The position numbers and the translations under genes were made by a program. Under the pieces are notes generated by a model. The model was not told the DNA's origin. It saw only the letters and a program-made list of their open reading frames with translations, and made no database searches. A stretch of DNA of 64,000 nucleotides from positions 1 through 64,000 of the forward strand of contig JAHHIJ010000022.1 in the NCBI GenBank assembly GCA_019358985.1, given 5' to 3'. This document shows, one piece after another, positions 1-64,000 of the stretch (the stretch's first letter is position 1; each line of letters opens with the position of its first letter). This DNA is from Tolypothrix brevis GSE-NOS-MK-07-07A. GTDB taxonomy: Bacteria; Cyanobacteriota; Cyanobacteriia; Cyanobacteriales; Nostocaceae.

Positions 1-39
1 CAACGATTCAAAGAAGTTTTTCAACAAGTTGGAGTTGTG

Positions 40-840
40 ATGAATGCAAATTCAGATCGATGGGATGATGCCGATTTTGGTGAAGTGCCGCACCAAATCG
101 AGGCATCGGGACAATCGACAATTTTCTACGACGATAGCGTAGAGCCGCCTGCACCCGATAAATACGCAACAATTCCAGATTACGAACAAGCCCATGCTCA
201 ATGGGTGATAAAAAATGAACCAGAGGAAAAAAATATGACATTTCAATTTTCTGCAACCAATGCTATAGCTGACCAAATCGCCCAATTACAACAACAATTA
301 AACCAACTTGTTGCATCTCTAAAGCCATTACAAGAGTGTCAGCAGAAAGCTGAGGAATTGCGATCGCAAGTCGCAGAATATGGCAACGAAATGGTAAACA
401 AGGGAATCCCCCAAATTGATATCATCCGATATGCTCAAGCGCTTTATAGTGCTGTTAGCGGAACAGAATTTATAGATAGCGGTAGTGACGCGTTGGCGGA
501 AGCCTTGTCGTCAGACATCGCTGCTCAAAATGAAGTTATTGCCAAATTGAAAAATGAAGCTGCAATCGCCCGAAATGAGGCAACGATGGCGTTAGCTTCC
601 GAGCGCGATAGGATGAGCATTGAAACCACAAGGCATTTTACGGAGGAAGAATTCCTCCGTAAAGATGCCTTGAAACTGACAGTATTAGTTGAAAGTGCGA
701 TCACCGAACGAGATAATGCGATCGCGTTATTAGAAAGAGTTCAGAATGAAAATGTCAGCCTTGTTGAAGCACTTCAGCAATTGGAGGCGCTCACAGAAGA
801 TGTCGAATCCCAACAAACAGACGCAGCCACCAGGGGATAG
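40..840 (+). CDS. Coiled-coil phage protein, possibly continuing from upstream
   Basis: I do not recognise a family. The frame is open to the left edge of the window, so the gene may start outside it. Inside the window ATG 40 has GGAG five bases upstream. A second in-frame ATG at 235 has a better site (GAGGA at 223-227), so a shorter product starting MTFQF is equally possible. The first ~65 residues are acidic and Pro/Asp-rich; the rest is Gln/Glu/Ala-rich and strongly predicted by eye as coiled coil. The stop lies in or beside the left end of an IS605-type element, so the native C-terminus may have been cut. Role unknown; the next gene along is the portal. Confidence 0.6.
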   Translation: MNANSDRWDDADFGEVPHQIEASGQSTIFYDDSVEPPAPDKYATIPDYEQAHAQWVIKNEPEEKNMTFQFSATNAIADQIAQLQQQLNQLVASLKPLQECQQKAEELRSQVAEYGNEMVNKGIPQIDIIRYAQALYSAVSGTEFIDSGSDALAEALSSDIAAQNEVIAKLKNEAAIARNEATMALASERDRMSIETTRHFTEEEFLRKDALKLTVLVESAITERDNAIALLERVQNENVSLVEALQQLEALTEDVESQQTDAATRG

Positions 841-917
841 CGGGAAGGATGGGAGCCGCGTCTCTTCAGAGCGCGGGGGAAATCCGACTCGTGCGAATTT
901 ATTCGCCTCCAATATTA

Positions 918-1322
918 TCAACCATGATGAGGATCGTTTATATACCGTTCTATAGTATCAGCAGCAACGTTTCCAGCGGTTGAAAAAAAATAGCTACTAG
1001 TCCAGAGTGATGGCAGTCTTTTTAATTCTGGAAATTCCTTTCTTAGATAATTCGATGAGCGTCCTTTAAATGCTTTAACTACTTGGAATATTGCATCAGT
1101 TGGATGAATCTCTATAAATAAATGAATATGGTCTGGCGCAACTTCTAATGCGCGAATATTCCAGCCTTTTTCAGTAGCTAATTCTGAAAATATCTCGAAA
1201 ATTCTATCCCTAATTTTTCCAACAAGTACTTTTTTTCTGCGTTTAGGTATCCAGACTAAATGAATCACGCTTAGTCCAATAGCATGATTATAATGTCGAT
1301 ATTCATAAGAGCTTTTTTTCAT
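918..1322 (-). CDS. tnpA: IS200/IS605 Y1 transposase TnpA
   Basis: Single-strand DNA transposase of the HUH Y1 class, which cuts and rejoins the hairpin ends of the element. At 134 residues it has normal family length. The HUH metal-binding motif is visible as H65-I-H67 in DHIHLF, and the candidate catalytic tyrosine is Y127 in ERYI. N-terminal segment LSVIHLVWIPKRRKKVL is typical of the family. It is divergent from tnpB. No frameshift or missing key residue, so it appears functional. Confidence 0.92.
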   Translation of the reverse strand: MKKSSYEYRHYNHAIGLSVIHLVWIPKRRKKVLVGKIRDRIFEIFSELATEKGWNIRALEVAPDHIHLFIEIHPTDAIFQVVKAFKGRSSNYLRKEFPELKRLPSLWTSSYFFSTAGNVAADTIERYINDPHHG

Positions 1323-1397
1323 AGGATTAGGGCTTGACTTGCTTTTGATTGTAGATTAGTATACTGATATCGTCAATCCTGTCAACAAAATCAACCC

Positions 1398-2903
1398 GTG
1401 CAAATACGCTGGAAGTTCAAGCTACAACCAAATATTGGGCAGCAAGCCCTAATGTCTGAGTGGCTTGTTACTTTACGGAAACACAGAAATTATTGTTTAG
1501 CAGAACGTCAACACGGTTTTGAAACCAATAATCAGAAATCAGACGAGCTAGTGATGTACCAGTACGGTGCATTCTCAGATTTAGATACTCGACTTGAATA
1601 CGGTTCTTATTGCCCTTTAACTTGCCCTATTGTTAAGCATGGGGTGATGTCTGCTGAGTTAACAAAAAACAGCAAGAAACATGGTTTAGCCTGGGGGAGC
1701 GCGGCTGACATTCAAAGTAAAAGAACAACTGAATTGCGCTCAGAGTCTGAATGGTATAGTCGGGTTAACTCAGATGTTTTGCAAGGTAATTTGGCTAAAC
1801 TAGATACTGCTTATAATGGATTCTTTCAGCATAAAAGAGGGTTTCCAGCATTTCGCAAAGCAGCTAATTTTAAAACCTTTCAATTTAAGCCAGGACAAGT
1901 AAAGCTAACCGTTAATCGAACATCTAACAAGAAGCGATGCTATTCTCATGCCTACTTCCCATGTCTGGGTAATATGCGTTACTTAGATAGTCGAACTATT
2001 CCGATTGACGCTGAGATTAGAACAGTCACGGTAATTAAAGAAGCTGACGGATGGTACATGAGTGTATTGCTCAACCTACCAGAATCATTGCCTGATGTGT
2101 CAGATATTGAAACCGTATCCTCAGCAGTAGGTATTGATGTAGGGATTAACAAGTTAATTTCGCTCACTGATGGTTCGTTTATTGAAAATCCCAAGTTCGC
2201 AACTAATAAGAAAATTCGTCGTCAACTAAGAATTAGACAGCGCAGAGTTAATCGTAAAGTCAAGGGTTCTAAGAATCGCAAGAAAGCTGGTATAACAGTC
2301 GCTAAACTGCATAAAAAGATTGCTGACAAGCGAAATGCTCATCAATGGAAAGCAGCCAATAAAGTTGTTAGTACTGCTGCGGCGATTGTTCAAGAGGATC
2401 TAAATGTTAAAGCCATGAAGTCCCGGTGTAAGCCCAAGAGGGGGAAAGGACGATTCATGGCTAATGGACAATCTGCAAAGCGCGGATTAAACCGATCTAT
2501 TTCTGATGCTAGTTGGGGCGAATTATTTTCCAAGATAGCTTGGTTAGCGTTGAAATCTGGTAAGCCGGTATCCATAGTCAACCCTAAGTTCACTTCTCAG
2601 GAATGTTCAAGTTGCCATCATGTAAGCTCTTCTAATAGAGATGGTGAGAAATTCATTTGTGAAAACTGCGGTCATATTGATCATGCCGACACTCAAGCTT
2701 CTCGAACGATTTTGGGTAGAGCTAATTTAAAATTTGTCAGTACAAGACATAAAAACCTACCTGCGGACTGCGGGGAAGTCACGCTTGTCAGAGATGATTC
2801 TGCCGAATTCGGCAAACAGAATCAGGGCAAGAACCGTACATCTAAGGTAGTACCTGAAAAACGGATATTAATTGAGCCGTTGCAATTGCAATTGTTTGAT
2901 TAA
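1398..2903 (+). CDS. tnpB: TnpB RNA-guided nuclease of IS605 type
   Basis: TnpB-family protein, ancestor of Cas12, an omega-RNA-guided DNA nuclease that helps keep the element in place. The RuvC acidic residues are visible: D247 in GIDVGIN, E333 in VQEDLNVKAMKSR and D431 in DHADTQASR. A four-cysteine zinc ribbon begins at C403 (CSSCHHV) and closes with CENCGH. At 501 residues it is longer than the usual ~400, with a C-terminal tail after the ribbon. Translation starts at GTG 1398. All catalytic residues are present, so it is probably active. Confidence 0.9.
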   Translation: MQIRWKFKLQPNIGQQALMSEWLVTLRKHRNYCLAERQHGFETNNQKSDELVMYQYGAFSDLDTRLEYGSYCPLTCPIVKHGVMSAELTKNSKKHGLAWGSAADIQSKRTTELRSESEWYSRVNSDVLQGNLAKLDTAYNGFFQHKRGFPAFRKAANFKTFQFKPGQVKLTVNRTSNKKRCYSHAYFPCLGNMRYLDSRTIPIDAEIRTVTVIKEADGWYMSVLLNLPESLPDVSDIETVSSAVGIDVGINKLISLTDGSFIENPKFATNKKIRRQLRIRQRRVNRKVKGSKNRKKAGITVAKLHKKIADKRNAHQWKAANKVVSTAAAIVQEDLNVKAMKSRCKPKRGKGRFMANGQSAKRGLNRSISDASWGELFSKIAWLALKSGKPVSIVNPKFTSQECSSCHHVSSSNRDGEKFICENCGHIDHADTQASRTILGRANLKFVSTRHKNLPADCGEVTLVRDDSAEFGKQNQGKNRTSKVVPEKRILIEPLQLQLFD

Positions 2904-2937
2904 GAATCCCCGTTCCCTTTAGGGCGGGGAGTGTCAA
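2700..2937 (+). ncRNA. Predicted omega-RNA (reRNA) region at the tnpB 3' end
   Basis: In IS605 elements the guide RNA comes from the end of tnpB and the right end, with the guide read from flanking DNA. Here the last ~200 bases of tnpB plus the right-end hairpin at 2907-2930 occupy that place. The boundaries are inferred from this architecture, not from a covariance model. The guide would start just past the right end, at about 2937. Confidence 0.35.
2907..2930 (+). repeat. Right-end hairpin of the IS605 element
   Basis: Stem TCCCCG pairs with CGGGGA, and inner CCCT pairs with AGGG, with a TT bulge. It starts four bases after the tnpB stop codon, as expected for the TnpA recognition hairpin. 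Confidence 0.7.
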
Positions 2938-3034
2938 GGGACTTGATGTGGCTAATAAATCGGGGGACATTGTGATGAAGGAGTGTACGCATTTGTTCGC
3001 TGCTCATCTTCGCGCCTGGGAACTTTATAAATAA
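2938..3034 (+). pseudogene. 3' remnant of a phage gene cut by the IS605 element
   Basis: Directly after the IS right end a frame reads through to TAA 3032-3034, ending KECTHLFAAHLRAWELYK. It has no good start of its own (GTG 2972 and ATG 2975 would leave ~20 residues) and stops one base before the portal ATG, the spacing of adjacent phage genes. I infer that it is the C-terminus of a gene whose upstream part is now left of the element. The family is not recognised. Confidence 0.45.
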
Positions 3035-3035
3035 A

Positions 3036-4517
3036 ATGCCCACTCTCCAGTCCCTCAAGCGTTGCCACTCGGAACATCAAAATTACTGCGATTATTGGGG
3101 GTTGCTCACGGCTACCGTTGAGGGCGGGGATGCGATGACTGATGCAATGAAACGCAAGCTGTTGCCTAACCCAGATGGTAGACCCGAAGCGGTGATGAAA
3201 GAACGGGTAAAATTAGCTACCTATTGTAATAAAATCGCTCCGATACTTTCACGGTTTAACTCGGAACTCTTCAAAAACCCCGCCACACCGACCGGGAGTG
3301 ATGACCCTTTTTGGAGTGAGCAGTTTTTCAGTGGCGGTGCATTACTTGATGGTGACGACGACGGACGGGCTAGTTTTAACACCTTCCTGATGCAAGCGAT
3401 GATGATGGGGCTGACCACCGGGAAGGCAGTAGCTCAGATTGATACAAAAAGGGCAATCGGCGCTGTCAGCAAGGCACAGCAACGAGAATCCGGCGAACTT
3501 AACCCCTATGTTATTCTGCATCCGAGGTCAGCATTGTGGGATTGGGATAGCGGGAGGGATGGATTTGATTTTGTCAAGTTACATCAATTTCGATTGGTGC
3601 GATCAGGATGGGAGGCTACACCCACGCCGGAACACGTTTTCACAATCTATTACCGTGAAAATGGTGCAGTGTTCACATCTAAATATGTAGTGAGAAAGAT
3701 TGAGCGCGATTCTAAACCGCCACTTCCACAACCTTTCATTAGCTCGGTAACAGACCGCGATATATCTATAGAAGCAATTATAGAAGGGCAGCCGATATTT
3801 AATGTGGGGGGTAAATTTGAGTTTCCAATTGTGACTTTGACTTTACCCAAAGCACTGTGGATGGCTGCACAGTTGTTTGATTGTCAAAAAAGCTACTTCA
3901 CCCAAACAGCAGCGCTTGAATACGCCCTGTACTCCAACAACTTTGCAATGCCGGTGATAACTGGGGTGGATGACGATGAAGACCCATTGGGGGGACGGTT
4001 GATGGGGGACGGGTATTATTTGACTTTGAAAACTGGACAAGGGATAACCACATTTGAACGTAGTGGTGCAAGTATTCAAACTGCTATAGCTTACCGCGCC
4101 GAAGTAAAACGCGATATATATGACGTGCTGCAACAAATAGCGATGAGTGCTAGTGATGGGGCTTCAATTATTGCTCGTAGTGGTGAATCGAAATCCGAAG
4201 ACAGAAGACCTGAAGAGATTTTATTAGAACGCTACGGGCAAATTGTGAAGGAATTTCTTGTACAGGTGCTTAAGCCTGCCGCTATAGCACGGGGTGAAAT
4301 AGTGGATTGGGCGGTCACTGGATACGACGATTTTTTGGGGTTTAATATCACTGATTTGCTCACCGATATGGAGGGGATAGAGAAAGCTGCTATTCCATCA
4401 CCCACATTTAAAAAGGAAATTCAAAAGCACTTTGTTAAACGTGCAGCTAGGGTGTACGACCTCGATCAAAATGCAGTGGAGCGAAGTCTTGAAGAAATTG
4501 ATGGTATTGAGGTTTGA
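3036..4517 (+). CDS. Phage portal protein (DUF4055-like)
   Basis: The portal forms the dodecameric ring at the capsid vertex through which DNA is packaged and to which the tail attaches. At 493 residues it has typical portal length. The opening looks like DUF4055 portal proteins: an N-terminal helical region with RVKLATYCNKIAPILSRF, then a FFSGGALLDGDDDG stretch. A mixed alpha/beta wing and a helical C-terminal region with YGQIVKEFLVQVLKP follow. It starts one base after a disrupted upstream ORF. Unusually for phage, the terminase lies 12 kb away on the other strand. Confidence 0.75.
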   Translation: MPTLQSLKRCHSEHQNYCDYWGLLTATVEGGDAMTDAMKRKLLPNPDGRPEAVMKERVKLATYCNKIAPILSRFNSELFKNPATPTGSDDPFWSEQFFSGGALLDGDDDGRASFNTFLMQAMMMGLTTGKAVAQIDTKRAIGAVSKAQQRESGELNPYVILHPRSALWDWDSGRDGFDFVKLHQFRLVRSGWEATPTPEHVFTIYYRENGAVFTSKYVVRKIERDSKPPLPQPFISSVTDRDISIEAIIEGQPIFNVGGKFEFPIVTLTLPKALWMAAQLFDCQKSYFTQTAALEYALYSNNFAMPVITGVDDDEDPLGGRLMGDGYYLTLKTGQGITTFERSGASIQTAIAYRAEVKRDIYDVLQQIAMSASDGASIIARSGESKSEDRRPEEILLERYGQIVKEFLVQVLKPAAIARGEIVDWAVTGYDDFLGFNITDLLTDMEGIEKAAIPSPTFKKEIQKHFVKRAARVYDLDQNAVERSLEEIDGIEV

Positions 4518-4532
4518 AGCGTTACTATTCCT

Positions 4533-4554
4533 CGTCCATCTTCTTAGATGGGCG
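4533..4554. terminator. Hairpin between convergent genes
   Basis: CGTCCATC pairs with GATGGGCG (one G-T pair) across a six-base loop. It sits between the ends of the portal gene and the convergent gene at 4562. No long T-run, so termination activity is inferred from position. Confidence 0.4.
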
Positions 4555-4561
4555 GGGTAGT

Positions 4562-4885
4562 TCATACATCAATTGCATCAGGTAAATAATTTGCCTTGAC
4601 GAAATTATAAAATAGTTCCAACCCAGTGCCATAAAATAAATTAGTCATCGGGTTCGTTGAATCTTCCGCAAGCGTCGGCATTTCCATTTCGTAGGCAAAG
4701 TTTCTAATCGCTTGCCCGTCAATCATTGCTTGACTTGCCCACAAAGAAAGTCGAAAGTAAATTGTTGAGCCATCTCTCCAAAGTGCTTCTGTTACACGCA
4801 AATATCCATCAACGATAGTGATACTACCGGATGGATTTTCTTCACTGATTGGGACTTCCCAAGTAACGGTTGCTTGAATAGACAT
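4562..4885 (-). CDS. Small phage protein downstream of a virion protein
   Basis: 107 residues from ATG 4885, whose A is shared with the TAA stop of the upstream gene (TAATG overlap), which decides the start over a longer open frame. Sequence is beta-rich (TVTWEVPISEENPSGSITIV). No recognised domain. Translational coupling to the upstream virion-like gene suggests a tail-fibre accessory or a minor virion protein; this is inference. Confidence 0.6.
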   Translation of the reverse strand: MSIQATVTWEVPISEENPSGSITIVDGYLRVTEALWRDGSTIYFRLSLWASQAMIDGQAIRNFAYEMEMPTLAEDSTNPMTNLFYGTGLELFYNFVKANYLPDAIDV

Positions 4886-6360
4886 TATGGTGTTGCTCCT
4901 GCAATAATCGATATTGTTGGTGTACTCGTTCCTGTAAGGACTGTCAAGTTTGCCCTGACATAAAGGAAACATTTTGAAACAATAAATACTGCACTGCTAT
5001 TTGTGGGGTCGGTTAAGGTAGCAAGGTTATACCAATTTACACCACTGCTCGTCATGCTCCCCTCTATCGCGCAGCTAATTGTGGAAACCGTTCCGCCAGA
5101 AATAATTAATTGTGCTGTGAGATTGGAATAAGTGCTGTATAAATTATTGCTTGCTCCTGCACCTATTGCGGTAACTCCGGTTAGCAGATTTAAGTTTGCA
5201 GTTCCCGGTGCAACCAAGCTTCTACCTAAACCGGGAGCAGCATTACCAGCACTTCTGCGTCTATCCCAAGTAGCACCGTTATACGCATATCCTGCGGCGA
5301 TCGCTGCTGGGGAAGTAGGCAAAGTTAAAGATTCATTAAGTGCAACTGCTCCACTAAATTCTGTATCAACAGTATTTGAAGAGAGTGTTACAGATTGAGG
5401 ACTGAAAAACGTTACCGTCTGAACTGGCAGTGAAGATGGGGCATTGTTGCTACATTGAACAATTGCGGCTACAGTCCCCGAAGTGTAGCCAGTGACGCGA
5501 ACTCTAAAAAACCTTCCCTGCTTGGGAATCTGATATAAAGTGTTGAGGGTGATACTACTAAAAGCAATGGCGTTACCGTTGATCATGTAGTAGCCACCAT
5601 TCGTAAAGGTGATGCCATCGTTAGAAAACTGAACTTGAATGCCTGCACTCCAAGCTCCAGTCAATTGCAAAGTTATCCAACTAAAATCACTAACATCTAC
5701 AGATGCAATCACATCTGTGTTTATTGCATTGGCACTACCAGATAGATTAAGAATTGCACCAACAGTATTTGTTTTGATGCGATCGCTTACAAGGGCAGAA
5801 GGTAACTTTGCATTTACAGCAGCAATTGTCGTTTCTGTAGCAACAGCTCCAATTGTTCCTAAGTTTGCAGTAACAGCACCAGATATGGGTTGAGTCACAC
5901 CACTGCCATCAATTTTAAGGCGATCGCTGACAAGTGCAGAAGGCAACTTATTACTTATTGCAGATAAAGCAATATCTAATTTTACAGATAATAATCTTTT
6001 GACAAAAGCAAGGAAACTAAAAGTTCCAGTGTCGGTTGTCGCTGCTGTATCCGTCGTACTTCCAAAGTTTGTAGAAAATGCCCCGTCACTAGAAAGCGTT
6101 ACCGGGATTGATTGCGCCGCCGTTTTTGCTCCTAAAGTATTGGTGCGATCGCTTATTAATTGCTTTACCTCATCTTGTTTACTTCCAGTAGCCGGGTCGC
6201 TCGTCGTTTTACTATCAATCGAAGTTAACTTTGCTATCTCTTCTTGCTGATTAGCAGCACTGGCATCTCCACCGCCACCACTGCCCCCACCCCCAGAAAC
6301 CGGAAGCGGATTATCGGAAGTGAATTCCTTTCTAATGGCTTTTGCAATATCACTGGACAT
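4885..6360 (-). CDS. Virion structural protein, Ser/Thr/Ala-rich
   Basis: 491 residues with the low-complexity Ser/Thr/Ala/Gly make-up of phage tail-surface proteins. A glycine linker (SGGGGSGGGGD) follows the first ~22 residues. The phrase KLPSALVSDR occurs twice, about 50 residues apart, marking an internal repeat. The second half has beta-sandwich character (WITLQLTGAWSAGIQVQFS). A related composition is seen in the gene at 37186. The leader contains the pyrimidine-rich repeat found before other structural genes here. Exact virion position unknown. Confidence 0.65.
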   Translation of the reverse strand: MSSDIAKAIRKEFTSDNPLPVSGGGGSGGGGDASAANQQEEIAKLTSIDSKTTSDPATGSKQDEVKQLISDRTNTLGAKTAAQSIPVTLSSDGAFSTNFGSTTDTAATTDTGTFSFLAFVKRLLSVKLDIALSAISNKLPSALVSDRLKIDGSGVTQPISGAVTANLGTIGAVATETTIAAVNAKLPSALVSDRIKTNTVGAILNLSGSANAINTDVIASVDVSDFSWITLQLTGAWSAGIQVQFSNDGITFTNGGYYMINGNAIAFSSITLNTLYQIPKQGRFFRVRVTGYTSGTVAAIVQCSNNAPSSLPVQTVTFFSPQSVTLSSNTVDTEFSGAVALNESLTLPTSPAAIAAGYAYNGATWDRRRSAGNAAPGLGRSLVAPGTANLNLLTGVTAIGAGASNNLYSTYSNLTAQLIISGGTVSTISCAIEGSMTSSGVNWYNLATLTDPTNSSAVFIVSKCFLYVRANLTVLTGTSTPTISIIAGATP

Positions 6361-6380
6361 AATTTTATATATTAAGTTAC

Positions 6381-6452
6381 GAAGGAAGAAGTTCGTAGGA
6401 AGGAGGAAGAGGGATGAGTAACAAAGAAGTTTTCTAACCTTTCTTCCTTATT
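6381..6452. repeat. GAAGGAAGAA-type repeat, leader of the virion protein gene
   Basis: Purine-rich on plus at 6381-6412, including the 15-mer GAAGTTCGTAGGAAG at 6388-6402 that recurs at 41706-41720 and, inverted, at 43568-43582. A pyrimidine stretch (CCTTTCTTCCTTATT) follows near 6438-6452, so the unit can fold. Relative to the minus-strand gene starting at 6360 the sense strand is pyrimidine-rich next to the start codon. Confidence 0.7.
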
Positions 6453-6466
6453 GTTATTATGCCCAG

Positions 6467-6493
6467 TAAAAAACCCTCGGTTGATTGAGGGTT
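6467..6493 (-). terminator. Intrinsic terminator of the exonuclease operon
   Basis: On the minus strand AACCCTC and GAGGGTT form a stem with an eight-base loop, followed by a six-T run. It lies 22 bases past the end of the exonuclease gene at 6515. Confidence 0.75.
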
Positions 6494-6514
6494 GGCAGCG
6501 TCATGTATGTAACT

Positions 6515-7270
6515 TTAAAATGGCACGTCTGGGTCATCGTCGCCATCATTAGCTTTTTTCAAAGGTTTGTTATCACACGTCCAGTAGAAGGTTGGTAGTT
6601 TGATATCGAGTTTTAGAATACGTTTGCCTTTCCACCGCAATTCAAGTAATCCTACTTTGTCCCACTTGCAAAATATTTGCACCGGTGGAAACTGTCGGTA
6701 GGGCGTTTCTGGTGGTTTGTAGTTGCTGCGTTCCCCCATGTGAAGCAGCAATTTGTACACAGCTTTACAATCAGCTAGTGCGCGGTGTTCTCCGCCTCCG
6801 GGTAGTTTCTGCCACCTGTAATTACCGTAATAATCATTCCACGCGCCGTAGTATTGGGCGTACCAAAGCATTGCACACTCGGAATAGAATTTGATTGGTT
6901 CCAAGTTGTGCAGTTGGCAGCAGTAACGGATGATGTTGCAGTCGAAGGCTTCGTTGTAAATTATGACTTTTTTACCCTCAATCAGTTGTTTCAATTTAGG
7001 GTAAATATCGGGGAATGTGGGAGCATTCGCTACCATTTCATCGGTTATTTTGTGGATATAAGTTGACGATGAGGGTATTGGAATTGTGGGCTTTACGAGT
7101 GTGTTTAACAAGGGCTGTCCCCACTGTGTCATCACGCAAATGTCCACTATCTCAGCATCGCCTAGTCCAGTGGTTTCTGTGTCGAGGATGAAGAATCTCT
7201 GGCTGTGTAAGAGATTGTATGCCCAGCTTTGTGCTTCTTGCTTGTCTTCTTTATCGTGGTATTCTGTCAT
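6515..7270 (-). CDS. DnaQ-like 3'-5' exonuclease
   Basis: DEDDh-family exonuclease, related to the proofreading subunit of DNA polymerase III and to RNase T. Exo I motif is FILDTETTGLG near the N-terminus, the exo II region includes IIYNEAFDCNII, and exo III is EHRALADCKAVYKLL. A C-terminal extension of ~90 residues ends in an acidic tail (NDGDDDPDVPF). ATG 7270 overlaps the upstream stop as ATGA; ATG 7282 is an alternative. Likely acts in phage DNA replication or recombination with the annealing protein upstream. Confidence 0.85.
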   Translation of the reverse strand: MTEYHDKEDKQEAQSWAYNLLHSQRFFILDTETTGLGDAEIVDICVMTQWGQPLLNTLVKPTIPIPSSSTYIHKITDEMVANAPTFPDIYPKLKQLIEGKKVIIYNEAFDCNIIRYCCQLHNLEPIKFYSECAMLWYAQYYGAWNDYYGNYRWQKLPGGGEHRALADCKAVYKLLLHMGERSNYKPPETPYRQFPPVQIFCKWDKVGLLELRWKGKRILKLDIKLPTFYWTCDNKPLKKANDGDDDPDVPF

Positions 7271-7533
7271 TTTTCTTGGCATAATAAACAAGTTTGTCCG
7301 TTTGGGTGATATTTGCACTTTCGGTTCTTGGGAACCTTGTACAAATTCAATCGTAGCAACGCTTTTTTACGTTCCTCTAACCATATTTTATATGGCGTGT
7401 ATTCACGACTACCAAAGGGGTAAGCTGCGTCAATTAGTGTTTTTAAGTTAGCGCCGGGTGGTGCTGATTTGATGGCATTATTGATGGCTTCAACACTCAA
7501 AGAACGCCAAATGCTAGGCTTAAATCTGCTCAT
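7267..7533 (-). CDS. Small hypothetical protein with C-terminal Cys cluster
   Basis: 88 residues, overlapping the exonuclease start by four bases (ATGA). The middle reads AAYPFGSREYTPYKIWLEER, and the C-terminus has a Cys/His cluster (CKYHPNGQTCLLC) that could bind zinc. I do not recognise a named family. Co-translation with the exonuclease suggests a role in phage DNA metabolism. Confidence 0.6.
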   Translation of the reverse strand: MSRFKPSIWRSLSVEAINNAIKSAPPGANLKTLIDAAYPFGSREYTPYKIWLEERKKALLRLNLYKVPKNRKCKYHPNGQTCLLCQEK

Positions 7534-7840
7534 TTATGTTCGTCTCCAAACGACTTAAACATTGTCGAAACATTTCCAAATTAAAGTTTAGAACCATTAT
7601 CAAGAGGGTGCCGTGACTAGGGTAACGGCACCCTCTTGCTAGGTAATCTGGTCAATACGGCTTGCTTGATTTCTCATGCAAGCCCCGTCTATGAGTGAGC
7701 GGGGTTATTGACGAAAATCTTCGGAATTTAATTCTTGAAAACCGGGGTCGTAATTCTCTGTGTATTGCATGTGTTATAGGGAGTTGACCAGCCCCGTTGG
7801 GGCTAAACCTGCAACCCTTCTTCATGACACTCCCTGCTGT
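7534..7840. other. Gene-poor stretch with three hairpins
   Basis: Contains a strong 14-bp inverted repeat at 7601-7638 (arms CAAGAGGGTGCCGT and ACGGCACCCTCTTG), a CCCCG/CGGGG stem at about 7684-7703 and an AGCCCC-GTT-GGGGCT stem at about 7791-7806. A 21-codon ORF on minus at 7705-7770 (begins MQYTENYDPGFQ) is possible but has no ribosome site. The hairpins may separate the annealing-protein gene from the exonuclease pair. Confidence 0.55.
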
Positions 7841-8644
7841 TTAAACTACTTGAATTAATTCGCAGTTTCTAGATTTCAAATAATCTAGAAACTGTGCAAG
7901 TTGTTCATCCTTTAAAAACTGTCTTGAGCGCACATGGAATAATTCAAATAATATACCTTTAGCCGCATCAATTGCAATATTTTTGTGTTTGATAATTGAT
8001 TCAATCTCGGCATTTAACAGATTGCGGTCGTAGGCATTTGTTGAAATTGTTGGCTCGATTTCGATTCTTTTTTCTACTAACTTTGGCTGTTGAATAATTT
8101 CTACGTTTACTGCATTCCCCTCTTCATCAACTTGAGCGCCCATTTCTTCTAGGGTGTAGACGCAAACTCCCAGCAATACATCTGGGCAGTACCACCGCAC
8201 ACCATTAGAAAGTGCGCGAGAAAACAACATGTTGCGGGGAAATTTACGCCAGTTATCACCGTTAGCAACACCCGCTTTTTGAGCATCTTCTAGAGAAAAG
8301 GACGATTCACCAATCACTTCACCATTCTCATAAAAAACAACGGTGCAAACTTTTCCATCATGAGTTGTGATGCGGTAATTGTATTTACCGCTGCGCTTAA
8401 CCGCAGCCGCCATTAAATTAGCACCAATAGTAGGCTTACCTTTGATGATGTGAATGCCCGTCATTGAAGCAACCGCACCAAAGCCCATTTCCAAGCCTGC
8501 CAACACTTTTACGCCAGCTTGAGCTGCTTCTTTGCTATCAGTGAAATAGCCAGACTTAGAAAGCATCACAGATAGTCTGCTTAAGTCTTCCATCGATTTG
8601 ATTTGCAAAGTTCCAGTTACATTTTGCGGGATTAAATTACTCAT
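7841..8644 (-). CDS. RecT-like single-strand annealing protein (probable)
   Basis: 267 residues. The core has the pattern of a phage family often labelled RecT-like: SKSGYFTDSKEAAQAGVK, then GLEMGFGAVASMTGIHIIKG, ANLMAAAVKRSGKYNYRI, FPRNMLFSRALSNGVRW and CPDVLLGVCVYTLEEM. Such proteins anneal single strands during phage recombination. ATG 8644 has GGATGAAAC upstream; a TTG at 8656 is a weaker start. It is co-directional with the ASCH/SWIM gene and the exonuclease, matching an exonuclease plus annealing-protein pair. The family assignment is from memory of these motifs. Confidence 0.65.
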   Translation of the reverse strand: MSNLIPQNVTGTLQIKSMEDLSRLSVMLSKSGYFTDSKEAAQAGVKVLAGLEMGFGAVASMTGIHIIKGKPTIGANLMAAAVKRSGKYNYRITTHDGKVCTVVFYENGEVIGESSFSLEDAQKAGVANGDNWRKFPRNMLFSRALSNGVRWYCPDVLLGVCVYTLEEMGAQVDEEGNAVNVEIIQQPKLVEKRIEIEPTISTNAYDRNLLNAEIESIIKHKNIAIDAAKGILFELFHVRSRQFLKDEQLAQFLDYLKSRNCELIQVV

Positions 8645-8719
8645 TGTTTCATCCAAATTTTGAGTTTGATTTTACAAAAATTTAATGAGGTGCGGTCAAA
8701 AAGTGACCGCACCTTAACT

Positions 8720-10477
8720 CTAAGAAATTAGGCATTCCTCACGCCGCGAGCCACCTCTGCTGCACTGTGGGGCGTAGGTAGAGTAAGCTGCTTGCCCCAC
8801 CAGGAGTGCAAGGCAAAACAATGTGGCGCATTTCTGCACCCATGCTGGCTGCTGGCTCTTCTGTTTTATTTGTGCCAGCTTCAATCCGCACTCGCGCCAA
8901 TCGGCGTATTTTGTGCCGTCACCATTAGTCCAGAATTCTTCAAAATTATCCCAACTGCCATTATCCGAAAGCCAAATGTAGCCGATTAATTGGTTGTCGA
9001 TCCTGAAAGCGTATTGCTGCCCTTTATCGTCTGTGTACTTGCAATCTTCAATCGTGCAAAGCTCGGTCTTTTCTTCTTCTTCAACTATTGGCAATGTGCC
9101 TTGTTTGTAGTGCCAGAGAATGTACCTTTCTGCCCTCGCTTGGGTATTCCAGCGAAATACTTCCTTGCCGCCTACAGCTACTACATAGCGCTGTGTCGAA
9201 TGTTCGTCGTCGTAGTGGATAGTGGCAATTGTCTTGCCGACGACAGTTGCATCCCAGTCGTAAAAGCCGTCAGGTGAAGTGAATTCAACGTCTGGCTTAC
9301 TGCTAGATAAAAATCTGGGGTTGGCATCGCCAAATGCCTCAATAATTTTTGGATTGTATAAATCCGAGACATATTTCTCTAGTTCCAATGGAGCCATTAG
9401 CGGTTTGTAATCGCGTTTTCCACAACGCGAGACGCTAAGGTGTTTGGCACCAAATTTAGCCTCAGATTCATATTTAATTTTGGCTTCCCCAGCAGAGGTG
9501 TCAATGATTAATTCTTCTCCAGCCAGCAGTCGAGCATAGGTTTTTTCAGCTTGCTGTCTCCATGAGGGTGCAATTTCTTCCGCCTGCTGTTGAATATATT
9601 GGTTAAGTTCAGATTGTGCCTGCCCAACAATTGCAATTGATTGTTGATAATCATCCGCCGCGATTTGATGCTTGCAGCGTACCCCTCTAAAATGCGCGTC
9701 TCCGCATTCGCATCGCTCCCTGGCATCGGGATGGTTGGGGCGGACTGCATAGTGGTTGCCATTGTCGGGATTGCGGACAATAAAAGTATTGCTGATTTGC
9801 TCGACCTCCAGGGGTCTGGATCGATCAATTCTCAGAATAGTTTTTTCCCGCGCCTGGGCAATCGCTAATTGAGGGGTGCTATGAGTCTGCTTGGTCAGGT
9901 CATTTGTCCAGCCATCTGCGCTGCTGTAGATTTTGAATAATGGCTCCTCAGTCAGGCTGTCAAAGACTTGGTAGGTTTTGTTGTCTTCAGTTTCTAGGTG
10001 GTAGCCAGGAATCGCGAGGTCTTGGGTAATATCATTTGCTTCTATGGAAATATCATCAGCTTTTGGCGATATAGCCGCTTCAATCATCTCCCAGGTAGCC
10101 GCAAAAGCCGCTTGCTTATCAGGCTGCTTTGCCCTCCAAAATATCGCTTGGCAGCCTTTGATGCCTTCGAGGGGTTGATTAAATAAGATGGGCTGGCTGA
10201 GATGGTAGGCATAGCATTCATTTTCAGCATCCCAAGTGCAGTCTGTAATTTGGGCGGCTCCGATTATCGCGCCGCGCTTGATTGTGTCCTTGGAGATGCC
10301 GTAAGTAGCGAAATAGTGGTCGGAATCCTTGGATTGAGAAGCATGAATTAAAATCCAGCCGCGTCTCTGGGTTGGTTGGCTGCGGTATTCGGCTTGCTTG
10401 ATGCCCATGCAGATGGCGTAGGCGTGGGGTGCATGGATGCTGATAGCCTTGAGAAATTCGGGATATGATTGTGTCAT
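8720..10477 (-). CDS. ASCH-domain protein with SWIM-type zinc finger
   Basis: 585 residues. The N-terminal ~135 residues form an ASCH domain (AISIHAPHAYAICMGIK, then RGWILIHAS, KRGAIIGAAQITDC), a PUA-like fold linked to RNA or modified-base recognition. A SWIM zinc finger follows with C256-x-C258 and C268-x-H270 (RCECGDAHFRGVRCKH). The rest is alpha/beta with no known domain. The N-terminal domain is clearly paralogous to the protein at 20165. A 21-bp palindrome at 10555 lies upstream, so it is probably controlled by the HTH regulator encoded just before it. Confidence 0.75.
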   Translation of the reverse strand: MTQSYPEFLKAISIHAPHAYAICMGIKQAEYRSQPTQRRGWILIHASQSKDSDHYFATYGISKDTIKRGAIIGAAQITDCTWDAENECYAYHLSQPILFNQPLEGIKGCQAIFWRAKQPDKQAAFAATWEMIEAAISPKADDISIEANDITQDLAIPGYHLETEDNKTYQVFDSLTEEPLFKIYSSADGWTNDLTKQTHSTPQLAIAQAREKTILRIDRSRPLEVEQISNTFIVRNPDNGNHYAVRPNHPDARERCECGDAHFRGVRCKHQIAADDYQQSIAIVGQAQSELNQYIQQQAEEIAPSWRQQAEKTYARLLAGEELIIDTSAGEAKIKYESEAKFGAKHLSVSRCGKRDYKPLMAPLELEKYVSDLYNPKIIEAFGDANPRFLSSSKPDVEFTSPDGFYDWDATVVGKTIATIHYDDEHSTQRYVVAVGGKEVFRWNTQARAERYILWHYKQGTLPIVEEEEKTELCTIEDCKYTDDKGQQYAFRIDNQLIGYIWLSDNGSWDNFEEFWTNGDGTKYADWRECGLKLAQIKQKSQQPAWVQKCATLFCLALLVGQAAYSTYAPQCSRGGSRREECLIS

Positions 10478-10554
10478 GACGACCTTGCGAAAGGGTTTGT
10501 CTAAGGAGTGATCGTCTTGCTTGCGAGGCGGCGATCGCTTTCTTAATAGCCATA

Positions 10555-10575
10555 ATAGCTACTATTAGTAGCTAT
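10555..10575. promoter_or_regulatory. Perfect 21-bp palindromic operator
   Basis: ATAGCTACT-ATT-AGTAGCTAT is a perfect palindrome about 78 bases upstream of the ASCH/SWIM start and overlapping the stop codon of the HTH gene. A near-identical copy lies upstream of the HTH gene at 10909, which points to autoregulation and operon control by that protein. Confidence 0.75.
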
Positions 10576-10880
10576 GTCAATAGGATCTTTGAACTTTCTG
10601 CTTCCACAATTTCCAGCAATGGAAGCAAGGCGTAAGGATTGATAGAAAGCGCTTTACACATAGATAGCGCAAAGTCCAGGGGAACCGTAGCCGACTTCCC
10701 ACTCATAATTTTTTTGATATTAGCAACCGAACACCCCACTCCGGATGAATTGAGGCTTTCGGCTATTTGATAGGAAGAACGACCTTTTATCAAATCCCTG
10801 AAAAGCTTTGCCCTGGCTTCTCCCCACGTCACACTACGAACGGACGACGCTAAAACATACATTCTTTTTATTTCGCTCAA
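10572..10880 (-). CDS. Small HTH transcriptional regulator
   Basis: 102 residues. Helical arrangement with RSSYQIAESLNSSGVGCSVANIKKIMSGKSATVPLDFALSMCKAL... resembles XRE-type regulators: a helix-turn-helix with the recognition helix near SVANIKKIMSG, followed by a helical tail. The gene is bracketed by two matching 21-bp palindromes, the expected signature of an autoregulated phage repressor. Downstream on the same strand are the ASCH/SWIM, annealing-protein and exonuclease genes. An alternative start is Met at residue 7. Confidence 0.75.
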   Translation of the reverse strand: MSEIKRMYVLASSVRSVTWGEARAKLFRDLIKGRSSYQIAESLNSSGVGCSVANIKKIMSGKSATVPLDFALSMCKALSINPYALLPLLEIVEAESSKILLT

Positions 10881-10908
10881 CTTAGCTACTCCCGGTATCT
10901 TAGCACTG

Positions 10909-10929
10909 ATAGCTACTAACAGTGACTAT
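10909..10929. promoter_or_regulatory. Second 21-bp operator copy
   Basis: ATAGCTACT-AAC-AGTGACTAT matches the palindrome at 10555 in all but three positions. It lies 29 bases upstream of the HTH start and about 107 bases upstream of the divergent gene at 11036, so it may affect both. A half-site (TTAGCTACT) sits at 10882-10890. Confidence 0.7.
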
Positions 10930-11035
10930 GATGAAGCCTTGCGAAAACCTTAGCAACTGTGAATATTTGCTTAAGTTGCGGTAGGGCAAGTAGTATAGAG
11001 AACACAAATGAATACAATTACTTAGAATAGATTTT

Positions 11036-11446
11036 ATGTTTAAAACTATTTCTGCAACTTTATTATTGTTGGCTAGTCTTGCCTCAAGCGCCCTGGCTGG
11101 TACTCCCTACCCTATTTACCCTACTCAAACTCAATATATTAGGTATGAAATCGAGTTAGAGCAATTTTTTACTAACTTTGCGGCAGATGGTGGTAAGTAC
11201 TTCAGGACTAGCGATCGCCAACGCAGAAGAGATGGGCAGTTATTGTGCAGTATGCTGACGGCATATTCGGCAGAAGAATATCTCACCTCATCATTAGAGA
11301 GACACCGCCTGCTGTACAAGGACTCTCAGCAATTAAGAAGTGAAAATGCTTATACTCTGGGCGTTGCGACTGCTGCAATTGACACGATTTGCACAGAATA
11401 TAGAGCAGGCTTTGTAGACTTTGTTCAAAAATATCAGCAAAAATAA
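11036..11446 (+). CDS. Secreted DUF732-like protein
   Basis: 136 residues with a clear signal peptide (MFKTISATLLLLASLASSALAG, cut after ALA). The mature part has two spaced cysteines in GQLLCSML and IDTICTEY with helical intervals, the pattern of DUF732-like secreted proteins. Function unknown. Its stop overlaps the next start (TAATG), so the two are co-translated. It is divergent from the HTH regulator, and a cargo or lysogenic-conversion role is possible. Confidence 0.65.
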   Translation: MFKTISATLLLLASLASSALAGTPYPIYPTQTQYIRYEIELEQFFTNFAADGGKYFRTSDRQRRRDGQLLCSMLTAYSAEEYLTSSLERHRLLYKDSQQLRSENAYTLGVATAAIDTICTEYRAGFVDFVQKYQQK

Positions 11447-11826
11447 TGCAACTAAAATCTCTGCGGGAACTTGATAAACTTGTAGCAGAACAGATATTTG
11501 ACTGGTGTGATTTTTGGGAGAATACCAGCAGCAGTGGCTATTACTATTTGATGGGCTACCCGCCACAAGAGCAAGCTATGGGCATTGATGGGGAACGTCA
11601 AGAAGTATGGAATTATTCAAGCGATATCGTGGCGGCGTGGTCAATCACCGAAAAGTTCTATTCTGCCAACATATCAAAGTTATCTAACGGCACTGAATTT
11701 GAAGCTTATTTAGTGACCACAGATGGTAAGACAAATATAGATGGTCACGCGAAAGCTAAGACCGTGGAAGTCGCTTTGTGCTTGGCGGCGTTGGAAGCTA
11801 AAGGTATTGAAGTAGAGTTGGAGTAA
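11446..11826 (+). CDS. Phage ABA-sandwich-like protein
   Basis: 126 residues. The segment WNYSSDIVAAWSITEKF followed by a beta strand and VEVALCLAALEAKG matches the Phage_ABA_S pattern (YS-x-D-x3-A and a late alanine-rich helix), a small alpha-beta-alpha fold in many phages. No biochemical role is known. Translationally coupled to the secreted protein upstream. Confidence 0.6.
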   Translation: MQLKSLRELDKLVAEQIFDWCDFWENTSSSGYYYLMGYPPQEQAMGIDGERQEVWNYSSDIVAAWSITEKFYSANISKLSNGTEFEAYLVTTDGKTNIDGHAKAKTVEVALCLAALEAKGIEVELE

Positions 11827-12198
11827 TCATCCTAAGCAAAATCTATTACTCCTACTCCCGCCACTTTTAAACAAAATTCCCGTGTAGGGATAAAGCGATC
11901 GCCTTATCGCGGCTAGGTTTTTGTCTGGTCGTAATTGATATCCGTCTTTGTCGATGTTGCTGGGGTCGAGTGAAATGCACTCAAATTCTTCCAAAATCAC
12001 CCCGACCCGCTCGACTTGTGACGGCGACTCGTTGATTGATGCGATCGCACTAATCAGCGCCTGCCTTACTGGGGTGTTGGTGTTAAATAAATCAGGTTCC
12101 AAGCGAGAACTACCCTCACCACCAACCACAACAGTAGTATCGCGCTGAGTAATTTCATACACCTCGAATAGCAGGTTTGTTTGATGGTCGGTGAGCAT
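11827..12198 (-). CDS. Head-module hypothetical protein
   Basis: 123 residues from ATG 12198, which overlaps the upstream stop (TAATG); the longer open frame is rejected for this reason. N-terminus MLTDHQTNLLFEVYEIT, then a central VVVGGEGSSRLE. I do not recognise a family. It is last in a minus-strand run scaffold, coat, HhH protein, 12198 gene, this gene, the place where head-completion proteins normally sit. Confidence 0.55.
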   Translation of the reverse strand: MLTDHQTNLLFEVYEITQRDTTVVVGGEGSSRLEPDLFNTNTPVRQALISAIASINESPSQVERVGVILEEFECISLDPSNIDKDGYQLRPDKNLAAIRRSLYPYTGILFKSGGSRSNRFCLG

Positions 12199-12479
12199 TA
12201 CACTTTTGGCGACCAGTGCCAGGTGCCAGGCTCGTTGGTATCTGAATAAATTTTGGATGTTGCCCAAAGTACGCGAGTACCGTCTTCGTAGTCGTTTGTG
12301 CTATCAGTGAAGACTTGCAGGTTGCAATATCCTTTGGCAATTAATTCCGGTGCAACATCGCGCCATACCCTGACAACAATAGCGGGTCTTACTTCTCCAG
12401 CATTGCGTCCATCTGGCAAAACATAGTGGACTATTCGCCCTTCAGTTAATCCGGGAAATGGTTGCACTGATTGAGTCAT
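12198..12479 (-). CDS. Conserved small phage protein
   Basis: 93 residues. The pattern GRIVHYVLPDGRN, RPAIVVRVW, CNLQVFTDSTND and PGTWHWSP is one I know from many tailed phages, of unknown function and usually near structural genes. Its start overlaps the upstream stop (ATGA) and its stop overlaps the downstream start (TAATG), so three genes are coupled. Confidence 0.65.
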   Translation of the reverse strand: MTQSVQPFPGLTEGRIVHYVLPDGRNAGEVRPAIVVRVWRDVAPELIAKGYCNLQVFTDSTNDYEDGTRVLWATSKIYSDTNEPGTWHWSPKV

Positions 12480-12874
12480 GATGCTGTCTCCTTAGTGTTA
12501 ATTTGGTAACTAATTTGTGAATCCAGTGTTACCCAAGCGACACCCGGAATCTTGGCAATGAGGGCTTCCACCATTTTGTAAGGTCGTCCTGTTTGTAGTT
12601 CTTTTCCTTGGGCGGTCGATAAGCCTAAGCGCTCAGTTAACTCCTTGAGGGACGCAGAGTTAACCAAAATAAAGCCTGCCCCCGGTGGTTGGTTATCAAC
12701 TACTGGAGAATAGACTTTTTTTATTTCTTCCTCTCCTGACGGAGAGGCTGCGCCAACATCGGTTGTTACGGGTGGTGGCGGTTCTCTACGATAACCCTGT
12801 GCTAGAAAGTCGTTTTCCCGTCCTTCGGGAACATGCGTAGGCATACCGTACTGTGGTTCATAAAAAATTGGCAT
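12476..12874 (-). CDS. Head-module protein with HhH (ComEA-like) motif
   Basis: 132 residues from ATG 12874. Acidic, Pro-rich N-terminal half (FYEPQYGMPTHVPEGREND), then a helix-hairpin-helix unit (VNSASLKELTERLGLSTAQ, GRPYKMVEALIAKIPGV) like that of ComEA, which binds DNA backbone without sequence preference. It follows the coat gene by 32 bases, a typical position for head-tail connector proteins. A 16-bp palindrome sits eight bases before the start. Confidence 0.6.
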   Translation of the reverse strand: MPIFYEPQYGMPTHVPEGRENDFLAQGYRREPPPPVTTDVGAASPSGEEEIKKVYSPVVDNQPPGAGFILVNSASLKELTERLGLSTAQGKELQTGRPYKMVEALIAKIPGVAWVTLDSQISYQINTKETAS

Positions 12875-12881
12875 ACAAATG

Positions 12882-12897
12882 AAGACCAATTGGTCTT
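12882..12897. promoter_or_regulatory. 16-bp palindrome AAGACCAATTGGTCTT (copy 1)
   Basis: A perfect palindrome between the coat and HhH genes. The same 16 bases occur as the core of a 22-bp palindrome at 43454-43475 before the tail tube gene, so a protein-binding or processing site in late genes is likely. Confidence 0.6.
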
Positions 12898-12906
12898 AAT
12901 AAAAGT

Positions 12907-14217
12907 TCATAAACTTAGAATTAAACCGCATTTACGAAAGTCGGTGATTTTAGAGCCAGTTAGCATATAAGCGGCGTTACGTTCGCTAACAGTTCCCAAG
13001 TCGTACTGCCCGGTGAAAACTTGAATACTTAGGCTAGTAGTTGGATCAACTATTGAGGCTGCGATCGCACCACTGCCGCGTCGGGGTTCAGCAATGCGGC
13101 GTGTAGCCATCACCAATCCTTCCATGTGGTTCACCGTATTAACTGAAGAGATGGTTGGGACACTAAATAAGTCTGTCCCTGGTGTGATATCTCCTACTGC
13201 TAACTTTGCGCCATTTGGAGCATAAGGAACAAGACTGATTACATTACCAGTAATTCGCAAAATCACACCGAATGCCGTTGCCTTAGTGCTAGTGCCAATT
13301 CTGGCTATTTGCCCAACTCCAACGTTTTGTAGTGCCGCACCTACAGTTAGGGTAAAATCTACTGCTCCAACGTATGTAATAGTAGCATTATCGGCATACC
13401 GAAAAGCAGTATTAGCCGCTACTGAGGCAATAGGTAAAGTAGCTTGCACACTGCCGGCGGTATCAAGGTCAGCAACTCCTGTTTGATTGCCTACTGTGTT
13501 ACTACCACCCACCATAAATCCGTAGCGTTCGACGAAATCGCCTAATTGTAAGCCGCGTTGCAGGAGATTCCCACCACCAATACTTGTGGCTGCAAAACCT
13601 GTAACTACTACTGAATCACCAAGGAAAGCACCTTTGGCAGTGGATGAAATAATGGTGTAACGCTTAGTTGGCGGTACGTTTTCTTTATCTAGGTAAACAT
13701 TTGCACCACGTAAGCCTTCATTACTGAAGTTGGTTAACTGCCCATTGCTATCTACACACGCACTAATGGCAATAGGGGGATGGTCGCCCAAATCCACGTT
13801 ACCAGTGGCGGCGATGTTCCAAGTGCGGAACTGCGAGTACATATAACTATCATTAGGCGTAACAATAGCATCAGCCACTTGTCCCGCCGTTTCCTCTAAA
13901 TAACGCTCCATTGTCTGCGTTGAGTCGTAGCCGTAGGACAAAAACCCGTCTGTCCATAGCCTTTCTAACTGAACATTTCCCGCGAAAAACTGAGCTTCAG
14001 TAAAGATGAAAGGTGCTACGCGGGGGTTGAGGTCGGTTGCTGTCCGGCGTTTGGGACGACGAATTTTTACCGAGTCGCCGCGTTCAAATGCCCCAGGCTC
14101 AAAATCCCGCACAGCAACGCGGGGATACATGACAGCGAGATTTAATTGAGTTAGGGCGCGTTGAGCGATCGCAGTTTCGAGTAGTGCGGTATTCGGTGAA
14201 AATGGCTGGGTTGGCAT
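12907..14217 (-). CDS. Major capsid protein (P22 gp5-like coat)
   Basis: 436 residues. N-terminal segment LNLAVMYPRVAVRDFEPGAF followed by RGDSVKIRRPKRR is characteristic of P22 coat-protein-5-like capsid proteins (HK97 fold with an inserted domain). Central region carries a beta-rich insertion; the C-terminus has YDLGTVSERNAAYMLTGSKI. ATG 14217 begins MPTQPF; the frame upstream is translated repeat DNA (FFLLPSS) and is rejected as coding. It follows the scaffold gene and a 95-bp hairpin-forming repeat. Confidence 0.82.
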   Translation of the reverse strand: MPTQPFSPNTALLETAIAQRALTQLNLAVMYPRVAVRDFEPGAFERGDSVKIRRPKRRTATDLNPRVAPFIFTEAQFFAGNVQLERLWTDGFLSYGYDSTQTMERYLEETAGQVADAIVTPNDSYMYSQFRTWNIAATGNVDLGDHPPIAISACVDSNGQLTNFSNEGLRGANVYLDKENVPPTKRYTIISSTAKGAFLGDSVVVTGFAATSIGGGNLLQRGLQLGDFVERYGFMVGGSNTVGNQTGVADLDTAGSVQATLPIASVAANTAFRYADNATITYVGAVDFTLTVGAALQNVGVGQIARIGTSTKATAFGVILRITGNVISLVPYAPNGAKLAVGDITPGTDLFSVPTISSVNTVNHMEGLVMATRRIAEPRRGSGAIAASIVDPTTSLSIQVFTGQYDLGTVSERNAAYMLTGSKITDFRKCGLILSL

Positions 14218-14220
14218 GGT

Positions 14221-14315
14221 AAATAAGGAAGAAGGAAGAAGGAAGAAGGAAGAAGGTTGAGGGAAGAATTTAATATCATCCAACTTCGGTCCTTCCTACT
14301 TCCTTCTTCCTTATT
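14221..14315. repeat. Hairpin repeat in the coat-gene leader
   Basis: Perfect 17-bp inverted arms AATAAGGAAGAAGGAAG (14222-14238) and its complement (14299-14315), with three further GGAAGAA units inside. The element lies directly between the scaffold stop and the coat start. On the sense strand of the coat gene the start-proximal arm is CTTCCTTCTTCC, as in other structural gene leaders of this window. Confidence 0.75.
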
Positions 14316-15099
14316 AGCTAGGTTTCCCATATTGACTTTCAAGCTCACTCACAAGTGCTTTTTGCGCCGCTTCGTCGTTGTTGTACTGGTTGTAGATATC
14401 TTGTGCGGTCTTACCTTCAAAGTTGTATTGAGATGGAGTGGCGCGGGTTCCCGTAGTTCCATCTGTACCGGTGCCACCACGGGGTACAGCAAAGTGGGCG
14501 AAATCTGTCTCCAGCATCTTAGGGAGAACGTCTTTAAAATCCAACTTGGTAGGCTCGTTAAATTTATCGACACCTTTCACAAAGTAGCGATCGCCTTCTT
14601 CTATCAGTAATCCACGTTTTTCAAGTAAGGTCAATAAATCTTCTTCCGTATTGGGACGCACCGTACCTAGAGATCGCATCGCATTCAATACTTCGCCCCG
14701 CATCTTGGTTTGACGGTCAGTTTCTCTGAGGGTTTTGGTTTCTTTATCGCGCTCGTCAAGCTGGGTTTGTAATCCAGTTAACTTGCCTTCGTATTCCTTT
14801 TTGATTTCAGCGAGTACCGCTTCACGTATTTTATCTGAGTCGGATTTGTCGTCTGTAGTCTGTTCGGCTTCGTATTCTTTCTTAACTTCACCGATGAAAT
14901 CCAGTGAAGGCTTAATGTCTTTGAAACGTTCTTCAAGCAGAGTAGGTATAGAACTTGACAGCGTACCGAAGGCTTCTGAAAGCTTCTTATTGTCGTGCTG
15001 CTGCTTCTCTAATTGCTCGGTCAGCGGCTTTACGGCTTCACCAAACACATCTTTTACAGTGTCGGCTATGGCTTTTTGGATTTCGGGGTCTAGGGGCAT
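14314..15099 (-). CDS. Capsid scaffolding protein
   Basis: 261 residues. Highly charged and helical with coiled coil over about residues 20-130 (VKPLTEQLEKQQHDNKKLSE, GLQTQLDERDKETKTLRE), then an ordered middle and a Gly/Thr-rich linker (PRGGTGTDGTTGTRATPSQ) before a short helical C-terminus. This make-up and the position directly before the coat gene fit a scaffold that shapes the procapsid and is then lost. Confidence 0.75.
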   Translation of the reverse strand: MPLDPEIQKAIADTVKDVFGEAVKPLTEQLEKQQHDNKKLSEAFGTLSSSIPTLLEERFKDIKPSLDFIGEVKKEYEAEQTTDDKSDSDKIREAVLAEIKKEYEGKLTGLQTQLDERDKETKTLRETDRQTKMRGEVLNAMRSLGTVRPNTEEDLLTLLEKRGLLIEEGDRYFVKGVDKFNEPTKLDFKDVLPKMLETDFAHFAVPRGGTGTDGTTGTRATPSQYNFEGKTAQDIYNQYNNDEAAQKALVSELESQYGKPS

Positions 15100-15138
15100 A
15101 CGGGAACTCTAGTAATGGTACTTGGTTTAATATTCCCT

Positions 15139-16380
15139 ATGTCTCGTTTGGCGAAATTAAGAAGTAAATTTAGTAATCATAGTGAATCTACCTTTAATGA
15201 AGCTGAAGTAAGGCGAGATTCTAAAGGCAAGTTTGCTCCAAAGGACGCTGCTAAACAAATTGCATCAAAAACTAAGAGAACAAAAAAAGTTAGCGATTTA
15301 GATAAAGACTTTGACACGCTTGTAGAAGAAGTATTTCAAGAGCGATTTAAACGTTACAAAGAAGACGGTTCCTACAAGTACATGATTCTTGGTAACGGTA
15401 AACAATATGACGACATTGTAGCCTCCCACGGCAAAGAAGCGGCTGATAAAGCTTTTGAAGATCATATACGTAAATCTGCTAGTGGGATAGCTAAAGAATT
15501 AAAGAAAAGAGCCGTTCTTGAAGAAACTAGAACTGGCATTCTTAAAGGCAAGGACAAGCAATTAAAACGTGAACTCGCAGCGATGGATAAATTTTATCCA
15601 CGTTTAAGATATCAAGAAACGCTTTACGAATTTAAAAGTAAAAATCCAAATGCCAACTTATTAGAACGATTGGAAGCGGAAGAAAAGCTAGATAAACAAC
15701 TTAGTTACAATGGCACGATGCAGCGTGGAGCTAAACTTACTAAGAAACTCGATACAAAAATGTCCAAAGCTAAAACTGAAGACGAAAAGTTAACAATCAT
15801 GGAAGGGCATCGTAATGAATTAATAAAAAATGGGATGCCCAGGCAGGATGCTATTGATTTAGTAGAAACCAAAGATTTTGATAATTCAGTTAAGAGCATG
15901 GGCAAATCAGTAACTCAAACCGCAGCCGCAGAATTCTATCAAATTGCTAGGGGATATGGTAGTTCTACTCTGCGTACTTTTAAGCGCGATACAGACAGAG
16001 CTTATGCTAATAAGCAAGAGAAAACTATTAATATTGGCGTTTTTCCAGATAAACATACTATTTATCATGAAATGGGACATCATGTTGAATTTGAAGATCC
16101 AAGAATAGCCGCTGCCGCTAGAGAATGGCGTGATAAACGCGCTACTGGAGAGGAGCAGTCGTTAAATAGTTTAGTTGAATATGGAACGTTTCGCGAGGAT
16201 GAAAAAGCTAAACCAGATAAGTATATTAGTCCTTATGTTGGCAAGGTTTATCGTGATGGCTCGACTGAAGTTATTAGTATGGGAATCCAACATTTTCACT
16301 CTAAAGAATCAATGTTAGAGTTTTACGAACAAGATAGAGAACATTATCAATTTATTATGGGAGTGGCTCGACGTGATTAA
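15139..16380 (+). CDS. Zincin-like metalloprotease-domain protein
   Basis: 413 residues. A zincin signature HEMGHH (in TIYHEMGHHVEFED) lies around residue 310, giving an HExxH metal site. The N-terminal half is very basic and helical with coiled coils. The start MSRLAKLRSKF matches the N-terminus of the small protein at 16650 (MNRLAIIKRKF, then FNEAQVNRD-x-x-GRF versus FNEAEVRRD-x-x-GKF), which decides ATG 15139 over 15115. It is on the strand opposite the head genes. It may be a capsid-maturation protease or an injected effector; both are inference. Confidence 0.6.
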   Translation: MSRLAKLRSKFSNHSESTFNEAEVRRDSKGKFAPKDAAKQIASKTKRTKKVSDLDKDFDTLVEEVFQERFKRYKEDGSYKYMILGNGKQYDDIVASHGKEAADKAFEDHIRKSASGIAKELKKRAVLEETRTGILKGKDKQLKRELAAMDKFYPRLRYQETLYEFKSKNPNANLLERLEAEEKLDKQLSYNGTMQRGAKLTKKLDTKMSKAKTEDEKLTIMEGHRNELIKNGMPRQDAIDLVETKDFDNSVKSMGKSVTQTAAAEFYQIARGYGSSTLRTFKRDTDRAYANKQEKTINIGVFPDKHTIYHEMGHHVEFEDPRIAAAAREWRDKRATGEEQSLNSLVEYGTFREDEKAKPDKYISPYVGKVYRDGSTEVISMGIQHFHSKESMLEFYEQDREHYQFIMGVARRD

Positions 16381-16657
16381 ATATGAAATTAAGGTTGGTA
16401 GCAGCACGATTTATGTTTCTTTAGCTGCTAAGTCTTCTAACGAAAGAGCAATGCTCGTTTATGAAGGCAATGATATTAGCGGTTTCAAGCTATTTCTAGA
16501 AAGTTCTTATGGGGCATTTGGGCATATTATAGGACAAGCAACAACGCCGATTGATTTACATTATGCAATGTCCAATCAAAAGCAGTTTGATGCAAGGTTG
16601 ATTGAGGGAGAAATTACAAGTTACGACCCAGAAATACCAGATGATGCTGTTACTTAA
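16373..16657 (+). CDS. Small partner of the zincin-like protein
   Basis: 94 residues from GTG 16373, overlapping the upstream gene by eight bases, so it is translationally coupled to the metalloprotease-like gene. Beta-rich start (IKYEIKVGSSTIYVSLAA), acidic C-terminus (DPEIPDDAVT). No family recognised. Its fixed pairing would fit an inhibitor, immunity protein or chaperone of the upstream protein, but nothing in the sequence proves it. Confidence 0.55.
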   Translation: MIKYEIKVGSSTIYVSLAAKSSNERAMLVYEGNDISGFKLFLESSYGAFGHIIGQATTPIDLHYAMSNQKQFDARLIEGEITSYDPEIPDDAVT

Positions 16658-16832
16658 GAACCAAATAAGTCCGAAAAACTTGTTTTCCACTAGAGCTAAA
16701 CTCAACTATTTCTGCTTTTTGAGCTTTAGCACTTTTAAACGTACCTTTTTTTGAATGGGTAAAGCGTCCTTGGACATCTCGGTTTACTTGTGCTTCATTG
16801 AATTTTCGTTTGATAATAGCAAGGCGATTCAT
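16650..16832 (-). CDS. Small basic protein sharing the zincin protein N-terminus
   Basis: 60 residues. The first ~25 residues (MNRLAIIKRKFNEAQVNRD) closely match the N-terminus of the protein at 15139; the C-terminal half is unrelated. This suggests a portable N-terminal tag, for example a signal for loading into the virion. Convergent with the 16373 gene by eight bases. A 29-bp inverted repeat begins directly upstream of its start codon. Confidence 0.55.
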   Translation of the reverse strand: MNRLAIIKRKFNEAQVNRDVQGRFTHSKKGTFKSAKAQKAEIVEFSSSGKQVFRTYLVLK

Positions 16833-16860
16833 AACTATTTTTGTGAATCAAAAATAGTTA
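16832..16860. repeat. Inverted repeat upstream of the 60-residue gene
   Basis: TAACTATTTTT and AAAAATAGTTA form perfect 11-bp arms around GTGAATC, starting at the first base of the ATG codon of the minus-strand gene. Could be an operator or a structure that hides the ribosome site. Confidence 0.55.
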
Positions 16861-16944
16861 TCCCTGACCGAAGTTTATTTTTAATTGCTTCTATTGATAT
16901 ATTCCAATTTCAAGTGAAGGCGGAAGACTTCCGGCGATCGCTTT

Positions 16945-18432
16945 TTACGCTGCCAGCCCTCCAGTCTTACGTTTACTTGCGTTGCTCCCGCGCTCCATTT
17001 TCTTAAACGGATAAATAGTATGTATTAAATACCCCGCTGCATCAGATAAGTGAGAAAGTAGCGGATTATCACTTTTGTTAATTGATTCTTCATTCCAAGT
17101 CACCTGCTCAAAATCCTTCACCAAGTTTTGGCAATTAGCAAAATGCACAAAACAGCGCGATTGCCGAAATAGTTGATTAACTGAGTGGATGCGGTTAACT
17201 ACATAGGGGTTGCTGTCGGCGAATTTCCGCACCAAATACCCCCTACCACGTTGTTTAACTAAAGGTTCCAACCCTTGAAACACGATGTCCCAACTACTTA
17301 ACTTGCTGGCAGCACTACGAGCGCGTCCCGTGGCATCACCAAATACTTGAATTTCTGGAGGGATGCCGTTTCTTTCTACCCAGTCTACGATTTGCTCGGT
17401 TAGCTCCCAGACATCGGAATCCATCAAAAACCATTCTTTGCAAAAGTGAATTTCGTTACCGCGTCGTTGGGCTGCGATCGCTACTGCGGGATTATAGTTA
17501 AAATCGAATGTCAGCAGTAACGGTAGGTTACGGTCATACTCCAGCAGCTGCGCGTCCTCTTCGTTTAAGCAGTGGTTAGCCCTTGAGAAATATTTGTAAA
17601 TTATCCCCTGTACCGTGTTGATGAATTGTCCCATTACCTCTTGCTGGTAAAGTTCGTCACTGTAATTGGCTTCTAGGGACGCCACATAATCGTCACCCAA
17701 ATAAGCGCGATTTTCGAGTGAAGACATCGACACCATTTGATAAATCCGCTTCAATTCGTCACTTCGAGTAGGATCGCCGAATTTATCCCAGAGGTAGTTA
17801 TAGCCGACTGGTGACGTAGTGAGAATGCCTTGCCCCTTCAGATTGCCGGGTCCACGTCCCAAGCGTCCATCAATCGTCAAAAAGGCTTTTTCAGGTGAAT
17901 ATGCGAATTCATCACCCCAAAACCAACGAATTTGTAAACCGCGCCCTGCCTGGGTGCTTCCGGTAAATGCCGACGCGGAGAGAACGTACACAAAGGCTCG
18001 ATCCGTCCCAATATAACAGCGCTGACAGTTGGTTATAGCTAATGCCTGGTCTTCTGGAGAATCTCGCCACGGCTCCAAAGGGATATTAAAATCTCGGCAT
18101 ACTTCCACCAACGCCAGAATTGTTGCCCTCGACAGCTGCCCGTAAGAATTTGCGCTTATCATCCCCCTAGATAAAGGAGCTAGCAAGGCACGGGAACAAG
18201 CCCAAATAGCACCTGCGTAACTCTTACCCCCGCCTATGCCACCTAATAAAGCTGCCCATCTGTGCTGTAACGGTTCCACAGATAGCCAGTTAGCCATCTC
18301 CAAAAACCGTGTTTGCCCACCTGGGTTAGGCTCGAAGTCCTCAAATAGTGTGATTCTACTCTCGCCTGACTCCATAGCTAACGCCTGTTGTGTCGCCATT
18401 TCTAAGTTTAATAATGCGCTCCATCCCGCCAT
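16945..18432 (-). CDS. Terminase large subunit
   Basis: 495 residues; the motor ATPase and nuclease that cuts and packages phage DNA. Walker A is GGIGGGKS (residues 64-71), Walker B is IRWFWGDE (D174, E175). The nuclease domain has LLTFDFNYNP and QVFGDATGRARS with the expected acidic residues. Full length for the family. It stands alone on minus, with an IS982-family element beginning 45 bp upstream of the start, which may have changed its promoter. No small terminase was identified with confidence; 23294 or 23878 are possible. Confidence 0.9.
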   Translation of the reverse strand: MAGWSALLNLEMATQQALAMESGESRITLFEDFEPNPGGQTRFLEMANWLSVEPLQHRWAALLGGIGGGKSYAGAIWACSRALLAPLSRGMISANSYGQLSRATILALVEVCRDFNIPLEPWRDSPEDQALAITNCQRCYIGTDRAFVYVLSASAFTGSTQAGRGLQIRWFWGDEFAYSPEKAFLTIDGRLGRGPGNLKGQGILTTSPVGYNYLWDKFGDPTRSDELKRIYQMVSMSSLENRAYLGDDYVASLEANYSDELYQQEVMGQFINTVQGIIYKYFSRANHCLNEEDAQLLEYDRNLPLLLTFDFNYNPAVAIAAQRRGNEIHFCKEWFLMDSDVWELTEQIVDWVERNGIPPEIQVFGDATGRARSAASKLSSWDIVFQGLEPLVKQRGRGYLVRKFADSNPYVVNRIHSVNQLFRQSRCFVHFANCQNLVKDFEQVTWNEESINKSDNPLLSHLSDAAGYLIHTIYPFKKMERGSNASKRKTGGLAA

Positions 18433-18438
18433 TTGCTA

Positions 18439-18458
18439 ATATATGTATAGATACTTTT
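18439..18458 (+). repeat. 20-bp direct repeat, copy 1
   Basis: ATATATGTATAGATACTTTT is found exactly at 52649-52668 in the same orientation, 34.2 kb away. This copy lies in the terminase leader, six bases before the start codon. Confidence 0.6.
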
Positions 18459-18538
18459 AAATTTATGTCACGTAAATCTGAGTTCGACGTAAAAAAAGGT
18501 CTCTAATCCAGGCAGAAATGGGGTTGTATGGTTGTGGG

Positions 18539-19459
18539 TTAGATCAGGGTAAGCGCCAAAGTTTGATCAGGAAAAAAGTTTGCCTCTTGTAATGAATCTA
18601 AATCTTCTATCGTTAGATTTAATGAAGGCTTTTTATCTTGGTATGTATAAGCAATTAAACCAGAAATAACATTAACCATGAAATTACAAACGCTGCGGTG
18701 GCGAGTGTGTTGAATTTGGGAAATATTTTTTAATTGATCGTTAACTGTTTCTATCAGGGAACGCTTTCTTAATAAAATTTTATCGATTAAAGGCATGAAG
18801 CGATTTTTCATATTTTTTTTAATAGTTGTAATAAGTTGAAGATTTTGCTTTTGGAGAAGCTCAAATAATTTCTGGGAAATATATCCCCGGTCACCAAATA
18901 ATTTACCAAACAAATTTTTCGTCATTTTTGGTACAGGTTTACGGTCATCTACGTTAGCGGGGGTAATCATAAAAGATAAAATCTCTCCCAATTCATTAAT
19001 TATTAGATGTAACTTAAAACCGAAGTACCAGCCCAAAGAGCTCTTTCCCCAATTCGCTAAATTTTTGAACACTCGATTACGTTTAGCCCTTTGATTTATA
19101 CATATTTCAAGGGAAGTTGAATCAATAAAGTTGATGCCAGTGCTGTGTCCACAACGCAGATGGAGATACCAACACAAAGGTATTAAAGCAGTTTTCTCCA
19201 ATTCTACAAATCGGTTGTAACTTACTAGTTGAGGAAAATATTTTGGTAAAAAATTGCATACGTGCTTAGTATAATAATCCTTAAAGTTTCTATAAGATGA
19301 TTGATGAAAATAAATAATTATTGTCATGACTTCGCTTAAGCATAAATTAAATTTTTTGTGACGTTTTCGCTCACTGTTTGGCAATAGTTCTTGCTGCCAA
19401 GTTTTTTCAAACTCTTTACAAAAATCATCGATGTCACAAAATAATTTTTCTAATTCCAT
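18539..19459 (-). CDS. IS982-family transposase
   Basis: 306 residues, full length. DDE catalytic residues are visible in FIDSTSLEIC, LFGDRGYIS and KRSLIETVNDQLK. The segment WGKSSLGWYFGFKLHLIIN followed by TPANVDDR is diagnostic of the IS982 family. No frameshift, so it may be active. Its base composition is more AT-rich than the surrounding phage genes. Confidence 0.92.
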   Translation of the reverse strand: MELEKLFCDIDDFCKEFEKTWQQELLPNSERKRHKKFNLCLSEVMTIIIYFHQSSYRNFKDYYTKHVCNFLPKYFPQLVSYNRFVELEKTALIPLCWYLHLRCGHSTGINFIDSTSLEICINQRAKRNRVFKNLANWGKSSLGWYFGFKLHLIINELGEILSFMITPANVDDRKPVPKMTKNLFGKLFGDRGYISQKLFELLQKQNLQLITTIKKNMKNRFMPLIDKILLRKRSLIETVNDQLKNISQIQHTRHRSVCNFMVNVISGLIAYTYQDKKPSLNLTIEDLDSLQEANFFPDQTLALTLI

Positions 19460-19518
19460 ATTTCCCTTTTATCAAACTTGAAATAATCACATAATCAATA
19501 TAATATTTTACATAAAAA

Positions 19519-19989
19519 CTACGACTTTAAATCATCAGGGGACAAGGTTTGTTCATAAATTTTTGAAATTATTTTGGCGATTGATATTCGTGCTGATTTT
19601 TTATGTTTGAGAATTTTTTTAGCTATTTCAATTGCTTGACTATAGCTAGGTATTGATTCTGTGACAAAATCAGATTTCCCTTCTCGACTTCCAATATTAG
19701 ATTGTATGATTATTTCATGATTCTCTAATTCTGTTTTTGTGACAATTTCATAATCCCCGAAATTAGATTTAATCACAAATTCATTAACTGGGGATTTTGA
19801 TTTTGTGTCTAATTCAATATTTTCGCCAGAATCAAGTCTACGAGCAAGCAACATTACTTGTGTCGCGATTAATTTTGGTACACGGATTGTAATCGTGTCT
19901 TTATTATTCCAAGTTGGTTTTCTGCCAGCATTTTCACGTCTTCCTCCCCTGAGATCCGGTTTTTGAGATTTTTTAGTACCCATCACCAT
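19519..19989 (-). CDS. Passenger protein with GGRRENAGRK-type N-terminus
   Basis: 156 residues. N-terminal DLRGGRRENAGRKPTWNN, followed by TITIRVPKLIATQVMLLARR, is a cyanobacterial pattern resembling ribbon-helix-helix DNA-binding proteins. The middle is acidic and beta-like with a near-repeat (VIKSNFGDYEIV, IIQSNIGSREGK). It lies inside the IR-bounded element, 59 bases upstream of the transposase and in the same direction, so it may regulate it. ATG 19983 is an alternative start. Confidence 0.6.
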   Translation of the reverse strand: MVMGTKKSQKPDLRGGRRENAGRKPTWNNKDTITIRVPKLIATQVMLLARRLDSGENIELDTKSKSPVNEFVIKSNFGDYEIVTKTELENHEIIIQSNIGSREGKSDFVTESIPSYSQAIEIAKKILKHKKSARISIAKIISKIYEQTLSPDDLKS

Positions 19990-20164
19990 AATGAATTCAT
20001 CACAAATTCATTTTCCCACTTTGAGTGCCTAAATATGCATAAATACATCATATTCTCATTTGTGGAAGCTTGTTGATATCTAGCTAAAGGAACGTGTGTT
20101 GCTTAATCGCTTACTCTGTCTAGTTTTCAGACTTTTCCTTACGTCGAATTCAGGTCCTTATAAC

Positions 20165-20566
20165 ATGACACCATCTGATTTACGAGCTATTTCCATCCAC
20201 GCACCTTTCGCCTACGCCATCTGTCTAGGGTTGAAGGATGAAGAGTACCGCACACAGCCAACTAAAATTAGGGGCTGGGTTTTGATACACAGCAGCAAAA
20301 ATAAGGCTTCTGACGAATACTTCACCGATTACGGGATTGATAGCGCTACAGCTAAACGCGGCGCGATTATTGGGGCTTGCAAACTAATTGACTGCATTGG
20401 CATTTCTGGAGACTATGCTTATTGTCTGGAACGTCCTCTTTTATTTCCGCAAGCCTTGGAAGGAGTCAGGGGTCAGCAAAGCATATTTTGGGGAGTCAGC
20501 AAGAGCGCACCAGAGCGCGACTACGCTTTTAAATTGGCTTGGGAGATGATTCAATGCTTGAGCTAA
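20165..20566 (+). CDS. ASCH-domain protein (paralogue of the 8720 protein)
   Basis: 133 residues, nearly all ASCH domain: LRAISIHAPFAYAICLG, RGWVLIHSS, KRGAIIGACKLIDC and QQSIFWGV align segment by segment with the N-terminus of the ASCH/SWIM protein at 8720. The start ATG 20165 lies 12 bases after the right inverted repeat of the IS982-family element, so the native promoter has probably been replaced; the frame upstream is IS sequence. ASCH domains are PUA-like and thought to bind RNA or modified nucleotides. Confidence 0.8.
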   Translation: MTPSDLRAISIHAPFAYAICLGLKDEEYRTQPTKIRGWVLIHSSKNKASDEYFTDYGIDSATAKRGAIIGACKLIDCIGISGDYAYCLERPLLFPQALEGVRGQQSIFWGVSKSAPERDYAFKLAWEMIQCLS

Positions 20567-20589
20567 AATGACTCTATTTAGAGGCAACT

Positions 20590-21117
20590 ATGGCGGGATT
20601 AAAAGATATTTATGCCCTATCTCTCAGGGCAGATGCAGCCATAAGGATGGCGATTGGAGATTTAACAATACAATTAGCTTTCATAGATTTGGAATATAAA
20701 GGTAAACTCATAATCCATGCTTGTTCGTATGCCTCCAGAGAAGAAGAAGACGAATGCATAAAACGGATTACACAATTAAGTTTTTCACCAGAAGAAGTAC
20801 CAACCAACAGTATTTTGGCTTGGGCGAAAATTAAAGAAATCAAAATTTACACGCCGCAAACTTTTGCTATTGATGCCAGGTTGCATGGTTATGGCATTGA
20901 TTTAAATCAGTTTCTTGCTACTGAAGGCTGGCAAGGCAAAACAGTGTACGGCTACGTATTGGAAGAACATCATTATCTCAGCCTACCGATTATGGGTGTT
21001 GGTAGCGAGTATCAGCATGGTGATTGGTGGCAAGCGGAAACACCGTTTGAGATTTTGTGTTTCAAACGGTGTTTTGATGCGGAATCCGTAGATATAGCCC
21101 AATCGGTGGGGTATTAA
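20590..21117 (+). CDS. Divergent ASCH-like protein
   Basis: 175 residues. The order IYALSLRADAAIRMAIG, YKGKLIIHAC, NSILAWAKIKEI and GYVLEEHHYLSLPIMGVG follows the ASCH fold (start strand, RG/KG-x-L-I-H-A strand, A-W-A-x-I strand, late strand), but it is more divergent than the gene 24 bases upstream. The middle includes a long insertion. Two ASCH-like genes in tandem suggest a shared function in nucleic-acid or base recognition. Confidence 0.6.
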   Translation: MAGLKDIYALSLRADAAIRMAIGDLTIQLAFIDLEYKGKLIIHACSYASREEEDECIKRITQLSFSPEEVPTNSILAWAKIKEIKIYTPQTFAIDARLHGYGIDLNQFLATEGWQGKTVYGYVLEEHHYLSLPIMGVGSEYQHGDWWQAETPFEILCFKRCFDAESVDIAQSVGY

Positions 21118-21581
21118 ATTCCTAACCGACGTGCAGCTCCTCTAGCTGCTGCCCGTTCGCCTCGAGTTGTACCTCTTCTAACTAATTCACGAATAGCATT
21201 GGCGCGGCGTGGCGAAACTGCGGCACCTCTGGCTACGGTTCTTGGTGCCGAACGAGAGCCGCGCCTACCACGCCCAGCGCCAGCAGAACGGGCATTATCA
21301 GCACCAGAACTTCCACCGCGACGGCGAGAACCGCCTCTTGCTACTAATCCACTACTAACGCCAATCCCTGGAAGATTTATGACTCGATTTCCCCCACCTA
21401 GTCCCGAAGTTTGGGAAGCGACTCTGGCAGCACGACGAGCTTGCCGCGCTGGAACACTAACACCTACTAATCCCCCACCTCTATTACGGGTTCCACCACG
21501 AGCAGTGCGTACCCTTCCTGTGGAAAGGTTCTGACCAAACCCGCCCCCCCCAGTCCTTCTGCCTCCACCTGATCTAGCCAT
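21114..21581 (-). CDS. Arg/Gly-rich basic protein
   Basis: 155 residues, dominated by Arg, Gly, Ala and Ser in tracts such as SGGGRRTGGGGFG and RGGSRRRGGSS, with almost no Asp, Glu or Lys and one more ordered C-terminal helix (RRANAIRELVRRG). This RGG-like make-up is typical of nucleic-acid condensing proteins. It may coat packaged DNA or RNA in the virion; this is inference. GC content is well above that of neighbours because of Arg and Gly codons. Convergent overlap of four bases with 20590. Confidence 0.65.
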   Translation of the reverse strand: MARSGGGRRTGGGGFGQNLSTGRVRTARGGTRNRGGGLVGVSVPARQARRAARVASQTSGLGGGNRVINLPGIGVSSGLVARGGSRRRGGSSGADNARSAGAGRGRRGSRSAPRTVARGAAVSPRRANAIRELVRRGTTRGERAAARGAARRLGI

Positions 21582-21624
21582 AATGGAATCCTAGTTTTGT
21601 AATGTTACATATTTAGGTTTCCCG

Positions 21625-21963
21625 ATGGTTCTTCTGTCAAGACATAAAACGCTTTATTACGAGTTGACTACGGACGATGGAGAAATAGTTGGCGGCGTTT
21701 TTGCTGTTGACCACCATCAATATATTGAAATTGTTGATTTGTTTGTAAATAAACAGTTTCAAGGGCAGAAATATGGGCGATCGCTCTTTAGGGATGTTTT
21801 AAATACCTACCCCTACAGCACAATTTGTCTGCGTTGTAAAGCTTTTGATGATGGGTTAAGTCAAGATGAATTAGCAGAGTGGTATCGGCGCTGGGATTTT
21901 GAAGATGGTTCGCCGTTTCATGAGGGGGATGGGTGGATGCATAAAAGTCAACGCCGAATTTAA
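21625..21963 (+). CDS. GNAT-family N-acetyltransferase
   Basis: 112 residues. The segment IEIVDLFVNKQFQGQKYGRS is GNAT motif A with the acetyl-CoA-binding loop (Q-x-x-G-x-x-x-G-R-S), followed by the helix LFRDVLNTYP and a C-terminal part DELAEWYRRWDFEDGSPF. Substrate unknown. It overlaps the convergent PAPS-reductase-like gene by four bases. Small phage GNAT proteins are often accessory. Confidence 0.7.
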   Translation: MVLLSRHKTLYYELTTDDGEIVGGVFAVDHHQYIEIVDLFVNKQFQGQKYGRSLFRDVLNTYPYSTICLRCKAFDDGLSQDELAEWYRRWDFEDGSPFHEGDGWMHKSQRRI

Positions 21964-22847
21964 GTTTTTTTTGTCATAAACCGGGCTTGAATTTCTGGAA
22001 ATAGTTCACACAATTCTGCCAACTGCACGGGGGCGTAAAATGCCAGCCATTTGTAATACTGCGAACATAATATTTCTGGCGTGCAGTACCAGAGAGTACG
22101 GGGAAAAGCTTTATTACCCTTTTTTTGGGGTATTTGGTGCATTGAATAAATAGGTGAAATCGGGGCATCTTCACTTACTAGTAATGCCCACACATCGATA
22201 TCCTTCCATTCACCTATGGGTAAAGCACGGACATAAGGAAGTGCATCTTTGTCATCTTGATCGTGAAACTGAAACATGCCTTCTCGACTTATTTCAAAAG
22301 CTCTCTCCATGCCTTCACCACCCCGATTACCCCACAAATACATTACATTTTCTTCACCTTCACCGTAGAGATGGTGAAATTGGTACAATGCTTCGTATGT
22401 AATACTTTCTGCCACTCCCCCCCAATCCCAAAAGTTGAGAAGCTTACCTTCTTTGGTGCGTAATCCGTAGGTATTGCCCCAGTCAAGATAAGAACGAATT
22501 ATCTGGGAAAATGGGCGGTCTGTGATGTAGTCTTCAAAGTAAAATTCACCTAAATATTCTTGCCATTCAATCTCTACTAAATAATGTTGGGGTAATTCTG
22601 CCCCATTTTTAATAATAAGATGCGTGTAATTGAGTTCGGCTAACTCCAAAATTAACGCAGTTGCCATTGAGTCTTTGCCATAGCCAAACCACAGCCCAGG
22701 CGGTATGTTTTGATTTACTCGCGGATCGGCATACCATTGCTGTACACGGGCTATTGTCTTGGCTTTTAGTTTTTTGAATTGGTCGGTTTTGGCGTGGGCA
22801 GCGGCGGCGGCATAGCGAGATGGGGGGAGTGCTTCAAATATTCTCAT
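21960..22847 (-). CDS. PAPS-reductase-like PP-loop protein (IbrA-like)
   Basis: 295 residues. The PP-loop ATP-binding motif is WFGYGKDS (residues 53-60), where the usual form is SGGKDS. Later segments (LYLWGNRGGEGMERAF-like, IGEWKDIDVWALL) fit the phage/plasmid PAPS-reductase-like family. In enterobacteria IbrA, of this family, works with the ParB-like IbrB to activate other genes; a ParB-like protein is in this same operon. It is the last of seven overlapping genes; ATG 22847 overlaps the upstream stop (ATGA). Confidence 0.8.
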   Translation of the reverse strand: MRIFEALPPSRYAAAAAHAKTDQFKKLKAKTIARVQQWYADPRVNQNIPPGLWFGYGKDSMATALILELAELNYTHLIIKNGAELPQHYLVEIEWQEYLGEFYFEDYITDRPFSQIIRSYLDWGNTYGLRTKEGKLLNFWDWGGVAESITYEALYQFHHLYGEGEENVMYLWGNRGGEGMERAFEISREGMFQFHDQDDKDALPYVRALPIGEWKDIDVWALLVSEDAPISPIYSMHQIPQKKGNKAFPRTLWYCTPEILCSQYYKWLAFYAPVQLAELCELFPEIQARFMTKKT

Positions 22848-23062
22848 GTTGGTTCGCCTTGCTTGCATCCAGACTCTTGGCTACTCCTGCCCTTTTTGGG
22901 CTTTGCGCGTGAGCAAAGCGTATCACCTCTGGCTTGACCAACACCATAAAAATATATACCACAATTTATACAGAATTTATCGCCTAAACCTGTGTCAGAC
23001 ATTTCCAAAGCATCAAGAACATCAGAGGAGCGATCGCACCGAGGGCATTTAGTCATTGACAT
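22844..23062 (-). CDS. Small zinc-ribbon protein
   Basis: 72 residues. Two CxxC pairs (KCPRCDR and FCINCG) about 25 residues apart form a zinc ribbon; a basic C-terminal tail follows. Overlaps the gene on each side. It may be a nucleic-acid binding or adaptor protein for the operon. ATG 23056 is a possible alternative start. Confidence 0.65.
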   Translation of the reverse strand: MSMTKCPRCDRSSDVLDALEMSDTGLGDKFCINCGIYFYGVGQARGDTLCSRAKPKKGRSSQESGCKQGEPT

Positions 23063-23306
23063 CCACTAGCTCAATCTCTGTTTCAAATGGTGGGGCGCAC
23101 GTTGGAAATTGCATCAATTCCCCAAAAATACCCATTAACTCCCAAAGTTGCCAAGTTGAATATCCCTGCTCATCCTCCTCAACAGGACGGCGAGGAAATA
23201 AGCTTTCATACTTCCCATGAATCTTTTTATGTCGCTCAACCAAGTGATTTCTCCCAACATCCGTTAGCTTTATTTTTACCTTTTGGTTAAGATTTATTGA
23301 TTCCAC
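23049..23306 (-). CDS. Conserved small phage protein
   Basis: 85 residues. The pattern KVKIKLTDVGRNHLVERHK near the N-terminus and EDEQGYSTWQLWELMGIFGE in the middle is one I have seen in many phage genomes, of unknown function. It overlaps both neighbours by 13-14 bases inside the seven-gene operon. Confidence 0.6.
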   Translation of the reverse strand: MESINLNQKVKIKLTDVGRNHLVERHKKIHGKYESLFPRRPVEEDEQGYSTWQLWELMGIFGELMQFPTCAPPFETEIELVDVND

Positions 23307-23881
23307 AAATCTCCTTCTAACGCATCTTCTTGGATTTCTTCTGAGATGGGTTCACTAGACACAGTTTCGTCTTCTTGCGCTTCATCAATTAATGCCTGTA
23401 ACTGTTCAATTGGTAAATCTGCATCCAATTTTAACTGCTGGATACACGATAAAGCTAATTCCCGTGCCACGCGATCGCCTGAATTTTTCAGCACTGCCAC
23501 GATAAATGCCTTGCAAATTTCCAACTGACGGCGAACATCACCCATCTTGCTAAGTCGCATTGCCCCGTCAGCTAACACAAGCGTACCTTGGAAAGCGCGT
23601 AGCATCCCGTCTAAATCAAGTCCCAGCAGCCGAAGTTTCAATTCGTCTACAAATTCAGCAGTAAGCTCGCCCTGCTCCACTAGCACCTCACAAGCTTGAA
23701 GTAAGGTTTTAGCCTCCTTCCCAAACTTACCCGCACCCTCGATTTGACTAATTACCCGACCGTGAGCCACATAAAAAGTCTCACGAATTATGGTTTCATA
23801 GTCGTAATTTTGAGAGTCAACAAAAGCATCACGCCACTTTCCCGTTAATTTTTTTCCATACAACGATTCATTATTGGTCAT
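23294..23881 (-). CDS. Helical protein in the sigma/ParB operon
   Basis: 195 residues, mostly helical with an acidic C-terminus (EAQEDETVSSEPISEEIQED). No domain recognised. It overlaps upstream (ATGA) and downstream genes. Size and acidity would allow a small terminase or a regulator, but I see no helix-turn-helix to support either. Confidence 0.55.
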   Translation of the reverse strand: MTNNESLYGKKLTGKWRDAFVDSQNYDYETIIRETFYVAHGRVISQIEGAGKFGKEAKTLLQACEVLVEQGELTAEFVDELKLRLLGLDLDGMLRAFQGTLVLADGAMRLSKMGDVRRQLEICKAFIVAVLKNSGDRVARELALSCIQQLKLDADLPIEQLQALIDEAQEDETVSSEPISEEIQEDALEGDLWNQ

Positions 23882-24147
23882 TCACTGCAACAGCCTTTAA
23901 CTACCTCAGCAATAACGCGGCTAACTTCTTGCATTGTCCGACTGCGACGACCATGTTTAAAGTTGTTTTGGCTACTTTTAGCTTTGCCTTCTTCTGTGCG
24001 TGGACCGGTTGATTTTTCCCAAGGTTTAGCAGCTTTAATCCGTTGTCTTGCAGCCTCAATAAATTCAGGTGATAAATTGCGGCGGTATTTTTTTATAGGG
24101 TATTTTTTGGAATTGAATTCGGCTAGGAACTTCTCAATATCAAACAT
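23878..24147 (-). CDS. Small basic protein with GPRTEEGKAKSSQN motif
   Basis: 89 residues from ATG 24147, overlapping the ParB-like gene by eight bases. The segment KPWEKSTGPRTEEGKAKSSQ followed by NNFKHG is conserved in small phage and cyanobacterial proteins I know only as hypothetical. Basic, probably nucleic-acid binding. Its stop overlaps the next start (ATGA). Confidence 0.6.
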   Translation of the reverse strand: MFDIEKFLAEFNSKKYPIKKYRRNLSPEFIEAARQRIKAAKPWEKSTGPRTEEGKAKSSQNNFKHGRRSRTMQEVSRVIAEVVKGCCSE

Positions 24148-25072
24148 TTTCTTGTTGATTAACAATAAATCTTACTGCTTCTAGAATAGTCTGCGATCGC
24201 CACTGTTGTGCTAGTCCTTCTCTAGGAATCTTGAGTTTATCGGCAGTCAATGCTATCAGCTCTTTAAATTCATCCAACACCTCTTTGTCCAAATACACCA
24301 AAAACCGCGTTTGTTCATCTGACGGGTTGTAACTCGCTGATTCAACTTCAGCCAATACCCCATCAAGAATTTCTGTAGTATCAACGGTTACTATTTCATT
24401 GTTACCCGTGGTGTAGTCGGTTGAGGAGCGTGCTTCAACATCAACCGTGTTGCCAGAGTAGTCGGTAGCATCAGGGCGTTCAAAATGCTCCTTATCTTGA
24501 TAATCAAATTCGTCTTCCGGTTCTTCCTCCTTCCTTACTAAAAAAGCTTGCATGAAATTGTTAGCAGTGGAGGTGTCCCAGCCTGCTGTTTTAATTTGGT
24601 GCTTGGGCATTTGTGCCAGAATCGCCGCAATTTTACCGGGGTCATCCCGTCCATCGTGGGAGGTGTTGTTAAGCCGCAGTAGTGCCGATTTTTGGCTGAG
24701 GGCATCAAGTGTTGCTGGGATAACAGGAGTTTTCGACCAATAGTCACTGCAAAATCGCCCTTGATGCTTGGTAGCTATTTTGTCTCTACCAGTACCTTTT
24801 ATCCAGCGATTCCACTCAGTTGTGAAGAAATCTTCATTTTGCCGTGACAGCCAATCAGCCCCGATAGTTCTGCCGTGACCTGAGATGAGGTATCCCAGAC
24901 TACCATCTAGGTTTTGCTGGATACTTGGGTAGGTTAACCAACCAAAGTCTAGCAAGCTTTCGCGTATCCAGGGTAAATCATGTTCTTCGGTATGTTCGCG
25001 GGGATTTTCGGGGTGGAATTTTTCGATGATGGTGTGGGTAGGAAGCCACATTACCTCATTCGCTTGGCTCAT
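24140..25072 (-). CDS. ParB-like protein (IbrB-like)
   Basis: 310 residues. The N-terminal ParB box is clear: HPENPREHTEEHD, IRESLLDFGWLTYPS and YLISGHGRTIGADWL (I-S-G-H-G-R). This places it with ParB/Srx-fold proteins, which bind CTP or act as nucleases. In IbrA/IbrB pairs the ParB-like member partners a PAPS-reductase-like protein, present five genes downstream. Its middle is acidic and Thr-rich; the C-terminal helix ends EGLAQQWRSQTILEAVRFI. Start overlaps the sigma gene stop (ATGA). Confidence 0.8.
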   Translation of the reverse strand: MSQANEVMWLPTHTIIEKFHPENPREHTEEHDLPWIRESLLDFGWLTYPSIQQNLDGSLGYLISGHGRTIGADWLSRQNEDFFTTEWNRWIKGTGRDKIATKHQGRFCSDYWSKTPVIPATLDALSQKSALLRLNNTSHDGRDDPGKIAAILAQMPKHQIKTAGWDTSTANNFMQAFLVRKEEEPEDEFDYQDKEHFERPDATDYSGNTVDVEARSSTDYTTGNNEIVTVDTTEILDGVLAEVESASYNPSDEQTRFLVYLDKEVLDEFKELIALTADKLKIPREGLAQQWRSQTILEAVRFIVNQQENV

Positions 25073-26190
25073 TTTTTCACCTCTGTTGCTACAGCTTCTT
25101 GACTACGCTGCATTGCTTCATTTAACTTAAGTAATGCTGTATCTAGCTGTGGAGACTGCGAACAGTTTTTAGTCAGCCATTCGGCAAGACAATTAAATCT
25201 ACCAATTAATTGCCATTGTTGTTGTACAGGTGTCATTAGTTTTCTCGAAATTTTTATACTCTTAATATCATAAGATTTCGCCCAAAGATAAATCGTGCTA
25301 TGGTCGATTCCAAGATAGGTTTCACACCAGTGCAGGCTTTTACCTTCCTTGATATGTAACAAAGCTTTATGTTTAATCTCTTCCCCATACCCACGCCTGC
25401 CTACTGGTAACGGATTCTCTACAAATTGATGACCACAGGATTTGCAGAGGTATGATTGTTTACCAGTACGTTTCCCGTTTTTGATGGTTTCATACTTGCC
25501 GCAACTAGGGCATTTCACGCGCCCTTGAGTAATTGACCGTAATAATTGTATAGATTCGGTTTCAATTCTTTTGATTTCGCTTAGTTTCAACGAATACTCA
25601 CGCGCAACTTCTTTTATGGGAATTACTTCTATGTATATACTACGGATAATGGCAGCGTGTTGTGGCGGGAGTTGAGACAGTAGCGGTTCCCACTCAAAAT
25701 CATCATCCACGGCATTATCAGTTAGCGACTGGGGTAACTCTAGCAAATGCTGTGTACACGCTACTGCTGACTCTTGGGCTAATTCTAATTCTATATCAAG
25801 TGCTGCTGCTGCCTGGATATAGGGTATACCTTCATTTTTAGAATGCCGATTAACTTTTTGATAAGTTTCTTGCAGCTTTCGGGGTATCTTCACCAAATGC
25901 CCTTTATCGCGTAGCCATTGTAGTATTCCACCTTGGATGAAAGGGATAGCCAAGGTGGAGAATTTGCGGTTTTTGGTAGGGTCGAACCGTTCCACTGCTT
26001 TGATTAATCCCAAAATACCAACTTGTACCAATTCTTCAAAGGGCAGCGTGCAGTAGTTTGTCATTTTGTGAGCAGTCATGTGGACTAAGCCCGTGTTTTG
26101 CTCAACTAAAATGTTGCGGAGACGGATATCTTTGTTTTGATGATACTCAAGAAATATTACTTCATTATCTAAATATGTCGTGCAAACCAT
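25069..26190 (-). CDS. Sigma-70-like factor fused to an IS1-type zinc ribbon and HTH
   Basis: 373 residues. Residues ~20-105 match sigma-70 region 2 (LVEQNTGLVHMTAHKM, FEELVQVGILGLIKAVERFD, RKFSTLAIPFIQGGILQWLR). Residues ~106-155 fit region 3 and ~165-220 fit region 4 (LPPQHAAIIRSIYIE, IKEVAREYSLKLSEIKRIE). A zinc ribbon follows with C227, C230, C249 and C252 (CPSCGKYETIKNGKRTGKQS), then an HTH at ~265-300 (LHWCETYLGIDHSTIYLWAK). This second half looks like InsA of IS1. It heads the operon and is a candidate late-gene activator. Confidence 0.8.
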   Translation of the reverse strand: MVCTTYLDNEVIFLEYHQNKDIRLRNILVEQNTGLVHMTAHKMTNYCTLPFEELVQVGILGLIKAVERFDPTKNRKFSTLAIPFIQGGILQWLRDKGHLVKIPRKLQETYQKVNRHSKNEGIPYIQAAAALDIELELAQESAVACTQHLLELPQSLTDNAVDDDFEWEPLLSQLPPQHAAIIRSIYIEVIPIKEVAREYSLKLSEIKRIETESIQLLRSITQGRVKCPSCGKYETIKNGKRTGKQSYLCKSCGHQFVENPLPVGRRGYGEEIKHKALLHIKEGKSLHWCETYLGIDHSTIYLWAKSYDIKSIKISRKLMTPVQQQWQLIGRFNCLAEWLTKNCSQSPQLDTALLKLNEAMQRSQEAVATEVKK

Positions 26191-26207
26191 TTCACCCTAA
26201 TATCCGA

Positions 26208-26576
26208 ATGACTTTCACAATAAGCGTAGAGGGGCAATTCACCACTGACCCGGAAACTGGAAATCCGGTACAGGTGACAGTCCCTTACCAAGTAGAAGCA
26301 TGGTTGCAGGGTAATAACAGCGTAAAACCTGAACCTGGAAGTAACCCTAACATGGTTATGCTACAGGGATATTCCGTAAAACCACGGATTTTACCAAACG
26401 AAATAATCTATAAACAATCTGAAGCAGTTGCAGTTTACATAGACCCCTTAACTGGGAATCAGCACCAAGGGAAATTTACACTCAAGCCAAAGTTTGACAG
26501 TAACCGTCCTCGTGTTGCTAAAGCATTGGCAAGAGGGATTGGAACCCAGATGGAGGGGACATTTGAATGGAGTTAA
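26208..26576 (+). CDS. Phage structural protein, connector-like
   Basis: 122 residues from ATG 26208; the frame extends upstream into the sigma gene but ATG 26208 leaves a 17-bp gap to that divergent start. Beta-rich (MTFTISVEGQFTTDPETGNP, then VPYQVEAWLQG), with KFTLKPKFDSNRPRVAKALA near the end. I do not recognise the family. The size, beta character and genes downstream (27218, 27540) fit the head-tail connector or neck region. Its end overlaps nblA. Confidence 0.55.
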   Translation: MTFTISVEGQFTTDPETGNPVQVTVPYQVEAWLQGNNSVKPEPGSNPNMVMLQGYSVKPRILPNEIIYKQSEAVAVYIDPLTGNQHQGKFTLKPKFDSNRPRVAKALARGIGTQMEGTFEWS

Positions 26577-26746
26577 GCCGAGAGCAAGAATTTAAGATTT
26601 GTAGTTTCAATCAGCAAGTCAAATATTTGACCGAAATTGAAGTTAAACAAAAATTGGTGGAGATGTACCAAAGGATGATTATTCTACAAAATCATTATCA
26701 GCGGGAAATCAAAAAAACGTGGTTGATTAATGATGTGGGAAAATAA
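26567..26746 (+). CDS. nblA: NblA-family phycobilisome degradation protein
   Basis: 59 residues. LSREQEFKICSFNQQVK, then VEMYQRMIILQNHYQ and a C-terminal KKTWLIND, matches the whole NblA pattern (LSxEQxFxxRSFxxQV, LVxLYxQMMxxxxxY, LKxxWG). NblA binds phycobilisomes and Clp protease to trigger phycobilisome breakdown. GAGGGG lies eight bases before the ATG. It overlaps the gene upstream by ten bases and sits in a phage structural run. Some freshwater cyanophages, such as Ma-LMM01, carry nblA, so a phage role is plausible. Confidence 0.85.
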   Translation: MELSREQEFKICSFNQQVKYLTEIEVKQKLVEMYQRMIILQNHYQREIKKTWLINDVGK

Positions 26747-26768
26747 TTTTGTCCTACCCTGTCCTACT

Positions 26769-27254
26769 ATGTCTACAAGTATGGATATTAACCAAGTCGC
26801 TGAATATCTGGGTGTTTCCCACAAAACAGTTCGCCGTTACGTCAAGGCTGGAAAGCTTAAGGTAAAGTATGTTGAGGGTAAGGGAGTATACGATCAAGCC
26901 GAGGTAGAAGCGTTAAAACTTGACAAGCAAACACCCGTACACCGTGTTTTCCCATCGGTGGAGGAGGACATTCAATTGTCCCAGTTTGTCCCACCAGAAA
27001 TTGAGGGTCGAATTATACATCGACAGCAAGGGTTTGAAGAATATTATACTCTGCGATATTTGGAAATAAAGTTAACGCTGACTATAGAAGAGTGCGCGAT
27101 GATATCAGGTTTTTCTAAGGCTGGGTTAAGGAGTGCGGTAAAATCGGGAACATTAAAAGCAATAAAATATGGTGGTCGCTGGAGAGTGCGATCGCGTGAT
27201 TTAGAGGAATACGTAAAATGCCTATTTGGAGATCGTGGACACCCCCACAACTGA
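26769..27254 (+). CDS. Protein with two excisionase-type HTH domains
   Basis: 161 residues from ATG 26769; ATG 26730 is an alternative start. First HTH_17 domain is DINQVAEYLGVSHKTVRRYV, then KAGKLKVKYVEGKGVYDQAE. A second, weaker copy is near the C-terminus (IEECAMISGFSKAGLRSAV, then KSGTLKAIKYGGRWRVRSRD). Each resembles the winged HTH of MerR or Xis proteins. Two such domains in one small protein could bind paired sites. Immediately downstream of nblA, so it may regulate this cluster or act in excision. Confidence 0.75.
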   Translation: MSTSMDINQVAEYLGVSHKTVRRYVKAGKLKVKYVEGKGVYDQAEVEALKLDKQTPVHRVFPSVEEDIQLSQFVPPEIEGRIIHRQQGFEEYYTLRYLEIKLTLTIEECAMISGFSKAGLRSAVKSGTLKAIKYGGRWRVRSRDLEEYVKCLFGDRGHPHN

Positions 27255-27508
27255 CTATCACCACCGCAACGTACCGATGGACAGCACCCTACGCCTATGA
27301 TGTTCATGAGCGTCAGGGAAATCGCTGGACTGATAGAGGGTTATCGGGGAGTAATTTACCTGCTGAGTTTGCCACAAATTACCAAACTACCCACAATCTA
27401 GATTCGGCATTTACCATGACTGCTAATTACCTCAATCTACGTTTTTTACAAGAGTGTCCGGTTCGTAGTGGTCAGTTGAAAGCGTCGCAATCGATAACAT
27501 TTTCTTAG
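27218..27508 (+). CDS. Connector-like phage protein
   Basis: 96 residues, overlapping the upstream gene by 37 bases; GAGGAA upstream of ATG. The sequence PIWRSWTPPQLTITTATYRW, then APYAYDVHE, and a closing RSGQLKASQSI recalls HK97 gp10-like connector proteins (PYAxxVHE and a late RSGxL). I infer a neck or tail-completion role. Confidence 0.6.
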   Translation: MPIWRSWTPPQLTITTATYRWTAPYAYDVHERQGNRWTDRGLSGSNLPAEFATNYQTTHNLDSAFTMTANYLNLRFLQECPVRSGQLKASQSITFS

Positions 27509-27539
27509 CTTGAACAATTGTTCCTAGAAGCAGGAAAAT

Positions 27540-27950
27540 ATGCCCCAACACATCCACACCACCGCCCAACTCCGAAGCGCTCTTGCCGATTTACTTTTCG
27601 CCGAACTAGGGAATTTTGCCAACAATCAACCCGCCATCTGGGTTGAACCACCATCTACACCCAAAGGTGGCGCGAGTGGTGGTGTGGAGGTGAGTATTTC
27701 TCGGTTCAAGAATGTTTCTAGTAGTTCGCTGATGCTAAACAATCAACAAGAACAGCGCTACGAATGGATTGTAGCGGTGAAATTATATGAGCGCACCCCT
27801 GAAGCTTACAGCAAATTCAACAGCGCTATTGAAAAAATGCGGCGTTACTTCCCCAGGAGGCGAGAGACGGTATCACCTTACAGTGAAGAGGAGAATTTGA
27901 TTGCTACGTTTCGACTGAGTGAATTGGAAGTTATCAATAGTTACGTTTAA
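27540..27950 (+). CDS. Tail-terminator-like phage protein
   Basis: 136 residues with AGGA six bases before the start. Begins with a helical HIHTTAQLRSALADLLFAEL, then a central beta region with YEWIVAVKLYER, and ends in RLSELEVINSYV. Small proteins of this size and order after connector genes are usually tail terminators. Family not confirmed. Confidence 0.5.
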   Translation: MPQHIHTTAQLRSALADLLFAELGNFANNQPAIWVEPPSTPKGGASGGVEVSISRFKNVSSSSLMLNNQQEQRYEWIVAVKLYERTPEAYSKFNSAIEKMRRYFPRRRETVSPYSEEENLIATFRLSELEVINSYV

Positions 27951-28040
27951 CTTCTTGCTGTTATTCTCAATAAATAAGTCTGCGTTGCCTAACTATATCA
28001 GGATAAGCGCAGATTTCATTGAAAAATCTTTCAACATCTA

Positions 28041-28069
28041 TTGACATTTATTATTAATTATGCTATAAT
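28041..28069 (+). promoter_or_regulatory. Perfect sigma-70 consensus promoter
   Basis: TTGACA at 28041-28046, 17-bp spacer, TATAAT at 28064-28069. The leader that follows has a GGGGG/CCCCC hairpin at about 28078-28103 and leads to the gene at 28123. This is the best-matching promoter seen in the window. Confidence 0.8.
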
Positions 28070-28122
28070 AGAGAAAAGGGGGAAAATCTCTTCAATCCCC
28101 CCCTCACTACAGACTTTAAATC

Positions 28123-28341
28123 ATGGCGATTCAACATCTTCTCACTTTGGCTATCGAAGCTATCTTCTATTGCTTCACCGCTTTCATGGCAATAGACATC
28201 TTCATCCGCTACACTGCTCCATTTTCAGTCCCGCCATTGCCTAAGAAGACAAAAAACCCCAAACCCCAGAGTCTGGACGAGCTTGAAAACGACGGGATTT
28301 ATAATTTCGGACTCGCCTTGGCGCTCTCAGACCCCGACTAA
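28123..28341 (+). CDS. Small membrane protein
   Basis: 72 residues. One transmembrane segment (LLTLAIEAIFYCFTAFMAI) followed by a Lys/Pro-rich stretch (PPLPKKTKNPKP) and an acidic tail. Function unknown. It has its own perfect consensus promoter and is followed by a 24-bp palindrome that could be its terminator, so it is an independent unit that the host polymerase would express strongly. This fits a lysogenic accessory gene. Confidence 0.6.
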   Translation: MAIQHLLTLAIEAIFYCFTAFMAIDIFIRYTAPFSVPPLPKKTKNPKPQSLDELENDGIYNFGLALALSDPD

Positions 28342-28784
28342 CGCGGACTTTGGGGGCAGCGCGATCGCGCTGCCCCGGCAATATCAAACAATCAACGCTA
28401 TACTCTGCACACTTCCGACCACTACACTCCTTAGTTGGCATCACGCCTGGGGCAATGCGATCGCGATTATGTAATCCCAAATGGAATCTACGAAAAGCGC
28501 TAGCGCAACAAGGTAGCTGGGACAGATCGAAAAATGCTAAGACCCGCACCCCGCTAGAGTTTGTCACCACGGCGATGGTTCCGGAGTCGCTGGTTCCTTT
28601 GGAAAAGTCGCCCTCCTCAATAATCAAAGAAAGGTTGGCGACGGTTCGATCCTTGGCAAATATATCTATAGGAGCAGAACCCAAAAGGCTTATTAGGGTT
28701 GCGTTGAGTGTCGAGGAGGGCGATCGCTAATTAAGTGAATCTGCGATCGCCTACCTGAAAATTGCTGTAATCAATACTGGATAC
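28342..28784. other. Stretch without a convincing gene
   Basis: Begins with the palindrome at 28353-28376. ORFs exist on both strands (plus 28350-28730, minus 28241-28684), but neither has a ribosome site or a known family. The 3' half of the plus frame (LEFVTTAMVPESLVPLEK, SLANISIGAEPKRLI) looks the more protein-like and could be a decayed gene. Several HIP1 sites occur. Confidence 0.4.
28353..28376. terminator. 24-bp perfect palindrome containing HIP1
   Basis: GGGGCAGCGCGA joined directly to its inverse complement, with HIP1 (GCGATCGC) at the centre. It starts 11 bases after the stop of the small membrane protein. It may act as a terminator or transcript stabiliser; no T-run follows. Confidence 0.45.
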
Positions 28785-29057
28785 TTATTCCCCACTTGCT
28801 AGCCTGACAAACATTTCTTCAAAACTTAATCCTTCTTGTGATGCTTGAAAAGCTATCAACTCGCACCATTCAGGAGTAAGTCGGCGTATTGATGCCGACA
28901 ACAAACTGGCTGAATCAGCTGCCATACCTCTTTTTTTAACGGCAGCAGCAGCTTTCAAAACCCAGTAGTCCATATCTGCTAACTTAGCTGTTTGCACTCG
29001 TGTATCGTCTATTTTTGGCAGCCTAGCAGCTATTTCATCCCAGTTTGGAACTTCCAT
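28785..29057 (-). CDS. Small conserved cyanobacterial protein
   Basis: 90 residues. Contains DYWVLKAAAAVKKRGMAADS and a closing LSFEEMFVRLASGE. The pattern looks coding and cyanobacterial, but I know no function. Monocistronic on minus and divergent from the accessory operon that starts at 29113 or 29186. Confidence 0.55.
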   Translation of the reverse strand: MEVPNWDEIAARLPKIDDTRVQTAKLADMDYWVLKAAAAVKKRGMAADSASLLSASIRRLTPEWCELIAFQASQEGLSFEEMFVRLASGE

Positions 29058-29112
29058 ATTACTTTCTCATAGCTTTTTATCTGCCGTTATATTACTATAA
29101 TCCTAGAAAAAG

Positions 29113-29199
29113 ATGCGCCCAGTGCTGACGACACCGGACGACTTCCCCACCATCAGAAACTACCTGACAGAGGAGCAATTCAAGTATGACTCCAATTGA
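29113..29199 (+). CDS. Possible 28-residue leader peptide
   Basis: Short ORF starting MRPVLTTPDDFPTIRNY and running 14 bases into the next gene. Its last codons contain the GAGGAG ribosome site of the gene at 29186. Composition is protein-like. TATAAT lies at 29096-29101, just upstream. It may be a coupled leader ORF, or coincidence. Confidence 0.35.
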   Translation: MRPVLTTPDDFPTIRNYLTEEQFKYDSN

Positions 29200-29401
29200 G
29201 CTTCAAATAAAGTGGAATTTATCAAACACAGAGCTTGCGATCGCAATTCGCAAGACAGAAGAAACTATCAAGGCGTACAAGGTTAGGAAGTCAGCGCGAT
29301 CGCACCGCAACCCGCCACAAAGCACTATTTTGTTGTGTGAATTACTAGATAAAGAATGGGAAGCAGCAGGCACGGCACAGATACGTCTAGTTGCCGCATA
29401 G
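29186..29401 (+). CDS. Small HTH-like protein
   Basis: 71 residues, good ribosome site GAGGAG. Helical pattern LQIKWNLSNTELAIAIRKT, then ETIKAYKVRKSARSHRNPP resembles a compact helix-turn-helix followed by a helix (LLCELLDKEWEAAG). Likely a DNA-binding regulator of the accessory genes downstream. A terminator at 29429 follows. Confidence 0.55.
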   Translation: MTPIELQIKWNLSNTELAIAIRKTEETIKAYKVRKSARSHRNPPQSTILLCELLDKEWEAAGTAQIRLVAA

Positions 29402-29428
29402 GTACAAAGTAACCGACAAAGTAGATTG

Positions 29429-29443
29429 CCCGCACCGTGCGGG
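29429..29443 (+). terminator. Intrinsic terminator after the HTH-like gene
   Basis: CCCGCA-CCG-TGCGGG hairpin followed by TTTCTTATT. Confidence 0.7.
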
Positions 29444-29481
29444 TTTCTTATTGTGATAGTGCAACCACAAAAACTTGCACT

Positions 29482-29709
29482 ATGGACAGCACAACGCATT
29501 TACAGACACTTGAAAACTCCCTTAATCCCCGCGACCCTCAGACAGTCGCCCTCAAAAACCTCAAAGCGGTAAACAACCGATTGATTGATGCGATCGCAGA
29601 AGCTCACGAATCATTGTTAAAATCCGCCGGCTCATCCAGCGAACCAGACAAAATCTTGAGTGCTTGCAGTATCCTTGCCCAGGCTTTGGCAGAAGTAGCA
29701 AAGGTTTAG
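29482..29709 (+). CDS. Small helical protein of unknown function
   Basis: 75 residues from ATG 29482. Fully helical by eye: NLKAVNNRLIDAIAEAHESL and ILSACSILAQALAEVAKV. No family recognised. Lies after the terminator at 29429, so it may have its own promoter. Confidence 0.45.
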   Translation: MDSTTHLQTLENSLNPRDPQTVALKNLKAVNNRLIDAIAEAHESLLKSAGSSSEPDKILSACSILAQALAEVAKV

Positions 29710-29945
29710 TTTTGTTTCAATTGTTGCAAAAGCTGCCTCATGTATGCATTGTGAAAAGCGATCGCATTCAGTGCAGACAACGAAGCATCAATACTTCCAA
29801 AACTGCCTAAACCCAGCACGATAGTGCAATGCGATCGCACTCTCACCTATTGCTTCAAAGCGATCGCACTTCACAGATTGCAACTTCCTTCAAACCCGTT
29901 GCAGCAAGCATTGTAAAAATCGAGTTCAAAAACAGAGAAATTTTT

Positions 29946-30344
29946 ATGGCGAGAGAGGGGGAAACCCACAGAAAAATCTTTGAATCGCAGTTTGGGAAAC
30001 CAGTTAGAGCGCAAGCCTGGAATGCGATCGCACTCCAGATGAAAGAAGCTCAAATGCCTTTCACTGTCGAAAATTTAAAGTTTGTTGCCAAATGCAAAAG
30101 GATTGCCAATTACCACAGAGTCAAGTCACCGGTTCTCAAAAATGTCATCACAGCAGCTGCCCAATTGGGAGAGGAGGCATACGGCTTTCAAATTCTCCAA
30201 TGCGTCTTCCGACTTAAACCTGGGCTGACGCGAGACAAGTTTTATCGAGCATTCCGCACCTCTGGTATCCCCTTCAAACAGTCCTTTCAGTTCAAAATCC
30301 CTGAGCTAGGGGAAGTCCTTTACAAAATATTCGTGGAAAGATGA
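29946..30344 (+). CDS. Unknown protein, first gene of the ATPase module
   Basis: 132 residues from ATG 29946; the frame upstream crosses several HIP1 sites and is unlikely to be coding. Begins MAREGETHRKIFESQFGKPV, basic and mixed alpha/beta. Its end overlaps the next start as ATGA. The ~235 bases upstream hold HIP1 sites and no clear gene. No family recognised. Confidence 0.5.
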   Translation: MAREGETHRKIFESQFGKPVRAQAWNAIALQMKEAQMPFTVENLKFVAKCKRIANYHRVKSPVLKNVITAAAQLGEEAYGFQILQCVFRLKPGLTRDKFYRAFRTSGIPFKQSFQFKIPELGEVLYKIFVER

Positions 30345-30943
30345 ACCAAAATAAAGTCAAAGTTATTCAGTCGCAGTTGAAGCGTCGCGGGACGAGCATG
30401 TCCTTGGCAGATATCAGGGACGCTCTAGCACTGTCCTACGGTGAGGATGTAGAAATCGACGACGAAATTGTTGCCGCAACTGTAGAAAAATTAATTGGCA
30501 GTGCAGTGGTTGAATCAAGTAGCGCCATGACTGTGGAAGAAAAACCAGAATTAATTACAACCAATATAGAAAAAGAAAAAATAGTTATTTCGGTAGCTCA
30601 ACAAATTAATGTGTCGTTGCCGATTGAAGCAATCAAGCAAATAGCATCAAGTATTGATTGGGCAATTGATTCTCGTTCCGCCTTAATGAAAGAACTGCGG
30701 AGTGCAATTCAAGCTTGGGCAGATCATAAATTAGCAGAAGCTCAAAAAATAAGTGATGAAATTCGCGAAGAAACTAATCAATTATTTGTAGATGTTTCTC
30801 AAACAATTAATAATGCGATCGCTTCTGACAACGAATTGTTTGAAATCAAAGCTATGGAAATGAAGAGCGTAGTAGACCAAGCTGTTGAAACTTTTCGGAC
30901 TTCCCATAAAGAAATCCTTGATATTTTCAAGATTCCAGCTTGA
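30341..30943 (+). CDS. Coiled-coil protein of the ATPase module
   Basis: 200 residues, coupled to the gene upstream (ATGA). N-terminal ~55 residues look like a winged-helix-type unit (IQSQLKRRGTSMSLADIRDA, then IVAATVEKLI). The C-terminal ~110 residues are helical and coiled-coil (ISDEIREETNQLFVDVSQTI). No family recognised. Similar genes occur on cyanobacterial plasmids in my memory. Confidence 0.5.
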   Translation: MNQNKVKVIQSQLKRRGTSMSLADIRDALALSYGEDVEIDDEIVAATVEKLIGSAVVESSSAMTVEEKPELITTNIEKEKIVISVAQQINVSLPIEAIKQIASSIDWAIDSRSALMKELRSAIQAWADHKLAEAQKISDEIREETNQLFVDVSQTINNAIASDNELFEIKAMEMKSVVDQAVETFRTSHKEILDIFKIPA

Positions 30944-31038
30944 AGAAATTGAATCTTACACAAAGTCACACAAGTTGAACTTGCTATTGCTTGTGCTTGC
31001 ATTTCCACTTCTACTATTAACTTTCCAAAATATTTTGT

Positions 31039-31692
31039 ATGGCAACCCCCAAACACATCAAAACCCGTATCAACACCAACACCAAAGCAGGTAGCGCTGC
31101 TGCTAGAGTAACCGGATTTAGTCCACAAGAATTAGAGCAAATATTGAAAGGCGATCGCGTCGCCATCAAAAAGCTGCGTGACTGCTATTACGAGTCAAGA
31201 ATGGCTGAATTAACTTTGCCGATGATGGAAGAAACTATTCCCAAAAGCATTGAGGTTAATAAACGGTGGAATCAGCTATTAGGAAAGTACGTTGCCCAAG
31301 GTAGCGCGGCTGATTTAGCTATTGAATCATCTGCGACCCAGGCATCTTTTGCAAACATGAAATATGTTCATGGGACAAAAGAGCTAAAAGAAGGATTTCA
31401 AGCGCAAGTGGAAATTGAGCGGGAACGGCATAGCAACCAAATTGATTATCAACGAGCTAAATTCTACGTTGATATGGTTTTTCAAAATGTTGATGCTGAC
31501 ACTAGGCAATTTGAGCAGGGGAAACGAGTAGCAGTAGCCCAACTAGTGGCAGATGAAGCTTATGAAATGGAATCAACTGTGGCAGTTTGGGAACACGGAA
31601 CCCTTGACCATATCAAGCGCAAGAACTATGAATCGCATCTAACCAAGCCAGGAAACATCTGGCGCAGAATGAAAAATGCTTTGGGGATTTAA
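31039..31692 (+). CDS. Helical protein of the ATPase module
   Basis: 217 residues. Basic N-terminus (MATPKHIKTRINTNTKAGS), then a mostly helical body rich in Glu, Gln and Ala. No domain recognised. The 95 bases before it include a short hydrophobic ORF (begins MNLLLLVLAFPLLLLTF from a TTG) that overlaps its start; I cannot tell whether that is made. Confidence 0.5.
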   Translation: MATPKHIKTRINTNTKAGSAAARVTGFSPQELEQILKGDRVAIKKLRDCYYESRMAELTLPMMEETIPKSIEVNKRWNQLLGKYVAQGSAADLAIESSATQASFANMKYVHGTKELKEGFQAQVEIERERHSNQIDYQRAKFYVDMVFQNVDADTRQFEQGKRVAVAQLVADEAYEMESTVAVWEHGTLDHIKRKNYESHLTKPGNIWRRMKNALGI

Positions 31693-31694
31693 CT

Positions 31695-31976
31695 TTGACA
31701 ACTTTTTGCGCCTTCTTCATCTACTGTCTTTCATTAAATCAATCTGTTAATTCCGTCCAACCAGTAACGGTTCAACCCGTTACTTCCCAAAAAAAACCAG
31801 CACCTATTCAGCCTAAACGCCCTAACGCACAAACATGTAAAAAGTTTCAATACGATCCGAATCATAAGTATTTAGCTACAATTTCTTCCGCAGAACTTCA
31901 AAAGGAATGGGAGTTGTATCAAGAGTGGGAAAAATCTGGATGCGGCTTTAACGATTATTATGAAAACCGAATTTGA
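31695..31976 (+). CDS. Small protein with hydrophobic N-terminus
   Basis: 93 residues from TTG 31695, two bases after the upstream stop. N-terminal hydrophobic helix (FCAFFIYCLSL) may be a signal or anchor. A Pro/Gln/Val-rich linker with repeats (QPVTVQPVTSQKKPAPIQPK) leads to a helical C-terminal domain (SSAELQKEWELYQEWEKSG). Overlaps the HNH-like gene by 17 bases. Confidence 0.5.
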   Translation: MTTFCAFFIYCLSLNQSVNSVQPVTVQPVTSQKKPAPIQPKRPNAQTCKKFQYDPNHKYLATISSAELQKEWELYQEWEKSGCGFNDYYENRI

Positions 31977-32409
31977 GTATGCATCTAATTGGCAAAATAC
32001 TCGCAGAAAAACTTTAAAACTGATGCCAAGATGTACCTGTAATCCACTGCACAAAGCATCAATTGTTCACCACTTAAAATACAAGCGATCGCTCTTACGT
32101 CGGTTATTTGGTTGTTTCTTGTTACATAATCCTTTTCAAGCTTCGGTATCAGGCTACGAGATTCTTGGTTGGGACATCGTACCCGTGTGCAGCAGCTGTC
32201 ACGAAAATAGTTATGGTCGAAGTCTCAATCACAAGAGTGTCCATTACACAAAAGTTTGGAAACAGAAAGGCGGATTAAATAATCACAACACATTCTTTTT
32301 TACGTGGAAGATGCGGTTTCTATTTTGGATTTGGATTAGTTTATTAATGCCATTAAGATGTTGCCATCAATTGATGAAATCGTTGAAGAAAGAGAAGAAA
32401 GCGAGGTAG
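31960..32409 (+). CDS. HNH-like protein with C-terminal membrane segment
   Basis: 149 residues. A Cys/His arrangement (CTCNPLHKASIVHHLKYKRS and PVCSSCHEN) resembles the HNH/zinc-bound beta-beta-alpha-metal fold; the HH pair and CxxCH fit. A Trp/Phe-rich hydrophobic stretch (MRFLFWIWISLLMPL) near the C-terminus may anchor it. Overlaps the next gene by 52 bases. The related protein at 34496 lacks this anchor. Confidence 0.5.
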   Translation: MKTEFEYASNWQNTRRKTLKLMPRCTCNPLHKASIVHHLKYKRSLLRRLFGCFLLHNPFQASVSGYEILGWDIVPVCSSCHENSYGRSLNHKSVHYTKVWKQKGGLNNHNTFFFTWKMRFLFWIWISLLMPLRCCHQLMKSLKKEKKAR

Positions 32410-32936
32410 AGAAAGTCTATACTGACTACCTCGAAAGACTGGAAATGTCGCGCTTATCAACTGAAGCTGCATTTGATTTTATTCGCAATTGTTTAATTTC
32501 GCTAACAGCAAATACCGCGAATACAGCAATGATCTACGTCTGTATCGACTTTGGAATGCACTGGTTATCAGCCTCTATGTTTGGTTTCGGATTGGGCTTG
32601 ATTCCGGTGGCATATCACCTCAATAATGCTGGTATTGATTTAAGTAGTGAATTTAAAGTGAAAAAGATTGGTGCGTTAATAGTAGCTGGCGGCTGCCTAG
32701 TCGCTGCATTTAATGTTAGTTATCAGTCAGGGGGAGAAAAGCGAACTCTAATTGATTTTACGAATAAAGGATTGATGGAATCTTCGCGAGAAGTTGCCAA
32801 CTATGAAGTCAAATTTAGCCCGTGGGATGGGGTTAATTTTTGGTTTTCGTATCATTCCATGCAAGCGGTAGGGAGTGGGTTAATCCCTGCTTTATTGGGT
32901 GCGATCGCAATGAAATATTTAAGAGGCAGGCGATAA
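32358..32936 (+). CDS. Multi-pass membrane protein
   Basis: 192 residues. After an acidic cytoplasmic N-terminus (EEREESEVEKVYTDYLERLE) there are about three to four hydrophobic segments (NTAMIYVCIDFGMHWLSASM, FGFGLGLIPVAYHL, GALIVAGGCLVAAFNVSY, GSGLIPALLGAIAM). Stop is directly followed by the GTG of the ATPase gene, so the two are co-translated. Probably the membrane partner of that ATPase. Confidence 0.6.
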   Translation: MLPSIDEIVEEREESEVEKVYTDYLERLEMSRLSTEAAFDFIRNCLISLTANTANTAMIYVCIDFGMHWLSASMFGFGLGLIPVAYHLNNAGIDLSSEFKVKKIGALIVAGGCLVAAFNVSYQSGGEKRTLIDFTNKGLMESSREVANYEVKFSPWDGVNFWFSYHSMQAVGSGLIPALLGAIAMKYLRGRR

Positions 32937-34625
32937 GTGGAATGGTTAAAACTATTTAAGCAGCAAAATCAAGCCGCACTAATTATGTGCGGTTTTCTTG
33001 CAGCGTCGGGAATAGTAGCGCAAGTTTATTCGTTGTCCGGGACTAAATACGATGTAATTGAATATTGTTTTAAACCCCACAGAATTAATAATAAAAAAGC
33101 TAAATACTGCACTGACGATAAAAAGTATATTGCTCCTTTGGGATTTTACGAGCAAGAGAAATATGCTCCCGCAAACCCGCGTTTTCAGCGGGAGGATATA
33201 TTTGTACTCTCAGATAAAATGACGCGGTTGCGGACGATTCCAGCGACAAATCCGCAAGCTAAGAACTATGCGATCGCTGGATTGATATTAGAAATTGCTG
33301 CTACATTTTTAATTTCTCAAAGAGCTAAACGTTATAAGCGGGAATTTGCCGCTTATTTTGAGCAATTAAAAACTGATTTAAATCAAGAAATTAAACTTAA
33401 CGAACAAAAGCGATCGCTCTTCAACCATAAAGTTGCGGTTGAAACTGAATATATCAAAGATGCCATTACCGACCGCGACGCTGTACAGCGCTATCAAGAT
33501 AAACCGCCAGAGTTGCGCGAATTTGAGTCACAGCAAGCTCGTCTCCATAACGAAGTAGTAGAACTTCAAAGGCAAGTACAATTAGCTAAATTTAAGGCTG
33601 AGATAGCCAAATTAGAGGCAGATGAAGCTAAATTTAAAAGTGAAGCTTCTCGACATTTGAGTGCAACGGCTGACCCCTTAGAGTTGGCAGAAGAAATTGA
33701 TTATAAAGCTTTATGCCCTGGAAAAGTAGGAGAGCTTGAATTTTATGATTGGCGAAACCTAGCTGATGATGCTGTTGGTATTATGGTTGTGGGGAATAGT
33801 GGTAGCGGCAAGACTAGCGTAGCCAGTTGGATTGCGGGGTGGCTAACCAAAGACAAACCAGCGCAAGTTTTGGCGCTTGACCCCCATGCAAACAGAAATC
33901 CGTTATGGAATCAGTTAAACATTTATGTAATTTCTGATTTTCAATTAATTCAGCGCCAATTAGAAATCTTGTTGGAAATTCTCGATCAAAGACGCGCTAT
34001 GACGTTTGAAGAAGTTGAAAATGCAGATACAATTATTTGTTTTGCAGATGAGCTTTCTGCTTGTATCAAACAATTTAATGACCCCAATGTAGTAACTCAT
34101 TCGCTTGAAAGGCTTGGTTGCGAAGGGCGGAAATATAAAATAGTTTTCATTGCTATGAACCAAAGTATAAATACCAAAGATAACAAAGATACCTCCGCTG
34201 CAATGTTATCAAATTATTTGATTATTCGATTGTGCGCGATCGCCCGTCAAATTTCTGAGCGGTGGAAAAAAACCGATCCTCGACACAAGCACGTCCAAGA
34301 AACGGCTTACAGTTGTGTAATTTGTGGTTCGGCTTCTACTAATGTTGCCGTGCATCCTACGCACCACAGCTACAAACAATACAAGCAAAAAGGTAACAAG
34401 CCTCTTGGATTATTACCAATAAATCAACTTCCCCTCACAATTCAATTAGCATCTCCCCAGGATATTCAAACTGATTGGCACGAGGACTTAATACTATGGG
34501 CAGACGAACTAGGAAGGCTACCAAATCCCCAGGAAATAAAAGAGCATTGGGAGGAAATGATGGGACATCCCCCAAGCGGCAAGCAAGTGGAAATGCTGCA
34601 CGAATATCTAAAAAACCGGAACTAG
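32937..34625 (+). CDS. Membrane-anchored P-loop ATPase (FtsK/VirD4-like)
   Basis: 562 residues from GTG 32937. Two N-terminal transmembrane helices (near residues 14-32 and 108-128), then a coiled coil (~135-235), then an ATPase domain with Walker A GNSGSGKT (~286-293) and Walker B TIICFADE (~365-372). The AMNQSINTKDN segment could be a sensor-like motif. This layout recalls DNA-translocating FtsK/HerA/VirD4 coupling proteins, but the family is not proven. It is the core of the module with a membrane protein upstream and an HNH protein downstream. Confidence 0.7.
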   Translation: MEWLKLFKQQNQAALIMCGFLAASGIVAQVYSLSGTKYDVIEYCFKPHRINNKKAKYCTDDKKYIAPLGFYEQEKYAPANPRFQREDIFVLSDKMTRLRTIPATNPQAKNYAIAGLILEIAATFLISQRAKRYKREFAAYFEQLKTDLNQEIKLNEQKRSLFNHKVAVETEYIKDAITDRDAVQRYQDKPPELREFESQQARLHNEVVELQRQVQLAKFKAEIAKLEADEAKFKSEASRHLSATADPLELAEEIDYKALCPGKVGELEFYDWRNLADDAVGIMVVGNSGSGKTSVASWIAGWLTKDKPAQVLALDPHANRNPLWNQLNIYVISDFQLIQRQLEILLEILDQRRAMTFEEVENADTIICFADELSACIKQFNDPNVVTHSLERLGCEGRKYKIVFIAMNQSINTKDNKDTSAAMLSNYLIIRLCAIARQISERWKKTDPRHKHVQETAYSCVICGSASTNVAVHPTHHSYKQYKQKGNKPLGLLPINQLPLTIQLASPQDIQTDWHEDLILWADELGRLPNPQEIKEHWEEMMGHPPSGKQVEMLHEYLKNRN

Positions 34626-34966
34626 ATTATTCAGTGCGGTACGGCAATAATTATAGTCGGGAGTGTGCTGTAGCTTGGGAAACTCATAAAGATTTGGGGT
34701 CTATTTGTGTATGCTGTTTAAAAGCTAAAGCAACTCAGTTGCATCATACGTCTTATGGGGGAAACCCTCTAAACAGGCTATATGAAAACTGGACACCTGT
34801 TTGTGTTAAATGTCATCGAAACTTATGTCATGATAAAACAAAATACTGGGTTCTTGATAAAAAGAATCCAGTATGGGGAAATTGCAATACTGAAGAGTTC
34901 AAAAAAAGACTTAAGCTAGGGTTGGATCTTTTACGGTGTCTTTATTTAAATTCCTTTATTAAATAA
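34496..34966 (+). CDS. HNH endonuclease-like protein
   Basis: 156 residues from ATG 34496, GAGGA upstream; a start at 34475 is possible. It overlaps the ATPase gene by 130 bases in another frame. Basic N-terminus (RRTRKATKSPGNKRA). HNH core: CVCCLKAKATQLHHTSYGG, then ENWTPVCVKCHRNLCHD, with two CxxC pairs, a histidine pair and a final histidine. Likely a DNA nuclease. Confidence 0.7.
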   Translation: MGRRTRKATKSPGNKRALGGNDGTSPKRQASGNAARISKKPELDYSVRYGNNYSRECAVAWETHKDLGSICVCCLKAKATQLHHTSYGGNPLNRLYENWTPVCVKCHRNLCHDKTKYWVLDKKNPVWGNCNTEEFKKRLKLGLDLLRCLYLNSFIK

Positions 34967-35058
34967 AAACGCTTTCATTTTTCAGGAATAAAAGCGCAGA
35001 GAATCAACTTAAAATGTTGCTTAAATCTTAACTATTTTCCCCAGAATTGTCAATAAAA

Positions 35059-35090
35059 AAGCACCTTTCGGTTAACGACAAAGGGTGCTT
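35059..35090 (-). terminator. Intrinsic terminator for the 35149 gene
   Basis: On minus, AAGCACCCTTT pairs with AAAGGTGCTT around a ~10-base loop, followed by six T. Lies 59 bases past the end of the minus-strand gene. Confidence 0.65.
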
Positions 35091-35148
35091 AATACGTGAA
35101 AAAAAACTAAATCCATTGCTTTAACCCTAACCTTCAAAACTCCAATCG

Positions 35149-35676
35149 TCAAGGAATTAAACTCGCTAACTTCTCTTCAATCCTCGCTATTTTCCGCTGC
35201 ATAATCGCTTCAGCTTCAGTTTGCTGAACTTGTGCAGATAGTCGCCCTAATTGACTTCGCACATCTTCAATTGCCTCACTATTGAGCGCGATCGCATCCC
35301 GCAAATTCTCTTCCGCTGCTTCCATACGCGCTAACATTAAAGAGTGTTTTTCGAGAAGTGCAATACTTTGCTCTTCTTTTCGTACTTGGTTTACTTGAAT
35401 TGACTGTTTTTTATCGCTTATCCAAGTAAACCAAGCGCTAAAAATTGAGAATAAAAGAGCTAATACTCCCACTGATTCAAGAAAGGCTTTCCAAGTTGTA
35501 AAGGGTAAGTAGATATCGAAAATGCGCTTTGCCAACCACATAGCGATCGCACAAAATATCAGAGTAAGAATTAACCAAACTAAATATTTTTCATACTTCG
35601 CGTATCTTTGATAAAGTCTCTTCCTCGAATTGGGAAAAATCTCGTTCGGATTCATATAATAAGATGATTTGTTCAT
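35149..35676 (-). CDS. Membrane protein with two TM helices and coiled coil
   Basis: 175 residues from ATG 35676. Two hydrophobic helices (YLVWLILTLIFCAIAMWLA and FLESVGVLALLFSIFSAWF) are followed by a ~90-residue coiled coil. It overlaps the FHA gene upstream by 86 bases. Role unknown; its pairing with an FHA protein and position beside lysis genes suggest a membrane-linked accessory function. Confidence 0.6.
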   Translation of the reverse strand: MNKSSYYMNPNEIFPNSRKRLYQRYAKYEKYLVWLILTLIFCAIAMWLAKRIFDIYLPFTTWKAFLESVGVLALLFSIFSAWFTWISDKKQSIQVNQVRKEEQSIALLEKHSLMLARMEAAEENLRDAIALNSEAIEDVRSQLGRLSAQVQQTEAEAIMQRKIARIEEKLASLIP

Positions 35677-35992
35677 TTCCAAGAATTATTTCATCGCCAT
35701 GTTTTAGGCAAGCATATTCAACACGCCGACCATTTACAAAAATGCCATTAGCGCTCTTGTACTGCCCCCAGCCATCAATTAATTGGTAGCCAATTTCGTC
35801 TCGATACAAAACGCAATGTATCGCAGATAAATACTTGGCTTGGTTGAAGATAATTAAAGTCGGGGTTTGGTCAAATGCGATCGCTTTTTTTATGCACCTA
35901 TGCTTAATTCTGCCGATTATATAGTTACCATCTAGGACAAGACGAAATGAGTCGCTCCCGGACTCATTTATAAGTAGCGAGTGCCGTTTCAA
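35591..35992 (-). CDS. FHA-domain protein
   Basis: 133 residues from TTG 35992, with a strong GGAG site five bases upstream. Forkhead-associated domain: YIIGR, the LSAIHCVL strand, and NGIFVNG followed by LKHGDEIILG cover the standard GR, SxxH and NG positions. FHA domains bind phosphothreonine. Unusual in a phage; it is coupled to a membrane coiled-coil protein downstream. Confidence 0.8.
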   Translation of the reverse strand: MKRHSLLINESGSDSFRLVLDGNYIIGRIKHRCIKKAIAFDQTPTLIIFNQAKYLSAIHCVLYRDEIGYQLIDGWGQYKSANGIFVNGRRVEYACLKHGDEIILGNEQIILLYESERDFSQFEEETLSKIREV

Positions 35993-36000
35993 CTTACTCC

Positions 36001-36180
36001 TTATTCTTTTTTTGCGCTTTGAGCCAAGCCAGAAGCTCCAGCAATCGCTGTACCAGCCAGCCCAAGACCAGCTGCTGTTTTAGTCTCGCTTAAGTCAGAA
36101 AATATTACAATGATGCCAATTATTCCGCCAATTATTCCTAACAATAAAGGCGTTGAGGCTTGAATTAAATCAACTTTCAT
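36001..36180 (-). CDS. Small holin-like membrane protein
   Basis: 59 residues. Two hydrophobic segments (TPLLLGIIGGIIGIIVIF and TAAGLGLAGTAIAGASG) and a charged tail (AQSAKKE). ATG 36180 overlaps the stop of the lysin candidate (ATGA). Size, topology and coupling to the lysin fit a class II holin; the family itself is not recognised. Confidence 0.6.
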   Translation of the reverse strand: MKVDLIQASTPLLLGIIGGIIGIIVIFSDLSETKTAAGLGLAGTAIAGASGLAQSAKKE

Positions 36181-37001
36181 AGTTTGCTTCCATCCATAAT
36201 TGTTGTTAGAAATACATAATTATTGTTGGCTTGATAACGAGGGTCTGATTTGATAATTTTCATAAACTCTAAATGACCTCTTGTGGACTGACCCACTAAA
36301 CAGCCGGCACTAGCTCCATCGACTTGGGGCATGTCGTACCCCCAGTGTTGGTTTACACCAAAGTCTGAGCCGATCACAACAGTGTCGCCAGTGCGAAAAC
36401 CGTCTTTATTGCGATCACGATAGCCTTTAATCTCGCCAACCTGCACCAAGGCTTCATGGGTTTTATGCCAGCCGACAGACCAGGCTTTATACTGACTCAA
36501 GGCGACACGGAAAGCACCACCTGGATTAAGAGGATTGATTGTATATTTTAATCCTGGCTCTGTGGTTGCGTTCCAACAATTACTAATTTTAGGAATGCCG
36601 TTTTCAACCCGTAAAATCAAGCGCAAATCATTCCACTCATTCATGGTGTCGGCGTTGGGTTTGCCGTCTGAGTTGCAACCTTCCGCGTACACAATATTGT
36701 TGTGTCGTTCATCAATCCAGTAATTTTGAGCCAGCATATATTTAGCGATACGGGCTGCAAAATCGCCCTTGCTTAAGTCAAGTTTGGGCTGAGGTAAGGA
36801 CTTAAGTTGCAGCAACTCAGGTGTTAAAACTTGACTTTTAGTAATTTGAAGTAATTCAGCTATGGCACATCTGGTTTGCGCCCCTACTTTTCCGTCAGCA
36901 GTCCCAGATAATAATTTTAAATTAATCAATATTGATTGCACAAATGCAGCTAATTCTTTGTCAGCAGCAATTGCTTCAATATCTAAAGTATTTAATTTCA
37001 T
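36177..37001 (-). CDS. Peptidoglycan-active protein, lysin candidate
   Basis: 274 residues. Residues ~15-55 look like a peptidoglycan-binding domain (LKLLSGTADGKVGAQTRCAI). The C-terminal domain ends in a motif with H219 and C234 (QHWGYD, then GASAGCLV), similar to the H-x14-S-x-G-C arrangement of L,D-transpeptidase-like enzymes. The same motif occurs in the tape measure protein (H644, C658). Coupled to a holin-like gene. Catalytic class is inferred. Confidence 0.65.
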   Translation of the reverse strand: MKLNTLDIEAIAADKELAAFVQSILINLKLLSGTADGKVGAQTRCAIAELLQITKSQVLTPELLQLKSLPQPKLDLSKGDFAARIAKYMLAQNYWIDERHNNIVYAEGCNSDGKPNADTMNEWNDLRLILRVENGIPKISNCWNATTEPGLKYTINPLNPGGAFRVALSQYKAWSVGWHKTHEALVQVGEIKGYRDRNKDGFRTGDTVVIGSDFGVNQHWGYDMPQVDGASAGCLVGQSTRGHLEFMKIIKSDPRYQANNNYVFLTTIMDGSKL

Positions 37002-37102
37002 AACGTCACCATGCTATAAGAGTTAGAATCAGCATGGCGCTCACACGCCCTTTTATGATGGCAAATGCTTTTGAATAAGGCATCGTGGCTGTTACTGAAA
37101 GC

Positions 37103-37128
37103 AAAAGCTCAGGATTGCCTGAGCTTTT
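37103..37128 (-). terminator. Terminator between tail and lysis genes
   Basis: AAAAGCTCAGG-ATTG-CCTGAGCTTTT, an 11-bp perfect stem with flanking A/T runs, downstream of the minus-strand gene ending at 37186. Confidence 0.7.
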
Positions 37129-37185
37129 GGTATTAATATTGACGAAATATAAAGAAATTAAAAAGGCTTATTACTAACTTGATAC

Positions 37186-38079
37186 TTACTCCACAATCCC
37201 ACTCGCTGTCATCGTAGTAGATCCGCTTGCTACTTGTGCTTGGATTCTGACTGATTCCATCCCTTCGCAGCGCATTCTGAACCAGCCATTGCCACCCGCA
37301 GGAATGGTAATAATAGTCCCGCTACTCACGCCACTGTTGATAATTTCAGCGCTGCCATTGTTAGCGGTTTTACCGTTACTGGTTGTAAAGTCGGCGGTAG
37401 TAGATGCAACTGCATTCCAAATAGTCAAAGCGCTATTAAACCGTGCTTGCACTTGTAAACCTGAAAGTGCAGTAGCACCAGTATTCTGTAGTTGTACACC
37501 CAAAGTATTTTTACCCCGACAATCAAAGGTGATTACGGTCGTGAGTATGGTAGTAATGGTTACAGCACTAGCTGTTTGTGCTTCTAAAAAAAAGGTTTCT
37601 GCTACACTACGCACCATAGCCATCAAAGAACCGGAACGCGCCGCAGTGTCTCCAGTAATGCCCAGTGATCGCAACTTGGCGTGAATTGACCCCGTACTAG
37701 ATGCGGTATCAGAAGTTGTACCAAGCCCTTCAGCCAAAGCACGTAGCCGTGCCATGAGCGTACCCGTAACTGACAAGGCATCGGAAGTTGCACCGATTGT
37801 GTCGGCAATTAGCAGCCGCAATTTGGCATGAATCGAGCCTGTAGCAGAGGAAGCGTCCGTTGCATCCCCTAACAGGTTTTGCCAAAGACCGCGAATTATT
37901 GAAGCAATTGTGCCGTTATCGCTAGGGCTATTTATAGGTGAATTGTTGGTTTCACCCAGGCGGTCATAAGTTCCTTGGTCAGCAAAACTAAAAACATCGG
38001 GGTCGCCAGTTGTCCCATCTCCAGAGGCGGATTTGCGCTGGCGTAATGCACCGGAACCATCAATATAAGAAACACTCAT
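37186..38079 (-). CDS. Tail-tip or fibre protein with ~28-residue repeats
   Basis: 297 residues. Four related repeats in the middle (ATGSIHAKLRLLIADTIG, VTGTLMARLRALAEGLG, STGSIHAKLRSLG, RSGSLMAMVRSVAE). The C-terminal half is beta-sandwich-like (VTITTILTTVITFDCRG). It follows the gpJ-like gene with a TAATG overlap, the place of tail fibre proteins in lambda-like phages. Composition resembles the protein at 4885. Confidence 0.65.
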   Translation of the reverse strand: MSVSYIDGSGALRQRKSASGDGTTGDPDVFSFADQGTYDRLGETNNSPINSPSDNGTIASIIRGLWQNLLGDATDASSATGSIHAKLRLLIADTIGATSDALSVTGTLMARLRALAEGLGTTSDTASSTGSIHAKLRSLGITGDTAARSGSLMAMVRSVAETFFLEAQTASAVTITTILTTVITFDCRGKNTLGVQLQNTGATALSGLQVQARFNSALTIWNAVASTTADFTTSNGKTANNGSAEIINSGVSSGTIITIPAGGNGWFRMRCEGMESVRIQAQVASGSTTMTASGIVE

Positions 38080-40382
38080 TAAAATTCAGTCGCGAAAATA
38101 GAAGTTAATTGGTCAGTAAAGACAGCTGAATAATTAACGTCGCTGAAGGATATCGGATAAGATTCCACCCAGCGAGAAGATTTCCCGTTAATATCTAATG
38201 CTGCTACCCTCACATAGTATTTCCCAAATTGCAGTCCTTCAAATTGGGTGTTTGTATTATCAACAGTTCGCGTTTCCACCCAATCGCCATCATCACCATA
38301 TCTGTATTCAACAAAGTAACTGGTGATAAATGGGTCGCGTTGCCCATTATTTAACGGGTATTGCCAAGATGCATTTAATGTGTATATGAAAAAGTCTCCA
38401 CTATTAATTGCTCGGTAAGATAGCAATATATTTCTAGGAGCATTTACAACGAGAGGCACTCTATTAATTGTCGGGCGCGGTGTCAGTGACCAGCCTTGCT
38501 CAATTGAGTTGTATTTATCACTTCGATATTCTAAAGCGGTGATTTCGTGCAGCATCTCTCCACTTCCCGGTGCTGGTAAGCGGTTAAGGACGCGAAATAA
38601 TTGCGGCTGCACAGTAGTGCTGGCTAGTATCCAATTACTCTCGGCAGGTGGGGGGTCGCTACTGAAAGAATTTAAATTTAGGGTGGTATGAGAGCCTGGG
38701 GCATTTGTAACGGTACGCTCAGTTACCGTCCCATCGCCCATCATCACTGTCAGGGTATAGGTTTCGCCAGAATTTAGGACCACTGGATTATCTAAGGTTA
38801 CGCTGCCACGAGTAGATGAAGCGATTAACCCGCCGTAACGAATATCGGCGCGTTTTGCGTCAGAAATTCTGATAATGTCGCCCGGTTTTGTGTAGGCACC
38901 GTAGGCACGGACTCGGAAGGTTACAGTTTCTGTTTCTAAATGTTCTGTTAAAAGCGCCGCTAGTCCAGCGCGTCGCGCTTGCCCTCTGGAAGTGCAAGCA
39001 AAGGAAGACATTTCCAATTCCCGTACACCATATTTAGCAATGCCTTCAGGGTCTTCTACTGTTTCGATGGTTTGTTTATAGAAGTCGTCGGGGTCAACCC
39101 ATGTTACCAATGCAATGGTATGTCTGCTTTTTAGCCCGGTGCGGCTATAAGAAAACATGCCATTTTCGATATCAGCTTGGGTAAACTGCGCTACTGGGGA
39201 GCCTGGTTTATCAGCTGCAAAAGAAATTGCACCATTCATCCAGTAAGAAAAGCCACGAAAAATTGAGCGGATAGATTCGATAACTTTGTAAGCCTCTTCT
39301 TTCCCTTCAATTAGTACGTGGCATTGAAAACGGTGTTCTGTACCGCCTTCACCATTGGGAACATATTCGTTGCAGTACTGTGAAATTTCGTAAAGCGCCC
39401 ATTTATCGATTTGGGATTGGTTGATGTAACGTCCCAATCCGTAGCGAGAATTGGTAACGAGGTCATACAAAATCCAGGCGGGGTCAGCAACTGCTACAGA
39501 TGGGATGTAAAAAGTGCCGTCCCAAATGCCGTTGTATTGTAGTCCCCTTGTGGCTGTGGGTGTAGCGTTGGTAGGGATAGCGATTTTGCGCCCCGCAAGT
39601 TTGAGCGAGATTTGCGGAATTGATTCAAATTGTGCTACATCAAAACGGAAAGCAAATAGGGCGCTATTGGGATAACGCAATTTGGTTTCAGTAGCTTCAA
39701 TTAATGTGCGCCATGTCAATGCGCGTTGGTAGCGCGTGGTATCAGCGTCTTGAGGGGTAACACGCTCTACACGCACAGAAAAATCGTTAACTGTACCACC
39801 TAAGTTATTTACTGGAAAATTATATTCAAATTCTGTGAGTGTTGAGTAACGCCCTTTGATTGTTTGGTCAAGGCGCTGTACGAAAGCGCCTTGACCTTCT
39901 TTTACATAAATCCGAAATTGGATTTTTGACCCCAACACTCCACCTTTGGGAGGATATTCTTGTAATACGATAGCAATCCGAACACGGATAATATCAAGGT
40001 TAGCATTAATTATGGAGCGGGTGAGGGGAAACTGTTGCTTGATTTCTGCCCCAACATTGGTTTCTGACGAAATCTCATCAGAAAAACCCGCTAACCTATC
40101 TTGCCCTTGGGTTCCACTCCTCCAATCCCAAGTAAAAGATTGGAAGTTTTGACTACCATCGCTATTTTGTGTCGGTGTTTCGTCGAAGTAAATTGATTGT
40201 GTCCCATTAGCAAGTCCTTCGATTTCCCCTTCAGATACAATACCCAGCATCTGAGCAATTGAAGTACTGCGCCCGCTGTCTGCCTCTTCTTTGGGCTTTG
40301 ACTTCTTGCCTAGTATCCCCCCACTACCCGATAAGTTTAATACTTGCGCCCCTTTAGGGCGGCTTCGTTTTTTCTTGGGCAT
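38079..40382 (-). CDS. Lambda gpJ-like tail tip protein
   Basis: 767 residues. N-terminal STSIAQMLGIVSEGEIEGL and SIYFDETPTQNSDGSQNF are the signature of lambda gpJ homologues (the baseplate hub and receptor-binding protein). A DVAQFESIPQISLKLAGRKI-like segment and later fibronectin-like strands are visible. It is shorter than lambda gpJ (1132), with its C-terminal host-recognition part reduced. The gpI-like gene is directly upstream. Confidence 0.85.
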   Translation of the reverse strand: MPKKKRSRPKGAQVLNLSGSGGILGKKSKPKEEADSGRSTSIAQMLGIVSEGEIEGLANGTQSIYFDETPTQNSDGSQNFQSFTWDWRSGTQGQDRLAGFSDEISSETNVGAEIKQQFPLTRSIINANLDIIRVRIAIVLQEYPPKGGVLGSKIQFRIYVKEGQGAFVQRLDQTIKGRYSTLTEFEYNFPVNNLGGTVNDFSVRVERVTPQDADTTRYQRALTWRTLIEATETKLRYPNSALFAFRFDVAQFESIPQISLKLAGRKIAIPTNATPTATRGLQYNGIWDGTFYIPSVAVADPAWILYDLVTNSRYGLGRYINQSQIDKWALYEISQYCNEYVPNGEGGTEHRFQCHVLIEGKEEAYKVIESIRSIFRGFSYWMNGAISFAADKPGSPVAQFTQADIENGMFSYSRTGLKSRHTIALVTWVDPDDFYKQTIETVEDPEGIAKYGVRELEMSSFACTSRGQARRAGLAALLTEHLETETVTFRVRAYGAYTKPGDIIRISDAKRADIRYGGLIASSTRGSVTLDNPVVLNSGETYTLTVMMGDGTVTERTVTNAPGSHTTLNLNSFSSDPPPAESNWILASTTVQPQLFRVLNRLPAPGSGEMLHEITALEYRSDKYNSIEQGWSLTPRPTINRVPLVVNAPRNILLSYRAINSGDFFIYTLNASWQYPLNNGQRDPFITSYFVEYRYGDDGDWVETRTVDNTNTQFEGLQFGKYYVRVAALDINGKSSRWVESYPISFSDVNYSAVFTDQLTSIFATEF

Positions 40383-40384
40383 TG

Positions 40385-40948
40385 CTACTTAGTCAAATAC
40401 GTGACTATCTTTGCCGAAACCAAATACATCCCAACAACAACCACCCCATAAATTATTGGTACTCTCCCCCCTTCTTTGGTTGTAGTCGAAGGGTTGCCAA
40501 AACCGAGAGATTTTTTGCTTTCTTTGGCATCAGGCGAACTTTGACGACCAAATAAGGAAGATATTCCACCTAAAAGCATTGCACCACCAGTAAGGATAAG
40601 GGTTGTGGCAGAAATGCCCAAAAATCCCACTCCCGTCAGTCCTAGCCCGATTAATGCCACACCTCCAATAATCCGCCCGACTGTCCCCGCACCAGCAATA
40701 ACGGGAATAATACGAATTGACCGCACCTGCGGAGATATCGGACTACAAAGTTGGGTATCATCTATTTCTTGATACCCTACTTTTATTTGATAGTTCACAC
40801 CCCGGTGTGCAGCTTCGTATAAATAAGTTGCAAATCTTGGGAAGTTTGCACGTAATGAGGCAACTGCTTCGGCAACACTATTAACATCGACTGTAATTGT
40901 ATCTATAAATATATCAGCGAGTTCACCGCACAAAGTAACAGTAATCAT
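40385..40948 (-). CDS. Lambda gpI-like tail assembly protein
   Basis: 187 residues from ATG 40948; the frame upstream is translated repeat DNA. N-terminal ubiquitin-like half (MITVTLCGELADIF, SVAEAVASLRANFPRF), then a hydrophobic glycine-rich region (VGRIIGGVALIGLGLTGVGF) and a late GGRVPIIYGVVVVG. This layout matches lambda gpI. Two bases separate it from the gpJ-like gene. Confidence 0.8.
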   Translation of the reverse strand: MITVTLCGELADIFIDTITVDVNSVAEAVASLRANFPRFATYLYEAAHRGVNYQIKVGYQEIDDTQLCSPISPQVRSIRIIPVIAGAGTVGRIIGGVALIGLGLTGVGFLGISATTLILTGGAMLLGGISSLFGRQSSPDAKESKKSLGFGNPSTTTKEGGRVPIIYGVVVVGMYLVSAKIVTYLTK

Positions 40949-40952
40949 TTTG

Positions 40953-41059
40953 AATGAAGGAAGAAGGAAGACGGAAGAGGGAAGAAGGTTGAGGATCATA
41001 GGGAAGATTTAAAATAAATTCAACCTTCTTCCTACTTCCTCCGAACTTCTTCCTTCGCT
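40953..41059. repeat. Hairpin repeat between divergent gpI-like and gpM-like genes
   Basis: Purine-rich GAAGGAAGAAGGAAG at the left and pyrimidine-rich CTTCTTCCTACTTCC with CGAACTTCTTCCTTC at the right, forming imperfect arms. Both divergent genes therefore have a pyrimidine-rich sense strand just before the start. Confidence 0.7.
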
Positions 41060-41707
41060 ATGAGCTACCCTATACTTCCCTTAACACCGACATGGGGCAA
41101 TCCAGAACAAGAACAGGCTGATGTTGCTAAAACCAAATATGGCAAGGCTGGTGTTGAACAGCGCGATTTTATTGGGATTAATCCCCTTTCTACAAGTTGG
41201 GATATCAGCGTTAATATTCGCAACTTTCAAGAAGTTGATGATTTTTTGCTTTCGCGTCGTGGACAACCATTTCGCCTAAGTTTGGATGGAGGAATTACCG
41301 ACGATGGAAAGTTCTACATTTGTACGGAGTGGCAAATACAGCAATTAGGGATAGGAGCAGGAAGCTTCAATGCCAAGATTAATCAGGTGCGAAGATTACA
41401 ACCATTGCCTTTCGCGGGGGAGGGAAGTCCAGGTGTAGCGTACAGAATAATGTATAAATTTGAGATTACCGGGGACGGGGGACCTTATACCTTCTTTGAT
41501 AATCAAATCATTGATCTATGGGGTGTCATTGGTGAATTCCAGACAATACGGAATCAAGGAACCATTAATCTATTTTTAGAATGTCAAGGCGATCTTTATA
41601 ATCCTTATACACCATCTCCTGTGTTAGTTGCTTTAACAGGGTATTCAGGGTTTACTCCTGAATCGGATATTAGGAATATTAGCATTATTTCTATTAATCC
41701 ACTATGA
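41060..41707 (+). CDS. Lambda gpM-like minor tail protein
   Basis: 215 residues. Central LSTSWDISVNIRNFQEVDDF, then LLSRRGQPFRLSL, fits the gpM-type minor tail family (PF05939). The C-terminal ~90 residues are an extra beta-rich domain. The leader is the pyrimidine-rich repeat. Confidence 0.65.
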   Translation: MSYPILPLTPTWGNPEQEQADVAKTKYGKAGVEQRDFIGINPLSTSWDISVNIRNFQEVDDFLLSRRGQPFRLSLDGGITDDGKFYICTEWQIQQLGIGAGSFNAKINQVRRLQPLPFAGEGSPGVAYRIMYKFEITGDGGPYTFFDNQIIDLWGVIGEFQTIRNQGTINLFLECQGDLYNPYTPSPVLVALTGYSGFTPESDIRNISIISINPL

Positions 41708-41743
41708 AGTTCGTAGGAAGAAGGAAGAGGGAAGAAGGATGAG
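41706..41743. repeat. Left repeat flanking the four-helix-bundle gene
   Basis: Starts with the 15-mer GAAGTTCGTAGGAAG (41706-41720), continues AAGGAAGAGGGAAGAAGGATGA. Its last 13 bases (GGAAGAAGGATGA, 41730-41742) are the inverse complement of 42137-42149. Confidence 0.7.
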
Positions 41744-42097
41744 TTAGTTGCTTTGTAACTTTTGAAGAGTAGATACCATAATACGCTGTAAGTCATCTAC
41801 TTCTTTCAAAACAGCAGTAAACAAATCAGGATTAGCTAACCCTACTTCTTTGGCAATAATTAATTGTGTGTCTAGTTCCCTTAAACTGCCTAACGCAATT
41901 TGCAGAAACCTTATATATTCTGCTTTATGTACCCTTCCGTAGCCCTCGGCTATATTTGAAGGGACAGAAACCGCAGAACGCCTGATTTGACTAGTTAAAC
42001 CATATATCTCAGAGCTAGGGAAATGCTTAGTTATTTCATAACAAGAGATGGAAAGCTGAATACCGCGCTTCCAAATAAACTGTTCTCTGTGACTCAT
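41744..42097 (-). CDS. Four-helix-bundle protein (23S rRNA IVP / S23 family)
   Basis: 117 residues. IWKRGIQLSISCYEITKHFP, GLTSQIRRSAVSVPSNIAEG and LRELDTQLIIAKEVGL define the S23/IVP family, found in 23S rRNA intervening sequences and as free genes. Function unknown. It runs against the surrounding tail genes and is bounded by inverted purine/pyrimidine repeats, so it was probably inserted as a unit. Confidence 0.9.
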   Translation of the reverse strand: MSHREQFIWKRGIQLSISCYEITKHFPSSEIYGLTSQIRRSAVSVPSNIAEGYGRVHKAEYIRFLQIALGSLRELDTQLIIAKEVGLANPDLFTAVLKEVDDLQRIMVSTLQKLQSN

Positions 42098-42103
42098 GAT
42101 GTT

Positions 42104-42176
42104 TGAAGGAAGAAGTTAGAAGTAGTTCTAATTTTATCATCCTTCTTCCTCCTTCCTTCTTCCCTCTTCCTTCCTT
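42104..42176. repeat. Right repeat flanking the four-helix-bundle gene
   Basis: GAAGGAAGAAG at the left end, then TCATCCTTCTTCC (42137-42149) and further CTTCC units up to the start of the gpL-like gene. Acts as the pyrimidine-rich leader of gpL-like and, read on minus, of the IVP gene. Confidence 0.7.
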
Positions 42177-42848
42177 ATGATTAGTAATTTAATATCACTC
42201 AATCCAGATTCACCAATTGAATTATTTGAAATATCGGGGTGGAATTTAATTACGCCGTCAGAAAGTTTATATATTTGTAACTTTACAGGTGTAGCTTTTG
42301 AAGGCACAGAATATTCAGCGATTGGGTGTGAAAGCGAAGGATTTGATTTAATTGGTCAAGGTTCGATTCCGACACCACAATTAACTGTGTCCAATATTGG
42401 GCGGGTGATTAGCGATTTACTTTTTATCTGCAAAACTAATCCGAATTATCGGCTTGAAGGGTCAAAGGTATTACGCCGTGTCACCCAAAGGCAATTTTTA
42501 GATGGGCAAGAAAACGTCAATGCGGCGATTAAAGAACTTCCCCGACAAGAATATATTATTGAGCAGATGCAGGAAGAAACGTATTTAGCCGTGAAATTTC
42601 GTTTGGGAAGTCCGTTTGACGTGGAGGGTGTCACACTTCCAGCGCGTCCACTGTTACGATCTTGTTCTTGGAGGTATCGCAGTGCTGAGTGTGGGTGGAC
42701 GGGGGGAATGCTTACTTTAAATAATCAGTCAACTACCAATTCCGCGCTAGACCAATGTGCAAAATCACTCCCGGCTTGTGAATGCAGGTTTGGTCAGTAC
42801 ACAGATTTACCTTTTGGTGGTGCGCCTGGACTCAACACTTATCGATAA
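42177..42848 (+). CDS. Lambda gpL-like minor tail protein
   Basis: 223 residues. Four cysteines in the C-terminal third ([26 protein letters not shown]) and a closing LPFGGAPGL match lambda gpL, which carries a [4Fe-4S] cluster near the tail tip. The N-terminal ~150 residues are beta-rich. Confidence 0.8.
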
Positions 42849-42876
42849 AAAGCAATCGCATAGAAGGAAGCTAATT

Positions 42877-43071
42877 ATGAAGTTCCGTAAAAAGCCTGTA
42901 ATTATTGAAGCTGTACAAATCGACAACCGAATGACTGTTGAAACCCTTGAAGGGACAATGACCGGCAATCCCGGAGATTGGTTAATTACAGGCATCAAAG
43001 GGGAGCTATATTTTTGCAAAGACGATATTTTCCAGCTAACCTATGAACCTGTTAATACTCAAGAGGCTTAA
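42877..43071 (+). CDS. Small conserved phage protein (PGDWLITG family)
   Basis: 64 residues with GGAAG eight bases upstream. [32 protein letters not shown] and FQLTYEPV form a pattern common in many phages, function unknown. It lies between two minor tail genes; I see no virion signature. Confidence 0.75.
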
Positions 43072-43086
43072 TGTCCGGCTACCAAA

Positions 43087-43431
43087 ATGCCAATAGCAAT
43101 TCTAGAACTACCACCCACTTGGGATGCAACTAAAAAGGTTGCAGTGCCAGCTGCGATAACCAAACTAGGCGACAGTTACGGGCAAGTTGTGGTGGAAGGA
43201 ATAAAAGGAGCAACCCACGAATGGGATGTGAAATCGCCGGCATTACTCCCTGAAGAGGCACAAGATAAATTAAGTCAATTGCGAGTGTTCTCTGGTGTGA
43301 CTCCATTTTTGTGGAGTCCCGATAACGAATTGACCATACTGAGAAAAATCTACACCTGTGAAGGTTGGACACTGACCAGGGTGGGAATAACCGCTCATCA
43401 AATTAGCGCGACATTCAAGGAAGTTCCTTGA
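43087..43431 (+). CDS. gpM-like minor tail protein
   Basis: 114 residues. HEWDVKSPALLPEEAQDKL, VTPFLWSPDNE and ITAHQISATFKEVP fit lambda gpM (~109 residues) in size and in its closing strand. It is closer to gpM in length than the protein at 41060, so the phage may have two such proteins. Confidence 0.65.
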   Translation: MPIAILELPPTWDATKKVAVPAAITKLGDSYGQVVVEGIKGATHEWDVKSPALLPEEAQDKLSQLRVFSGVTPFLWSPDNELTILRKIYTCEGWTLTRVGITAHQISATFKEVP

Positions 43432-43453
43432 CTTGCATGATTGTTGAATTCGG

Positions 43454-43475
43454 GTTAAGACCAATTGGTCTTAAC
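43454..43475. promoter_or_regulatory. 22-bp palindrome with AAGACCAATTGGTCTT core (copy 2)
   Basis: GTTAAGACCAA and its inverse complement, perfect, 22 bases after the gpM-like stop and 114 bases before the tail tube gene. The central 16 bases equal those at 12882-12897. Confidence 0.65.
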
Positions 43476-43547
43476 ATTTGTACACATTTCTCGTGTTTGG
43501 ATTAACGGGAACAATACCAAAAAGTTCTATTGGTTGAGTAACTTCTC

Positions 43548-43582
43548 GTCCTTCTTCCTACTTCCTACTTCCTACGAACTTC
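43548..43582 (+). repeat. Pyrimidine-rich leader of the tail tube gene
   Basis: Three CTTCCTA-type units ending with the inverse complement of GAAGTTCGTAGGAAG at 43568-43582, six bases before the start codon. No purine-rich Shine-Dalgarno sequence is present. Confidence 0.7.
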
Positions 43583-43588
43583 ATAAAT

Positions 43589-44302
43589 ATGCCACAGACC
43601 ATTAACCGCGCCAGTGTAGTAGAAACTACCCTTGGTATCACCTTTCAAATAGGCGAACTGCCTACACAACAAGTAGGAGCAGTAATTGTAACCAACCGCA
43701 ACGTACTCAGTTACACAATTACCGCATCAGCTGCGGCTCTTGCCACTGCTGAGTCGCTTTCTGTGCAAGCGACACCCGTACTTTTGGATGCCGGAACATT
43801 GCTTAATTTCGGGGGTGTGGTTGCCACGCTTTCAAATGCCGCCGCTGCCGGCAGTACTGCATTGCAATTACTGCCATTGCCGGGAAGCATTGGTAATGGT
43901 GCAACTGCTACTACCAAAGCACTGGTTTTTGTTTCTGGATGCACGGATGCCACGGTTAGCCCAGAAATCAAAAATGTTGACACCACTAACTACCTTTCTG
44001 GATTGGGGATGGAGAAGGTGACAACGGGTAATTCCAAAAAAATGCAGTTGAACTTTAACTTAATTTATGGCGATCGCGGAGGTAACATCCTCAGAAAAAT
44101 TGCTTACGATAAAACTTATGCAGGGCGTGAATTCTACTTCTACTTGCTTTTTCCTAGTGGTGAAGCGCACGAAGGAATAGCCTTATTGGAATCAGCATCT
44201 CCCACGCAGCAAGTGCAAGATAAGCGCGCATTTTCCTGTAATGCCCAAGTACAAGGCGATACCTATATTTACACACCACCGGCATCCGTTAACATCTTCT
44301 AA
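43589..44302 (+). CDS. Tail tube protein
   Basis: 237 residues; the subunit that stacks to form the tail tube. Small-residue-rich beta protein with a Thr/Ala-rich start, then SPEIKNVDTTNYLSGLGMEK and a closing RAFSCNAQVQGDTYIYTP, fitting major tail protein families. It precedes the gpG/gpGT-like chaperone genes and tape measure, as in lambda. Confidence 0.7.
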   Translation: MPQTINRASVVETTLGITFQIGELPTQQVGAVIVTNRNVLSYTITASAAALATAESLSVQATPVLLDAGTLLNFGGVVATLSNAAAAGSTALQLLPLPGSIGNGATATTKALVFVSGCTDATVSPEIKNVDTTNYLSGLGMEKVTTGNSKKMQLNFNLIYGDRGGNILRKIAYDKTYAGREFYFYLLFPSGEAHEGIALLESASPTQQVQDKRAFSCNAQVQGDTYIYTPPASVNIF

Positions 44303-44304
44303 TT

Positions 44305-44889
44305 ATGGCAATCACACTTGAACTTACGCGCCCTAAATCTGTTACAACTAATGCCCAAAACACTGTGGTATCAATTGGGACTATTGTAGAAACGGATGCA
44401 TCGGAAGAAAGCTTTTTCATCCCCATAACCAGCGCTTCAACCGATCCACCTTCTTTCACTGTTGCCAACTCCACCACAATTAGTGGCAACACAAGCGTGA
44501 CAACCACCAATAATGGTTTCCAAAATGTCAAAATCGGTGATGTGGTAACGGGTACTGGTATTGCGGCTAGTTCCACGGTAACGGCTAAGGTAAACAATAA
44601 TACGATTACGCTCAATAACAATGCCACCGCATCAGGTACGGTGACGCTAACTTTTGACCCACCCGCTGCCATACCGACACTGTACGCGCTGAAAGTCACT
44701 CATACTAAGGCGGGTTCTGTTTTTGGGATAAACGTATCTCTTTATACTTATGATGGGACGCTAGGGGGGGTAGCGGGAACGGCGGCGAATGCGAGCAAGA
44801 CTATTAATTTAGTATCAACTGACGGACAGCCTATACAAATTAATATGGATTCTTTCTTAACTAACTTGCGTGTTCCCCAGTCGCCGTAA
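44305..44889 (+). CDS. Tail structural protein
   Basis: 194 residues, two bases after the tube gene. Thr/Asn/Val-rich beta protein (VANSTTISGNTSVTTTNNGF, KVNNNTITLNNNATASG), with an insertion of repeat-like strands typical of phage Ig-like domains. Perhaps a decoration or second tail protein. Confidence 0.6.
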   Translation: MAITLELTRPKSVTTNAQNTVVSIGTIVETDASEESFFIPITSASTDPPSFTVANSTTISGNTSVTTTNNGFQNVKIGDVVTGTGIAASSTVTAKVNNNTITLNNNATASGTVTLTFDPPAAIPTLYALKVTHTKAGSVFGINVSLYTYDGTLGGVAGTAANASKTINLVSTDGQPIQINMDSFLTNLRVPQSP

Positions 44890-45151
44890 ATTGAAGCACA
44901 ATTATTTGCATTCAAATGGGCATACCGTAGCCCTTATTAATTGCAAACTGCACTCCGAGTATTTGACTTGTGGTGCAGCTTATTTTGTAGCAGGATTGCC
45001 GGAACGTATGCTTTTATACAGTTTAGATGGCAATAAAATCTGTTTGATTGTTATTCCTAAAAGTGTTAGAAATAATCCTACATATACCCGTTTACTTTCA
45101 CCACTAGACGATATCAAATATTATTATGCAGAACCCTTGGGGAGTGCCTGA
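44870..45151 (+). CDS. Small protein between tail genes
   Basis: 93 residues from GTG 44870, overlapping both neighbours (20 and 26 bases). Contains HTVALINCKLHSEYLTCGAA and YSLDGNKICLIVIPKS. No family recognised; the position is before the chaperone gene. Confidence 0.45.
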   Translation: MFPSRRKLKHNYLHSNGHTVALINCKLHSEYLTCGAAYFVAGLPERMLLYSLDGNKICLIVIPKSVRNNPTYTRLLSPLDDIKYYYAEPLGSA

Positions 45152-45908
45152 AGTTGTTGATGTAGCTGGATTTCCACTGCCGAAGATGGGCGGTTTGAAT
45201 CCAGAAGAAAAAGATTATATGGCTAATAAAATTCGGAATGTGCAGTTTCAAGAAATTGCACCTTTGGCTGAAATTGCGGATTTAGTTGTCGAGAAAGAAA
45301 AGATTTCCAAGATTGAGGCTATCTCGTTAATTCGCAAAACTCTTGAAGGTAATGCGGGTAAAAGTGAAGAGGAAATTGATAGATTACTAGCATTCGCCAT
45401 TGAATACCAACACGAGCTAGGGCGGATTAAAAAGCCTGATATGATGGTAGAGAGGCAGTCGCAAGAAGTCGCGGTCATGATACTGCGATCGCGGCTAAAA
45501 CCTGAGTGGATTTTAGAAAATATTGAAAATCTCCGAGCTTCTTTTCGGTGTTCACTTGATAAAGAACAGTGCGCTTTACTTATGGCAACACCTGAAGAGA
45601 ATTGGTTGAGTGATGCCACGCGGGAGAAAGTTATTAGGCAGATTGTGCGGAAGTTACCCGAAAATATCTATGCACAAATTGCCACATTTGCATTAGGGGA
45701 AGAGAAGGAATGGGTAGAACTTCCAATCATCACTTTTGAATCGGAGGATGTAACGCTGGGGGAGCGCTCCAAAGGCTTCGAGAATATCAAGAAGTCGTCG
45801 AAAAAGAACGCGAATTCTACAGAGAAGCCTACTACACCATCCAATATTTCGGAGTCACAGACCCTAGATTCCACGCCCGAAGTTTCCACCGTGTCAGCTG
45901 TTGGGTGA
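45126..45908 (+). CDS. Tail assembly chaperone, gpG-like
   Basis: 260 residues. Helical and acidic, with a disordered Ser/Thr/Pro-rich C-terminus (STEKPTTPSNISESQTLDST). It lies just before the tape measure gene, like lambda gpG, which coats the tape measure during tail assembly. A protein-like -1 frame overlaps its end from 45740, so a frameshifted gpGT-type product is likely and the disordered C-terminus may be the non-shifted product. Confidence 0.7.
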   Translation: MQNPWGVPEVVDVAGFPLPKMGGLNPEEKDYMANKIRNVQFQEIAPLAEIADLVVEKEKISKIEAISLIRKTLEGNAGKSEEEIDRLLAFAIEYQHELGRIKKPDMMVERQSQEVAVMILRSRLKPEWILENIENLRASFRCSLDKEQCALLMATPEENWLSDATREKVIRQIVRKLPENIYAQIATFALGEEKEWVELPIITFESEDVTLGERSKGFENIKKSSKKNANSTEKPTTPSNISESQTLDSTPEVSTVSAVG

Positions 45909-46189
45909 TTCGCGAGATGGTTAACAGTTTGTACAAGCAATATAAGCTACATGCAAATGTAGTTACTTCCACTGTTGCGAAAATAGGCACGATGCTGGAT
46001 ATGTCAGGTAAGGCAACCATGCAAGAATTTCTACCGTTTCCTGACAGTACGCAAGAACGCAAGGCTTTACCAGTGTCAAAAGAGACGGCGCGGGTTTATC
46101 TGGAGTTGCGATCACAAGGGCTAATTCCCACGCGGGTATTAGGGGCGTTTGCGGATATTGATGTTGAGATGGAGAAAATAGCCTTCTAA
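45740..46189 (+). CDS. T-domain of a frameshifted gpGT-like chaperone
   Basis: Open -1 frame relative to 45126, from the stop at 45737-45739 to 46189. It has no early start codon (first GTG 45905), yet codons from 45782 on read EYQEVVEKEREFYREAYYT, then IQYFGVTDPRFHARSFHRVS, clearly protein-like, long before that GTG. This fits -1 frameshifting. Candidate slip site is G-AAA-AAG at 45800-45806; a run of five G at 45758-45762 is another. The shifted product would be about 354 residues. Confidence 0.6.
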   Translation: MGGCNAGGALQRLREYQEVVEKEREFYREAYYTIQYFGVTDPRFHARSFHRVSCWVIREMVNSLYKQYKLHANVVTSTVAKIGTMLDMSGKATMQEFLPFPDSTQERKALPVSKETARVYLELRSQGLIPTRVLGAFADIDVEMEKIAF

Positions 46190-46222
46190 GGGAATCATAA
46201 CAACGTGATTAATGTTACCTAA

Positions 46223-49200
46223 ATGACCTTCTCCGGTAGTTCCCTCGGCACTCTAGAATTACAGCTAACCGCCAATCAGCAAGTATTACGGCAACAGCTC
46301 AATCAAACTCGTGCTTACGCCACACAAATAGCGCGGGATATTGAGCAACAAATAAATCGGGCTTTTGGTGGGACAAATCGGAGTAATACCCAGTTGCCGG
46401 GACTGCGGAACGCTTCTGCTCAAGGTGCGGCTGCTGGTGCAAATGCAGGAAATTCCTTTGCTGATAAATTCAAAGATGCGATCGCACCGCTAAAAGGAGC
46501 GATTGACAATATTTTTAGTGGTGCTTTTGTTGGTGCAGGGATAGGAGCTTTTACTTCGATTACTGGTGCGATTGGGACTGCCGTTAGTGCGATGCAGGGT
46601 TTTGCGGGGCAGATTTTCACCGTCACTAAGGACTTTCAGGGGTTTGAATCGAGTTTAAAAACGTTTCTTAAAGGGAACCAGCAAGAGATTGATAAGTTTG
46701 TTGCTGGCTTAGAGAAATTCGCCGCGACTACACCTTACGAGCTTAAGGACTTACAGCAAGCCGCGATCGCTAACTTGGCTACAGGGGCAAAACCTGACCA
46801 GATTCTTAAGGACTTGAAATCGATTGGTGATGTGGCAGCCGGGGCAAATACCAGCATCAAAGAATTGATGGAAGTCTACGCCAAGTCCCGCACTGAAGGT
46901 AAGCTACAGAATGAAGATATCGATCAGTTTACCGGGCGTGGCGTACAATTAACCCTCCAACTTGCCAAACAATTAGGGGCAAGTGAAAAAGAAGTAAGGC
47001 AACTTGCTACTGATGGGAAATTGGAATTTCGCCATCTGGAAGAAGCCCTACGTGCCATGAGTGGGACGGGTGGGGCTTACTTTGATGCGATGAAAAATAA
47101 AGCCACAACTTTAGAAGGTAAATTATCAAATATTAACGATACTTTCTATCAGTTTCAAAAGCAATTGGGACAAGCTTTTGAGCCGTTATTTAGTTTGGTC
47201 ACTGACTTTTTAGGAAAGCTTGTAAGTGGGCTAACTGAAAATAAAGATTTAATGGCGCAATTGAAGGGACAAACTCAAGAAGTCGCCGATTATTTTAAAC
47301 AAAATCCAGAGATTGCAGAAAACTTATCAAAGGCATTAAACGAGCTAGTTCGCGGTGCAATGACGGCTGTGGTGGGGAGTGCCAAGCAATTGGGTGAATA
47401 TTTAAAAGAGAATCCAAGGGCAATTCAAGATGCCGTTAAAGGTGGAATTCAATTAGGAAAAGAAGTAGCTTCAATAGTTACAGGTGCTGCATCTTTGGTT
47501 GGTTACATTATTAAATTTACCAGTGGCGTGAAAGAAGCTGCAATCGCTGTCAGAGACACGCTTGGCGGTGCGATGAAAGCAATTGGCATAGGAGAGAAAC
47601 AAGAAAATCCTATTGCTAACTTCTTAGTTGGTGATGGCGCACAGCGATCTGCGGAAAATTTTCAAGATACGTTGTACGGTAAAAATGCCCCATCTTTCAT
47701 GCAAGGTCTTGGCAAGATGATGGGGTATAAGGGTGCGGAAGGTTCGGCAGAAGGAAATCAAGCTCAAGCTCCGTCATCTGGTGGTAATCTGCCTTTTGGA
47801 GCTGCTCTTGCTACTGTTCAAAGTTTTTTTGGTGGTCAGCAACAACAAGCTCAAAAAAGCAAAGTTCTTATGCGTCGGACGGGACAAAAAGACGAGAATG
47901 GGCTTGAGAAATTAGCTTTAACTGTATACGATGAAAATGGACAAGCTAGCCAGTTTACTGTTAACTCTGGCAGAAAAGAAACTCAGAAAAAATTTGGTGG
48001 TGCTGGAAGTACGCGGGAGGGGTCAAAGGCTCCACTTGAATACGGAACTTATAATATTGGGCAAGAAAGAGCGGGTACAAGCGCTGCCGTTGGTGCTACT
48101 TTTATTCCCACAAATCCAAATTTCAGCACAGAACGCACTGACATCGGATTTCATCAAGATGCTGACAGAAATGTAGTACCTGGTAGTGCTGGATGCATTG
48201 TGTTTGCCACAAAAGAAGAATTTCAACGATTTAGGCAAGTTTTAAAGGGTAGTAAAGCAACTGAGCTAAGTTTTGAAGAGGGTATTTCTTCTGGTAACTT
48301 GGGTTCCGCACTTCAACAATCTGGGATTAAAGGCTCCCCATATAAAATTGTTGAAAGTGTTGGCAGCAGAATGGAAAATGTTGGCAAATACGAAGACTTA
48401 GAAAAACATCATCCTTCTGCCGGTAGAGAGCCTAATCGCAATTACGCAACGAGTGGGGGGAAACTTGAAGAGGTGACACCAACAAGAGGTGTTGAAGGCG
48501 GATATTTAATAAAGAAAGATTATGTGCTGATAGGGAAGGGTGGAAATCAAAGAGTTGATTCTCCTGCTCCAGTTTCTGGTTACGCAAGAAATATCGGTCA
48601 GGGATGGGGAGCCGTTTCTTTTTATGATGCTCCCAAAGGAGGTAATTTAATTGGTCGAAGCGGTCATTTAACTAATATATCAGTCAAAGAAGGTCAATTT
48701 GTCAAGTATGGGCAGCCGATAGGAAAACAAGGGGGTGCGGGGGGGTATGCAGTTCACTCCCATGTGGAGCTAGCTCCAAATCAATGGCGAAAATATATTC
48801 AAGATTTGTTGGACGGGGTTTTTGATGATGGGAAAAAGGCTGTTTCGGGAAGTAAAAACCCTGTATTGAATACACAGGCAATAGCAAAACAATATAATTT
48901 GCAATCTTTACTTGTCCAAGAGTTGCAATCGGGGAAAGTACTTGGTGAGAGCAATAGCTCTAAGTCTCCGGCTTCACCAGCATCAACAATTAAATTAATT
49001 GTTGGCGATTTAATTACAGATGCCGTTAATCAAGGTAAGGCTAAATTAGAGCAGGAATTAACGCTTAAGCCTGGAGAAATAGCCGAAGGTTCTGATTTGA
49101 AAACAGGACAACAAGTAAAAGTCTCTGAGTTAATCACTCGGATGCTAAAAGAATCTGATAATACAGCGACAAATGCCTTGATTGGCTTACTAGGCGGACT

Positions 49201-52200
49201 AGATAAAACCACTCAGTTGGCAATTGAGAAAGGATATAAAAACACTCATATAGGCGGATTATTAAGCATCCCTGGTGCTACTGGATTTAAGAATAAATCA
49301 ACGGCTGAAGATACGACTAAAGCAATGCGTGATTTATTGCTAGATAATTCTGAAGCTGGCAGAATTGGATCTTCCGCTTTGCGGTCAACCAGAAATTTTA
49401 AATATGAAGGTGAAACAGGCGGGAAGATAGACAATAATTCTAAAGTTATCGGCAATGTCGGGATTGTCAATATCAGCGGCAAAGAATATATTGTTACCGC
49501 TTACGCTAATGTAAATGGCAATGTAGATGGAAATAGGGCAGTTATTAAAAATGCTACAAATGATGTAACCGCGTCTCTAAAAAATCAAAACTCTCTCAGT
49601 TCTCCTAATATATTTGAGCAAGGGGTACAAGCATTTCAACAAATTATTAAGCCAGTACAGCAAGCCTTACAAGGTGCGTCAGGCGGAGGTAAAGTAAGCT
49701 CTTCAAGCGATCCAATGTGGGGTAAAGCTGCTAACTACGCACCATCTGATTTATCAAAGCTGACTTCAACTGGAAAGAAAGCGATGGAAGCATTGAAAAA
49801 TCCCAATGTGCGCGCATTTTTGGATGCTGTGGCGATCGCAGAATTAGGAGATGATGCAGCCCAAAAGGGTGGATATGGCTATCTATTTGGAGATGTGAAC
49901 GGCAAGGAAACATTCGACCCCAACAACCTCAGTTCGCATCCTAAGCAGAAACGACGTAGCGGTAAATACGTCTCTTCTGCTACAGGGCGTTACCAAACAA
50001 TGGATTTTGTGTGGGATGATGATACTAAATATGGTTCAAAAGGACTGGGACTTGCAGACTTTAAGCCACAGTCACAAGAAATCTTGGCTATAGGAAGGAT
50101 GATGTACCGTGGCATCCTTGATGAAGTGATGCGGGGGAACGTTGCCGGAGTTATCAAGCGCAGCGGCAACATGGATGCTTCGAGCGAGTGGGCATCATTG
50201 CAAGGCAACCCCTACGGGCAAGGGACATCCGGGGGTAAACGCTCTGCTTTCTTGGGGAATTTTGAAAAATTCCGCAATGAAGCAACAAACTCACAGCAAT
50301 CGGCTCTGTCAAAGAGTCAGCAACCAACAACCAACAGTCAAGCGATCGCAACCGGCAACAACCAACCAACAACCAACAACCAACCAACAACCAACAACCA
50401 ACAGTCAGCAGAAGACCAACGCAACTTAGTAGCGGCAAGGCGTAAATTAGCAGAACAAAACTCCAAAGAAATTAAAGATGAGCTTGATTCAGCAAATAAA
50501 CAAGCCGATGGAAGGCAAAAACAGCAACGAGAATTAGATGCTCAAAAACGCGGACAACTCGATAAAGAAAAGAAAGCACAGTTGCAACTTGAGATGGCTC
50601 AGGCTCCCGATGATGAAGCTAAAAAGGTTGTCGAGCGACGGCTTTCACGCTACAACCTTGATAATAAGTACGAAGAAGATTTAATCAAATTTGCTCAACA
50701 ACGCGAAGATGTAGTTGACGCTAGAGACAAGAAAATGCAGGTTATAGCTGAAGCTAAAAAACGCAATAAACCAATCGATTTGGGTGAAGAGGCAGGCAGG
50801 GATTATACTAAGGCAATTAATCAATTAGATGAACTTATTGCTTCTACTAAAGAACAACATAAAGTAGAATTAGAGACTGATAACTTAAATGAATCTAACT
50901 CTACAAACCAGCAAGAACGAGATAAAGAAAGGCAGCGTGAGATAGAAAGATTAACCCGCGCTCATGAACAATATATTAATCAACTAAAGTTAGAGCAGTC
51001 GCTCTTAAAAGATGAACCAACTAAACAAAATATTCAATCGTTAATTGATTCTTCCGAATTAGAGTATCAAGCAAAAACAACATTGATGCCGTTGCAAAAT
51101 GACCTTGATGATTTGCAAGATAGGAAAGTTTACTTATTAGGTAAAGGTGGGCTGAAAGAAGATTCAGAAGAAGTGAAACTTTTAAGTAAAGAAATTGATA
51201 ATTTAGTTGCTCAGACTAATTCCGTTGCTGATAAGTCGGGGATTGATTTAAAAGTATTCAATAACCAACGCAAACAAACTCAAGAAAACAATGCTTTGTT
51301 GCGTGAGAATGAAGATAAAGAGCAAGCTTACAGCCAACAAGTAAACCAACTGCGATCGCAACTAGGAAATGCACGCACCCAACAGCAGAAAGCAGAGCTA
51401 CAATTTCAACTTGATAAAATAGCTGCAATTCACGAAGAACAGCAAGCGCTACAGCCTCTCAAGGAGCAATACGATAATTTGGTGAAATCGCGGGAGCAAT
51501 TAATTGTGTCCGGCAAATTTGACACTAATAGCGAAGTTATCAAAGAGCTAGACAAACAAGTTGCTCAATTAAATAATCAAATAAAATTAGTTGGCGAACA
51601 ATCGAAGGTTAGCTTTCAAATCTTAACCAAGGAATCGCAAAAAGCAATTGAACAAGCTAAGTTTGCTGATTTGGAAGCCGCTTTATCTAAAGAATCGGGA
51701 CTCGTTAGTAGCAGCACTTCTGTACTTCAAGGGCAAGCCGGTTTAATTCGTAATCGCGGGGGGAACGAATACCAAGCTTCGGCATTGGAAGGTGAAGCTT
51801 CGCAGATGCAGGAACAAATTAGATATAAGCAAGAGCTATTACAAATTGAACAACAGATTGCAGCCGCACGGGACACTTCTTCTGAATATACAGAATTAGA
51901 AGTCTTCAAGATGAAAGCGAATGCGGAAACATTAAATAAAATAAATTTAGAAAATATTTCGGGACAAGTTAAAACCCTCGCTAAGGATTTAACGGATGTT
52001 GGTAAAAACGCCTTGGGTGGATTTTTTACTGATATTATCACTGGTTCAAAGTCAGCAGCAGACGCTTTTAAGGACTTGGTTGGCAATATCGCTAACCAAC
52101 TCGCACAGTTAGCAGTTAACAAACTGATTTCTGAATTATTTGGTGGTGGGGGTGGCATTCCTGGTATAGGTAGTGGAGGCGGTGGGGGCTTCTTGGGCGG

Positions 52201-52606
52201 GTTACTTGGCTTTAATCAAGGGGGGATGGTTCCGAACTACGCGATGGGGGGTAGTGTGGGGGCTATAGCCGATGCGCTACAACGAGAAAAAAGTGCTTCT
52301 GGGCGTAATCCGCTCTTAGCCGCGCTAACACCGGGGGAAATGGTGCTAACTGTGCAGCAAGCCAAGCGCTTCCAAGAATTGCGTTTAGATAAAGTGTTGA
52401 ATTTTGCTAATGGTGGTGTAGTTGGGGGCGTTTCTGGCAGCGGTGAAATTAAAGAGGACGGCATGACTATCAATATCCCTGTCACTATTGCCGGGGGAGC
52501 AAAAGAAACTTCAGTTGATGTGCCACGCTTACAAAGTTCAATCCGAGGCGTGGTTGTTGAAGAATTGTTGAAACAACAGCGTCGTGGTGGCGCATTGAAT
52601 CGGTGA
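46223..52606 (+). CDS. Tape measure protein with four peptidoglycan-related domains
   Basis: 2127 residues; sets tail length and exits first at infection. Residues ~1-300 hold the tape measure N-terminal region (ELKDLQQAAIANLATGAKPD). Inserted domains follow. (1) L,D-transpeptidase-like H644...C658 (PGSAGCIVF). (2) M23-like ~775-850 with H815 and H845-x-H847; no HxxxD ligand seen. (3) Class A beta-lactamase-like ~890-1130 with S921-x-x-K924, S978-D-N980 and an altered ETG (1064-1066) in place of KTG. (4) Lambda R/GH104-like lysozyme ~1190-1345, candidate catalytic E1207. Then a coiled coil to ~1880 and a Gly-rich C-terminus (NQGGMVPNYAMGGSVG). Confidence 0.85.
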   Translation: MTFSGSSLGTLELQLTANQQVLRQQLNQTRAYATQIARDIEQQINRAFGGTNRSNTQLPGLRNASAQGAAAGANAGNSFADKFKDAIAPLKGAIDNIFSGAFVGAGIGAFTSITGAIGTAVSAMQGFAGQIFTVTKDFQGFESSLKTFLKGNQQEIDKFVAGLEKFAATTPYELKDLQQAAIANLATGAKPDQILKDLKSIGDVAAGANTSIKELMEVYAKSRTEGKLQNEDIDQFTGRGVQLTLQLAKQLGASEKEVRQLATDGKLEFRHLEEALRAMSGTGGAYFDAMKNKATTLEGKLSNINDTFYQFQKQLGQAFEPLFSLVTDFLGKLVSGLTENKDLMAQLKGQTQEVADYFKQNPEIAENLSKALNELVRGAMTAVVGSAKQLGEYLKENPRAIQDAVKGGIQLGKEVASIVTGAASLVGYIIKFTSGVKEAAIAVRDTLGGAMKAIGIGEKQENPIANFLVGDGAQRSAENFQDTLYGKNAPSFMQGLGKMMGYKGAEGSAEGNQAQAPSSGGNLPFGAALATVQSFFGGQQQQAQKSKVLMRRTGQKDENGLEKLALTVYDENGQASQFTVNSGRKETQKKFGGAGSTREGSKAPLEYGTYNIGQERAGTSAAVGATFIPTNPNFSTERTDIGFHQDADRNVVPGSAGCIVFATKEEFQRFRQVLKGSKATELSFEEGISSGNLGSALQQSGIKGSPYKIVESVGSRMENVGKYEDLEKHHPSAGREPNRNYATSGGKLEEVTPTRGVEGGYLIKKDYVLIGKGGNQRVDSPAPVSGYARNIGQGWGAVSFYDAPKGGNLIGRSGHLTNISVKEGQFVKYGQPIGKQGGAGGYAVHSHVELAPNQWRKYIQDLLDGVFDDGKKAVSGSKNPVLNTQAIAKQYNLQSLLVQELQSGKVLGESNSSKSPASPASTIKLIVGDLITDAVNQGKAKLEQELTLKPGEIAEGSDLKTGQQVKVSELITRMLKESDNTATNALIGLLGGLDKTTQLAIEKGYKNTHIGGLLSIPGATGFKNKSTAEDTTKAMRDLLLDNSEAGRIGSSALRSTRNFKYEGETGGKIDNNSKVIGNVGIVNISGKEYIVTAYANVNGNVDGNRAVIKNATNDVTASLKNQNSLSSPNIFEQGVQAFQQIIKPVQQALQGASGGGKVSSSSDPMWGKAANYAPSDLSKLTSTGKKAMEALKNPNVRAFLDAVAIAELGDDAAQKGGYGYLFGDVNGKETFDPNNLSSHPKQKRRSGKYVSSATGRYQTMDFVWDDDTKYGSKGLGLADFKPQSQEILAIGRMMYRGILDEVMRGNVAGVIKRSGNMDASSEWASLQGNPYGQGTSGGKRSAFLGNFEKFRNEATNSQQSALSKSQQPTTNSQAIATGNNQPTTNNQPTTNNQQSAEDQRNLVAARRKLAEQNSKEIKDELDSANKQADGRQKQQRELDAQKRGQLDKEKKAQLQLEMAQAPDDEAKKVVERRLSRYNLDNKYEEDLIKFAQQREDVVDARDKKMQVIAEAKKRNKPIDLGEEAGRDYTKAINQLDELIASTKEQHKVELETDNLNESNSTNQQERDKERQREIERLTRAHEQYINQLKLEQSLLKDEPTKQNIQSLIDSSELEYQAKTTLMPLQNDLDDLQDRKVYLLGKGGLKEDSEEVKLLSKEIDNLVAQTNSVADKSGIDLKVFNNQRKQTQENNALLRENEDKEQAYSQQVNQLRSQLGNARTQQQKAELQFQLDKIAAIHEEQQALQPLKEQYDNLVKSREQLIVSGKFDTNSEVIKELDKQVAQLNNQIKLVGEQSKVSFQILTKESQKAIEQAKFADLEAALSKESGLVSSSTSVLQGQAGLIRNRGGNEYQASALEGEASQMQEQIRYKQELLQIEQQIAAARDTSSEYTELEVFKMKANAETLNKINLENISGQVKTLAKDLTDVGKNALGGFFTDIITGSKSAADAFKDLVGNIANQLAQLAVNKLISELFGGGGGIPGIGSGGGGGFLGGLLGFNQGGMVPNYAMGGSVGAIADALQREKSASGRNPLLAALTPGEMVLTVQQAKRFQELRLDKVLNFANGGVVGGVSGSGEIKEDGMTINIPVTIAGGAKETSVDVPRLQSSIRGVVVEELLKQQRRGGALNR
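50320..50402 (+). repeat. CAACCAACAA repeats inside the tape measure gene
   Basis: Repeated CAACCAACAACCAACAA units encode QPTTN/NNQ low-complexity sequence between the lysozyme domain and the coiled coil. Likely a flexible linker that varies by slippage. Confidence 0.7.
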
Positions 52607-52648
52607 TGATTTGCTCCTAGACATATATATGTGCAGACGTTTTCGTTG

Positions 52649-52668
52649 ATATATGTATAGATACTTTT
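52649..52668 (+). repeat. 20-bp direct repeat, copy 2
   Basis: Exact match of ATATATGTATAGATACTTTT at 18439-18458, same orientation. This copy lies between the convergent tape measure and gpK-like genes, five bases from the latter's stop codon. A palindrome ACATATATATGT is just upstream (52621-52632). Confidence 0.6.
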
Positions 52669-52673
52669 GGCGG

Positions 52674-53438
52674 TCAATTCGAGTACCGAATTACCAACCG
52701 CGTCCTTTCCACCCAATACCCGCCATACATAAATATCTCACTGAGTCGTCCCTCTCCCAAATTGTGTAGCGCTTTCCCGGTTGAAGGGTCTAGGAGAATT
52801 GCGGCGTGGTGAGTGCAACTGCCCGTAATGCACATAAGTATCACATCGTTTATTTGGAGTGGTTCACCACTAACGAGTTTCCGAAATCCGCATGAAACAA
52901 AAGAATCGGTGAACATATCCCAGTCGGGCGAAGTAGTTTCTTCAATATCACCCCTTGGAAAGTCTGGGAGTTCAACACCCAACATCCCTTTGTAATAGCT
53001 ACGAAACAACGTGTAACAATCGCTACGATTGTACTCAAACTTCCAGCCTAAATAATATTCCAGTGACTTCGGAGAGTGGAGGTTAGGAATTAGGGGATAG
53101 GGGTAAATATCACCCGGTGAGTAATAGTCCCATTGCCCGAAAGCAGTGTGGTAGAGGAGGTAGGGTATTTTTGATGCCTTACTATTACTTATATCTGTAG
53201 GGCTAAGTAACGCTGGCTGCGAGTCTTGCCAGTGGCTGTGGTAAATTGCCGTTACAGGAGTTGCGGCGTTTATTTCTTCAAAATAGTCTGTTGAGATTTC
53301 AAAAGCTTCTTTGGGATTATTCGCAATGTTGCCACAAGGAAAAATGCGGTCTCCGCAAATCAACCCACACGTTTCTAAATTGGGCAGATGTTGAGCATGA
53401 GCAATAATTTGTTGCTTAATCTCGGTGGTTAACTTCAA
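52674..53438 (-). CDS. Lambda gpK-like tail assembly protein (JAMM + NlpC/P60)
   Basis: 254 residues, two domains. JAMM metallopeptidase: E22, H67-x-H69, S79 and D82 (YHSHWQDSQPALLSPTDI). NlpC/P60 domain: nucleophile C141 in NRSDCYTLFRSYY and a histidine in THHAAILLD. This double-domain layout matches lambda gpK. It is the last phage gene before the tRNA fragment and runs against the tape measure gene. Confidence 0.85.
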   Translation of the reverse strand: MKLTTEIKQQIIAHAQHLPNLETCGLICGDRIFPCGNIANNPKEAFEISTDYFEEINAATPVTAIYHSHWQDSQPALLSPTDISNSKASKIPYLLYHTAFGQWDYYSPGDIYPYPLIPNLHSPKSLEYYLGWKFEYNRSDCYTLFRSYYKGMLGVELPDFPRGDIEETTSPDWDMFTDSFVSCGFRKLVSGEPLQINDVILMCITGSCTHHAAILLDPSTGKALHNLGEGRLSEIFMYGGYWVERTRLVIRYSN

Positions 53439-53537
53439 AATTAAACCTTATTTTTAATTCAAAACTAGCGCAAAATTAGCTCAGTCTTTTTTTATATCTT
53501 CACGAACCCGCATCCTGCGGAGGTTTTATTCTATGGT

Positions 53538-53587
53538 GCTACTGCCTTACAAGCAGGACGTCATCAGTTCGAGTCTGGTACTGCCCA
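53538..53587 (+). tRNA. 3' fragment of tRNA-Val(UAC), probable attachment site
   Basis: The sequence gives an anticodon stem-loop with loop CTTACAA (UAC anticodon), a T arm with loop TTCGAGT between ATCAG and CTGGT, and a 3' acceptor strand ACTGCCC plus A. There is no D arm or 5' acceptor upstream. One anticodon stem pair is mismatched (A-G). I infer the 3' part of a tRNA-Val gene left by phage integration. Confidence 0.65.
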
Positions 53588-53613
53588 TTTTTAATTTTGG
53601 TTAAATGATAAAA

Positions 53614-53641
53614 AACATCAAGTTTGACTTGATGTTTTTTT
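53614..53641. terminator. Bidirectional terminator before glmS
   Basis: AACATCAAGT-TTG-ACTTGATGTT with T-runs on both strands. Lies 28 bases past the end of glmS (minus). Confidence 0.85.
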
Positions 53642-53668
53642 GTCAGGACTAAAGTCCTCACTAGGAAT

Positions 53669-55543
53669 TTATTCTACCGTTACCGACTTGGCTAAATTTC
53701 TCGGCTGATCGACATCCAAACCGCGCCGCGCTGCAATATGATAAGCCAATAATTGCAAAGGAATTACAGTCAAAATTGGTGAAAGTAATTCATCCACGTT
53801 AGACACGGGGAGCAAGTCGTTAAAAATTTCCGCAGCTTCACCATCTTTGACGGGAGTTACACCGATTAATCGTGAATCTCTGGCTTTTGCTTCTTGAGCG
53901 TTGGAAAGCACCTTTTCATAAACTTTACCAGGGATAGCGATCGCTACTACTGGTACTTTGGCATCTAATAGAGCGATGGGACCATGTTTCATTTCTCCAG
54001 CGGGATACCCCTCAGCGTGAATATAGCTGATTTCTTTTAATTTCAACGCTCCTTCTAAAGCGATGGGAAAGTTAATTCCCCTACCCAAAAAGATAAAATC
54101 TGTGGTTTCGGCAAAGTCGTGCGCTAACTGTTCAATTAGATGTTCCTGTTTTTCCAAAGTTGCTTCAATTTCTTTCGGAATCTGTCGCAAAGAGTTAATA
54201 ATTTCCTCTAATTTGTCGGGAGAAATTGTTTGACGACCATAAGCTAAATCCAAAGCTAAGGCATAAAATGCCATCAGTTGGGCAATAAAAGTTTTCGTTG
54301 CCGCTACCCCAATTTCTAGTCCCCCATGAGTATTGATAATCTGAGATACCATTTGACCCAAGGTGCTTTCTGGACGATTAGTAATTCCTAAAAGTCGCGG
54401 TTGATACTTAGGTTCTTTACCACTGCGGCGCTCTTTTTCCATCGCCAAAGCAGCTAGTGTATCAGCAGTTTCCCCAGATTGAGTTACGCCAATTGTGAGA
54501 GTATTTGCTGTCAAAGGTGATGGTGCGTAGCGAAACTCAGAAGCATATTGAACCTGTGTGGGAATTTCTGCCAGTTGTTCAATTAAATATTTACCGATTA
54601 GTGCTGCGTGCCAACTAGTACCGCAAGCTACGATTTGAATTTGCTCTAAATCAACGTAAAATTCTGCTGGTAAGCCTAAATTAATCGGCGAAGACGGATC
54701 ATTTGTAAAGTAAGCTTCTAAACAAGCCCTAACTACTCCCGGTTGCTCGTAGATTTCCTTGAGCATGAAGTGCTTGAATCCCTGTTTTTCTACCATCATG
54801 GGACTCAAGTTAAGCAAACGCGGTTGTTTTTTCAACCTGTCACCGGCAAAGTTATATATTTCCACCCCTAAAGGCGTCAACCGTGCCATTTCGCCATTTT
54901 CTAAGGTTAGCACCGCACGGGTATGAGAAACGATCGCTGGGGTATCAGAAGCGCAGAAAAATTCACCTTGACCAAAACCAATTACCAGCGGTGCTTGTTG
55001 TCGGATGGCAATCAGTTCATCGGGAAAATCAGCACAAAGACAAGCGATGGCAAATGCCCCCTCTAATTTATTCACAGCTTGACGCACTGCCTCGAAAAAA
55101 GGAGAGGGGGAATGCAAAGAGGGGGGATTTTTTAAGAATTCGGCGATTAAGTGGGGAATTACTTCTGTATCAGTTTGGGAACGAAACACATAGCCTTTTT
55201 CTTTAAGATCCTCGCGTAACTCGCGGTAATTTTCAATAATGCCATTTTGCACCACCGCTACCCGCATTGCTGTATCCATGTGTGGATGAGCATTATACTC
55301 TTCTGGCTTACCATGAGTCGCCCAGCGAGTGTGACCAATACCAATTTGTGCTGGGGTTTCGATAGCTTCTAGTTTAGAACGCAGGTTATGCAGTTTGCCT
55401 TTAGCGCGAACGCAATTAACCTCACCTTCCCAAATAGTGGCGATTCCGGCGGAATCGTAACCCCTATACTCCAGTTTTTCCAGCCCAGAGAGCAAAATTT
55501 CTGTCGCTGCTTGAGTGCCGATATAACCTACAATGCCGCACAT
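53669..55543 (-). CDS. glmS: Glutamine-fructose-6-phosphate aminotransferase
   Basis: Makes glucosamine-6-phosphate from fructose-6-phosphate and glutamine, the first step to UDP-GlcNAc for cell wall and envelope. 624 residues, full length. N-terminal glutaminase has nucleophile Cys2 (MCGIVGYIG) and LEYRGYDSAGI; two SIS domains follow (VACGTSWHAALIGKYL, IFLGRGINFPIALEGALKLK), ending RGLDVDQPRNLAKSVTVE. It is the first host gene beyond the prophage edge. No glmS ribozyme is visible upstream. Confidence 0.97.
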   Translation of the reverse strand: MCGIVGYIGTQAATEILLSGLEKLEYRGYDSAGIATIWEGEVNCVRAKGKLHNLRSKLEAIETPAQIGIGHTRWATHGKPEEYNAHPHMDTAMRVAVVQNGIIENYRELREDLKEKGYVFRSQTDTEVIPHLIAEFLKNPPSLHSPSPFFEAVRQAVNKLEGAFAIACLCADFPDELIAIRQQAPLVIGFGQGEFFCASDTPAIVSHTRAVLTLENGEMARLTPLGVEIYNFAGDRLKKQPRLLNLSPMMVEKQGFKHFMLKEIYEQPGVVRACLEAYFTNDPSSPINLGLPAEFYVDLEQIQIVACGTSWHAALIGKYLIEQLAEIPTQVQYASEFRYAPSPLTANTLTIGVTQSGETADTLAALAMEKERRSGKEPKYQPRLLGITNRPESTLGQMVSQIINTHGGLEIGVAATKTFIAQLMAFYALALDLAYGRQTISPDKLEEIINSLRQIPKEIEATLEKQEHLIEQLAHDFAETTDFIFLGRGINFPIALEGALKLKEISYIHAEGYPAGEMKHGPIALLDAKVPVVAIAIPGKVYEKVLSNAQEAKARDSRLIGVTPVKDGEAAEIFNDLLPVSNVDELLSPILTVIPLQLLAYHIAARRGLDVDQPRNLAKSVTVE

Positions 55544-56037
55544 TGATCACACCAGTTTGTTTAGAGGACGATTAAACCCAGTATAGTTCTTAACATAGAT
55601 GTGCGGTTTTCGCTAACTTTAAACAAATTTAATATGTGAACAAATAAAAAGAGCAAGGATTTTTGGTATGTAGAGACGCGATCGCTCGAAGTCTCTACCC
55701 CAATACGGTTCAGTTAAGGTTGATAATTGAGAATATTCTCAATTATTTGACGTAAGAATAAGTCTTTCAGCATTACAAAAGTTGAGATTTTTCGTGAAGT
55801 TAACAGTTTAGAATACCAATGTGCTACTAGATAGCGATCGCCCTGTACCAGTTGCGTCAGATATGCTAATACGCATGTACTATAAATTATTGTTCGCCTG
55901 TGCCAGTTACGTAAGTCCTGGTTTCAATTGGGGGCTAGATTTTTCATGTTCATTTTTTGCCTTCACCAGATGTACGGAGCTTTTTCAAAAATCAAATACT
56001 AATCCTATAGAAATAAATTCGTTATGGAAAAAAGGAA
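55544..56037. other. Intergenic region with two hairpins, glmS / histidine kinase
   Basis: Holds the divergent promoter space of glmS (minus) and the histidine kinase (plus). An inverted repeat at 55670-55698 (GTAGAGAC ... GTCTCTAC, HIP1 in the loop) and a 24-bp perfect palindrome at 55723-55746. The ORF 55821-56069 has no ribosome site or family likeness and is not called. Confidence 0.6.
55723..55746. promoter_or_regulatory. 24-bp perfect palindrome upstream of the kinase gene
   Basis: ATAATTGAGAAT followed by its inverse complement, 292 bases upstream of the histidine kinase start. Possible operator. Confidence 0.45.
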
Positions 56038-58323
56038 ATGGTAAGCATCGAAGACAACGAGTATTTTAATAATTCTTATAATGAAACACTAGAAGCTTTA
56101 AATAATTTGTCACAAAGTTTAATTTCAACCTCTGCTGATGAATTGATCCAAGCTCTTCCTGAGAAAGTTTGTAATATTTTGTCTGTTCCAATATGTATTC
56201 TGTGGAACAAAGAGCAGGATAAGCCAAAGTTTAAAGTGATTGCTACTTATGGAGAAGTAGATGATAAGTACAAGAGAATTGAAATGGATTTGGGACATCC
56301 AGGAGTACAGTATATTTTGAATAGAGATAAAGTCTTGTCTTTGGTCAATGTAAATGAAGCAACTTTTAGGTTGGCTGATATTGATGAACTCAACAAAAGA
56401 CAGTGGATCTCTTTTTTAAGTATTCCATTAAAGATTGAAAGCGAAATTGTTGGTATTCTTGATGTATTTACAAAAGAGACTCGCCACTTCAATAATTCTG
56501 AAAAAAGTTTATTTAATATACTGGCTAATTTTGCTTCTTTATGTATTCAGAAAAAATATTTTGTCAAAGACAAAAAGGAAATTTCCGAAGATAGGGAAAA
56601 ACTTCAGGATCTGACAGCTATTATGCTTGAGATGACAGCGACTTCTGAAACTAATGAAGTTTGGAGCCTATTAAGAAAAGGAGCATTGAAGCTGGTAGGT
56701 TCAAAGCCACGAATATGGATTGGTAGTTTAAACCATCAGAATGGCAAATTTGAGTCAGTAGAGTTAAATAATACTTCAGAGCTTGAATTTGGCATAGGTA
56801 TTACTAATAAAGCACTCATCGAAGGAAAAACAATTATAGCTAATGATGTTCTGAGCGATGAATGGTCAAAAACTTATCATAAACGTTGGGCAGATACGCG
56901 CTCTCAGATATCTGTTCCTATATTAATAGAGAAAGTGCCAATCCGAGAAAATTCAGAAGTCAAAGCAGGTTCTAAGCGGATTGGTATATTAAATATTGAA
57001 AGTTCAAAGATTGATAATTTTCCTCAGACATATAAAGAGCGTCTCTTATTATTGGCACGTCATACTGCTTTACGTCTTGAAAGAATTGAATTCTATAAAA
57101 AATTGGTGGCTATACGGGAAATTGAAAGAGAAATTACTAAGGCTAAAAATTATGATGAAATTATAAAAATTGTCATCAAAGGTATTACTAAAATTCTTGA
57201 ATTCACTTGGGTTAATATTTCCCTAATTAATTCAGATCGAACTAGCATTAAGTCTGATTATATATTTGGGCTTCCAAAAGATAAAAAGGAAGAGTTTAAG
57301 AAAATGGCGTTACATAATCTAGATAGTAACGATATTCAAGCCAATATTGTACGAACTAAACAAATTAAAGTACCTGCTAACAATGATCCAGGACTAGATA
57401 AAGAAATCTTTAAAAAGTTTGGACATGAAGATATTATCAGAGTTTTCATTCCAATGATTGAACCTTTAAACAACTTAGTCATAGGAACTGTTGAAGCTGG
57501 TTACAAAAGAGAATATAGACAGCATATTTATGAGCAAGATGTTCAAATACTTAAGGGGTTTGTTGAACATGCAGTTCATGCTATTGAACGTAGAAAATCA
57601 GGGCTGATTGACAGAATTACTCATGAGCTAAAATCTCCAGTCGTAGGTATAAGAAGTCATGCTAGTTTTCTTCAGAGACGATTTAGTGATATAAATTTAG
57701 CTCCTAGTACTATTGCAATAAAGTTTGAAGATATCCTAACTGATTGTGATTTACTTCTTTATCAAATTAGACAAATTGAATACTTTTTGGGTAGGAGTTA
57801 CTCTGAAAAACCTAAATTTGAATCGATTATTGTTTTTCGAGATATTGTTGTTAAAACAGTTAACCAGCTTAAACCTATTTTAAATGAGTATGGTTTACAT
57901 GTAAAGGGTGTAAGATATGAATTTGGTGATGCTGCTAGGATGGCAATACTTACAGATAAGGTGATGTTAAATCAAGTAATCTATAATCTCTTGATAAATG
58001 CAATTAAATATGCTGAAAAAGATCCAGGACAATTCAAAATATTACTAGAGGCAAGTGAGTATAAAGAAAATCTGATGATTAAATTCAAAGATTGGGGAAT
58101 TGGAGTTTTAGAAGAGGATTCAGATAAGATATTTGAAGAAGGATTTCGATCTTTGGACGCAATTAAGAAAATAGGAGGTTCAGGATTAGGATTAAGCATT
58201 TCTATAGCGATTATCCAGCAACTAGGAGGAAGCTTAAAGTTAGTCAATAACTCAAAACCAACTGAATTTCATTTGATTCTACCAAAAACATTTAAGGAGG
58301 CTCCAAATGATTCTTTTCGTTGA
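56038..58323 (+). CDS. GAF-domain sensor histidine kinase
   Basis: 761 residues, soluble. Three GAF-like regions: ~20-175 (WISFLSIPLKIESEIVGILD), ~190-345 (SQISVPILIEKVPIRE, IGILNIESS) and ~350-520. Phospho-acceptor H529 in RITHELKSPVVG. HATPase domain with N654 (LINAIKYAEKD), DWGIGV and GGSGLGLSIS. No chromophore cysteine was identified with confidence. It overlaps the response regulator by 17 bases, so the two form a pair. Confidence 0.88.
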   Translation: MVSIEDNEYFNNSYNETLEALNNLSQSLISTSADELIQALPEKVCNILSVPICILWNKEQDKPKFKVIATYGEVDDKYKRIEMDLGHPGVQYILNRDKVLSLVNVNEATFRLADIDELNKRQWISFLSIPLKIESEIVGILDVFTKETRHFNNSEKSLFNILANFASLCIQKKYFVKDKKEISEDREKLQDLTAIMLEMTATSETNEVWSLLRKGALKLVGSKPRIWIGSLNHQNGKFESVELNNTSELEFGIGITNKALIEGKTIIANDVLSDEWSKTYHKRWADTRSQISVPILIEKVPIRENSEVKAGSKRIGILNIESSKIDNFPQTYKERLLLLARHTALRLERIEFYKKLVAIREIEREITKAKNYDEIIKIVIKGITKILEFTWVNISLINSDRTSIKSDYIFGLPKDKKEEFKKMALHNLDSNDIQANIVRTKQIKVPANNDPGLDKEIFKKFGHEDIIRVFIPMIEPLNNLVIGTVEAGYKREYRQHIYEQDVQILKGFVEHAVHAIERRKSGLIDRITHELKSPVVGIRSHASFLQRRFSDINLAPSTIAIKFEDILTDCDLLLYQIRQIEYFLGRSYSEKPKFESIIVFRDIVVKTVNQLKPILNEYGLHVKGVRYEFGDAARMAILTDKVMLNQVIYNLLINAIKYAEKDPGQFKILLEASEYKENLMIKFKDWGIGVLEEDSDKIFEEGFRSLDAIKKIGGSGLGLSISIAIIQQLGGSLKLVNNSKPTEFHLILPKTFKEAPNDSFR

Positions 58324-58711
58324 TGATGAAAGAAGAAGAATGGATAGTTATGTTCAGGATTTAATTTTATCTGGACACGAGATTGAATTTAAGTCAGATG
58401 TAGACTCTGCTTTAGAATTTTTTGTCGATAACCAGACACAAATCAAACTTCTTATTTTAGACATCATGATGCCAACGGGAGAAAGTTTTGATGACGATCA
58501 GACACATTATGGTCTAAGAACAGGGATTGCCTTTTATCAGAAGATAAGAGAACAAAACCCTTCTCTGCCAACCATAATATTTACTAATGTCTCTGACGAA
58601 AATTTAGCAGAAGAAATTAGTAGAGGCAGCAATGTTTTATTTTGTCAAAAAGATAATTTTCTTCCTTTTGAGCTTGAAAAAGAAGTCAGAAAGATACTAA
58701 ATCTTGAATAA
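58307..58711 (+). CDS. Single-domain response regulator
   Basis: 134 residues, REC only. Acidic pocket VDDE (D6, D7), phospho-acceptor D52 in LLILDIMMP, T93 and K115. An insert (TGESFDDDQTHYGLRTG) after the phosphorylation loop is longer than usual. No output domain, so it must signal by protein contact. Cognate of the kinase upstream; possibly linked to the protease downstream. Confidence 0.88.
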   Translation: MILFVDDERRRMDSYVQDLILSGHEIEFKSDVDSALEFFVDNQTQIKLLILDIMMPTGESFDDDQTHYGLRTGIAFYQKIREQNPSLPTIIFTNVSDENLAEEISRGSNVLFCQKDNFLPFELEKEVRKILNLE

Positions 58712-58860
58712 ATAAGGACTTACACACGGACTACGATTGTGCATCATTACGAACGAAGCAAAGTAATCGTAAAGGCTTGGTTTTTTGTCACGAGTGGATA
58801 AGTCCTATAAATATAACATTATCGGTTGGTGAAAATTAAGCTGGAAAGGAAAATTGAAAA

Positions 58861-61824
58861 ATGGCAAGCCTGAGTGTGCTTCTCGATTGTGTCAGCAGTT
58901 TTGAAAGAGACTTCAAAAGTCAGTATCATAAAATTCAATCGTATCTTGAACCAAGCGAAAGGAAAAGTTTAAATAAACAAGTTGAGTTGGATAAAGTTAA
59001 AAAAATTGAATTGATTGGAGAATTAAGAAACGGAATTATCCCTGAAATCAATGATTTTGATCCTTTGATAGAAAATATCAGTGATATTGAAGAAACTGTT
59101 GAAAAAATAATTGAAGAAACTGTTGAAAAAATAAAGAAAGTTGAACAATTTATTTCTCAAGGTAAACAAAAAGATTTGGTACGTGAAATTGGGACATTAC
59201 TAAAATCGGATATCGAATCAGTTGAGACATTAAGTAATACGATTGACTTCAGCAATAATGAACAGATCATTAGTGAGTTGCATGATTTACGCAATAAAGG
59301 TGAAAGAATCTGGAGATTAACACTTCTCATAACTCCTGCTGACGAAAAAGAATTTCAGGCTGCTATCATGTGGGCAGCTGAACAGGGACAAGAAATAGAG
59401 TTAGATAAACTACAGAAATTAAAGGGAAATTTACCCTATAATTCCTCCCAAATTCAGCAGTTACTTAAGTATTCCCAGAAGAGAATTGAAGAAAGACTTT
59501 GGCAGAAGGAGGGAAAATACCGAGTTTTATGCTCTAAAAATGAGCTAGAACGTTTTGAAAATGTCCGAATTGTTAAGAGCTATCCAGCATTCACAATTAT
59601 TTCAGCTTCGATGCTGGCAATTAATAATATCAAGCCGTTCTTTCCTGTAGAGCGGTTGAAGTTTTATGAAAGACCTAACCCTAGCCCTGGATATTCCAAT
59701 ATGAGAGATCAAGTAGTGCGGTTTAAGAATCCAGTTCTTGAAAGCTGGAAGCAAAAAATAGAAGAGATAGGTGCAAAAATTTTACAGCCTTTGAGCCGAC
59801 TAGAAATTGTCGTGTCTGTTTCTAGTGAAGATATTATTAACCAGCTTAGGAGCTTTGAGGAAGTTTCTCAAGTCACACCCTATGTCCCTAAAATTCGTGT
59901 TCAACCCCAATATCTTCAAAATCTAGGTCAATCAGCGACGAAAGAGGCGATCGCAACAGCTAGATTAAAAGCAGCCGAAAACCCTCCCAGTTCTCAAAAT
60001 CGAGGCATTCCTCTTCCAGGTATTCTAATTGCCAATTTCTTTACTCAAGAAGATCGCGATCTTGCTGCTCAAGATTTAGAGTCTCAAGGAATTCGCGTTG
60101 CCGATCAACCTAGAACAACTAAGCTGGTACTCGATCTTAGTTCAGACAATAATGCAATAGATTCCCTGAAAATCATTGCTAATCAAATAGGATTAAAATC
60201 CTTGGAAGAAAAAGTCATCCCCAAATTGTTCAACGAAGAAGCTCGTCATATAATTGGGAAAGGTGTTATACCCTCTAATCCTATGCCAACGCTTGGTTTG
60301 ACTGGAAAAGGAGAAATCATTGCTATTGCCGATACAGGATTAGATACAGGAGAATCTGAAACACTTCATCTTGACTTTCGTGATAGAGTTAGGTGGATTA
60401 ACAGTTACCCAATACAATCATCTCTAAATTCCTATATTCTCAATCCTGGATCTGACGACGGAGCATCTGATACATATTCAGGACACGGAACTCACGTAGC
60501 TGGGACTGCATTGGGAAACGGAGAGCAAGCAAAAAAGTTAGGGATTTCTTCTATTCCTGCTGGTATGGCTACAGACGCTCAATTGATTTTCCAAGCAATT
60601 GAGCAAACACCTAAGTGGAATCTTCAAGGTCAACTGTTATGGCTGAATTCCTATCATCAAAATCCCCCTAAGTCGGGGCTGTTCGGTATTCCCGACGACC
60701 TAAAACAACTATTTGAGGACGCTTATGAGAAAGGTGCAAGAATCCATTCAAATTCATGGGGTGGGGGCGAACCAGGAGGCTATGATGATAGATGTAACGA
60801 TCTGGATCTATTTGTTTGGGAACACAAAAATTTTTTGGTGCTAGTAGCTGCTGGAAATGATGGCAAACATCGTTCTTCAGGTACACCAGCAATTGAACAA
60901 GGAAGTGTGAGTTCTCCAGGAACAGCTAAAAATTGTTTGACTGTGGGAGCATCTGAGAATAATCGTAATGGACAATTTTCTGATGCTTATGGCAATTGGT
61001 GGCCAAACGACTTTCCTCATCTTCCCTTCAAGTCTGACGGCATGGTTGATTCTGTAGATGATATTGCGGCTTTTAGTAGTCGTGGTCCGTGTCAAAATGG
61101 TCGCCGACACCCTGATGTAATTGCTCCTGGTACATTTATCCTCTCGACTCGATCCTCCCAGATTGCCAGCAATAATTTTGCTTGGGGAGCTTATCCTTCT
61201 GCTAAAGAGCATTACATGTACATGGGAGGAACCTCAATGGCAACTCCTATGGTCGCTGGATGTGCGGCATTAGTGAGGCAATATCTGCGAGAGAAACATC
61301 AGCCGTCTATTATTGATCCAAGCGCTGCTCTAATCAAAGCTGCACTAATTCATTCTGCAACTTATATTGACTACCGCTTTGCCCATCCATCGTCTAACCC
61401 TTGGGCTGATAATGAGCAAGGGTGGGGAAGAATTAAGCTGCAACAAGTTTTAAATCCAGCAGAACCGACGCAAGTACTCTTTATTGATGAAGCAAATGGT
61501 CTGAAAACAGGCGAGAAAGCTGAGTATAGGCTACAAATTTCTGATAGTAAAGTTCCCTTAAAAGTAACTCTTGTTTACACTGACTATCCAGGAGAAGATT
61601 TAATTAATAATCTAAACTTAATTCTCTACCGTCCTAACAGCACATATATCCTTGGTAATGATTTTGAAGGTGAGGGCATACCAGACACAGTTAATAACGT
61701 AGAAGGGATTATCGTTGAAACTCCTGAAATTGGTGAGTGGAGAATTGAGGTTATTGCTGAGGTTCAACAGGAGCAGCAAGATTATGCTTTGGTGATCTCT
61801 GCTGGAGGATTGGTGAGAATCTAA
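58861..61824 (+). CDS. KP-43-like subtilase (S8) with large N-terminal region
   Basis: 987 residues. Catalytic triad D491 (IADTGLD), H542 (SGHGTHVAG) and S792 (GGTSMATPMVAG), oxyanion N666 (AAGNDG). The C-terminal ~110 residues form the jelly-roll domain of KP-43-type subtilases (LKVTLVYTDYPGED, NNVEGIIVETPEIGEW). The ~460 residues before the protease are unusual: coiled coil with a duplicated EETVEKI unit (~80-97). No signal peptide seen, so it is probably cytoplasmic. It follows the response regulator by 149 bp. Confidence 0.9.
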   Translation: MASLSVLLDCVSSFERDFKSQYHKIQSYLEPSERKSLNKQVELDKVKKIELIGELRNGIIPEINDFDPLIENISDIEETVEKIIEETVEKIKKVEQFISQGKQKDLVREIGTLLKSDIESVETLSNTIDFSNNEQIISELHDLRNKGERIWRLTLLITPADEKEFQAAIMWAAEQGQEIELDKLQKLKGNLPYNSSQIQQLLKYSQKRIEERLWQKEGKYRVLCSKNELERFENVRIVKSYPAFTIISASMLAINNIKPFFPVERLKFYERPNPSPGYSNMRDQVVRFKNPVLESWKQKIEEIGAKILQPLSRLEIVVSVSSEDIINQLRSFEEVSQVTPYVPKIRVQPQYLQNLGQSATKEAIATARLKAAENPPSSQNRGIPLPGILIANFFTQEDRDLAAQDLESQGIRVADQPRTTKLVLDLSSDNNAIDSLKIIANQIGLKSLEEKVIPKLFNEEARHIIGKGVIPSNPMPTLGLTGKGEIIAIADTGLDTGESETLHLDFRDRVRWINSYPIQSSLNSYILNPGSDDGASDTYSGHGTHVAGTALGNGEQAKKLGISSIPAGMATDAQLIFQAIEQTPKWNLQGQLLWLNSYHQNPPKSGLFGIPDDLKQLFEDAYEKGARIHSNSWGGGEPGGYDDRCNDLDLFVWEHKNFLVLVAAGNDGKHRSSGTPAIEQGSVSSPGTAKNCLTVGASENNRNGQFSDAYGNWWPNDFPHLPFKSDGMVDSVDDIAAFSSRGPCQNGRRHPDVIAPGTFILSTRSSQIASNNFAWGAYPSAKEHYMYMGGTSMATPMVAGCAALVRQYLREKHQPSIIDPSAALIKAALIHSATYIDYRFAHPSSNPWADNEQGWGRIKLQQVLNPAEPTQVLFIDEANGLKTGEKAEYRLQISDSKVPLKVTLVYTDYPGEDLINNLNLILYRPNSTYILGNDFEGEGIPDTVNNVEGIIVETPEIGEWRIEVIAEVQQEQQDYALVISAGGLVRI

Positions 61825-62144
61825 TGTAAATTTGAACGGTTCCAGTTGCGTCAACTTTTTTAGCGTTCGCAGGAGCAGGGAAAAACTTTTTGGTTTACGG
61901 TGTATAGCTAAATGCATATATTTATCCAAAAATCAACCATCAATGTGTCACTTTAAGGTGCGTTCGCCCTGGTCTCTACCCTCGTACTTCAGGCTTAACT
62001 GAAGGGTATTGCGATATTTTTATAGAGTGGTAATCATACACTATTCAAATTAATAATGTATAATTACCACCCTATGATGCTGCTATCTATCTGTTTGGGA
62101 TTGACTGTAAATTACCAGTCGAATCAGAAATTCGGGTGAATTTC
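61825..62144. other. Intergenic, hairpins before psaC end
   Basis: CTTCAG-GCTTAA-CTGAAG at 61987-62004 and a long imperfect inverted repeat at 62027-62070 (19-bp arms, 17 matching; GTGGTAATCATACACTATT and its partner). The latter is a candidate terminator structure for psaC, or a repeat element. No gene seen. Confidence 0.55.
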
Positions 62145-62775
<631 letters not shown>

Positions 62776-63993
62776 TCAAGAAGCATTTTGCAACTCAGCC
62801 GTGCGTACAGAGAATAGCTGTGTCTGGTTTCCGCGTAGCACTTTTACCTGCAACGTTTGACCGAGACTACTATTTTCGACAACATTTTGCAACTCTTCGG
62901 CTGTCGCGATCGCTTCTCCATCAATTTGCACAATCACATCACCTAGACGCATCCCCGCAGCAGCAGCGGGAGAATTGGGTAAAACTCGCATCACCAAAAC
63001 ACCATTAACTTCGGCTACTTGCAGTGGTGAATTGGGGTCATCATTGTTTTGTTTGGCAGCATCAGCAGTTAAAGTTAGCATTTGCACACCTAAATAGGGG
63101 TGAGCAACTTTTCCACCACGTTCAAGTTGATAAGCGATCGATGAAGCTTTATCTATGGGAATCGCAAACCCAATACCCATAGCGTCAGCACGAATTGCTG
63201 TATTGATTCCAATCACCTCACCTCGGTCATTTAACAGTGGTCCCCCAGAGTTCCCAGGGTTAATTGCTGCATCGGTTTGAATAAACTCCAAGCGTTTGTC
63301 AGGAATTCCGACTTGAGCGCTAGAACGTCTCAGAGTGCTGACGATTCCTAAAGTCACGGTATTATCAAATCCTAAAGGATTACCGACAGCGATCGCCCAG
63401 TCTCCCACTTGTACATTAGCTGAAGAACCCAAGGGCGCAGTTGGTAAATCTCCACCAGCATTAATTTTGACCACTGCTAAATCTGTCACTTCGTCAACAC
63501 CTTGCACTTTACCTTCAAAGCTGCGTCCATCTTTGAGCCTAACTGTTACTTTATCAGCTTTATCGACTACGTGAGCATTAGTGAGAACCAAGCCACTTTT
63601 GTCAATAATGAAACCAGAGCCTAAACCGCGTAATTGTTCCGAAGGCATCCTTTGGGGTAAACTGTCACCAAAAAACCTGCGAAAAAACGGATCGTCATAC
63701 ATCGGATCTACCCGACGAGTAATTGTGCGCTCAATATCAATTCTGACAACTGCCGATCCCACACGATTCACCGCAGCTGTGACAAAACTACTACTAGCGA
63801 CAGCAGCACTCGCCGGTGATTGTTTTTGAGCAATTAATTGTGATGAAGAATCTGAACTTACAGCATTTGGTGCAGGTTCCGCTTGGGAAGGTAACACTTG
63901 TAAGCTACTAACTGTTAGCAAAACTCCTAGAAATATCGCTAACATATGGGTACTAAGTTGCCGTATAGACCGGGGTATTTGGGAAAGTCGCAT
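62776..63993 (-). CDS. HtrA/Deg-family periplasmic serine protease
   Basis: 405 residues from ATG 63993 (GTG 63999 also possible; the gene may begin nearer the window edge). N-terminal signal or anchor (MLAIFLGVLLTVSSLQVL). Trypsin-like triad H141 (TNAHVVD), D171 (DLAVVKI) and S249 (GNSGGP), then one PDZ domain (PYLGVQMLTL, LGDVIVQIDGEAI). Quality control of envelope or thylakoid-lumen proteins. It resembles cyanobacterial HhoA, HhoB or HtrA; which one cannot be told from sequence alone. Confidence 0.93.
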   Translation of the reverse strand: MRLSQIPRSIRQLSTHMLAIFLGVLLTVSSLQVLPSQAEPAPNAVSSDSSSQLIAQKQSPASAAVASSSFVTAAVNRVGSAVVRIDIERTITRRVDPMYDDPFFRRFFGDSLPQRMPSEQLRGLGSGFIIDKSGLVLTNAHVVDKADKVTVRLKDGRSFEGKVQGVDEVTDLAVVKINAGGDLPTAPLGSSANVQVGDWAIAVGNPLGFDNTVTLGIVSTLRRSSAQVGIPDKRLEFIQTDAAINPGNSGGPLLNDRGEVIGINTAIRADAMGIGFAIPIDKASSIAYQLERGGKVAHPYLGVQMLTLTADAAKQNNDDPNSPLQVAEVNGVLVMRVLPNSPAAAAGMRLGDVIVQIDGEAIATAEELQNVVENSSLGQTLQVKVLRGNQTQLFSVRTAELQNAS

Positions 63994-64000
63994 AACCACA

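Follow-up and report, generated by a model that had tools for sequence, protein, structure and literature searches.

The gene studied here lies in a cyanobacterial prophage within a 64-kb window (the window being the whole stretch of DNA that was analysed). It is the first of seven minus-strand ORFs, the neighbours of which overlap by 4 to 26 bases; its place at the head of a seven-gene operon is thus as originally predicted. The operon is composed as follows:

25069..26190, minus strand: fusion gene of 373 aa, encoding a SigF-like sigma factor with an InsA-type ribbon and helix-turn-helix (HTH) and a predicted helical hairpin
24140..25072, minus strand: ParB-like gene, second of the operon (phrog_620, 1.1e-11), overlapping the fusion gene by 4 nt
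21960..24165, minus strand: operon genes 3 to 7, with products of 95, 195, 85, 72 and 302 aa

Read on the minus strand from 26190 to 25069, the fusion gene runs for 373 aa without a stop, and the plus strand of the same interval is crowded with stops. The region upstream of it lies inside a divergent gene. Among operon genes 3 to 7, one match to phrog_2302 was found at 1e-5, and the 302-aa product is weakly PAPS-reductase-like (PF01507 just under the cut-off). The fusion protein consists of a sigma part (residues 1-222), a ribbon and HTH (223-311) and an extension (312-373).

Elsewhere in the prophage, ORFs at 918-2903 read as an IS200/IS605-type pair (TnpA, TnpB), and the ORF at 18539-19459 reads as a DDE-type transposase. 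A 2127-aa protein (46223-52606) is tape-measure-like and carries apparent M23-peptidase-like and beta-lactamase/transpeptidase-like stretches.

A Sigma Factor Related to SigF

The first ~220 residues had been read as sigma regions 2 to 4. Two of these regions could be placed:

25900..26109, minus strand: sigma region 2 (residues 28-97; Pfam PF04542)
25537..25683, minus strand: sigma region 4 (residues 170-218; Pfam PF04545)

Both matches exceed the curated cut-offs (Sigma70_r2, 5.3e-13 and 49 bits vs. 24; Sigma70_r4, 1.6e-6 and 27.9 bits vs. 24.1), and each region is matched by all 13 aligned family members (Pfam, E <= 1). For region 3, which some sigma-70 groups lack, no match was found: Sigma70_r3 is absent among the 25 Pfam families listed at E <= 1 for the protein of the window. 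An alignment with host SigF-type sigmas has three gaps (6, 15 and 7 columns) in the stretch separating region 2 from region 4.

By profile, the nearest sigma relatives are those of the cyanobacterial SigF (SigB-SigF-SigG) type. The NCBIfam SigF model NF005644 matches the protein at 2.7e-41 with 141.9 bits, and the sigma70-ECF superfamily model exceeds its cut-off (73.8 vs. 42.9 bits). The fusion differs from SigF in being shorter between regions 2 and 4, and it stays below the SigF cut-off of 261 bits. Bacterial sigma factors rank first in a PDB sequence search, and sigma factors also rank first when the AlphaFold model of the whole protein (pLDDT 77.4, pTM 0.31) is searched with Foldseek. The arrangement of the domains relative to one another is unreliable in the predicted models (pTM 0.31 and 0.38).

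One host SigF-type sigma matches the fusion at 46% over residues 14-145. The host SigF-type sigmas, however, lack the ribbon-HTH tail and form a separate group from the fused sigmas in the tree. Relatives without a tail also occur in phages: two Cylindrospermopsis phage sigmas (OQ625504, MH636380) and the loci L139-L142 and L144, at 37-39% over residues 8-220, stop directly after region 4. Fused and tail-less phage sigmas cluster together, apart from the host sigmas (support 97/95). Within this cluster, the tree asks for two changes in the presence or absence of the tail; a single gain, or a gain followed by a loss, may both be possible histories.

A Transposase-Like Ribbon and Helix-Turn-Helix

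Beyond the sigma part, the original prediction saw a four-Cys ribbon and an HTH like those of IS1 InsA. This holds for residues 223-311; the last 62 residues are unlike InsA.

25405..25524, minus strand: zinc ribbon of the InsA/IS1595 type (residues 223-262; Cys 227, 230, 249 and 252)
25258..25404, minus strand: InsA-type HTH (residues 263-311; NF033558, hhalign, helices of the model)

The ribbon is recognized by the NCBIfam model IS1_IS1595_Zn (NF050000) with 47.2 bits, above the cut-off of 28, and the IS1 transposase model NF033558 matches residues 227-311 at 1.5e-13 without reaching its full-length cut-off of 100 bits. Pfam Zn_ribbon_InsA (18.2 bits, cut-off 26.1) and the Pfam HTH models matched the protein below their cut-offs only. 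An alignment of profiles with hhalign, for which nine phage tails were set against seven IS1 proteins (the copy of the window excluded from the IS1 set), scored 99.5% (E 5.4e-23) over 80 columns spanning ribbon and HTH. The sigma part against InsA, as a negative control, scored 0.6%. Helices are present in the HTH stretch of the predicted models, and Foldseek with the tail model found no match at E <= 0.001.

The likeness is to the N-terminal half of an IS1 transposase, over the 80 columns of four-Cys ribbon and HTH. The phage module differs in sitting C-terminally on a sigma factor, and no catalytic half was found: a tblastn search with that half of a single IS1 protein gave only one match, at E 0.57, in the fusion loci and in positions 20000-32000 of the window. 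The term "transposase-derived" is right insofar as InsA is the nearest known relative. An IS1 origin long ago is possible, and tail and InsA may also share descent without any IS1 insertion.

InsA-type ends were encountered in other cyanobacterial proteins as well. In the host genome of the window, an ECF-type sigma (L059; G000:C57, 32704-33675, minus strand) ends in an InsA-type ribbon and HTH, not followed by the catalytic half; the residues LHNGG ahead of its InsA start resemble the stretch before two other InsA copies. Its family has matches in 25 of 388 genomes, and among 29 loci examined only L059 has the tail. Like the phage fusion, it joins a sigma to an InsA-type tail, but the sigma is of another type. 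In other cyanobacterial genomes, the loci L049, L050 and L044 encode proteins with InsA-type ends (in L044 the ribbon alone), which read as a C5 DNA methyltransferase, a TetR-like and a GntR-like regulator, and several short ORFs consist of an InsA module without the catalytic half. Proteins in two viral contigs (L096, L097) and in Nostoc NMS2 (L116) have an IS1-like zinc ribbon at their N-terminus or close to it; they read as a metallophosphoesterase, a nuclease-like and a NYN-like protein.

The C-Terminal Extension

25072..25257, minus strand: C-terminal extension (residues 312-373), conserved in the family and predicted to form a two-helix hairpin

The extension is matched by phrog_1454 in all 10 members tested (best 3.4e-5). 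The single match of this family in T4 is vs.4, named as the anti-CBASS gene acb2 in an excerpt of PMC12657218. At E <= 0.5, this family is also hit in 5 of the 14 genomes used as controls. The Acb2/Tad1 model PF24729, which places T4 vs.4 above its cut-off, gave nothing at E <= 10 in any of eight fusion phage records. The hhalign comparison of the extension with Acb2 reached 6.8%, the structural Z against Acb2 is no better than against unrelated hairpins, and Acb2/Tad1 is absent among the 50 best Foldseek matches of the tail model. Nothing convincing was found with Pfam on seven extensions alone, and the best matches in a PDB profile search are designed helical proteins. That a captured transposase module replaces or overrides -35 recognition and that the hairpin is at the same time a relative of Acb2/Tad1 is rated as very improbable. 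If both parts were true, the protein would be a sigma factor with a built-in activator, and phage transcription could be tuned by a nucleotide signal of the host.

Conservation of the Joined Gene

A scan of genome contigs yielded a single homologue, in a prophage of a Nostoc sp. NMS2 MAG (L106), 79% identical across 373 residues; the same fusion is hence present in another cyanobacterial prophage. Blocks of alignment between the two prophages extend from ~3,000 to 53,400 and are interrupted by a large gap near 28,000-37,000. In IMG/VR, a scan by sigma alignment returned 156 relatives, 80 of which were kept. Sixteen of these are full-length fusions (L124, which is the phage of the window itself, L125-L138 and L143), and no same-strand tail was found at the remaining 64. 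The conserved fusion of a sigma with an InsA-like module, and its assignment to phages, are both borne out by these copies.

The window, the Nostoc copy and the 16 loci (L124, among the latter, being the phage of the window) make a set of 18 sequences; these form 12 clusters at 99.9%, 10 at 95%, 9 at 90% and 5 at 70% identity. The four cysteines and tryptophans 288, 303 and 326 are kept in all 18. In the sample of the class (388 genomes), a full-length fusion occurs in just one, the genome of the window itself, and four further matches at E <= 1e-30 are confined to the sigma part. In the sample of the order (also 388), two genomes have it: again that of the window, and one at the contig place of the Nostoc copy that is probably the Nostoc genome itself; for the remaining 36 of the 38 matching genomes, the match falls inside residues 3-221. 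A fusion widespread in host genomes is ruled out by these two samples. No place in the phage records (130 matching) or the plasmid records (171 matching) covers 80% of the fusion protein. The motif HIP1 (GCGATCGC) is a cyanobacterial mark, and it occurs on the fusion contigs at 0.18-2.12 per kb, while 0.005-0.008 are expected from base composition; the hosts of these phages are therefore probably cyanobacteria.

The ParB-like, 95-aa and 195-aa genes also follow the fusion in L106, L130, L131 and L133-L137, and the PAPS-reductase-like gene is shared by L106, L131 and L133-L137 (the L130 locus ends before that point). The first three are absent from the available stretches of L125-L129, L132, L138 and L143. 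G390 resembles the window in its portal (77%), terminase (71%) and capsid (63%). G391 has a fused sigma (45%) and no match to the terminase and capsid of the window, so the fusion is not confined to a single phage background.

Purifying selection acts on the joined gene, tail included. Between the window and the Nostoc copy, dN/dS is 0.131 overall, 0.119 for the sigma part, 0.052 for the ribbon, 0.073 for the whole tail and 0.315 for the extension, dS being saturated in the HTH. The fusion would be an artefact if a frameshift had joined two genes near residue 220, or if an IS1-type insertion had recently lengthened the frame of a normal sigma. InsA-type tails do terminate unrelated cyanobacterial proteins, and the residues ahead of the InsA start in the host ECF sigma resemble a translated IS end. 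The joined frame is, however, open and full-length in all 18 copies, 12 of them distinct at 99.9%, which rules out a frameshift or assembly artefact; a recent IS1 insertion is ruled out by the conservation and the missing catalytic half. An artefactual fusion has thus next to no probability.

Five of the seven pairs tried were computable (dN/dS, same order throughout):

HTH: 0.58, 0.77, 0.11, 0.22, 0.41
Ribbon: 0.05, 0.02, 0.06, 0.12, 0.05
Sigma part: 0.08, 0.27, 0.04, 0.09, 0.08

The HTH exceeds both ribbon and sigma part in all five, which would fit a specificity element; the ratios are suggestive, as sequences are shared between pairs, the stretches are short and dS is only 0.034 for the value of 0.77. 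Reshuffling has affected the end of the tail: L131 and L134 share 97% identity in the sigma part and 63% in the extension, whereas L131 and L137 share 87% in the extension.

Within the tail, constraint is strongest on the ribbon (0.02-0.12 over the five pairs). This would suit a tail acting as a protein-binding arm, in which ribbon and hairpin contact RNA polymerase or a partner so as to recruit or regulate it, with promoter choice left to regions 2 and 4. In many transcription factors, zinc ribbons act as protein-binding modules, and the predicted C-terminal hairpin is in keeping with such an arm. However, the HTH is conserved in the family and aligns with the DNA-binding part of InsA, and this reading is considered rather unlikely.

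Candidate Promoter and Target Sites

No specific target site for the tail was established by upstream alignments, gapped-dyad counts or element searches. Alignments of upstream regions from the window and Nostoc prophages revealed no informative promoter motif. Gapped-dyad counting over six phages led to TTGACA-N17-TACTA elements, which recur chiefly in two of them (the IMG/VR contigs G393 and G396); their frequency in the window and Nostoc sequences does not exceed that in shuffled sequence. TTGACA-N17-TACTAT with an inter-box dyad is found at 21493, 22137, 22602, 30619, 31116 and 31544 in G393 and at 28475, 28918, 29419, 30212, 38292 and 38986 in G396, on both sides of the fusion gene; it looks like an ordinary, early-type promoter with an operator.

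A second element was seen in the window and the Nostoc prophage:

18436..18455, minus strand: AT-rich 20-bp element close to GTATCTATACATATATTAG, placed immediately ahead of the terminase gene

Further copies lie at 40898-40917 (plus strand) and 52646-52665 (minus strand) of the window, and at 47703, 59079, 83497 and 86105 of the Nostoc prophage contig. One copy immediately precedes the terminase gene in both phages. Of the three sites in the window, one is inside a gene and one between two convergent gene ends, and the element is absent from the other four of the six phages. Because its consensus was built from those same repeats, the element fares too well against the two shuffles made per sequence; as a candidate regulatory site, it is a lead only. 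Tracts of short GGAAGAA / CTTCCTT repeats were also noticed in the window (6382-6419, 14211-14315, 40943-41051, 41707-41758, 42145-42179 and 43547-43584). Several directly precede phage gene starts, and they are mostly missing from the aligned Nostoc counterparts.

No special site was recognized upstream of the fusion gene, within the divergent gene. This bears on the reading of the tail as an InsA-like repressor, which would return the sigma to its own promoter or block IS1-type elements and would not broaden promoter choice. InsA itself is described in an excerpt of PMC12428005 as repressing the promoter from which it is expressed and as competing for the IS1 ends. Against such a role stand the lack of a site and the tail being joined to the sigma in 18 of 18 copies, and we regard it as quite improbable.

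Possible Role in Phage Transcription

The reading that we prefer, with a probability of roughly 58%, is that a phage sigma-70-family factor equipped with an InsA-type module and a hairpin steers the host RNA polymerase to phage promoters. The conservation of the joined form indicates that it is probably a working way of directing the host enzyme to viral genes. Binding to the host polymerase and to the promoter would fall to regions 2 and 4, as in other sigma factors. Binding of InsA to the IS1 ends requires its zinc finger and HTH (excerpt of PMC12428005); by analogy, the tail should bind DNA, presumably near the promoter. An additional, phage-specific contact would thereby be given to a short sigma, such that the holoenzyme would prefer phage promoters, and the hairpin may be used for pairing or regulation. 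In this way the tail may select promoters. A point against this is that phage sigmas of the 225-residue type cope without a tail. These related sigmas are at the same time a natural comparison, which makes the role of the tail directly testable. Given its place at the head of an operon and near structural genes, the fusion gene most likely drives transcription of middle or late phage genes; this timing is our guess.

Comparison with Known Systems

Sigma factors encoded by phages are in themselves well known, from cyanophages (PMC10452541) as well as from jumbo phages (PMC7824862). What is new is the conserved InsA-tailed variant. The original prediction knew of no described sigma factor with this C-terminal module, and none was found in the titles and abstract openings of the open-licence literature. 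Sigma factors are usually distinguished by regions 2 to 4; an extra DNA-binding module in the same chain, conserved in a family, would be a new way to set promoter choice, and possibly a part for transcription programming in cyanobacteria. It would parallel, in bacterial viruses, the transcription factors born by transposase capture. A comparable prophage regulator built from a transposon protein is TldR, a phage repressor derived from TnpB (excerpt of PMC13418256). TldR, however, is an RNA-guided repressor, whereas the fusion protein is a sigma factor.
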